A DNA stretch of 37,694 nt from Akkermansiaceae bacterium (GTDB lineage Bacteria; Verrucomicrobiota; Verrucomicrobiia; Verrucomicrobiales; Akkermansiaceae). Below, piece by piece: positions 1 through 37,694 of this stretch. A program made the position numbers and the translations under genes. How positions within the stretch are numbered: position 1 is the stretch's first letter; each line of letters opens with the position of its first letter. The stretch lies in assembly GCA_026461385.1 (NCBI GenBank), contig JAPJNB010000240.1:1-37694 (forward strand), read 5' to 3'. Below the pieces are notes generated by a model. That model was not told the DNA's origin, did not search any database, and saw only the letters and a program-made list of their open reading frames with translations.

Positions 1-122
1 CTTAATAGACCCTTACGTCTCCGTAATCGACACTTAAGGCTCCTTAATCGTCGCTAAAGCCTCCGTAATCGACAGTTAAGCCTCCGTAATCGACGCTCAA
101 GCTTCCGTATTCGCCATTTCAG
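1..122. repeat. 21-bp tandem array (at least 5 full units plus a truncated unit at the window edge), consensus about CCTCCGTAATCGACnnTnAAG
   Basis: Units at 18-38, 39-59, 60-80, 81-101 and 102-122; bases 1-17 match the last 17 nt of a unit at about 13/17. Contiguous, no spacers. Confidence 0.85.
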
Positions 123-213
123 CTTTCTGCTTTCCAAATTTCAACTTTACCCCAAGCCGCTTGTCTGAGAATGTTACATTGTGCGCATTGTTGATTCTAT
201 TTCATGAAAACAG

Positions 214-242
214 TTGACGCGTTATTTTTTTTGGCCTAACCT
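214..242 (+). promoter_or_regulatory. Possible sigma70-like promoter: TTGACG - 17 bp - TAACCT
   Basis: -35-like TTGACG 214-219 and -10-like TAACCT 237-242, about 55 bp upstream of the ATG at 297; 10-bp palindrome TTTCATGAAA at 200-209 just upstream. Confidence 0.3.
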
Positions 243-296
243 CTTTCAACGTTACGACCGAACTAACCCGAAGTCTAACCAATCACTCAAGACCCT

Positions 297-3200
297 ATGA
301 AAAAGAACCCATTGAAAACGACCTTTAACGCTCTTTCCGAGCTCTCTTTAAAACGGCTCAATCGTCTGGCCTTGCTCGGCGCATGCATCGCGACTCTCGG
401 TGGCTACGTCGACAAGGCGGATGCCACTGTAGCGATTGATGCGGATTTCACGACTTACTCGATTGGAAATTTAACGGGTCAGAATAGCTGGGCTCAAGTT
501 GCTGGCAACAACACGGCAACTCCGATCCAAGTGATCGCTGCAGCTTCGCCGACTCCTCAGTCGATTAAATTGAAGGGTATTGCAAATGCTGCAGTTTCTT
601 ACCGCGATCTGCCCACCGCTTCGCAATTCAATCCAGTGGGTGCCACCGCTGAGAAAAGTTTCCACTACGTAATCGAAAATTTTAGGGTTACTCAGGCATA
701 CGTTTCATCGGGCGGAGCTGGTTCAGGGGTGTGTGTGATTACATCGAATGTTGGTGGAACTGGTACCTACCTCAGTCGCTTGTATGTTCGTCGCATTGGC
801 GGAAACTTGACCAATACAACTCAATTCGACTTGGGTCTGAATCCTGGTGGGGCAGGGGTAGTATACGGCACGACTGCACTCTCGATTGGAACACCATACA
901 AGATTGTGGTTTCCTACACCGCAAATGCGAGTCCGACTTCGGATGTGGTCAAGGTTTACGTGAACCCCGTCGGCTTAAATCCTGCTTCTTGGACACCGGA
1001 GATTTCCCAAACACTTGCGGATCCTACGGTGAGCATGAAATCTTTTATCTGGACACCGGGTTCTCCTTCGACCGCTACCAACGAGCTGACCGCAAGTCGC
1101 CTGATGGTTGGGGATACCTTGTCGGAGCTATTACTGCCTCCGTCCGTGCCAACGGTGAGCGCCGCCACCTTCATTGCTGAAAATGGATTCACTGCGAACT
1201 GGTCAGCCGTGGAAGGTGCAACAAAGTACTACTTGGATGTGGCGACCGACTCCGCATTCGCCTCGCTGGTTTCTGGCTTCAATGGTTTGGACGTTGGGTC
1301 AGCAACATCCAAGGCCGTGACGGGCACTTTCTCAACTGGAGCAACACTATACTATCGAGTCCGCTCCGCCAATGCGAATGCTACATCGGTTAGCTCAGGA
1401 ACCCAGTCGGTCACCCTCGCAGCGCCAACTGAAAAGAACTATGTTAGCAGCAATTCAACGGGCTCGGCGAATTGGAACGACACGAGCACTTGGACAGGTG
1501 CGGTGGTTCCAGTCGCTTCAGAAATCGCATCGTTGACATTGGATGGTGCTGTGTCCGGAACATTGAACTCGACAAACAATCTAGTCGGTAACCTGACCTT
1601 GAACGGACTCAGCATCAACAACACCGGCTCGGGATCCCTCAACGTGACCGGCAATCCGCTTCAATTCGTCACAAACACCGCGTTAACTCCTAACGTAGCT
1701 CCGAAAATTACGTTTGCGAACGCAGTGGCGGTCTCAGCCACTTTATCGAATGGCTTGGTTTTAGCCGCCGACCTTTCAATCTTCAAATCAAGCTCTGCAG
1801 GTGCCTCTACCATGAGCAGTGCGATCAGTGGCACAGGTGCACTCATCAAAAAGAGCAGCGGGTCGGTCACTCTCACCGGTAACAGCAGCTTCAGCGGTGG
1901 TCTCCGAGTGAATGATGGTGAAATCGTATTGAATGCGATTGGCAATACGGGTGCGAACAGTCCAATCGGTACATCGGGCACCATTTCACTGGGCAGCACG
2001 ACGACCACGGGTAGCTTGAAGTGGGGCGAAGCACTTTCGGGTGCGACGGAGGTCTCAGACAAGGGGATCACGCTCTTGGGCACAACGGGTGGGGGCAACC
2101 TCAATGTCCGCGGGAACAACTCGCTTACCTTAACCGGAGCCATTGACACCGGCAGCGACACGAGTTCGCGTTCAATGCAGTTCTTTGGCAATGGTGGCAA
2201 TCTTACCATTAGCGGGCTGATCTCTGGCAATGGTAGACTGCGTATCGGTGGTAGCGACAACCGCAACAATTATTTGACCAATGAGAACAATAGCTTCACG
2301 GGCGGTGTGAGCCTTGATGGGAATACTGCAAGCAAGTTTTACAGAACCTATGTCTCAAAAATCGGCGTAGCGGGGTCAAACAGCCCACTCGGAACCAACG
2401 CGACGATCAATTTTGGATATAGTGGGTCGGCAGCATTCAACTTCCTCTACTGGACGCCTGTTTCTGGAAATGAGACGACTGACAAAGTCATCAACCTCGC
2501 AGGCGCAACCAGCGGTGGGCTTCTGGTGAATAAATCGGTTGGTGGGACGCTCACCTTCTCGTCTAACGTGACGGCCACAGGTGTTGGTGCCAAAACGCTA
2601 TACCTCGATCAGGATGATGCGACCGCTACCACCGTGATCAATGGGTCAATCCCAGATAGCTCATCTGGTGCTACGGCGATTAACAAGAATGGAAACGGTA
2701 CTTTGACACTTGGTGCAGCGAACACATTCAGTGGTAATGTGACGATCAAGGGCGGCACTCTCCAACTTGGCAACAAGGATTCTATTGCTTCCGGCGTAAA
2801 CGTCTTGTTCCCGCTCGATTCGAGCTTTGGCCCGGGAACGCTGAAATTGGCATACTCGGGAGACAGCTCTCTTGGTACCATTCAACTTTCCGACAATGCG
2901 ACCATTAACCTTGGGTCCATTTCGGGGTCCTCAGTAACCTTCGCGTCCCACAACTTTACCGCAGGGAAAAAGTTAACCGTCGCAAATAGTTCGGTAGGCA
3001 AGTTGTATATCACGAGCCTTGCGAGCACCACCGATTCGACTGTCCTCGCCGCTGTCGTCTCCGCAGAAAATCCAAGCTATCCCGCGTCGTTTGATTCTAA
3101 CGGATTGCTCAGCTTCGTGAACCCAACTCCACCCTCTGGATTCTCATCATGGATCGCTGGCTTCAGCGTTGCCGATAAAACGGCCACTGGCGATTCAGAC

Positions 3201-3515
3201 AATGACGGCATCAACAACCTGTTGGAGTACGTCCTCAACGGCAATCCAGAGGTTGCATCCACTTCCATCCTGCCTTCAGCGGTGGTGACATCAAACGCGT
3301 TTGAGTTTACCTTTACCCGAAGCGCTGATTCCAAAAACGACACCACCTTGACCTTCCAATACGGTTCGACACTGGCGGGTTGGACGGATGTGGCCATACC
3401 ATCATCTGGAACGGCTGGCCTTGTGACGGTGACAGGTAACACGGTCAAAGTGAGTGTTCCTAAAACATCTGCGGTTGGCGGCAAGCTCTTCGGACGCTTG
3501 AAGGTCGCTCAGTAA
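297..3515 (+). CDS. Secreted PATR (passenger-associated transport repeat) beta-strand protein with FN3-like segment and DxDxDG C-terminal module
   Basis: 1072-aa ORF; N-terminal hydrophobic signal; repeated GxxxLTLxGxNTFSGG-type motifs; FN3-like APTVSAATFIAENGFTANWSAVEGATKYYLDV; C-terminal DSDNDGINNLLEYVLNGNP... Confidence 0.85.
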   Translation: MKKNPLKTTFNALSELSLKRLNRLALLGACIATLGGYVDKADATVAIDADFTTYSIGNLTGQNSWAQVAGNNTATPIQVIAAASPTPQSIKLKGIANAAVSYRDLPTASQFNPVGATAEKSFHYVIENFRVTQAYVSSGGAGSGVCVITSNVGGTGTYLSRLYVRRIGGNLTNTTQFDLGLNPGGAGVVYGTTALSIGTPYKIVVSYTANASPTSDVVKVYVNPVGLNPASWTPEISQTLADPTVSMKSFIWTPGSPSTATNELTASRLMVGDTLSELLLPPSVPTVSAATFIAENGFTANWSAVEGATKYYLDVATDSAFASLVSGFNGLDVGSATSKAVTGTFSTGATLYYRVRSANANATSVSSGTQSVTLAAPTEKNYVSSNSTGSANWNDTSTWTGAVVPVASEIASLTLDGAVSGTLNSTNNLVGNLTLNGLSINNTGSGSLNVTGNPLQFVTNTALTPNVAPKITFANAVAVSATLSNGLVLAADLSIFKSSSAGASTMSSAISGTGALIKKSSGSVTLTGNSSFSGGLRVNDGEIVLNAIGNTGANSPIGTSGTISLGSTTTTGSLKWGEALSGATEVSDKGITLLGTTGGGNLNVRGNNSLTLTGAIDTGSDTSSRSMQFFGNGGNLTISGLISGNGRLRIGGSDNRNNYLTNENNSFTGGVSLDGNTASKFYRTYVSKIGVAGSNSPLGTNATINFGYSGSAAFNFLYWTPVSGNETTDKVINLAGATSGGLLVNKSVGGTLTFSSNVTATGVGAKTLYLDQDDATATTVINGSIPDSSSGATAINKNGNGTLTLGAANTFSGNVTIKGGTLQLGNKDSIASGVNVLFPLDSSFGPGTLKLAYSGDSSLGTIQLSDNATINLGSISGSSVTFASHNFTAGKKLTVANSSVGKLYITSLASTTDSTVLAAVVSAENPSYPASFDSNGLLSFVNPTPPSGFSSWIAGFSVADKTATGDSDNDGINNLLEYVLNGNPEVASTSILPSAVVTSNAFEFTFTRSADSKNDTTLTFQYGSTLAGWTDVAIPSSGTAGLVTVTGNTVKVSVPKTSAVGGKLFGRLKVAQ

Positions 3516-3570
3516 CTCAGCCTGAGTTCCAAGATTCGAATTATCGATCCAACGCTTTATCCTAAATCCC

Positions 3571-6117
3571 ATGAAAAAAAACCGACTGATCGGCTTTGCA
3601 TCTAGTATCATCGCATTCGCCTTCACAATGCCATCGGCGAGTGCCGTCACCTATTACTTTGATGCAGATGGTAACGCCACCGCTGCAACTGGGGGAAACG
3701 GCACATGGGATACCACATCGTCACTTTGGAGGAATGGGAATTCCACTGGCACTTTGTCTGCTTGGGCAAACGGATCTCCAAATTCGGACACCGCCAACCT
3801 TGCAGGCAACGCCACTTTGACGCTGAACAGTAGTAATGCTACCATCAATGTGAATAAGATTGTCATTGGGGGGAATAGCACCACGGTCGGGGCTCCCGCG
3901 AGTGGCACCGCAACTCTTGGTCTATCAGGAACTACTCCAACGATCGACACAGGCGTCTTCACTGGTAGCATCACGGCAGGAATCACTGGCTCGGCAGGCC
4001 TGACCAAAATCGGCACGGGAACGTTAAATCTCACCAACGCAGCCAATAGTTTCAGCGGTGACGTTTCCGTTCAGAATGGAACAATTGGAATCACCACTTC
4101 GCTCGGCAACAGTGGCTCTGCGAGCGTGCTTGGGACAGGTTCGCTGATCAAGCTCGGGGCGACCACGACCACGGGGACCATCAAAGTCTCTCCAGGTGGT
4201 AACTTCACTTCCGACAAAACAATCAACCTCGCCGGCACGACGGGTGGCGGCACCATCAGCATGGCCCCCACGGTTTCGTCAGCTTCGCTGACCTTGTCTG
4301 GGAACATCACGGCAGCAGCCGGTGGCGCGAAGACCATGAACTTTTCGACGAGCGGAACCAATACAGCGAATTTCATCGTGAATAGTTTGATCACCAATGC
4401 TACCGACAATTCTACGGTAACGGTTCGCATGAATGGTTCGGGCAACGGCGCACTGACGCTTACCAATAATTCCAGTACCTACAGCGGTGGCGTTACGATT
4501 GACGGGAACATTAATTCAAAGACCTATGAAGTCTCAACGGCAGCCGTCGGCAACACGGGCTCTGCTAGCCCGCTTGGTACAGGGTCCACCATTCGCATGG
4601 GCACCACGTCAGCTGCGACTCCCACCAATCGTTTAACCTACACGGGAGCTGGTGAGGTCACCAATAAAGTAATCGACCTTTATGGGGTGGGTGGAACTGC
4701 AAGCATTTACAATTCTGGAAGTGGAACGCTCAAGTTCACCAGCAATTTCACCGCCTCCGGTGCTGCGACGCACCAACTGAACGTGGACGGACCAGCCGGC
4801 GGAACCGTCGAGATTGCAGGCGCGATTGTGGATAATTCTGTGGCCAATACCACCAGCATCAAGAAAGGTGGGAACGGAGTGTTGGTTCTGTCTGGGAGCA
4901 ATACCTACACGGGCGTGACCAACGTCAACCAAGGCACACTGCAATTTGCTACGGGTTCGCTTAACACGACATCAAGCATCCAGTTCACCAGCACGGGAAC
5001 ATTGCAGTGGGCCGATGGAAACACCCAAGACCTATCTAGTAGAATAACGATGGTTTCGTCTGCTTATGCTCGGATTGACACGAACGGCAACAACGTGACC
5101 TTTGCGAGTAGCATTGGCAGCAGCACATCGGGCATTCTCAATAAGATCGGGAATGGAACCCTCAACCTGACTGCAGTAAATACCTACGGTGGGGGAACCA
5201 CCGTGGAAGCGGGTACGGTCAAGTTTTCATCGGGTGCTTTAGGCAGCAGTGGACAGATTCGGGTCACCGGTGGTGCGTTGCAGTGGGCCTCTGGAAATAC
5301 CGACGATATTTCGAGTCGCTTCAGTCTCACCGCGAATAGCACCGGAACGCTCGACACCAATGGTAATAACATTTCGTTTGCCAACGCTTTGACTTCGACC
5401 GTGCCTACTGGCAACCAAACTGGAGCTGGCTTCATCAAGGCCGGGAGTGGCACGCTGACGCTTAACGGGACCAGCACTTACACCGGAGCGACCCTAATCA
5501 GTGGTGGAACGCTTGCTCTTACCTCGAATGGCTCGATTGCTACCAGCAGTGAATTGTCTCTCGGTACCGTTGGCACATTCGATGTGACTAACAAGTCCGG
5601 AAGTTATGCAGTAAACACTCTCAAGGGCTCGGGTGAGGTGAAGGGCAATCTCATCATTTCCAACACGCTTGCGATTGGCAATTCTCCCGGAACCATCAAT
5701 TTCAGTGGGGACCTTGCGTTGGCAGCGGGTTCACACTTCACTTATGAAGTGACGAGTGGCACCAGCCCTGGACTTGGATCGGCCGATCTCGCTTCGGTCA
5801 CTGGCAGTTTGACCATCAGTTCAACGGCTTCGTTTGATCTGGTTCAGTTGGGGACTTACACTGCGGGTAACAAATTCACTTTGTTTGCTTACAATGGGAG
5901 CCTAACAGGCAATTTCAGTGGTTTGGTGGATGGCGCAAACTTTACTGTCGGTGGCGGTGAATGGGTGATCGACTACAATGATGCCACTGCAGGCCTCAAT
6001 GGGGGAACGAGTACGAGTAACACCTTTGTGACGATTACTGCAGTTCCAGAGCCTAGCATCGTCTCAATGATTCTGGTCGTAGGTGCGGGCTTGGTGCTTC
6101 GCCGGAGACGCATCTGA
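3571..6117 (+). CDS. PATR-repeat autotransporter-like protein with PEP-CTERM sorting signal
   Basis: 848 aa; signal peptide; many PATR repeats (GSNTYTGVTNVNQGTLQF etc.); ends VPEPSIVSMILVVGAGLVLRRRRI, a typical PEP-CTERM tripartite signal. Confidence 0.88.
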   Translation: MKKNRLIGFASSIIAFAFTMPSASAVTYYFDADGNATAATGGNGTWDTTSSLWRNGNSTGTLSAWANGSPNSDTANLAGNATLTLNSSNATINVNKIVIGGNSTTVGAPASGTATLGLSGTTPTIDTGVFTGSITAGITGSAGLTKIGTGTLNLTNAANSFSGDVSVQNGTIGITTSLGNSGSASVLGTGSLIKLGATTTTGTIKVSPGGNFTSDKTINLAGTTGGGTISMAPTVSSASLTLSGNITAAAGGAKTMNFSTSGTNTANFIVNSLITNATDNSTVTVRMNGSGNGALTLTNNSSTYSGGVTIDGNINSKTYEVSTAAVGNTGSASPLGTGSTIRMGTTSAATPTNRLTYTGAGEVTNKVIDLYGVGGTASIYNSGSGTLKFTSNFTASGAATHQLNVDGPAGGTVEIAGAIVDNSVANTTSIKKGGNGVLVLSGSNTYTGVTNVNQGTLQFATGSLNTTSSIQFTSTGTLQWADGNTQDLSSRITMVSSAYARIDTNGNNVTFASSIGSSTSGILNKIGNGTLNLTAVNTYGGGTTVEAGTVKFSSGALGSSGQIRVTGGALQWASGNTDDISSRFSLTANSTGTLDTNGNNISFANALTSTVPTGNQTGAGFIKAGSGTLTLNGTSTYTGATLISGGTLALTSNGSIATSSELSLGTVGTFDVTNKSGSYAVNTLKGSGEVKGNLIISNTLAIGNSPGTINFSGDLALAAGSHFTYEVTSGTSPGLGSADLASVTGSLTISSTASFDLVQLGTYTAGNKFTLFAYNGSLTGNFSGLVDGANFTVGGGEWVIDYNDATAGLNGGTSTSNTFVTITAVPEPSIVSMILVVGAGLVLRRRRI

Positions 6118-6240
6118 CAAATCGAAGAAGCGGAGTGCGGGTAATGAGATGAAAATTGCGAGTGACTCGGATTTTTCAGCTATGCTCTTCGGTACGATCC
6201 AGCCAGCTAATGACTTTGATTTCGTTATTCTTTTTCATTC

Positions 6241-6984
6241 ATGAAAATCTTTTTAACAGTTACCCAGCGGTCCGACGAGGACGGTGAAAGGTGTCATTTT
6301 AAGCCAAAGGCGGTTGGGAATTCGCCCAATCGTTTTCAGCAGGGTTTCACACTTGTCGAACTGCTTGTGGTGATCGCGATCATCGCAACCCTTGCAGCGA
6401 TCGCCACGCTTTCCTCGCAACGGATGATCGCGAACGCGGCCAGCACGAAGTGCGTTAGCAATCTTCGCCAGATCGGAACTGCAATGGGCACCTATGTTAC
6501 GGAGAACAGCGGAAAGATTCCGTACTCGAACGACCCCAATACGATCGGATTCTCGCATTGGACGGCTCCATTGCCAAAGTTACTCGATGTCGGGGAGGGA
6601 TCCGTGAAGTTTCCGCTGCGCACCGATTACGACAAGGCAACCGCGATCCATCCCTTCAACTGTCCCACCTGCAAGACAAAGTTCAGAACTTACGCAGCGA
6701 ATATGAATGCGATGTGCTTCCTCGGTCAGGGTGGTAATTACGCCCTTCGCAATATGTCATCCGCACCGAATCTAGCAGCCTTAGTTCTCCTTGCGGATGA
6801 CACCCAGGCTGATCCTGCGCCGAAGAACAATGGCAAAGGAGTTTTTGATAGCTCGTCTTTTGTTTCCCAGATCGGCGTGCGCCACAACGGCAAGGCCAAC
6901 ATGCTATTCGCTGACTTTCACATCGAATCCCGTGCGAGGGAGAGCCTGACGCCCACCATCAATCTTTTGCCAAAATACAATTGA
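6241..6984 (+). CDS. Type II secretion pseudopilin-like (prepilin-type N-terminal methylation) protein, H-X9-DG-like C-terminus
   Basis: GFTLVELLVVIAIIATLAAIA prepilin motif; C-terminal RHNGKANMLFADFHIES resembles H-X9-DG (DF in place of DG). Confidence 0.85.
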   Translation: MKIFLTVTQRSDEDGERCHFKPKAVGNSPNRFQQGFTLVELLVVIAIIATLAAIATLSSQRMIANAASTKCVSNLRQIGTAMGTYVTENSGKIPYSNDPNTIGFSHWTAPLPKLLDVGEGSVKFPLRTDYDKATAIHPFNCPTCKTKFRTYAANMNAMCFLGQGGNYALRNMSSAPNLAALVLLADDTQADPAPKNNGKGVFDSSSFVSQIGVRHNGKANMLFADFHIESRARESLTPTINLLPKYN

Positions 6985-7052
6985 GCAAGGTCCACGGGTC
7001 GAGATTGGCACCGATCCGTTTCGGATGGATCTTCAAATCACATGCACCATCC

Positions 7053-7934
7053 ATGAACCATCCAGTCCGAAAGTTTTACCGTCGTCTCGTGGATTGGCCA
7101 TGCGGCTCAGTGGTGCTAGTGTGCCTATGGCTGTCGCATCATCCTGCAATTGCAGACGAGCCAACCAATGCCGCTGAAGCTGCGGCAAAAAGCACGACCA
7201 CGACCTCAGCCGTTGAACAAAAGTACCGCGCGTGGAGAGCGGCTTTGTCACCAGAGCGCCAGCAATGGGAAGGGGTGCTAGAAGCAAATTTGGGCTCTTT
7301 CTACTTCCCAGCACACATGAAAGATAAGGCCAGCAGTATTGAAAATGCGTGGGCTTACGTCGAGGATGTTCCTGGCTTGCCACGTGTGCTTCTGATCGGC
7401 GATTCGATTTCCAGAGGTTACACCCAAGGGGTTCGCAAGTGCCTCGCGGGTAAGGCAAACGTCCACCGTGCGCCCGCCAATTGTGGACCGACTGCGACCG
7501 GACTGAAAAAACTTTCTGCGTGGTTAGAAGGTGGACCATGGGATGTCATTCATTTCAATTTTGGCATTCACGATCGAAACACCGCGGATGCGGTTTACGC
7601 AGCAAACCTAACGGAATTGGTTGCACAACTGGAGAAAACGGGGGCAAAGCTAGTTTGGGCCACTACGACGCCAACCCTCGATGCAACCAATACCGAGGGG
7701 TTTTCACCGAGTCGCTGTGTGAGGCTCAATGAAATCGCCACCGAGGTGATGATGCGCCATCACATTGTGATTGATGACCTTTACACTTTTATCCAACCGC
7801 ATTTGTCGGTCATGCAAAAGCCCGGAAATGTTCATTTTTTAGATCCCGGCTATGAAATGCTGGCAGAGAAGGTAGCTGCTGAGATTTCCAAGACGATCGC
7901 ATCGTTGCCAAATTCGCCGCAACCGATACGTTGA
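7053..7934 (+). CDS. SGNH/GDSL hydrolase, secreted (candidate carbohydrate esterase)
   Basis: VLLIGDSISRGY block I, HFNFGIHD block III, NVHFLDPGYEML block V. The ORF track starts at TTG 6981; ATG 7053 gives a clean signal peptide. Confidence 0.75.
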   Translation: MNHPVRKFYRRLVDWPCGSVVLVCLWLSHHPAIADEPTNAAEAAAKSTTTTSAVEQKYRAWRAALSPERQQWEGVLEANLGSFYFPAHMKDKASSIENAWAYVEDVPGLPRVLLIGDSISRGYTQGVRKCLAGKANVHRAPANCGPTATGLKKLSAWLEGGPWDVIHFNFGIHDRNTADAVYAANLTELVAQLEKTGAKLVWATTTPTLDATNTEGFSPSRCVRLNEIATEVMMRHHIVIDDLYTFIQPHLSVMQKPGNVHFLDPGYEMLAEKVAAEISKTIASLPNSPQPIR

Positions 7935-7971
7935 TGGCTCTGCATGGATCGGTTTCCATCATCAATCAATC

Positions 7972-10900
7972 ATGATTCATTTATCTCTTCCGGGGCATCG
8001 TATTTTGCAGCTTCGATTTTTCACGCTCCCATTTTTTGTGTCATCACTTGCGACATCGAAGCCCGTGGTGATCTGGGCGTCGGATCCGGTTCAAGCAGGT
8101 GAATCGGTCATGGTCCGCGGCGATGACTTCGGGTCTAAACCTGGTGTCGAAATTTCGATTTCGAAAAATGGTAAATCTAGTGACTGGTGCCCCGCGCCTG
8201 TCTTCCAACAGACCGCCACCACGCTCAAGTTTGGTCTACCAGAGAATATTGGCGATGGCATTGTCTCGTTTCGAATCAAGCATGAGAGCGAGATTTCTGA
8301 GGTGAATGTGGTCAATGCCCCTAAGGTCTGGTGGATTCAGGGTGACGAGACAGAGACCGCGACCCCAGGCGGATGGTTGAGGTTATTTGGTCTCAATATG
8401 AACTTGCATCCCGGTGCGAGGCTTATCTTGAAATCGGCTGATGACTCAGTGAATCTGACACCTGTTAGAATTGATGAATTTGCGTTGAATGTGAAGCTTC
8501 CTGCTAGTTTAAGGGCTGGAGTCTATTCGATTCGTTTCGAAAATGGTCTTGTGCATCCAAGTGCTGCTTTGGCTGTGGGAAATTTCACGATCGCACCAAA
8601 GCGATCGTTCAAAGATTCTAAGTTTGACGTGATTGATTTTGGGGCAGTTCCAGCAGAGCCTGGGTACCTGCAATACACCACTGCGATGATGGCCGAGGGG
8701 CAGGTTGATAGCGCGGATGCCGTACAGCGTGCGGTCGATGCAGCAGGAAAAGCGGGTGGTGGAGTGGTAACCCTTCCGCGCGGGATCTTCGTGCTTTCCC
8801 ATGGAATCACGATGCCGGTGAATGTCACCCTGAGGGGCGCGGGAAAGGATCTAACGGTGCTTTCCTACGTGGATGACATGCTTCCCCGCCAGCAAAAGAC
8901 CAGCAAACTTTATTGGGGTGCCCAGCAGTATGAGCCAATTCAAGCACCTGACACTCCGCCTCATCCATTCCTCATTCGCGGATTGGGGCACTTCGCGGTG
9001 GAAGACATGGCGATCTATGCGATCAATCACCAAGCGGGTATTCTATCGGAGTTGCCCATGTTTTCGCCCGATGCCGGTCATGTTACTGTGCGAAGGGTGA
9101 TCATGCGGCTTGATCGATTCATCAATAACGAGAAGTCTGACCGCCACTACACCAACGCCGAAGAGGTTTTCCTGAAGCGTTGGAAAGACATTCGGAGAAT
9201 GGGTGCCATCGATCTCGGTGGACCTAACAATCAGATCACCGATTGTGATATCTATTCATCGACTCAAGTCTTAATGCTAAATGGTTCATCTGGCTACATA
9301 GCCCGCAACAAGTTTTCTGCCACACCGCATCACTGGACGATTTTTGGACGCCGTACGGAAAAGGTGATCTTCGAGGATAACGATTGCTCGGATGGTGGGG
9401 TGAGCTTGAACAGCGTCCATGACATGGTGACCAATGACGGCAAGACGCGCATCCCAAGCATCTACTCACGCGAAATTTACATCGCGCGCAATACGATGAA
9501 GGACAGCTTTCGTGGGGATCGCGATGGTGGGTTCAACTCGGATTTCCACGCACCCGTTGGAATTTACACGGGCAACGTCGCCACATGTGATGGAACGCAG
9601 CTCGAGCTTCCTCGCGAGACAAACGTCTCCGATTTTGCTTCAACTTGGAAAGGAGCCGTGGTGGTGGTGCTCGATGGAAAAGGGGCGGGCCAATATCGCT
9701 CGCTCATGGGCGGCGAAGGAAAACACCTGATCGTCGATCGGCCGTGGGACGTGCCGCTTGACACCACTTCCTTCATCTCTGTTTGCAAGGCCCTCGACCA
9801 TGTGATCGCGGTCGGCAACGAAGCGCACGATGCTGGAAATACCGTGCTTTTTTGGTGCGGCGGCATTGAGGTGGTCGCTGCTAGAAATAAGTCCGTCCGC
9901 GCGGGAGCCATTGAGCAAACAACCTTGTCCTATGAGGGCCAAGTGCTTCCAGGATTGCGGGCTCAGTTTTTTGATAACGAAATCACCGAGGGAATCAGCT
10001 GGGGCGCATCGTTCATTTTTCCACGTGGTGCGTTCATCGGTTCAATCACCTATCCACCGATCTACAACGATCGAAAATTGCAAGCGGAAGCCGGCAAGCC
10101 GGTGACCGCACCGGACTACCATGGGCCGATGGCATTAGAACAAGTGTTCCGCCGGAATCATATTGCGAATAACGGGCGTTTCATGGTGGGTGGAAATGTT
10201 CAGAACATCCTTTTCGAAAATGGAACCGTTCGGAATGCAGAGATTGGTGTGGAGGTGACGAGTCGTGGCGGTCGATGGGCGGACTTCCTTGATGGTGGAC
10301 CCTCGGATATCCTTGCCCGCAACAATCAATTCGAGAATGTAACAATCCCATATGCGGGTGATCGTCTCAACCAAACGAAAATGATACCAGAAGTGCAAGC
10401 CAGTAACTCTGCTACCCTTCCAGTGCCTAATGAAAAAGCGGGTTGGCTGAGGCGTCACGATTCAATCAATGAGCGTGCAGCGCAGGGTAACGTCGATTTG
10501 ATTTATCTAGGAGACTCAATTGTACAGAACTTCGAAAAACAGGGCAGGGATGTTTGGAATCGCTACTATTCGCATCGCAACGCACTGAATCTAGGCATCA
10601 GCGGGGATCGAACCCAACATTTGCTTTGGCGGCTCGACCACGGAAATGTCGACGGCATTTCACCGAAGTTAGCGATCGTCATGATCGGTCAAAACAACGG
10701 TGGTCACAACACGGCAAGTGAGATCGCTGATGGGATCACGGCGGTCGTACAGCGTCTCAAGTCCAAACTTCCGGACACCAAGATTCTTCTGTTAGGGATT
10801 TTTCAACGACGTGAAAAACCGACTCCAGAGCGGAGTGTCCTTGATGAGGCGAATTCCAAGATCGCGACGTTGGCAGACGACGATAAAGTTTTTTATATGA

Positions 10901-11076
10901 ATATTAACTCGATTTTCCTTCGTTCTGACGGAACCATTCCAAGTGAATTGATGCCTGACTTTGAACATCCGAGTCCGCACGGACACCGTGTTTGGGCGGA
11001 AGCGATCGAGTCAAAAGTGGCCGAACTCATGGGAGATGAACGTGTTCCTGGCCTAAGTGAGCTCATGGTGCGATAA
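7972..11076 (+). CDS. Right-handed beta-helix (pectate-lyase-3-like) protein fused to C-terminal SGNH/PAF-AH-like esterase domain
   Basis: 1034 aa; DVIDFGAVP...ADAVQRAVDAAGKAGGGVVTLPRGIF (pectate lyase superfamily start); C-terminal VDLIYLGDSIVQNF / GISGDRTQHLLWRL / MIGQNN / DFEHPSPHGHRVWA SGNH blocks. Confidence 0.8.
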   Translation: MIHLSLPGHRILQLRFFTLPFFVSSLATSKPVVIWASDPVQAGESVMVRGDDFGSKPGVEISISKNGKSSDWCPAPVFQQTATTLKFGLPENIGDGIVSFRIKHESEISEVNVVNAPKVWWIQGDETETATPGGWLRLFGLNMNLHPGARLILKSADDSVNLTPVRIDEFALNVKLPASLRAGVYSIRFENGLVHPSAALAVGNFTIAPKRSFKDSKFDVIDFGAVPAEPGYLQYTTAMMAEGQVDSADAVQRAVDAAGKAGGGVVTLPRGIFVLSHGITMPVNVTLRGAGKDLTVLSYVDDMLPRQQKTSKLYWGAQQYEPIQAPDTPPHPFLIRGLGHFAVEDMAIYAINHQAGILSELPMFSPDAGHVTVRRVIMRLDRFINNEKSDRHYTNAEEVFLKRWKDIRRMGAIDLGGPNNQITDCDIYSSTQVLMLNGSSGYIARNKFSATPHHWTIFGRRTEKVIFEDNDCSDGGVSLNSVHDMVTNDGKTRIPSIYSREIYIARNTMKDSFRGDRDGGFNSDFHAPVGIYTGNVATCDGTQLELPRETNVSDFASTWKGAVVVVLDGKGAGQYRSLMGGEGKHLIVDRPWDVPLDTTSFISVCKALDHVIAVGNEAHDAGNTVLFWCGGIEVVAARNKSVRAGAIEQTTLSYEGQVLPGLRAQFFDNEITEGISWGASFIFPRGAFIGSITYPPIYNDRKLQAEAGKPVTAPDYHGPMALEQVFRRNHIANNGRFMVGGNVQNILFENGTVRNAEIGVEVTSRGGRWADFLDGGPSDILARNNQFENVTIPYAGDRLNQTKMIPEVQASNSATLPVPNEKAGWLRRHDSINERAAQGNVDLIYLGDSIVQNFEKQGRDVWNRYYSHRNALNLGISGDRTQHLLWRLDHGNVDGISPKLAIVMIGQNNGGHNTASEIADGITAVVQRLKSKLPDTKILLLGIFQRREKPTPERSVLDEANSKIATLADDDKVFYMNINSIFLRSDGTIPSELMPDFEHPSPHGHRVWAEAIESKVAELMGDERVPGLSELMVR

Positions 11077-11122
11077 TTTCTGTTCACGCATGAGTGCCTA
11101 TTGATTTTACTGCTCCTCTCCG

Positions 11123-12682
11123 ATGCGATACTCAATTTTAGCGATCTTCCTTTTTTTCATTCATTCATCGCTTGCCCACGCGGCTAAATTCGCAGATGTG
11201 ATTGTCTATGCAGCCACTCCTGGAGGAATCACTGCGGGGATCGCAGCGGCAAAACAGGGTGTGAAAGTGCTGGTGCTTGAGCCTGGAAACCACGTGGGTG
11301 GGATGCTTTCGGGGGGGCTTGGGCGTACCGATATGGATCGGCAAGAGAGGGTCATCGGTGGTCTCGCATTGGAATTTTTCCGTAGGGTGGGGGAGCATTA
11401 CGGCAGCAAAGTCGCTTGGACCTTTGAACCCCATGTCGCGGAAGATTCATTCAAGGCGATGCTTAAAGACGAAAACGTCCAAGTCGTGTTTGGTTCGGCA
11501 ATTCAGTCAGCATCGAAAGATGGAAATCAGATCCGCTCTCTAACCACAACGATGGGCGAAGTTTATACTGCCGGAGTTTTCATTGATGCGAGCTATGAGG
11601 GAGATCTTTTGAAGGCCGCAGGGGTTTCCTACGCAGTCGGTCGTGAGAGTCGGACGTTGTACGGTGAACCACTTGCGGGTCGTCGGGAGTTCATTCGTGG
11701 AAACCACCAAGTGAACTTTCCGATTTCGCCATGGAAGGATGGTCACCTGCTTCCTTATGTTACTGCAGAAGAGGATCTCGCTGCGGCGGGTGTCGGGGAT
11801 GGTAAGATTCAGGCTTACTGCTTCCGGTTATGTCTAACCGATGTTCCTGAGAATCGCCTTCCGATCACCAAACCTGTTGGCTATGACCCAGGACGCTACG
11901 AGCTGCTACGTCGCTGTTTTGAAGTGGGTGGCGAAAAAGTCGATAGTCCAGTGGGTACCACTCGGATGCCTAACGGAAAATGTGATTCAAACAGTTCCGC
12001 ACCGATCTCGACCAATCTCTTGGGAGCAAGTCAGGATTATCCAGAAGGCAGTCCCGAGCGGCGAAGCCAGATTTGGAAGGAACACCTCGATTGGGCACAT
12101 GGTTTGCTCTATTTCGTACAGAATGATCCATGCGTGCCCGAGTCGATCCGCACCAAGTACCTTCAGTGGGGCCTGTGTAAGGATGAGTTTATTGATACCG
12201 GGGGCTGGCCACACCAGCTATACATTCGCGAAGCTCGCCGGATGAAGGGCGAATACATCCTGAGCCAACATGACCTCACGACCCAACTACGTAAGGATGA
12301 TCGGATCGGTATGGCGGGCTACAATATTGACATCCGTGAAATTCAATGGGTCTCGCTTCGCACCTTCTTTTTCCCAAAGGCAGAGGATCAAGTTTACATG
12401 GAAGGCTATTTGAGCCAACCGGTTGAACCATGGGACATCCCGTACCGTGCGCTTCTGCCGCGTGAATCCGAGTGTCGAAATCTGATCGTTCCTGTGTGCG
12501 TGAGTGCCTCAACCGTGGCAAACGCATCCTTCAGAATGGAGCCCCAATATATGATCACCGGCCAGGCTGCAGGAATCGCCGCAGCGATGGCAGCCCGTGA
12601 ATCGAAAAATGTTCACGAAGTCTCCATGAAAGCATTGCAGCAATGTCTGCGGACTGAAGGTCAAATTCTCGATCTTAAATGA
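11123..12682 (+). CDS. FAD-dependent oxidoreductase (FAD_oxidored family), secreted
   Basis: Signal peptide then DVIVYAATPGGITAGIAAAKQGVKVLVLEPGNHVGGMLSGGLG dinucleotide-binding motif; C-terminal QYMITGQAAGIAAAMA. Confidence 0.85.
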   Translation: MRYSILAIFLFFIHSSLAHAAKFADVIVYAATPGGITAGIAAAKQGVKVLVLEPGNHVGGMLSGGLGRTDMDRQERVIGGLALEFFRRVGEHYGSKVAWTFEPHVAEDSFKAMLKDENVQVVFGSAIQSASKDGNQIRSLTTTMGEVYTAGVFIDASYEGDLLKAAGVSYAVGRESRTLYGEPLAGRREFIRGNHQVNFPISPWKDGHLLPYVTAEEDLAAAGVGDGKIQAYCFRLCLTDVPENRLPITKPVGYDPGRYELLRRCFEVGGEKVDSPVGTTRMPNGKCDSNSSAPISTNLLGASQDYPEGSPERRSQIWKEHLDWAHGLLYFVQNDPCVPESIRTKYLQWGLCKDEFIDTGGWPHQLYIREARRMKGEYILSQHDLTTQLRKDDRIGMAGYNIDIREIQWVSLRTFFFPKAEDQVYMEGYLSQPVEPWDIPYRALLPRESECRNLIVPVCVSASTVANASFRMEPQYMITGQAAGIAAAMAARESKNVHEVSMKALQQCLRTEGQILDLK

Positions 12683-12697
12683 CGTGAATCCGTCAGG

Positions 12698-13432
12698 TCA
12701 GTGAGACTTGCTCTCATGAGCGATGGTGAGTTTTTTGATGATCGAGGCAGTGGCAGCATCGGCTAGAATCTTGTATGCTGGCTCCGTCCAATGAAATTGA
12801 TCCCCCTTGGAGAGATCCACGTGTAATGTTAAGATTGAATAAAAGTCATTCACCAAGATGTGATTGCGCTCCATCACGAAAGCGGCCATTCGGTTGTGTT
12901 CGATAATGGTGGGGTTGATTAACGGATCGAGTGTCCTCGGAATATCCTTGGATACCACCGGTGTCGTATTCGCCCAAATAACTTGTGCATCGGGGGAATG
13001 GCGTACAATTACATCGAGCAATGATTGGGTGAGTGGTTCGTAGGCACCCGATGGAATCCTGCCTTCTTGAAAACCATGCAAACCCGTATTGATATGAATC
13101 ACTGAAAATGGCCCGTGAAGGAGAACCTCCGCAAGCCGGTGGTTGTAGTTCTCAGACTGATAGTAGGGATTCGTCCATGTATCGACGTTTGCCTTGCCCT
13201 CTAGTGATTGAATCACCAATTTTCGATAGCCAATTAGGATGGAGTCGCCGACGAGTAGAACGCGGGGTAATTTGGGATCGAGATGCGAAGATTGCTGATA
13301 CTTCCAATTTCCTCCTTGTGCTTGAACTCTCCGATCTTTTTCAACTGGAGCATCCTCTGCTGCGCACGATGCGGAGTATAAGCAGGCGAGTGAAAACAAT
13401 GTTAGGAAATGTTGTGAGTGCTTGATACTCAT
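12698..13432 (-). CDS. SGNH/GDSL hydrolase, secreted
   Basis: LPRVLLVGDSILIGYRK, VIHINTGLHG, GDQFHWTEPAYKILA; preferred start MSIKHSQHFLTLFSLACLYSASCAA at 13432 (ORF track extends to 13537). Confidence 0.78.
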   Translation of the reverse strand: MSIKHSQHFLTLFSLACLYSASCAAEDAPVEKDRRVQAQGGNWKYQQSSHLDPKLPRVLLVGDSILIGYRKLVIQSLEGKANVDTWTNPYYQSENYNHRLAEVLLHGPFSVIHINTGLHGFQEGRIPSGAYEPLTQSLLDVIVRHSPDAQVIWANTTPVVSKDIPRTLDPLINPTIIEHNRMAAFVMERNHILVNDFYSILTLHVDLSKGDQFHWTEPAYKILADAATASIIKKLTIAHESKSH

Positions 13433-13476
13433 TAAAAAGTGGGGCTTTAGGACGTTTGGATTCGAACTATTATAGG

Positions 13477-16400
13477 TTAATGAGCGAAACGAAGGCGCAT
13501 GTACTGGCTTTTCGGCGCGGGACTCGACAGGGTGCATGTAGCTCTAATAGTTTCAATGTCACCCTGCGTCCCAAGGACTTCCAGTGTCACGGCTGACCAG
13601 TTCATTAGGTCGTTTGAGGTTTCTGCGCGATAGGAAACATCGTCCGTATTCGCAGGGCGACTGAACGTGAGTGAAATTGAATTTTGGCCTCGGGATACTG
13701 TTGGAGCTGGGCCAGCCTGATGGGGATCACTGCCAAGTGCATACTCACAGAGGTTGCTGAGTCCATCTTGGTCCGGGTCAGCTGTGGAAGCTGATAAATC
13801 ATTCAATATCTCGGATGCCGTGAAATTCTGAATCAGCCACGAATTGAAGGTTCGGGTACCTTTGCGTATGACCAAAGTCCTGTTAGATGTTCCTTGGTAA
13901 TTTGGATCTTGTATCGTCGAAATCACATCATAAGTGCCCGCATGAATTGGCAACGATGCCGAGCCATTGTAGGTTGTTAGAACAACCAAACCAAGAGGAC
14001 TTGTCGTTACAGTCGCAGATTTTTGGCTTCCATCCGATACCTGATCAAGGTTGCTGAGCGTGACATCAGCGTTTGCCTTTGCGATGACCATGATTGCGGT
14101 TGTGTTACCTGAATAGTTCGAGGCGACGATGGTTCCAGTAATCGGGTAGCTTCCTGCATTGACAGGCATCGCAGAAGTTCCATTTAGAGTGAGTGTTGCG
14201 GGCAGATTCTCGGGAAGCGTCCCGTAGGATGGTGATTTTGCGGTACCGTTGTAGGTTGCCGTCAAGTTACCGAGCTCGATTGAGGCCACCGCTTTGGCAA
14301 TGACCAACGAGCCACTTGCGGTTCCCGCGTAGTTTGCATCATGGATCGTTCCGACCACTGCGTAAGTTCCTGCTGCGGCGGGGATCGTTGCTGAACCATT
14401 GTAGGTGAAATTCACGGTTAGGCCACTTGGTGTCGTCGTTGCTGAAGCCGACTTGGAAGTGCCATCGTAAGTTGGCGACAAGCTGCCAAGGGAAATGCTG
14501 GCGGGTTGTTTTGAAACCGATAAATTTACGGAGTTGCTGGAGGCAAGGTTTCCTATCAAGGCCGCAGGTGCTGTGGAAAGGCGTGCGACCTCCTGATCTG
14601 TTAGAGGTGCATTGAAGACTGCCAAATCCGCGAATGATCCGTTGAAGGATTTGTACCAGTATGTATTGGAAGTGCTAGGAATTGAGCCGAAAAATATCGG
14701 TGAAGTCGAGTCGAAGGTGAGTGAGAACGATGAGTCGCTTGCAACACGGTTTCCTTCGGTGTAAAGGTTGAGGGTGCCACCATTTCGAACGACTGAAAAG
14801 TGGTGCCACGCCCCAGTGGTCAGGGGCGTGCCTATCGTGACATCATTGCTAGTGCTCCAATTGCTGAGTGAAAGCGTCGTGTTCCCTGCGGGAAATGAGA
14901 GCGCAAAGTCTTTGGTGGAACTAGTTAGGTTGTTTGCACCAAGATGAAAAACAACGTCTTGATCGGCCGTGCTCGTGCGCTTGCACCATCCTGAGACGGT
15001 CCAATTGCCAGTTTGAAAATTCAGATCGGATGAGGTGAATGTACGCTGTAGTCTGGCCGAGCCTCCACTCGAACTTTGGAATAGGCTGAGAGATTGCGTT
15101 AGATAGGCTGATAGAGAGGAAGGAGTGTCGGTAACGTAAGTAAAAGTGCCGTTCCCGAATGCGGTTAGGGTACCATCGCGCCCACCCCCTGAAACATCCG
15201 TTGCAATACCGTCGGTTGCAACATCCGGTGCCTGAAAATCGTAATTTGCAAGGAGTCTTGGATCCATCGCTCTGTCGGAGACATTGTAGGTAAATGTAGC
15301 ATTCCCGACGTGATTCTGAAACGGGGTGAATCGGACGGTGTGTCCATCACTCAGCAACGATGCATTGCCATTCGTAGCACTCGTGATACTGAATCGTAGC
15401 GCTGCCGAGGAGGTCTCTGGATCAGATGCCACCGTGCGTAGGTCGAAGTCGATCGATTGATTGGTATAGCAGAGCGCGCTTCCAAGATTTGCGATTGGAT
15501 AATCTTCGACAGGCCTGAAGGTTACCACGAATGTTTTTGATGCGGTGAGTCGTCCGTCGCTAATCGTGATGGTGATGCTTGATGAACCGTTCTGATTGGC
15601 GGAGGGCGTAATCGTCAAAGAGCGAGCCCCACCAGAACCAGAAAGCACTAAATTTGCGTTTGGCACCAGCGAAGTGTTTGATGAAACCGCTGAAAGAGTG
15701 AGTGATTCCGCAGGAGTATCAATGTCAGAGATGTTCAAGGTGATGAGAGAGGTGGTTGTATCTTCGTCGGTGATCTGATCGCTTAGGGTAGCGATTGCAG
15801 GTGGGTCGTTCACCGGGGCGACCGTGACGGTAAAACTCTCACTGGCCGCAAGTAGGCCATCGCTGACTGAGATCGTGATCAGCGCTGAACCGTACTGGTT
15901 CGCTGCAGGAGTGACCGTGACGGTGCGGTTTGAGCTTGAGCCACCAAGCACCACGTTTGCTACCGGAACCAGTGTTGAATTTGATGAATTTTTGGTGAGG
16001 GTCAATGCGCTTGTTGCCGTTTCGGAGTCGCTGATGGTGAAGGGAATTGCTAGGGTTGCATTGTCTTCATCGACGCTCTGATCGCTGATCGATCCAATCG
16101 CAGGAACGGTATTGATTGCAACACTGGGTGAGTTGAAAAATACGGCAGAACTGATGGTATCGATGGAGACCGAATTCGTAGATAGATAATTTTGCGACCA
16201 GTAATTCTCTGTTCCTGCACCCTGCGAGTCGATTCCAGCACCATTGGTGTTGGTGATCGCGTTGTTGAAGCAGAAGTTGTGTTCGGTGGATAAGGTTGAA
16301 ACCGCCCCTGTACGAATGCCGCGATTGGTGCCGTAGTTGATGCTGTTTGAAAAAAATGTATTGTAAGACGTTGGGCCGACAGCGGTTGATTGAATGTTGA

Positions 16401-18189
16401 TTCCCATCGCATTGGTATTGCACACATTGCCAAACACTTGGTTGTGTTTGGCGGCTTCTTCAACAAAAATCCCTGTGCGGACGCTGCCGTTGGCGGTGTT
16501 GAATTTCACGATGGAACCTCCCGTAAATGCATCGATATCAATTCCGTCCATGTTGACGTTTGATGCGAAGTTATCAGTAATGATAAAGGATGCGGAACCG
16601 CCTTTAGTCCAGATTCCGCGTGCAGCGCCTCCGTCGACCGAGCAATAGCCAACAATGCAAGGCGTGCCACCGGCATTGAATGCGATGATATCTGATCCTC
16701 CGACACGAGTGGCTTTGGCACCGAAGTTTTTTAGTGTGATGTGATCGAGAAGAACCCTGGAACAACCATCAAACGCAAGGCCATTTCGGCCGGTTGTATT
16801 CGCTCCATCAATCGTTCCACCTGAGATTGATACATAATCGAGGTTCAGTCCTGTCATCGCGGCGACACCACTATTTAAAGTGATCGTGCCATTGATGATG
16901 ACGCAGGTATTGGATGCGAGCACGAGGGTGGCATCGCCAGTAATTTGTGTTGCGTTGAGCCTTAGCACGGTCACCGCGTCTGGATTGGCTGCTCGCGATG
17001 CATCGTAGAGGCCTTGGATCTGTGAAATGGATGTTGCTGACGTATTGATCTCAATGCGGGATCTGCCATTCATGATCGCTTCCGAGTGATCGTTCGGCTT
17101 GGTTGGTGGATAGAAATAGCGTTGGTTGGAAGCCGATAGAGGCGCACTGGTGGAAATGATATTGTGATTCGTATTTGTGCCTGAAACGACAAGGGGAGAG
17201 GTTACTCCGTTCGAGAACTTGTTGTCGTAAATGGTTTGCCCATTTCCACCCAAGTCGATGCCACGAGTTGCATTTTGGAGGTCATTCGACACCAGCATAT
17301 TGCGTTCACTTGCCGATCCTAACGAAATGCCTGTTGGGCATCCACTGCAGGAATTATTGCTCACGCGGTTCCACGTGGAATCCGGAATCGCGATGCCCAC
17401 CACGGCATTGTTCCTGCATTGGTTGTTGGCGACTGCGGCGCGAGAACTGGTTCCTATGAGAATTCCAATCCGGTTGTTATCGCATTGGTTTTCAATGCAA
17501 ATCGCCTGCGTGGTGTCGGCTAAGCGGATTCCCGACTGGTTGCTGACCCCCGAGACGTCGCAGCGAGTTACGGTGATTTCGTTATCAAATACGCTGCTGC
17601 CCAGGCCTTGGACAAAAATTCCATCTCGGCCAGTACCCGTAACGGTGATCGCGTCAAGATTCACTCGGCTGACACCCGCCGCCTCAACGCCGTAGGTATC
17701 AGTTGAATTTCCCACGAGGATGACGTCATTCACGCTTGCATAGCTTGCGCCAGGAGCGATCCGGATTAATGCGGTCGATGTAAAATTTGATAAGCTCGCT
17801 TCGAGTGTCGCACCGCCCCCCTTCAAACACATCCTCGACCCAAGGGTGAGCGGGGTGTTGGTCACGGGGTAGTTCGCCCCGGCCTTGAGGCAAATCAGAA
17901 TAATCTTAGTCGGTTGACTCAAGCGCGCAGCATCAATCAGTGGTTGAAGGCTTGCGATTGATCCTGAAGTGTCATTGATAGTGACTACACTTTCGCTGCT
18001 TGGTTGTTGATAAAATGTGCTGTTAGGTATGGTGTAGAGCGAGTTCCGGACACCTTGCTGACTGAATGCGTGAGGTGTAGCAAACCAAAAGGCCAGCAGA
18101 GCGATGAGGGCAAGACGATATTTGGGAAATGCCGTGTTCCTTCCATGGCTGTACTTTGACCGAAATGCGAAATGGATTTTCTGGGTCAT
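13477..18189 (-). CDS. Giant secreted multidomain protein: two beta-helix domains, cadherin/VCBS-like Ig repeats, LamG domain, three MBG domains, DxDxDG C-terminal module
   Basis: 1570 aa; NNQCRNNAVVGIAIPDSTWNRVSNNSCSGC beta-helix rungs; duplicated DEDxTT...ISDxxTxxxxLTL repeats; LamG-like WTVSGWCKRTSTADQDVVFHLG...; YDGTSKSAS...NYAGTASGSLVIAKA repeats; DPDQDGLSNLCEYALGSDP. Confidence 0.85.
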   Translation of the reverse strand: MTQKIHFAFRSKYSHGRNTAFPKYRLALIALLAFWFATPHAFSQQGVRNSLYTIPNSTFYQQPSSESVVTINDTSGSIASLQPLIDAARLSQPTKIILICLKAGANYPVTNTPLTLGSRMCLKGGGATLEASLSNFTSTALIRIAPGASYASVNDVILVGNSTDTYGVEAAGVSRVNLDAITVTGTGRDGIFVQGLGSSVFDNEITVTRCDVSGVSNQSGIRLADTTQAICIENQCDNNRIGILIGTSSRAAVANNQCRNNAVVGIAIPDSTWNRVSNNSCSGCPTGISLGSASERNMLVSNDLQNATRGIDLGGNGQTIYDNKFSNGVTSPLVVSGTNTNHNIISTSAPLSASNQRYFYPPTKPNDHSEAIMNGRSRIEINTSATSISQIQGLYDASRAANPDAVTVLRLNATQITGDATLVLASNTCVIINGTITLNSGVAAMTGLNLDYVSISGGTIDGANTTGRNGLAFDGCSRVLLDHITLKNFGAKATRVGGSDIIAFNAGGTPCIVGYCSVDGGAARGIWTKGGSASFIITDNFASNVNMDGIDIDAFTGGSIVKFNTANGSVRTGIFVEEAAKHNQVFGNVCNTNAMGINIQSTAVGPTSYNTFFSNSINYGTNRGIRTGAVSTLSTEHNFCFNNAITNTNGAGIDSQGAGTENYWSQNYLSTNSVSIDTISSAVFFNSPSVAINTVPAIGSISDQSVDEDNATLAIPFTISDSETATSALTLTKNSSNSTLVPVANVVLGGSSSNRTVTVTPAANQYGSALITISVSDGLLAASESFTVTVAPVNDPPAIATLSDQITDEDTTTSLITLNISDIDTPAESLTLSAVSSNTSLVPNANLVLSGSGGARSLTITPSANQNGSSSITITISDGRLTASKTFVVTFRPVEDYPIANLGSALCYTNQSIDFDLRTVASDPETSSAALRFSITSATNGNASLLSDGHTVRFTPFQNHVGNATFTYNVSDRAMDPRLLANYDFQAPDVATDGIATDVSGGGRDGTLTAFGNGTFTYVTDTPSSLSAYLTQSLSLFQSSSGGSARLQRTFTSSDLNFQTGNWTVSGWCKRTSTADQDVVFHLGANNLTSSTKDFALSFPAGNTTLSLSNWSTSNDVTIGTPLTTGAWHHFSVVRNGGTLNLYTEGNRVASDSSFSLTFDSTSPIFFGSIPSTSNTYWYKSFNGSFADLAVFNAPLTDQEVARLSTAPAALIGNLASSNSVNLSVSKQPASISLGSLSPTYDGTSKSASATTTPSGLTVNFTYNGSATIPAAAGTYAVVGTIHDANYAGTASGSLVIAKAVASIELGNLTATYNGTAKSPSYGTLPENLPATLTLNGTSAMPVNAGSYPITGTIVASNYSGNTTAIMVIAKANADVTLSNLDQVSDGSQKSATVTTSPLGLVVLTTYNGSASLPIHAGTYDVISTIQDPNYQGTSNRTLVIRKGTRTFNSWLIQNFTASEILNDLSASTADPDQDGLSNLCEYALGSDPHQAGPAPTVSRGQNSISLTFSRPANTDDVSYRAETSNDLMNWSAVTLEVLGTQGDIETIRATCTLSSPAPKSQYMRLRFAH
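13855..14515 (-). repeat. Three tandem MBG-like domain repeats encoded in the 1570-aa protein
   Basis: ISLGSLSPTYDGTSKSAS...IAKA / IELGNLTATYNGTAKSPS...IAKA / VTLSNLDQVSDGSQKSAT...VIRK. Confidence 0.75.
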
Positions 18190-18192
18190 TCG

Positions 18193-21111
18193 TTATTTCT
18201 TTTCGGGTGGCGGCTCGAGATCTTTTGACCATCTGATTGAGTCGCGTTCGGTTGTCACAGCGTCTGTTAGAAATAAGACATCGAGATCAGCGGTTGTAAT
18301 CTCAGGTAACTTGGGATGGCTCGTTGTGTGTAGGTATTTCACAAGACTCGACCTGAGCTGTTGCAGCATCGGATCTTTAATTTCGTTGTGGGCGATGTCA
18401 GCAGCACACACCACGAGGTGGCCCGTCTCCGATTTGGCCTCAAAAATTAGTGCAAGTTTTTGATTGCGGGAAAAGGCATCGATGACCTGCACGATGGGTT
18501 TCGTTGCGTAGTTGATTTGATCGAGCACAATCGCACCGGGTGATGGGGTGAGGATGCTCCACCACTGCCAGTCGGAATGTTCAGTGGTGGGGAAATTCGC
18601 GAGGGCGGGGTGATTTTCTTGGATTAAGAGTCCCATGGTTCCAGCTTGATTGTTGAAATAGACAGGGCTCCAGAATGAGGGGAGAAAGCCTGTATCTTGC
18701 CGTTGGCGAATGGTGGCTGAGGGAGGGCAGTAAAGAACCTTACCACCGTCATGCAGGCGGGTTTTTGCATCAGTAAGAGATTGGGTCACCAGGACATCAC
18801 TCGCATTGAGCGTGGGCGTTGGCGGCAATATCCAAATTTTCCAGTGATTGATTGCGCCCGCACCGGGGGCAGAAATCTCAAGAGTTGCTTGAGTTTCATG
18901 CGTAACCTTCGCCAGAGGTGCCATGATTTCCCCTGCATCGATCCCTGCGCCAATTGGGAATGAGCGAGCGGGGAGCGTGCCTTGTGCAATGACACCCAAC
19001 TTCGGAGCCACAATTTTCCAGTGCGGTGTAATGTTAGAAATTGGGTGCTCTGAATAGTTGGTAAACTCCACCGCTGCGTGAAAGGTTTCGTTGCTCGTGT
19101 ATACCCGTTTGGGCATGCGTGCGAGCGGTACCACGGACGCACAGGCTTCACGGAACCAAGCTGGATCTACGATCCCTTTGGAATCCCAGAATGAATCTAA
19201 TAGCCCAACGTGTGCGGTTCCTTGGCCAGGGTAGTCATGAAGGTCGAGCAATTGGTAACCCGCTAAGCCTGGCGTGCGCATCGCTAGCTCCAGCTCCTGT
19301 TTATATAACTCGGCGGAAAACTTGCCCGATGCTTGGGTGAATTCAGCGGCTTGGTCGACTAGACCGCTGCGACGCAGATCGTCTTGAATCGCTTCGAGGT
19401 TGATTGGGCGGAGAACTCCAGTGTACTTTTTGATTTCTGCTAGATTAGGAAATACGTTCCACTGACCGATCTCATGCGTGATGAGCGGCAGCGAAGCCTT
19501 GTTGAGGACATTTCTAAAGTCAGAGGTGGTGTTGGGCATTTCATTGAAGAAGCTTTGGCCACGCATGCCCTCAAGCTTGCCGTTGGCCCGAAACGCCCGT
19601 TCCACCAGGAAATCATCGACGATTGGCGGGCCATCGGACTGACCGACATTGGGAGGTGCGTCGAAGACCCAGAGTCGGTTAGATGTCATGGAATACAATC
19701 TCCGAGTATCCGCCGTACGAAGATCGCCCAAGAATTGTTGGAGAAATGGATACTGGCCGTGAAGCTCGTTGCCTAACGAAAAGAGAAGGAATGAGGGATG
19801 ATTTCCATAGGTTTGAACCATGCGTTTCGCCTCGTTACGCACCCATTGGGTCCGGATGTCATCGCCGGCCTTACCGAGATCACCGACCCACAGCGGCAAC
19901 TCCGCTTGCAGATAGATTCCTTCCTCATCGGCTGCGGTGAAGCACGCATCAGGTGGGCAGTAGGAATGAAAGCGCATGTGATTGAGGCCCCATGATTTGA
20001 TAATCTTAAAAATTCTGCGCCAATCTTCCACTGCGGTGGGTGGATGACCGGTTAAAGGGAAGGATGCCCCTTCGTGAGTCCCACGTAAGAAAATTGGCAA
20101 ATTATTCAAAACAAGGGATTTGCCTATATTTGAAATTTTCCGGAAGCCAAATCGTGTCGCTCGGTGGTCGGAGGAGCCCGTCTGATCGGTGAGGGTTAGG
20201 TCGAGTGTGCAAAGGTTTGGGTGAAACTCGCTCCAGAGTGGGATTGTTTTGAACTGGGTCAGGTCGATGGTGATGGTGCCAGCTTGCGCGTTCCATGCAG
20301 CGGGCAGGGTGATTTTCATGCTGGATTCACTCCCGTTAGAAGGTCCCATCAGTTGTGCCACGAGCGTGCCATTGCCAGCAGTCGCCGAGGCGTTTCCAAT
20401 CACGATCGTTGCGGATGCCTTTGCGGGATCCGGATCGATTGAAACACGATCGATCCAAACCAAGGGTGTCGCTTTAAGTTCGATTTTTCCGATGATCCCA
20501 TTCCAGATCGATTGCGTGTCTTCGATGTATGCGTGGGATCGACCGGTATCGATGAGCGGTCGATTGTCCACACGGATGACCAGTTCATGGGATCCTGGAG
20601 TCGCCGTGTGGCTCAGATCAAACAGGTGTGGAGTCGACAGCGAGTCCTGACGACCGCATTCTTTTCCATCGAGCCATACTTGGCTTTCCCATAGGACTCG
20701 TTCAAGCGTGAGAGTGATGCGTTGATTCGACCAATCGGCGGGAATTTCAATGCTGCGACGATAATACACCGCGCCAATGTAGGAATTTTTTCGATAGAGT
20801 CGGGAAAGTCCATCTTTTCCCATGGCTGGCATGGTGGCGAGCGGGATTCCGAGGCCCGCCTGATCGGTTGTTCCGGGTAAGTCCATGGACTGGTCAAAAT
20901 GTGCATCAATTGCAGTCCAATTCTGGCTTTGACCGATAGATTTCGGGTCAAGACGAACCTGCCAGTTGCCGGCAAGGGACTGAATCCTATCGCCAGCGTG
21001 CGATCGGGGTGTACCCACCGAAAATAAGGCCGTGAAAATGCTGAGTAAGAAGAGCCATGCTCGGGCTCGTGTGCTGAAAGAAGTCATGGAATTTCGAGAG
21101 CCAAAAAACAT
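18193..21111 (-). CDS. Glycoside hydrolase family 2 (beta-galactosidase/glucuronidase-like), secreted
   Basis: 972 aa; GH2 architecture (sugar-binding, Ig-like, TIM barrel); acid/base LFSLGNELHG and nucleophile-like LITHEIGQW. Start may be ATG 21087 (MTSFSTRARAWLFLLS). Confidence 0.85.
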   Translation of the reverse strand: MFFGSRNSMTSFSTRARAWLFLLSIFTALFSVGTPRSHAGDRIQSLAGNWQVRLDPKSIGQSQNWTAIDAHFDQSMDLPGTTDQAGLGIPLATMPAMGKDGLSRLYRKNSYIGAVYYRRSIEIPADWSNQRITLTLERVLWESQVWLDGKECGRQDSLSTPHLFDLSHTATPGSHELVIRVDNRPLIDTGRSHAYIEDTQSIWNGIIGKIELKATPLVWIDRVSIDPDPAKASATIVIGNASATAGNGTLVAQLMGPSNGSESSMKITLPAAWNAQAGTITIDLTQFKTIPLWSEFHPNLCTLDLTLTDQTGSSDHRATRFGFRKISNIGKSLVLNNLPIFLRGTHEGASFPLTGHPPTAVEDWRRIFKIIKSWGLNHMRFHSYCPPDACFTAADEEGIYLQAELPLWVGDLGKAGDDIRTQWVRNEAKRMVQTYGNHPSFLLFSLGNELHGQYPFLQQFLGDLRTADTRRLYSMTSNRLWVFDAPPNVGQSDGPPIVDDFLVERAFRANGKLEGMRGQSFFNEMPNTTSDFRNVLNKASLPLITHEIGQWNVFPNLAEIKKYTGVLRPINLEAIQDDLRRSGLVDQAAEFTQASGKFSAELYKQELELAMRTPGLAGYQLLDLHDYPGQGTAHVGLLDSFWDSKGIVDPAWFREACASVVPLARMPKRVYTSNETFHAAVEFTNYSEHPISNITPHWKIVAPKLGVIAQGTLPARSFPIGAGIDAGEIMAPLAKVTHETQATLEISAPGAGAINHWKIWILPPTPTLNASDVLVTQSLTDAKTRLHDGGKVLYCPPSATIRQRQDTGFLPSFWSPVYFNNQAGTMGLLIQENHPALANFPTTEHSDWQWWSILTPSPGAIVLDQINYATKPIVQVIDAFSRNQKLALIFEAKSETGHLVVCAADIAHNEIKDPMLQQLRSSLVKYLHTTSHPKLPEITTADLDVLFLTDAVTTERDSIRWSKDLEPPPEKK

Positions 21112-21113
21112 AA

Positions 21114-21130
21114 TTTACATGCAATGTAAA
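21114..21130. promoter_or_regulatory. Perfect inverted repeat TTTACAT-GCA-ATGTAAA, candidate operator
   Basis: 7-3-7 perfect dyad in the divergent intergenic region between the GH2 and GH43-like genes. Confidence 0.55.
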
Positions 21131-21152
21131 CGATTGATATCGGCTTAATAAG

Positions 21153-21167
21153 CGCTAATAATTAGCG
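21153..21167. promoter_or_regulatory. Perfect inverted repeat CGCTAAT-A-ATTAGCG, candidate second operator
   Basis: 7-1-7 perfect dyad in the same divergent intergenic region; AGCGCT occurs at 21151 and again 21 bp later at 21172. Confidence 0.5.
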
Positions 21168-21223
21168 ATGAAGCGCTCGAATAACCAAGTAATGTTCGCG
21201 AATAGCCCAAGAGAGATCCTGAA

Positions 21224-22276
21224 ATGAAAGCCGTTTTTAGAGTTCATGTTGCCTGCTTGTTGATGGGTGCCTTTTCTGGTGCTGCTGAGCCGCCACAGCC
21301 GTTTACCAATGACGCGTCGTTCACGAATCGTGGCATCATGATGTACGGGGATCGCTCCCCGAATGGGCACTGCAAGACCAAAGATCCGTCGGTGGTGAGA
21401 TTCAAAGGGCAATATTTCCTCTACTATTCGGTCCCTATGGGTGAGGGTCTTGGGGGCTGGCGAGTCGCGATTGCCACCAGCGCCGATCTCCTGACGTGGA
21501 GAAAGGTTCTAACAATGGAGCCAGAGCATCCGAGCGAGGCGAATGGATTTTGTGCGCCGGGAGCCATCGTGCTAGGGAACCGAGTGCATTTGTTTTACCA
21601 GACCTACGGAAATCGCGAGAAAGATGCGATTTGTCACGCGTGGTCCGACGATGGGGTGCATTTCACCCGCGAGCCGAGCAACCCTATTTTTCATCCTCAA
21701 GGGGATTGGACCTGTGGCCGGGCGATCGATGCGGAGGTGATTGCGTATGGTGACCGCTTGCTCATGTATTTCGCAAGTCGTGACCCGTCGTACGATGTAC
21801 AATTGTTAGGGGCTGCATCCGCGCCACTGAATTCTGACTTTTCGAGGTCGCAGTGGACCCAAATGGCAGATGATTCGATTTTGAAACCTGAGTTGGCATG
21901 GGAGAAAAAGTGCATTGAGGCCCCGACCGTGGTTCAGCGGGGGGATGCGCTCGTGATGTTTTATGCCGGTGCCTTCAACAATCAGCCGCAGCAAATTGGC
22001 TCTGCCATCAGCCACGATGGAATCCATTGGGAGCGGCTTGCTGATGAGCCATTTCTGCCGGTCGGCAAAGCGGGGGATTGGAATTCGAGCGAATCGGGTC
22101 ATCCGGGTTTCTTCAAGGACGACGATGGAAAGTCCTATCTATTCTATCAGGGCAACCAAGATGGGGGGAAGTCCTGGTATTTGTCGAAGGTCGAGATTGG
22201 CTGGAATGGGAATAAGCCATTGGTGATGCCGCGCACTAACACGAATGCTATTGACGTACCCAAGGCTAAGCCATGA
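21224..22276 (+). CDS. GH43/GH117-like five-bladed propeller glycosidase, secreted
   Basis: 350 aa; CKTKDPSVVRFKGQYFLYYSVP, ATSADLLTWRKV, FCAPGAIVLGNRVHLFYQTYG, ISHDGIHWERL propeller motifs. Confidence 0.75.
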   Translation: MKAVFRVHVACLLMGAFSGAAEPPQPFTNDASFTNRGIMMYGDRSPNGHCKTKDPSVVRFKGQYFLYYSVPMGEGLGGWRVAIATSADLLTWRKVLTMEPEHPSEANGFCAPGAIVLGNRVHLFYQTYGNREKDAICHAWSDDGVHFTREPSNPIFHPQGDWTCGRAIDAEVIAYGDRLLMYFASRDPSYDVQLLGAASAPLNSDFSRSQWTQMADDSILKPELAWEKKCIEAPTVVQRGDALVMFYAGAFNNQPQQIGSAISHDGIHWERLADEPFLPVGKAGDWNSSESGHPGFFKDDDGKSYLFYQGNQDGGKSWYLSKVEIGWNGNKPLVMPRTNTNAIDVPKAKP

Positions 22277-24780
22277 GGGGTATCTTTCATCCATCAGCGT
22301 CGAGTCGATTCGCTGATAGATTTCCTAAAGTATCGATTGTTTTCGTTGCCGTGGTTGCAGCGGTAACTTTGCACGCACAGGAGGCGGCACTTCTTCAGTT
22401 TTCGGGAATCTATCCGAGCCTCGCGATGTTCAACCAAGAGGGTGAATGTGGGACGGGAGCGCTGGTTCCATGGGCGGATCGATTGTGGGTAGTGACCTAC
22501 GGACCGCATTGTCCGAATGGATCGAGTGATCGCCTCTACGAGATCACGCCTGATTTGCAACAGATCAATCGGCCGGAGAGCGTAGGTGGTACCGCAGCGG
22601 ACCGCATGATTCATCGGGAGTCCGGCCAATTGCTGATTGGGCCTTACTTGATTGATCGAGAACGAAAGGTGCGAGTTCTAACACCTTACAAAATGCCGGG
22701 TCGTTTGACTGGCGTCGCACGGCATCTCACCGACCCAGCGAACAAGGTGTACTATGCCACCATGGAAGAAGGGCTTTACGAAGTTGATGTGAACACCCTC
22801 AACGTGTCGTGCATCATTCGTGACGGGCAGTTTTCGAAATTCATGAAGCGGGGTGGGCAATTTCCGGATGCGCTTGATTCCGAGTTGTCTGGATATCACG
22901 GCAAGGGATTGTATTCGGGGCAAGGGCGGTTGGTCTACTCGAACAACGGTGAGCGGAGCAAGGAGGCAGAGGCTAGGCCGGATATCGCGAGTGGCGCGTT
23001 GGCAGAGTGGAGTTGTCATGGGAGTTGGCAATTGATACGCCGCAATCAATTCACCGACGTCACTGGGCCAGGTGGGATTTTTGGCAATTCAAATCCAGCC
23101 ACCGATCCGTTATGGAGCGTGGGATGGGATCACCGATCGCTCATTCTCATGCTGTTAGAAAACGGTGAATGGCATTCTTATCGTTTGCCAAAAGCGAGCC
23201 ATTGTTACGACGGTGCGCATGGATGGAACACCGAGTGGCCTCGGATTCGTGACATCGGTGAGCCAGACCTTCTGATGACCATGCACGGAATGTTTTGGAA
23301 ATTTCCCCGAAATTTCAGCACGACCCACGCAGGAGGGATTCGTCCACGATCATCGTATCTCAAAGTGATTGGGGATTTTTGCCGTTGGCAAGAGCGCCTT
23401 GTTTTCGGAGCAGATGATGCGGCAAAGTCTGAGTTTCTCAACAAACGTCCGGCCAAGGGTGGGATCGCTGGACCCGGGCAGTCGCAGTCAAACCTTTGGT
23501 TTACGGATCTAACCACTCCAGATCATCTTGGACCCGCGTCGGCGAGTGGTGCGGTATGGATGGACGATACCGTCGTGGATGGACAGGTTTCCGAGCCATT
23601 TTTGTTTGCGGGTTTTCACCAGCGTGCGTTGTTTATCCGCCATGGGGCGATCGACGATGTTAGGTTCGATCTTGAGATTGACGTTGATGGTAAAGATCAA
23701 TGGAAGTCGTTGCGTCAGATCGTGGTCGGCGGAGGAAAAGGAAGTTGGGTCGAGCTTGGCCGCGAGATGGTGGGCGAGTGGATTCGCATCCGTGCCGGTG
23801 GCAAGGCTCCGCATGTCACCGCGCTCTTCCAGTACACTGCGGCGGATCTTCGTCTTGCTGAATCTAGCAAAATTTTTGTGGGACTCGCAAAGATCACGGA
23901 CCGTGTTGCAACTGGCGGCCTGCTCCGTGCGCGGGGCGGGGGGAATCAGACTCTAGCAATTCAAACGACTCGCATGGATGCAGAGCAATCCAGTCGTGGT
24001 CCGCTTTATGAACTCGATGCGTCGATGAAGCTCAAACCGCTCAATGATCCTGCGGGCGAGCGAGAGATTTCCGAGGTTGCGACGATTCCTCGTGGCCTAC
24101 TTACCAGTGATGCCGCCTCCGCGATTTTTCATGATGCGGACGGGCGGGCTTGGCGATTCCCGAAAAGCGAGGCGGCCTACGATCGACTCGCGGATGGGGC
24201 GACCGTCCGAATTGCGCGTGAGGTTTGCACTGAGCGCGACCTCTTCAATTGCCATGGAACCTTCTACGAGTTGCCTGCCGAAAATGCCGGTGGCATTGCC
24301 AAAGTGCGCCCGATTGCGACTCACCATTTGAAGATCCAAGACTATGGGTCATACCGTGGCATGTTGGTGCTCACCGGGATTCAACCCGACGCCGTGAATC
24401 CTCACATCATTCATTCCGCCGACCGAGAGGCCGCAGTGTGGGTGGGCGTGGCGGATGACCTGTGGGCGCTCGGGAAACCTCGTGGAAGCGGTGGACCATG
24501 GAAACATTCTTCTGTTAGGAAGGGTATCCCATCGGATCCCTACCTCATGAACGGCTTCGACCACAAACGCCTAACACTTGAAAATGAGGGGCCGGTGGAT
24601 GCCATTTTTCATCTTGAAGTCGATCCATCGGGAGATGGAGCTTGGACGACTTTTGAGACGTATTCGTTGAAAGCAGGTGAAAGTCTCCACCGGGAATTGC
24701 CTTCGTGGTTCCAAGCCCATTGGGTCAGGCTTTCTGGTTCAGGTGACACGGTGGCCACGGCGCAACTCAGCTACGATTGA
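22273..24780 (+). CDS. Secreted protein of unknown function, propeller-like, translationally coupled to GH43-like gene
   Basis: 835 aa; hydrophobic N-terminus; ATGA overlap with the upstream stop; no recognised catalytic motif. Confidence 0.7.
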   Translation: MRGIFHPSASSRFADRFPKVSIVFVAVVAAVTLHAQEAALLQFSGIYPSLAMFNQEGECGTGALVPWADRLWVVTYGPHCPNGSSDRLYEITPDLQQINRPESVGGTAADRMIHRESGQLLIGPYLIDRERKVRVLTPYKMPGRLTGVARHLTDPANKVYYATMEEGLYEVDVNTLNVSCIIRDGQFSKFMKRGGQFPDALDSELSGYHGKGLYSGQGRLVYSNNGERSKEAEARPDIASGALAEWSCHGSWQLIRRNQFTDVTGPGGIFGNSNPATDPLWSVGWDHRSLILMLLENGEWHSYRLPKASHCYDGAHGWNTEWPRIRDIGEPDLLMTMHGMFWKFPRNFSTTHAGGIRPRSSYLKVIGDFCRWQERLVFGADDAAKSEFLNKRPAKGGIAGPGQSQSNLWFTDLTTPDHLGPASASGAVWMDDTVVDGQVSEPFLFAGFHQRALFIRHGAIDDVRFDLEIDVDGKDQWKSLRQIVVGGGKGSWVELGREMVGEWIRIRAGGKAPHVTALFQYTAADLRLAESSKIFVGLAKITDRVATGGLLRARGGGNQTLAIQTTRMDAEQSSRGPLYELDASMKLKPLNDPAGEREISEVATIPRGLLTSDAASAIFHDADGRAWRFPKSEAAYDRLADGATVRIAREVCTERDLFNCHGTFYELPAENAGGIAKVRPIATHHLKIQDYGSYRGMLVLTGIQPDAVNPHIIHSADREAAVWVGVADDLWALGKPRGSGGPWKHSSVRKGIPSDPYLMNGFDHKRLTLENEGPVDAIFHLEVDPSGDGAWTTFETYSLKAGESLHRELPSWFQAHWVRLSGSGDTVATAQLSYD

Positions 24781-24822
24781 GGTGTAGATAGATTCTAGCA
24801 GCGCAACATCGGCGCAGTGGCA

Positions 24823-26001
24823 TTATTCTAACAGATGCGCACCCCGCGAAGGACGTGATGCGAAAATTTGTGGCGTGATTCCGGTTGCCTTTACATATTC
24901 GGCACCGAGTGTTGCCGCGATCGACTCCGCGTGTTCCGATTCACACAAGGTGACCGTGGATCCGCCAAAGCCACCGCCTGTCATGCGGGTTCCGATCACG
25001 CCGCCGCTGCGGCCGATTTTACGGGCGATCTCGACCATCAGGTCAAGTTCATGGCATGAAACTTCGAAGTCATCGCGGAGCGAATCGTGGCTGGCCGCCA
25101 TGAGTGGACCGAGTGCTTCAACATCGTTTGCCGCGAGCGCGGTTGCGGCCGCGAGGGTTCTTGAGATCTCGCCGACGACATGGCGGGACCTGCGGTTGAT
25201 CGGCTCGCCGAGTGCTTCCCAATGGTCTTGCACTTCGGCAGCGGTGATATCCCTCCAGCTGGTTTTTTCGATGATCGTCAGTCCATCTTCCGTGTGTTTG
25301 CGGCGCAGTGCATAGCCGCCATCGGAGAGCTCATGATGCACCATGGTGTTTGAAATGAGCACCGTGAGACTTGGATCTTCGAATGAAACCAGCTTCGGTT
25401 CCCCCGTCTGGCAGTCGATTAGAACCAAGCGGTCTTGCTCGCCGAATGCGGAAGCATACTGATCCATGATGCCGCAGGGTACGTTGGCGAAATCATGCTC
25501 TGCCTTCTGGCAAAGAAGAGCCTTCTCCTTGGTGCCTAACTGAATTTCTAATAAGCCTTCAAGAAAAGTTGCGGTGGCGCATTCCAAAGCGGCCGACGAT
25601 GATAACCCGGCGCCCCCTGGAATGGATGAAAAGATGTAAGCGTCGAAGCCCGGAACCGGATGCCCGCGATCTTGGAAGCCACGGATCACTCCGCGCAAAT
25701 AGTTCGCCCATTTGGGTTCGCTGACCTCCTGCAATTGAGTGAGGTCCAGTGTTGCAATTTCATCGCTGATTGCCGAGCCGACTCGTGCGTTTGGGGTGCC
25801 ATTGGCGCGGCCTACGATTACGATGTAGCGGTCGATTGCAAATGGCATGACAAACCCATCGCAGTAGTCGATGTGTTCGCCGATTAGATTGACGCGTCCT
25901 GGGGCAGCGGCGGCAAGATTTGCGTTAGAGCCAAAACGGTCTGCGAACCCCGTTTTGGCGTGGTTGACGATTTCATGAAGTGTTGGATTGGGCTGAAGCA
26001 T
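24823..26001 (-). CDS. galK: Galactokinase
   Basis: GRVNLIGEHIDYCDGFVMPFAI (galactokinase signature), GAGLSSSAALECA (GHMP ATP-binding), TGGGFGGSTV; start at ATG 26001 (MLQPNPTLHEI). Confidence 0.92.
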   Translation of the reverse strand: MLQPNPTLHEIVNHAKTGFADRFGSNANLAAAAPGRVNLIGEHIDYCDGFVMPFAIDRYIVIVGRANGTPNARVGSAISDEIATLDLTQLQEVSEPKWANYLRGVIRGFQDRGHPVPGFDAYIFSSIPGGAGLSSSAALECATATFLEGLLEIQLGTKEKALLCQKAEHDFANVPCGIMDQYASAFGEQDRLVLIDCQTGEPKLVSFEDPSLTVLISNTMVHHELSDGGYALRRKHTEDGLTIIEKTSWRDITAAEVQDHWEALGEPINRRSRHVVGEISRTLAAATALAANDVEALGPLMAASHDSLRDDFEVSCHELDLMVEIARKIGRSGGVIGTRMTGGGFGGSTVTLCESEHAESIAATLGAEYVKATGITPQIFASRPSRGAHLLE

Positions 26002-26005
26002 AAAA

Positions 26006-28153
26006 TTATTCGCTTGATGGGGTCGCTGGCGATTGGTCAAGTCGCCGGCGGTAGCTTTCGACCGCTTGAGTCCAAACATGGTGCATGCTCTCCGATGGTC
26101 GAAGCCAGACCGCCCGGTGCATCATCAGCATGGCAGATGCGAGATACAGAAGCTCAGAAAGTTCATTTTTCGTAAGATGTGCGGGTCCCTCGCTCAAGCA
26201 ACGTTCGGCGAGGGCTTCTTCGCTAGGTGTCAGTTCGGTATGTTCTAACAGCGAAACGTGAACCCCATTTACATAGGGATCCACAATCGCGGCCACCACA
26301 CCGCGGCGGGCATCGATCGATGCATCAAGCGCCGGGTCCACTGCTGCCGTCGCATGGTCGGCGAGGCGGATGATTTCGGGCGGATTGATTTCCTCGGGTG
26401 TCGAAAGGATGTTGCGTTTGCCGAGCGCACGGCCGTAGCGTGAGCGGCTGGTCCAGACTGAGACGGGTGCGGATAGAATGAGGCCAGCAAGGATCGGGGT
26501 CATCCACGCCGCAAAGTTCAGGTTAATCTTGAGGGCGATGAGAGCCCAGATGATTCCGAGAATCGTTTGGGCCGAGTGAAATCGGAACGCGTCAGACCAA
26601 GCTGTGCCGTCGGTCTCGCGGTTTTGGTTGCCCCAGCCGACCGCGCGACCGCGGATGATGCTCAGCACCATCATGGTGTGCGCCAGCATGATGCAGGAAG
26701 CCAGTAGCATGGAAACGATCACCTCGATGAGGGCGCCGCAAATGATGGGGATCGCGCCACCGAATGAGCGGCGGGTGCGACCGGATGAAATTGCACCGAT
26801 CACTGCTAGAATTTTCGGCAGGAAAAGTAGAATGAAAACAAAAAGCGTTAGAAACACACTTTGTTGAATCCCGCTGATATGAAGCAAACGAGAGGAATAG
26901 TTATCAAATGGCAGCTCGCTGAGTTGGCTGGAGAAGCGGTCCCATGCTACCCAAGTTCCGAGTGCAAGAAATAGGAACCAAAGCGGGCTACTGAGGTAGG
27001 CCATGATTCCCATAAACAAGTGCATTCTAACAGAAAATGGCAACTTGCGTGCGAAGATCAACCAAAGGTGTTGGAGGTTTCCTTGGCACCAGCGGCGATC
27101 GCGGATGAGGTGATCGATGAGGGTAGGGGGTGCCTCTTCGTAGGTTCCTTCGATGTCCCATGCGAGCCAGACCTCCCAGCCTTGGCTCACCATTAGAGCC
27201 GCTTCGACGAAATCGTGACTGAGGATACGACCGCCGAATGGTTCACGGCCGGGAAGTGCGGGGAGTTCGCAAAATTCAGAAAATGGCTTCACGCGGATCA
27301 GCGCGTTGTGACCCCAGTAGCTTCCGCCGCTCAGTTGCCAGTAGTTCAACCCGCGGATGAAGAGTGGTCCGTAGAGTCGCATTGCAAATTGTTGTAGGCG
27401 GGTGAAGACGGAGATTCCACGGATCAACTTGGGCGGCGTTTGAAGGATGCCGAGTCGTGGGTAGGCTTCCATCACCCGAGTCATTTTTACGATGTCCGCG
27501 CCATCCATCAGGCTGTCCGCATCGAGCACGAGCATGGATTCGTAGCCACCGCCCCAAGTCCGGACAAAGTCGCCGATGTTACCCGCCTTGCGGTTCTCGT
27601 TGGTTTTACGACGGCGGTAGTAGATTCGGCCGAAACCGCCGAGACGGCGACAGAGGTTGGTCCATGAGGTTTCCTCCATGACCCAAAGGTCAAGGTCGCG
27701 GGTGTCGCTGAGGATGAAGAAGTCAAACGACTCGAGGGTGCCGGTGGCCTCAATCGACCGGTAGATCGCCTCGATGCGGGCGCATACCCTCACGCTATCC
27801 TCGTTGTAGACGGGGATCACCACGGCGTGGCGCTGCTGCAAAGGGCCGGCATTTTTTTCGGCAAGTTTACTAATTCTAACCGAACGTTTCCGTCCGATGA
27901 GCGTGTCAAAAGCGCCGAAGAGTGCGTGGAATGATCCGAGCACGAGGAGGCCATTGAGAATCGCAAAGATCGCCAGCAGTGGAAAGTGAGCCTTTTGAAA
28001 TCCCATCCGCCAGAAGATGTCCGCGAGCCAAAGCGTAGCGACAACATTCACCGTGAGCACACTTCCGAAGAAAATCGTGCGGCGAAGGACTGTGCGCACC
28101 GGGCTAAAAAACGGCTTGGTGGTCTCGCGGTTGGATGGAGGTGGATTTTCCAT
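26006..28153 (-). CDS. opgH: Osmoregulated periplasmic glucan glucosyltransferase OpgH/MdoH
   Basis: GT2 domain with HAVVIPVYNEDSVRV, LVLDADSLMDG, RDRRWCQGNLQHLWLI (RWCQGN), multiple TM helices; start ATG 28153 overlaps the upstream stop. Confidence 0.9.
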   Translation of the reverse strand: MENPPPSNRETTKPFFSPVRTVLRRTIFFGSVLTVNVVATLWLADIFWRMGFQKAHFPLLAIFAILNGLLVLGSFHALFGAFDTLIGRKRSVRISKLAEKNAGPLQQRHAVVIPVYNEDSVRVCARIEAIYRSIEATGTLESFDFFILSDTRDLDLWVMEETSWTNLCRRLGGFGRIYYRRRKTNENRKAGNIGDFVRTWGGGYESMLVLDADSLMDGADIVKMTRVMEAYPRLGILQTPPKLIRGISVFTRLQQFAMRLYGPLFIRGLNYWQLSGGSYWGHNALIRVKPFSEFCELPALPGREPFGGRILSHDFVEAALMVSQGWEVWLAWDIEGTYEEAPPTLIDHLIRDRRWCQGNLQHLWLIFARKLPFSVRMHLFMGIMAYLSSPLWFLFLALGTWVAWDRFSSQLSELPFDNYSSRLLHISGIQQSVFLTLFVFILLFLPKILAVIGAISSGRTRRSFGGAIPIICGALIEVIVSMLLASCIMLAHTMMVLSIIRGRAVGWGNQNRETDGTAWSDAFRFHSAQTILGIIWALIALKINLNFAAWMTPILAGLILSAPVSVWTSRSRYGRALGKRNILSTPEEINPPEIIRLADHATAAVDPALDASIDARRGVVAAIVDPYVNGVHVSLLEHTELTPSEEALAERCLSEGPAHLTKNELSELLYLASAMLMMHRAVWLRPSESMHHVWTQAVESYRRRLDQSPATPSSE

Positions 28154-28740
28154 TAGAACAAGATGAACCAGACGATCATCAGAATCGCGGCGAGCAAGGT
28201 GCCGGTGAACATCAAGCGGACGATGGGTTTGCGGTCCATGGTTTCCCACCATTGAGCTGCGCCACTGCCGATCGAATTGAGTTCAAGAGGCTTGGGAATC
28301 ATGGTCAACTCCGCGAATTGAGGGCCCGCCGCGAGGTAGGATTTCTTCATGCTTTCGACAAACTCCGAAGGCCACGGACGTGGTGTTAGAAAAACGCCCT
28401 GCCATTGCCCCGGCATCCCGGCTAGCAGGAGCGCGAGACGTCCGCGAGCGGCGAGGCGGCGATTCTCTAACGGGACATCGAGCACATCTTGAGTCCAGTC
28501 GGCCACTTCCGAGAGGGCCTCCTCCATGGCAAGCAAGCGGGCAGGCTTTTCAGGCTCAGTGACGCGGCGTTCGGAAGCGCGCCAGAGGATTCGGCGGACC
28601 AGTTCTGCCACGAGCAGTCGGTTGCGCAGACGCAGTGCCTGAAGGTATGCTTCGACAGCGGCGTAAGCTTCTTCCCACTCATTGAGCTCACCCTCACTGA
28701 GGGGGCGCAGTGTTTCTAGGGAATGACGCGGTGCACCCAT
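28153..28740 (-). CDS. Uncharacterised protein with C-terminal TM helix, between opgG and opgH
   Basis: 195 aa; overlaps opgG at its 5' end and opgH at its 3' end (TAATG); TM segment PIVRLMFTGTLLAAILMIVWFILF. Confidence 0.8.
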   Translation of the reverse strand: MGAPRHSLETLRPLSEGELNEWEEAYAAVEAYLQALRLRNRLLVAELVRRILWRASERRVTEPEKPARLLAMEEALSEVADWTQDVLDVPLENRRLAARGRLALLLAGMPGQWQGVFLTPRPWPSEFVESMKKSYLAAGPQFAELTMIPKPLELNSIGSGAAQWWETMDRKPIVRLMFTGTLLAAILMIVWFILF

Positions 28741-30266
28741 GTTTCAGTGAGGAAATTTTCGCCGCGTTTCAGGCAGCACCGCAGTTCGACGGGGCCGATG
28801 TCTGCGAGTTTGACCCCTTCGGCCGCTGGGGTGATCTGGAAGGCGACGCGATAGCGCGATTCTGGCAGCGGTTGGACGGTGATTGATTGGATCTTGACCC
28901 GATCTGAGCCTGGGCCGGTGGCCTGAACCTGAGGGGTGAGGGGGATGTCGCTTGGTTGGGAGAGCGCCCTGCCAGTGAAATCCACCGTGATCGTGCGTTG
29001 GTTGGGTTGCCAATCATGCACGCCGGTACGAGTTGCGACTACATAGCCATCTGCGATGGATGGGTCTTCTTCAAGCGTCCAATGTTGGCGGTAGGAAAAC
29101 TCGATGCGGTCACCGGGTTGTGGGGTGCGCGCAGGTTCCCACATGGCGACGGCATTGTCGGTGAGTTCGTTGGAGGCTGGGATTTCCATGAGCATCACGC
29201 GACCGGGGCCCCAGTCGGAGGTTGGCTCGATCCACAGTGAGGGCCTGAGGTGGTAGGATGCCTCGCCGTCCTCGTAGGCACTGAAGCGTCGATCCCGCTG
29301 GAGCAGGCCGAAGCCATCGCATTTCTCCATGTCGAAGAAGCTGAATTCTAACTTGCCGCTGTCATTCGAAAGCGGCCGCCAGAGGCGTTCGCCAGTGCCA
29401 GTGCGAATCGCGAGGCCATCCGAGTCATGGACTTCGGGTCGGAAGTCATCGAAGCGACGCCGCGAATTTTCGCCGAACCAAAACATGCTCGACATCGGTG
29501 CGATGCCGAGGCGCTGCACGGCGCGGCGGGCAAAAAGAACCACGCGAACGTCGACCATCGTCACATTGCCTGGATCGACCCGAAACGCAAAAGCACCCGA
29601 GTAGGATGGCCCATCGAGCAGCGCATAAATTCTGGCCTCCACGTCGTTCGGCTCGGGCTTGCGAAGCCAGAACTCGCGGAATGCAGGGAACTCTTCCTTG
29701 ACCCCCTCGGCACCTGTGTCCACGGCGACACCGCGAGATGAGATGCCATAATGCTGGTTTTTCCCTACGGCGCGCCAATAGCTCGTCCCTTGGAAAACCG
29801 CGAGTTCGTCGTAGTAGTCGGGATTATTCAGCGGCGCATGAAGGCGGAAACCCGCGAAGCCACCATCGTTCGGCAAGTCACCGCGCTTGCTGATGAGCGG
29901 GCCGTAATTGAAGTAAGCTTCCGAAAAACGAATTTTTTGTTGGTGCGTGCTGGTGAACTCATTGAGTGCGACGGGGTCGCGGAACAAATACCCTGGGTGC
30001 AAAAACATCGCTTGGAATGGCAGCTTTTCCGATGCCCAAAGCGCTTGGCTCGGATTGAACCGAATGTCGCGGTATTGGTCGTAGCTCAGCTGATTCATCC
30101 AAGCCGGCAAGCTGTCATGCTCTGGCGCGACGTAGGGTTTGTTCGCCAGATCGCGGGCCCTGCTTTGGACGCTTTCGAAGCCAACATCTTCGCGTTCCCA
30201 TGTCTGGGCGATTGCGCAAGACGTCAGTGATCCAAGTGTCGCGATCAGAATGAGTTTATTCGGCAC
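28716..30266 (-). CDS. opgG: Periplasmic glucan biosynthesis protein OpgG/MdoG
   Basis: 516 aa; signal peptide; PWMNQLSYDQYRDIRFNPSQALW, GFAGFRLHAPLN, YDELAVFQGTSYWRAVGKNQHYGISSRGVAVDT are OpgG-like. Confidence 0.92.
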   Translation of the reverse strand: MPNKLILIATLGSLTSCAIAQTWEREDVGFESVQSRARDLANKPYVAPEHDSLPAWMNQLSYDQYRDIRFNPSQALWASEKLPFQAMFLHPGYLFRDPVALNEFTSTHQQKIRFSEAYFNYGPLISKRGDLPNDGGFAGFRLHAPLNNPDYYDELAVFQGTSYWRAVGKNQHYGISSRGVAVDTGAEGVKEEFPAFREFWLRKPEPNDVEARIYALLDGPSYSGAFAFRVDPGNVTMVDVRVVLFARRAVQRLGIAPMSSMFWFGENSRRRFDDFRPEVHDSDGLAIRTGTGERLWRPLSNDSGKLEFSFFDMEKCDGFGLLQRDRRFSAYEDGEASYHLRPSLWIEPTSDWGPGRVMLMEIPASNELTDNAVAMWEPARTPQPGDRIEFSYRQHWTLEEDPSIADGYVVATRTGVHDWQPNQRTITVDFTGRALSQPSDIPLTPQVQATGPGSDRVKIQSITVQPLPESRYRVAFQITPAAEGVKLADIGPVELRCCLKRGENFLTETWVHRVIP

Positions 30267-30330
30267 AGCAGGGAAATAGTGTGGATGGGGACCTTACGTC
30301 AAGAAGCGTGATTTGCAATTCTTTCAAAAT

Positions 30331-31116
30331 TCAAGGGCTACACCCGTCATTTTTGACCGCGTGGTAGGTGATGATCCCGCCAAAATCGACGAGATCGGGG
30401 TCGGGCACCTGCCAATCAGGCTCGAAATCGAGGAAAAATCGCTCAACTCTAAACCCATGATTTTCGAGCAACGCAACCAGTTGGGCGTGCTCGAACCAGC
30501 GGATCGACTGGTGGGATTCGTGGTGCTGAGGTGGGTTTCCCGATAGAGAATATCGGTGGTCACGCTCGACGATTTGTTGCTGCTGGTCGAGGCGGTGGCG
30601 GGTTTCTAACAAGCCGGTCCGGCCATCGGGAAGTGTGACGCGGTGATCATCGTACCATTCATTTTCTGGTAGATCGCCCAGCAATTCGGCGTAGGGCATG
30701 AAGGTCGTTAGATAAAGCCCGCCGCTCGGTTCGAGCAATTGGAACCAGTGGTCAAGGACGGTAGCGGGGTCATCCGCGAGTTGGAGGGTGAATGCTGGGG
30801 CTAGCAACGCGGCGAATTTCCTTACGCTTTGCCAAGTGGCCATGTCGCCAAGGTGGATCTGCGCATGGAGGCCCAGCGCTTGCGATCGCGCCTTGGCGAT
30901 CTGCAGCATGTCCTCGGATAGCTCGACGCCCTGGACGTCGAAACCCATTTGAAGCAGCGGGAACATCAAGCGGCCGGAGCCCGCGCCCATTTCCAGTGCG
31001 GGACCTGGATGCTGACGAAGGAACTCGGCCATCAATGCGACCTCGGAGGCGTCGTCCTCGGCGTCCCAGAAGGCATCGTGCAGTTCGGCTTCAAGCGACA
31101 GGTATGGCTGGGACAT
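30331..31116 (-). CDS. Class I SAM-dependent methyltransferase
   Basis: LEMGAGSGRLMFPLLQMGFDVQGVELSEDML SAM-binding motif; preferred start MSQPYLSLEAELHDAFW at 31116 (ORF track extends to 31527). Confidence 0.82.
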   Translation of the reverse strand: MSQPYLSLEAELHDAFWDAEDDASEVALMAEFLRQHPGPALEMGAGSGRLMFPLLQMGFDVQGVELSEDMLQIAKARSQALGLHAQIHLGDMATWQSVRKFAALLAPAFTLQLADDPATVLDHWFQLLEPSGGLYLTTFMPYAELLGDLPENEWYDDHRVTLPDGRTGLLETRHRLDQQQQIVERDHRYSLSGNPPQHHESHQSIRWFEHAQLVALLENHGFRVERFFLDFEPDWQVPDPDLVDFGGIITYHAVKNDGCSP

Positions 31117-31251
31117 GGCGGCGATGGTACCTTGAAATCGGCTTGGAATGCACGGGATAATTGCACGATGCGATGCGCACTCAGACCTGCCACACGGCGA
31201 TCGTGGCAGAATTTCGCTGGAAATCCCGAGTAGCCCGCGCATGGTCAGGAC

Positions 31252-32259
31252 ATGGGGATGACGCGATTTCAAAAACTGGCGACGGCCAGCCTTGTTTCGA
31301 TGCTGCTGCTGATCTTCGTTGGCGCGGTGGTGCGGGTGACGGGGTCTGGCATGGGCTGCCCGGATTGGCCAACGTGCTGGGGCTGCTTGATCCCGCCGAC
31401 CAAGATCGAACAGGTCGACTTTTCGAAGTTGCCGATCGAGCGGTTTCAGAAAAAAGCGCAGCGCATGGGGCGGGACCCCGCCACGATCACCGTCGAGAGC
31501 CTGCGACAAGAATTCAACCCGCGTCACGTGTGGACGGAGTTTTTGAATCGCATGGCGGCGATGCCCGTTGCGATTTTGGTCATTGCCACGCTGATCGCTT
31601 CGTTTTGGCAGCGCGAGAAGCGCCCCATGGTGTTTTGGGGGGCTTTTGGCGCGGTGCTGACGGTTTTCACCAATGCCTGGATGGGTGCCCGAGTGGTTTA
31701 CAGTGGCCTCGCTCCTGGGGTTCTAACGACTCACCTCGCGCTCGCGATGGGCTTGATCGGGATGCTCGTTTATGTCGCTTGGGCTGGCTCGGATCATCCG
31801 TGGCGGATCGTGGCGGATGAAAAGTCGCGGCAGCGCTTAAAATGGATCGTGACCATTCTGTTAGTCGTCATCGTCGCAGAGGGCATCCTTGGAACTCAGG
31901 TGCGGGAAATGACCGACGAGTTGGCAAATGCCCATCGCAAAGCCCCGCGCGCGACATGGGCGCTTGAGCTTGAGCGATCCTGGGTGTACTTGGTCCACCG
32001 AAGTTTCTCGTGGGCGGTGTTAGGGCTGAGCCTTCGTGCCTGGGTTCTAACGAAGCGGCATCGCTCGAATGGTGCCGGACTCGTCGAGCGGGTGGTGTTA
32101 GGGATCGTATTTTCGCAAATGCTACTGGGTGTCGTGATGGCCCAAGTTCACATTTATTCGTGGGTGCAGGTGGTTCATGTTGGGCTGGCTGCCATTTTGT
32201 TAGCCTTCGTCTGGCTGTGGCGCTTCGGGTTGTCGGGTAAAGCCGCGAGCGATGCCTGA
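31252..32259 (+). CDS. ctaA: Heme A synthase (COX15/CtaA family)
   Basis: FQKLATASLVSMLLLIFVGAVVRVTGSGMGCPDWPTCWG, ILGTQVREMTDE, VYLVHRSFSWAVLG. Confidence 0.92.
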   Translation: MGMTRFQKLATASLVSMLLLIFVGAVVRVTGSGMGCPDWPTCWGCLIPPTKIEQVDFSKLPIERFQKKAQRMGRDPATITVESLRQEFNPRHVWTEFLNRMAAMPVAILVIATLIASFWQREKRPMVFWGAFGAVLTVFTNAWMGARVVYSGLAPGVLTTHLALAMGLIGMLVYVAWAGSDHPWRIVADEKSRQRLKWIVTILLVVIVAEGILGTQVREMTDELANAHRKAPRATWALELERSWVYLVHRSFSWAVLGLSLRAWVLTKRHRSNGAGLVERVVLGIVFSQMLLGVVMAQVHIYSWVQVVHVGLAAILLAFVWLWRFGLSGKAASDA

Positions 32260-32264
32260 CCGGA

Positions 32265-33590
32265 TCAAGGGGCATTGGCTGCGGCAAGCCCACGGCGCTC
32301 GTCGATCCGGAGCGTAAGCACCAGCCCGACGGTTAGGAAGGCAGCGAGAACCAAGAGCGCTTGTGCCGTCCCCACCGTGTCCTTGACCCAAGCGAAGGGA
32401 AATGTGGTCACGGCGGAAAGTTTCCACATCAGCCCCCAAATCCCAAAAACCTCCGCCTCGCGGTTGGGAGGAGCCATGTAGCTGACAAAGGCGCGGTTGG
32501 ATGAGCCGAGCGAACCGAGCCCGAACCCTAGCAAATTGCCAATCAGCCAAAGCGGCCACGTCGGGTAAATCCCAGCAACGCCACTCCGCACGTGGACCTC
32601 ATGGAGGTGGGCGTAAAGCGCAAATCCCAGTGCCGTCAGCAACCAAATTACGAGGAATATCACCACCGAGCGTCGGTGGCCAAGCCGGTCTTGATAGAGA
32701 GTCGGGACGATCGTTCCAATGATCCCTGAAACGGTGATCACGGCGACAAACACCACGAGATCGACCTGCTGAAATCCGTATTCTGCGGCGAGCTTGCTTG
32801 CAAAGAAAACCACCACGCTCATGCCGGTGCCGTAAAAGAGCGAGCTGAGCATGAGCAAACCGAGGTCGCGGTAGCGGGTGAACTCCCGCAGTGTTTCCGC
32901 CAGCCGAACGAATCCTGCGGTCAAAAGATTGCGGCCAGGATGCAGGGTTCGCACCACGTGTGGCTCTTCTAGCCAAAGATAAGTTGGAATGGTGAAAGCC
33001 ATGAACCACAACCCCGCAAACACAAAAAACGGCCGCCACGCATTGGCCGCTTCCAGATGAAAAAAGATCATGGCACCGGCGGTTAGAATGAGAAGTACGA
33101 GGGCGGCACCGTAAGCGCAGGCCCACGAGAACCCGCTGACACGCCCGACCTGATCGGGTTTCGCCAAGCTCGGAAGAAAGCTTGCGAGAAAATTTTCACC
33201 GATCGAAAAGGCAAAGTTGGCCGGAACATAAATCAACACGGCCCACCCGATCTGACCGGGCTGGATCCATCCGAGCGCACAAGTGAGCAGTCCGCAAATC
33301 AGCCCTGAGCCGATCAGAAACCGCTTTTTCCAGGCTCGTTCGTCGGCCGCCGCTCCGGCAATCGGCGAGACGAGCGCGGTGAGTAGCATGCTACCGCCGT
33401 AGGTGAGCGCCCAGATCCGGTCGTCGATGGCGTCATTTTTAACGACCACCTGAGAGAAAAAGATCGAGAACAACAGGGTGTTGATGATCAACGTGAACGA
33501 TTGGTTTGCTACGTCGAACGAGATCCACGCCCAAAGCTGCCGTTGGTGGGGAAGTTGGGCCAAGGGGTAAAGGCGGCGGAGGATCTTCAT
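32265..33590 (-). CDS. MFS transporter, UMF1/Atg22-like
   Basis: Multiple TM; WAWISFDVANQSFTLIINTLLFSIFF, SPIAGAAADERAWKKRFL; start ATG 33590 (ORF track extends to 34052, overlapping the HIT gene). Confidence 0.82.
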   Translation of the reverse strand: MKILRRLYPLAQLPHQRQLWAWISFDVANQSFTLIINTLLFSIFFSQVVVKNDAIDDRIWALTYGGSMLLTALVSPIAGAAADERAWKKRFLIGSGLICGLLTCALGWIQPGQIGWAVLIYVPANFAFSIGENFLASFLPSLAKPDQVGRVSGFSWACAYGAALVLLILTAGAMIFFHLEAANAWRPFFVFAGLWFMAFTIPTYLWLEEPHVVRTLHPGRNLLTAGFVRLAETLREFTRYRDLGLLMLSSLFYGTGMSVVVFFASKLAAEYGFQQVDLVVFVAVITVSGIIGTIVPTLYQDRLGHRRSVVIFLVIWLLTALGFALYAHLHEVHVRSGVAGIYPTWPLWLIGNLLGFGLGSLGSSNRAFVSYMAPPNREAEVFGIWGLMWKLSAVTTFPFAWVKDTVGTAQALLVLAAFLTVGLVLTLRIDERRGLAAANAP

Positions 33591-33683
33591 TGGCAGTGGC
33601 AGGGTTATAGCGAGATTTACGGGCACGGCAAGAAATGCCATCCGTGAGTGACATCCCGCACCGATTCTGCCAGCGTGGCGCTC

Positions 33684-34094
33684 ATGGCATTTGAACTCCA
33701 CCCACAACTTGAAGCCGGATGCGACGAACTCGGCAGGCTCGGTGGCTGCCGACTTCTTCTGAAGAACAACGCGATTTTCCCATGGCTGCTTCTCGTCCCG
33801 GAGGTCGACGGCATCGAGGACCTCCACCAACTTCCCGCAACGCAGTACGATGAAGTCATGGCCACGGTCCGCCGAGTCTCGGAATTTGTCGCAGCATACT
33901 TCCAGCCCGAGAAGCTCAACGTCGCCTGCATCGGCAACGTCGTCCGCCAAATGCACCTGCACATCGTGGGGCGCTCCGCCGATGATCCCGCATGGCCGGC
34001 CACCGTTTGGGGCTTCGATGGGAAAAAGCCTTACAGCGACGAGGAAAAGCACAAGATCCGCTCCGCCGCGCGCAGTTTTCTCGGCCTCCCGTGA
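33684..34094 (+). CDS. HIT family protein
   Basis: FPWLLLVPEVDGIEDLHQLP...NVVRQMHLHIVGR; HxHxxx histidine triad region; start probably ATG 33684 (MAFELHPQ). Confidence 0.82.
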   Translation: MAFELHPQLEAGCDELGRLGGCRLLLKNNAIFPWLLLVPEVDGIEDLHQLPATQYDEVMATVRRVSEFVAAYFQPEKLNVACIGNVVRQMHLHIVGRSADDPAWPATVWGFDGKKPYSDEEKHKIRSAARSFLGLP

Positions 34095-34177
34095 GGGGGA
34101 TGAAAAAATCCCGCCCTAGGATTGACGGAATCAGTCGATCCCGCTGACACTCGCTGCCCGCCATCGGCGGATTGTTC

Positions 34178-35347
34178 ATGGACTACCAATCGAAAATTGC
34201 CACCAACGTCGCCTCCATCCCGCGCTCCGGCATCCGCGACTTCTTCGAACTCGTCCAAGGCCGCGATGACGTGATCTCGCTCGGCGTCGGCGAGCCTGAT
34301 TTCGTCACGCCATGGCACATCCGTGAGGCCGCCATCTATTCACTCGAAAAAGGCCAGACCACCTATACCTCCAATCTCGGCCTGCTCTCACTTCGTAAAT
34401 CGATCGCGAAATACGTCGGCGACTTTTTCCACGTGGAGTACAACCCCGCCACCGAAGTACTCGTGACCGTCGGGGTCTCAGAGGCCATCGACATCGCACT
34501 CCGCGCACTGCTCAATCCGGGCGACGAGGTGATCTATCACGAGCCTTGTTACGTTTCCTACAGCCCGAGCATCGTGATGGCGCACGGTGTGCCGGTGCCC
34601 GTCCTCACGACCAAGGAGGATGGATTCTCGATGAAGCCGGAAAAACTTGCGGCCGCCATCACGCCAAAGACCCGGGTGGTTTTCATCAATTTCCCGACGA
34701 ATCCCACCGGAGCCTGTGCCTCGCGCGAGGACCTCGAGGGCATCGCAAAACTCGCGATCGAGCATGACCTGATTGTTCTAACGGACGAGATCTACAGCGA
34801 GCTTCGTTACGACGAGACCGACCCACACGTTTCCATCGCCGCGCTTCCGGGCATGAAGGAGCGCACGATTTTACTGCACGGATTTTCCAAAGCCTTCGCC
34901 ATGACCGGATTCCGGCTAGGCTACGCGTGCGCACCGCAGCCGATCATCGAGGCGATGATGAAGATCCACCAGTACTCGATGCTCTGCGCGCCGATCATGA
35001 GTCAAAACGCCGCGATCGAGGCGTTGGAAAACGGGCAGCCTGCGATGATCGAGATGCGCAACAGCTACCACCAGCGGCGGGATTTCCTCGTGAAACGCCT
35101 CAATGAAATCGGGCTGGACTGCCATCTTCCCGGCGGTGCGTTTTATGTGTTTCCGGACATCCGCAGCACCGGTCTAACGAGTAAGGAGTTTGCGATGCAG
35201 TTGCTGGAGCAAGAAAGTGTCGCCTGCGTGCCGGGCAGCGCCTTTGGTGCCTCGGGCGAGGGGTTCTTGCGGTGTTGCTATGCGACCGCGTTTGACGACA
35301 TCCGCACCGCCACCGATCGGATCGAGCGCTTCGTCGGCAGACTTTGA
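34178..35347 (+). CDS. Class I/II PLP-dependent aminotransferase (aspartate aminotransferase-like)
   Basis: VVFINFPTNPTGA, LTDEIYSELRYD, LHGFSKAFAMTGFRLGY (PLP lysine). Confidence 0.92.
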   Translation: MDYQSKIATNVASIPRSGIRDFFELVQGRDDVISLGVGEPDFVTPWHIREAAIYSLEKGQTTYTSNLGLLSLRKSIAKYVGDFFHVEYNPATEVLVTVGVSEAIDIALRALLNPGDEVIYHEPCYVSYSPSIVMAHGVPVPVLTTKEDGFSMKPEKLAAAITPKTRVVFINFPTNPTGACASREDLEGIAKLAIEHDLIVLTDEIYSELRYDETDPHVSIAALPGMKERTILLHGFSKAFAMTGFRLGYACAPQPIIEAMMKIHQYSMLCAPIMSQNAAIEALENGQPAMIEMRNSYHQRRDFLVKRLNEIGLDCHLPGGAFYVFPDIRSTGLTSKEFAMQLLEQESVACVPGSAFGASGEGFLRCCYATAFDDIRTATDRIERFVGRL

Positions 35348-36120
35348 GCGCCATGAGTGGGCAAGCGCAAAGCAGCGATCCGGAACGCCTGACTCACGCG
35401 CATGTGGTCCCGTTCGCGGTCTTCATGGGATTCATGCTCCTGCTGCAACTGACGAGCGGCTTCATCGAGTGGAAACATCCAGACGCCCCATGGTGGCGAC
35501 AAGACCCTGCACAGCTCGTCTATCCGATCCAGACGCTCGCGACACTCGGGGTGCTCATCCACTACCGCCGCAGCTTCACGTTCGACTACTCACTCAAGTG
35601 GACGCTCGTCGGCATCGGGTTTGGGGCGGTCGGCATCGGGTTTTGGTTGTTGCCGACCGCGCTTTACGACGCATGGGGGCTCCAGGGTGAAACGACGGGT
35701 TGGCTGAAGTCGTTGGGAGTGGCCGAGCGCAGGGAAGGCTTCGACCCCGGAATTTTTCACCATCCCGCTGCGTATTGGACCGCACTGGTCCTCCGGTTTT
35801 TTCGAGCTGCCGTCGTGGTTGCCTTGGTTGAGGAAATTTTCTGGCGTGGGTTCCTCATGCGCTTTGTGTGCGATTGGGAAGGGGACTATTGGAAACAACC
35901 CTTCGGCCGCCATCGTTGGCTCTCCTATGCCGTCGTCACCGGGTTGTTCATGACTGCACACGCGCCGGTCGACTACGCGGCTGCCCTCATCTACGGAAGC
36001 CTGACCTATTTCCTCTGTGTCTGGAGCAAAAGCTTGGGAGCCTGCGTCGCCATGCATGCCACCGCGAATTTCCTGATGGGCGTCTACATCATGAAGACGG
36101 GGCATTACGGGCTCTGGTGA
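35344..36120 (+). CDS. CPBP/CAAX-like intramembrane protease (possibly PEP-CTERM-associated type)
   Basis: VALVEEIFWRGFLMRFV (EExxxR), GLFMTAHAPVDYAAALIYGSL, MHATANFLMGVYIM; overlaps the upstream stop. Confidence 0.8.
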   Translation: MSAMSGQAQSSDPERLTHAHVVPFAVFMGFMLLLQLTSGFIEWKHPDAPWWRQDPAQLVYPIQTLATLGVLIHYRRSFTFDYSLKWTLVGIGFGAVGIGFWLLPTALYDAWGLQGETTGWLKSLGVAERREGFDPGIFHHPAAYWTALVLRFFRAAVVVALVEEIFWRGFLMRFVCDWEGDYWKQPFGRHRWLSYAVVTGLFMTAHAPVDYAAALIYGSLTYFLCVWSKSLGACVAMHATANFLMGVYIMKTGHYGLW

Positions 36121-36246
36121 TTTAGAATCGGCGTGGCGGGGCAGGGTACCCAAGGGGCGATGGAAGAAAATGTCGTCCGCTTGCGAAATTCTCCTTGTCA
36201 GAATCAGTTCCGATCCCCATACATCCGCCCCCGCGCAATGCGGAAT

Positions 36247-36332
36247 GGGTAGATGCCCGAGTGGCTAAAGGGGGCAGACTGTAAATCTGCTAGCGAAAGC
36301 TTACGTTGGTTCGAATCCATCTCTACCCACCA
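36247..36332 (+). tRNA. tRNA-Tyr (anticodon GTA), CCA encoded
   Basis: Acceptor GGGTAGA/TCTACCC, anticodon loop CTGTAAATC, long variable arm, TPsiC GGTTCGAATCC, ACCA 3' end. Confidence 0.93.
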
Positions 36333-36351
36333 TTTTCATAAGCGACGATTG

Positions 36352-36376
36352 AGGGGGCCGGCAGGCTCCCTTTTTT
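36352..36376 (+). terminator. Rho-independent terminator after tRNA-Tyr
   Basis: AGGGGGCC-GGCA-GGCTCCCT hairpin followed by a T6 run. Confidence 0.75.
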
Positions 36377-36429
36377 GTTGGGCGCGTTTGAGAGGCAGGC
36401 CATCAGGAACTTCAGGAAGGTTTGCATCA

Positions 36430-36600
36430 GGGGAGCACACGCGCCCTCGCGTGTCGGATGGGGCGCCCTCGCCGCATCCATGGTGGTGTGGTCATTGCGG
36501 GTCGAATTCATTGTAAGGGGAGCACACGCGCCCTCGCGTGTCGGATGTGGCGCCCTCGCCGCATCCATGGTGGTGTCGTCATTGCGGTTCGAATTCACCG
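36430..36600. repeat. REP-like tandem duplication (2 x 87 bp), each copy with two GC-rich hairpins with CCCT loops
   Basis: Copy 1 36430-36516, copy 2 36517-about 36600. Hairpin A ACACGCG-CCCT-CGCGTGT; hairpin B GGATGnGGCG-CCCT-CGCCGCATCC. Confidence 0.88.
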
Positions 36601-36677
36601 TCCGCGCGTCCCAGTGAGGGCCTCGGGTAGTTGAAAACGCTAGCCGAAAGCTCATCCTTCCACCACCCGCCGCCCCC

Positions 36678-36693
36678 CTTGGGAAATCCCAAG
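36678..36693. promoter_or_regulatory. Perfect inverted repeat CTTGGGA-AA-TCCCAAG at head of 21-bp array
   Basis: 7-2-7 dyad read directly; overlaps the first array unit. Confidence 0.45.
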
Positions 36694-36768
36694 AGCTGTC
36701 AGTCAATTCCCAGCCGCTGTCAGCCAATTCCCAGGCGCTGTCAGCTCATTCCCAGACGCTGTCAGGTA
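36685..36768. repeat. 21-bp tandem array, 4 units, consensus ATTCCCAGnCGCTGTCAGnnn
   Basis: Units 36685-36705, 36706-36726, 36727-36747 and 36748-36768; each holds GCTGTCAG (GCTG-T-CAGC dyad in two units). Confidence 0.88.
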
Positions 36769-36949
36769 TCTAGCATTCCATAGCAGGCTCAATTTCATTC
36801 ACTTACACCGTATTTCAGGCAGTGTGACGCCGTTGTGACCAAGTTTTCCTTCGCTACCCAAGGGCGATAGGCATAGATCGAAAGCATTGATTTGTAATCC
36901 GTTTTACAGATCTCTTACTCCCCAACCATACCCCAACCATAACACCCTT

Positions 36950-37694
36950 ATGCCTACCTACCGCACGTTCAGCTTTCCCATCAGCGTTCTCCTCCGCGAT
37001 GCCAAACTCCTCCACGGTGCCCTCGTCGATGCCGTCACTGGTCCCGCCGTCGCCCGCCGCCTTTCCAAGAAAAACCCCGTCGCGGGCCAGCCGGACATCG
37101 TCTTCGCCCCGCGCTTCGAGGCCCAGATCCAGCTCGTCGAAAACGGCGGCATCGCCCAGAGCGGAGCCGTTGGTGAAATCGGCGAGATGACCCAAGAACA
37201 AATCGAAGCCTTCGCCGAGATGGAGCACCTCCTCTCCGGTGCCCGCCGCAGTGCCAACCTCGCCTTTCCCGACAACGAAGTCCGCCTCCGCAGCGAATTC
37301 CAAGTCGGCATCCACGAACCCGCCGATTTTGCCAGCGAGATCGAACGCGCTGGAAAAGTCCACGCCGCCTGCCTCCTCCATGCCGATGCCCTCGACGACC
37401 ACGGCTGGCTCGACGAAGACACCACCGCCCTCGGAAATGCCATCGACCTCCTCGACGGCGGCGATACCGAGCACGAAGCCGCCAAGGATCAGAAAAAAGG
37501 CTTCACCAAAGCCCGCAACCTCGCCGCCGACGCCCTCTACAAAATGTGCCTCAGCGTCCAGAACGCCGCCCGCCTTGCCCACCCCACCGCACGGGCCGCC
37601 AAAGACCAAGCCACCCTCGTCGCCCGCAACCGCTTCCTCCTCGACGAGTTCCCACCCCGCGACCGCGAGAAACCCGAAGACACCACCCCACTTC
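36950..37694 (+). CDS. Uncharacterised protein, 3'-truncated by window end
   Basis: Open frame from ATG 36950 with no stop through 37694: MPTYRTFSFPISVLLRDAKLLHGALVDAVTGPAVARRLSKKNP...; strong NNC wobble bias; absent from the ORF track because it has no stop. Confidence 0.75.
   Translation, partial: MPTYRTFSFPISVLLRDAKLLHGALVDAVTGPAVARRLSKKNPVAGQPDIVFAPRFEAQIQLVENGGIAQSGAVGEIGEMTQEQIEAFAEMEHLLSGARRSANLAFPDNEVRLRSEFQVGIHEPADFASEIERAGKVHAACLLHADALDDHGWLDEDTTALGNAIDLLDGGDTEHEAAKDQKKGFTKARNLAADALYKMCLSVQNAARLAHPTARAAKDQATLVARNRFLLDEFPPRDREKPEDTTPL

Follow-up and report, generated by a model that had tools for sequence, protein, structure and literature searches.

Motif copies in the window

The window is a 37,694-nt stretch of DNA from a Verrucomicrobiales metagenome bin (labeled Akkermansiaceae by NCBI). 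The heptamer TTCTAAC/GTTAGAA occurs in it 22 times, whereas dinucleotide shuffles gave a mean of 2.1 and a maximum of 7 copies. A sequence-only reading had listed these 22 heptamers, and every position was correct. All of them are located inside ORFs. As that reading also claimed, they fall in different frames and are spelled with rare codons: TCT AAC (SN), TTA GAA (LE), GTT AGA (VR), and CTA AC (LT).

The SN copies are located at 3095–3101 (+; TTCTAAC, read as GAT TCT AAC, DSN), 19033–19039 (−; TTCTAACA, TCT AAC), and 20335–20341 (−; TTCTAAC, TCT AAC). The VR copies, all read as GTT AGA, are at 8464–8470 (−; TTCTAACAG), 27025–27031 (+; TTCTAACAGA), and 27874–27880 (+; TTCTAACCGA), the last being retained in both sister genomes. 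Two LE copies are TTCTAAC read as TTA GAA, at 7523–7529 (−) and, within an MdoG ORF, at 29346–29352 (+). Three others are read as LLE: TTCTAACAG at 23154–23160 (−; CTG TTA GAA; retained in both sister genomes), TTCTAACAG at 26243–26249 (+; CTG TTA GAA), and TTCTAACA at 30604–30610 (+; TTG TTA GAA). The copy at 24826–24832 (+; TTCTAACAGA) lies at the end of a galactokinase-like ORF (CTG TTA GAA TAA).

The remaining copies are read as LT. TTCTAACA with CTA ACA was found at 13976–13982 (−), 21507–21513 (+), 22676–22682 (+), and 28385–28391 (−), TTCTAACAGA with CTA ACA at 18266–18272 (−), and TTCTAACCG with CTA ACC at 33082–33088 (−). TTCTAAC with CTA ACG was found at 26847–26853 (−), 31721–31727 (+; within a CtaA/COX15 ORF and retained in both sister genomes), 32045–32051 (+), and 34776–34782 (+; within an aminotransferase ORF).

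Copies of the motif in a register shifted by one base (TCTAACA/CTAACAG/CCTAACA) are also present. They are located at 5901–5907 (+), 9223–9229 (+), 10789–10795 (−), 13400–13406 (−), 13880–13886 (−), 14598–14604 (−), 18020–18026 (−), 21804–21810 (−), 24512–24518 (−; CCTAACAGA), and 31858–31864 (−), and as CCTAACA at 23658–23664 (−), 24570–24576 (+), 32018–32024 (−), and 32096–32102 (−).

The whole genome (3.79 Mb) contains 985 copies of TTCTAAC, 0.26/kb on average, versus 439 copies of the reversed control. This rate predicted about 9.8 copies for the window versus the 22 observed (Poisson p = 5e-4). The right half of the window holds 18 of the 22, a mild excess (p = 0.005).

The enriched unit and its enrichment in genomes

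The best-enriched words were TCTAACA, CTAACAG, and TCTAACAG rather than TTCTAAC. The enrichment claimed for the heptamer stands, but the heptamer cuts a longer word out of register and was rejected as the unit in favor of YCTAACAG. The consensus fitted to the strongest genus member was YCTAACAGAW, whose 3' W is weak. The EM fit gave 12.4 bits and about 1.9 sites/kb; on smaller or GC-rich samples, EM drifted toward codon periodicity. The word has a strict core, CTA[A/G/T]C, and tolerant flanks. In the genome G045, single substitutions at C2, T3, A4, and C6 all reduced the count to 0–2 copies, whereas substitutions at positions 1, 5, 7, 8, and 9 mostly remained 7–90 fold enriched. TCTAACAGA reached 62 copies there versus 0.7 expected. 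The word is non-palindromic, although its arms, TCT...AGA, are symmetric; the A..C asymmetry of the core is strict in G045.

Counts of TCTAACAG and its reversed control in whole genomes were 1288 and 65 in G045, 433 and 90 in the genome of the window, 1470 and 60 in G190 (another genus), 714 and 184 in G170, and 464 and 93 in G152. The excess over chance amounted to hundreds to more than 1000 copies per genome in environmental Akkermansia relatives. The word occurs on both strands, in several frames, and in coding and non-coding DNA. Coding CTAACAG exceeded a synonymous-codon shuffle 11.7-fold in G045 and 9.8-fold in the genome of the window. In non-coding DNA, 18 copies were observed versus 2.1 expected and 10 versus 1.7, respectively. 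Chance was rejected by the order-2, order-3, and synonymous-codon nulls alike. An order-5 Markov expectation, which the sequence-only reading had proposed as the measure, nominally equaled the count (124 expected, 126 observed). This comparison is uninformative: the word itself inflates its nested hexamers, TTCTAA and TCTAAC. Codon-pair bias, the other explanation named by that reading, was rejected by the synonymous shuffle and the non-coding counts. The dipeptides LT, LL, VR, and SN were slightly raised at most, and a proteome cost of the word was rejected. In a sample of G018, 67–75% of TTA/CTA codons were dictated by the word, a figure obtained with the first gene caller, which covered 53% of the sample from the window's own genome. 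Copies were few in a ribosomal-protein operon; ligA-like and clpB-like genes carried them at high density.

Conservation, arrangement, and distribution

Rare codons were compared like for like between sister genomes. TTA and CTA codons were conserved in 28 of 40 cases inside the word versus 24 of 85 outside it (p = 1.4e-5), and in the reverse direction in 22 of 29 versus 36 of 125 (p = 4e-6). Conservation was therefore about 70–80% inside and about 30% outside. Raw 7-mer conservation looked neutral; the effect appeared only in the like-for-like comparison. About half of the sites were identical between sister genomes 9–12% diverged, indicating site turnover. Together with the codon-shuffle nulls and the non-coding enrichment, this silent-site conservation supports the earlier claim that selection, or drive, acts on DNA rather than on protein.

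The claim of fairly even spacing proved wrong. The coefficient of variation of gaps between sites was 1.04 in the genome of the window (Poisson-like) and 1.32 in G045 (clustered). A strand bias was not found either: corrected for gene strand, orientation along contigs (not a closed chromosome) matched chance, with chi2 of 32.8 for 26 df in G045 and 15.7 for 17 df in the genome of the window. No inverted terminator pairs were seen; close pairs were mostly direct, and few lay in non-coding DNA. A helical or paired arrangement was dropped as well: the spacing histogram was too sparse and dominated by distances divisible by 3, as codons impose.

Enrichment extends over at least four genera, with 44–62% GC; in four genera, TCTAACA ranks first or nearly first among 7-mers. 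The word is missing from some genomes and from one whole genus. G100 (only 6 CTAACAG in 2.3 Mb) and G138 lack it at similar GC. The flank preferences differ among species like dialects, with a constant core: the ratio of TTCTAAC to CTAACAG was 1222:450 in G018, which favors CTAACCG, and 416:1109 in G002.

Competence genes, which had been suggested as a place to look, were found, in word-less genomes too. ComEC was present in 70 of 73 genus members, DprA in 11 of 12 genomes, and PilB/PilT-type (type IV pilus) ATPases in 10 of 10. G100, where the word is nearly absent, has both ComEC and DprA. The machinery and the word do not co-vary, because the genes are equally present in genomes without the word. 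As they are near-universal in the genus, they were rejected as an uninformative correlate.

Candidate functions and comparison with known systems

The findings include a DNA-level excess, an invariant core with tolerant flanks, dialects, and competence machinery, the last not being specific to word-bearing genomes. Known uptake sequences likewise combine a short, strict core with dialects that vary, and one of their reading frames contains a stop codon (PMC3630211). There is about an even chance that each site is a copy of a self-marking word (YCTAACAGAW) that is shared across the family and serves as an analogue of a DNA uptake sequence. Among the four comparisons that the sequence-only reading had put forward, this one fits best; the Chi-like one is disfavored. 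The word on naked DNA would be bound by an extracellular DNA receptor, whose likeliest identity, judged from ComP, is a minor pilin. Kin DNA would then be preferentially taken up and recombined. Biased uptake plus point mutation could spread the word as a drive and keep it from decay. In word-less lineages, the discriminating receptor may have been lost or never present. More tentatively, and with slightly less than even chances, Akkermansiaceae may have evolved their own uptake-sequence system, independent of both proteobacterial ones, with a CTAnC core, species dialects, and a putative receptor, which was lost or never gained in one genus, probably gut Akkermansia.

An unlikely alternative is a HIP1-like word, one targeted by an orphan DNA methyltransferase or a modification-dependent process and kept since methylation at it matters or biases mutation and repair. 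HIPs attain comparable densities and are associated with specific methyltransferases (PMC4390886), and the absence of the word from some genomes fits a patchily inherited methyltransferase. HIP-like words do occur nearby: a related genome contains many dispersed copies of the palindrome AACCGGTT. Like HIP1 (GCGATCGC, Cyanobacteria), the word has a very high copy number, occurs in most but not all members of its lineage, and is not explained by codon use. However, HIPs are perfect palindromes, whereas the word is asymmetric in its core.

Slightly less likely still, the word may be the site of an abundant chromosome-organizing or repair protein (a nucleoid protein, an SMC loader, or a mismatch-repair-like guide) at about 1–2 sites per kb. 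With its all-or-none core and arms that are partly symmetric, the word resembles a site bound by a protein, and it uses the two strands, as well as coding and non-coding DNA, to the same extent. Yet known organizing sites either are much less frequent or show polarity along the chromosome, flanks that vary between sister species around a constant core are more typical of uptake dialects, and even in the clustered G045 no particular region could be singled out.

A Chi-like recombination hotspot read by RecBCD/AddAB is improbable. The word is short (7–8 bases), asymmetric, over-represented, and genome-spread, as Chi is. But Chi and KOPS point along replication, and the reading is disfavored because the word shows no orientation polarity along contigs. 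Typical Chi density is also several-fold below that of the word.

A little more improbable is a functionless word produced by a context-dependent bias in mutation or repair, such as that of a Vsr-like enzyme. This agrees with the turnover of sites, but rare codons in the word were retained at two to three times the rate of the same codons elsewhere. Pure mutation pressure raises gain and would not lower loss. In addition, four fixed core bases are wide for a mutation context.

An artefact of base composition or of codon-pair or amino-acid preference, despite the order-5 agreement from a model built from motif-containing words, has next to no chance and is already refuted by the synonymous-codon shuffle and non-coding counts, with the reversed-word controls, the dipeptides, and the word-less G100 and G138 also against it.

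If the uptake-sequence reading is true, another phylum would supply the third known case, which would show that kin-restricted bacterial 'sex' evolved repeatedly. According to a 2025 paper (PMC12616744), self-DNA recognition through short enriched words is known only in Neisseriaceae and Pasteurellaceae. The literature search found no paper naming the word in the relevant sense and none linking Verrucomicrobia with DUS. Many genera with presence, absence, and dialects (dozens of genomes with or without the word) would then offer natural comparisons for finding the receptor. Whatever its function, a tenfold-enriched, silently conserved word needs explaining, and it affects codon-usage and gene-transfer analyses in the family.

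Like the DUS of Neisseriaceae, which is bound by the minor pilin ComP, the word is short and non-palindromic and is enriched on either strand, within coding sequence and outside it. It shares the strict inner core, tolerant flanks, species dialects, and one frame with a stop, and its hosts likewise have type IV pilus, ComEC, and DprA genes. Differences are its core (CTAnC rather than CTG) and its hosts (Verrucomicrobiota rather than Betaproteobacteria). Inverted-pair terminators, which are not required for USS/DUS in general, were not seen. Compared with both DUS and USS, the Akkermansiaceae word, known here from sequence statistics on metagenome bins of uncultured bacteria, is more degenerate and denser. 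The USS of Pasteurellaceae (core GCGG) differs in sequence and phylum and has extended T-rich flanks, whereas the word has only the weak 3' W. As with USS, the word is dispersed at about 1 per kb, has a fixed core, and is preserved inside genes.

Heptamer copies in the window and its genome

A pattern search for TTCTAAC/GTTAGAA recovered precisely the 22 window sites listed by the sequence-only reading, against 2.1 expected from dinucleotide shuffles. As that reading had described, they occupy different reading frames (22/22 within ORFs, four distinct codon settings); their gaps were Poisson-like, instead of fairly even as it had claimed. The right half holds 18/22 copies (p 0.005), and from ~22 kb onward the window aligned collinearly to two sister genomes. 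The window is ~2-fold richer than the own-genome average. Across the 273 contigs of the bin (3.79 Mb), TTCTAAC had 985 copies versus 439 for the reversed control. An order-5 Markov test had been named as refutation. TTCTAAC did fall at or near that expectation, yet the test has no power to discriminate because its inputs are themselves inflated by the word, the longer family-wide unit around CTAAC.

The window also encodes two adjoining large, autotransporter-like proteins with passenger-associated transport repeats (297-6117); an N-methylation pilin-like protein comes next, along with two GDSL lipases. A glycosyltransferase-2 and MdoG pair (26006-30266), an osmoregulated periplasmic glucan locus, is kept in sister bins. 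The closest relatives of this MdoG are in Akkermansiaceae metagenome bins, order Verrucomicrobiales (96-97% identity).

Enrichment and shape of the word

All genomes compared were metagenome bins. TCTAACA, CTAACAG, TTCTAAC and CCTAACA were top or near-top k-mers in samples of the own genome (297 kb) and of G045, the genus member richest in the word (215 kb). The 8-mers TTCTAACA and TCTAACAG occurred 101 and 106 times in the G045 sample and 71 and 48 times in the own-genome sample (1-2 expected). Part of the latter sample came from contigs in which copies had been located beforehand; its densities are therefore biased upward and its ratios to shuffles are not. Whole-genome counts are free of this bias.

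Genes were called by a simple script, and the re-called set was used for shuffling synonymous codons within genes. CTAACAG occurred 97 times on the same strand and 190 times on the opposite strand in G045 (6.4 and 18.2 after shuffling), and 38 and 49 times in the own genome (3.9 and 5.0). In non-coding DNA of both genomes, the main heptamers were 6-14 fold over order-2 expectation; a reversed-type control word stayed near 1 in the coding/non-coding comparison. The shuffles fall short and non-coding copies are raised too, which supports the proposal of selection on DNA rather than on protein. The word core accounted for ~40-46% of the TTA and CTA codons of G045 and the own genome; in genome G018 the share was 67-75%. 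These shares were computed with the first gene caller, before re-calling.

EM fitting gave WYCTAACAGAW in G045 (~1.9 sites per kb); the own genome yielded TCTAaCag, a weaker motif. Outside the fitted word the sequence was background in both, indicating that copies are not fragments of a larger repeat. Counts of single-base changes in G045 showed that TCTAACAGA cannot do without C2, T3, A4 and C6. At position 5, any of A, G or T is allowed, and substitutions are tolerated at positions 1, 7, 8 and 9. This substitution pattern is what a hard-core recognition site would be expected to show.

Other repeats were observed. Along L049:1-21533 (UBA1315 bin), a second iterated word, the palindrome AACCGGTT / AACCGGT, is dispersed (47 heptamer matches, 7 expected) and looks HIP-like. 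In the genus genomes tested, GGAAAT / GATTTCC / GGATTTCC exceeded codon shuffles ~1.5-2 fold; they were also among the high-ranking k-mers of genomes without the CTAAC word. L166:17560-17777 and L165:1-124 and 1009-1430 carry dispersed short elements of ~220 bp (several copies at 82-85% on other contigs of genome G000) and 124 bp (97% copies in sister genome G112). At L130:664-5705 and 10235-13452 (genome G006), short repeats of the CGAACATCGAAC and GAGACCTGAGGG types are densely packed, apparently as repeat arrays. Two contig ends carry tandem repeats, with a 21-bp unit ATTCCTAGAATTCCCGGCGTC (L043:17916-18090) and a 9-bp unit TGCTGGGAG (L044:1-91).

Maintenance and dialects among relatives

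The own genome was compared with its sisters G111 (91% nucleotide identity) and G112 (88%), in three comparisons that have sequences in common and are only partly independent. From own genome to G112, TTA and CTA codons were unchanged in 28/40 cases in the word versus 24/85 outside (Fisher p 1.4e-5); the reverse direction gave 22/29 versus 36/125 (Fisher p 4e-6). The effect was weaker toward G111 (29/40 versus 43/91, p 0.008). Despite codon retention, word sites turn over between sister genomes.

Among 195 family genomes, exact TCTAACAG was strongly in excess in members of genera g1, g24, g27 and g29, mildly in g28, and in deficit in g26, g33 and g21. The last, with nearly complete genomes of 2-3.5 Mb, is probably Akkermansia. 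TCTAACA was the top 7-mer in samples of genomes G190 (44% GC), G170 (62% GC) and G152 (52% GC), and essentially absent from that of G138 (59% GC). With few exceptions, heptamer enrichment was not seen in other families of Verrucomicrobiales. Flank usage varies among species in a dialect-like manner. TTCTAAC:CTAACAG was 1222:450 in G018 and 416:1109 in genome G002; G018 preferred CTAACCG, and genome G021 preferred CCTAACAG (small sample).

Gene placement and comparison with known systems

In G045, 10 word copies lie in a ligA-like gene (L014:4198-6369) and 11 in a clpB-like gene (L014:11393-13987), both named from reading protein starts, not by family search. Almost no copies lie in the L013 ribosomal-protein operon; this scarcity could also be a mere consequence of strong codon bias there. 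Same-strand copies in G045 genes numbered 60 in the last fifth and 27-42 in each other fifth, a skew of the same sort as the within-gene bias described for uptake sequences (PMC2346458).

The sequence-only reading had offered four analogies, and the uptake-sequence-like one fits best. Chi- and KOPS-type functions are disfavoured, since no orientation bias along contigs was left after gene-strand correction. The core is asymmetric, which speaks against a HIP-type palindrome, and retention at silent sites speaks against mutation bias alone.

ComEC was found in 70/73 genus members, DprA in 11/12 genomes checked and pilus ATPases in 10/10, and they are equally present in genomes without the word. 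Judged from this gene content, DNA uptake is plausible. Enrichment, core, conservation, dialect-like variation and competence genes are the observed steps; a putative receptor would recognize the word, uptake would be biased in its favour, and a drive would spread it. According to the literature (PMC12616744), words of this kind are known only from Neisseriaceae and Pasteurellaceae, and our literature search found no paper naming a CTAACAG-type word in the relevant sense. The Akkermansiaceae word is likely a previously unreported uptake-sequence-like word of putative function. Its hard core, variable flanks, copies on both strands and silent conservation, together with few copies in ribosomal-protein genes and many in ligA-like and clpB-like genes, make uptake sequences the best match to its overall picture (PMC3630211).
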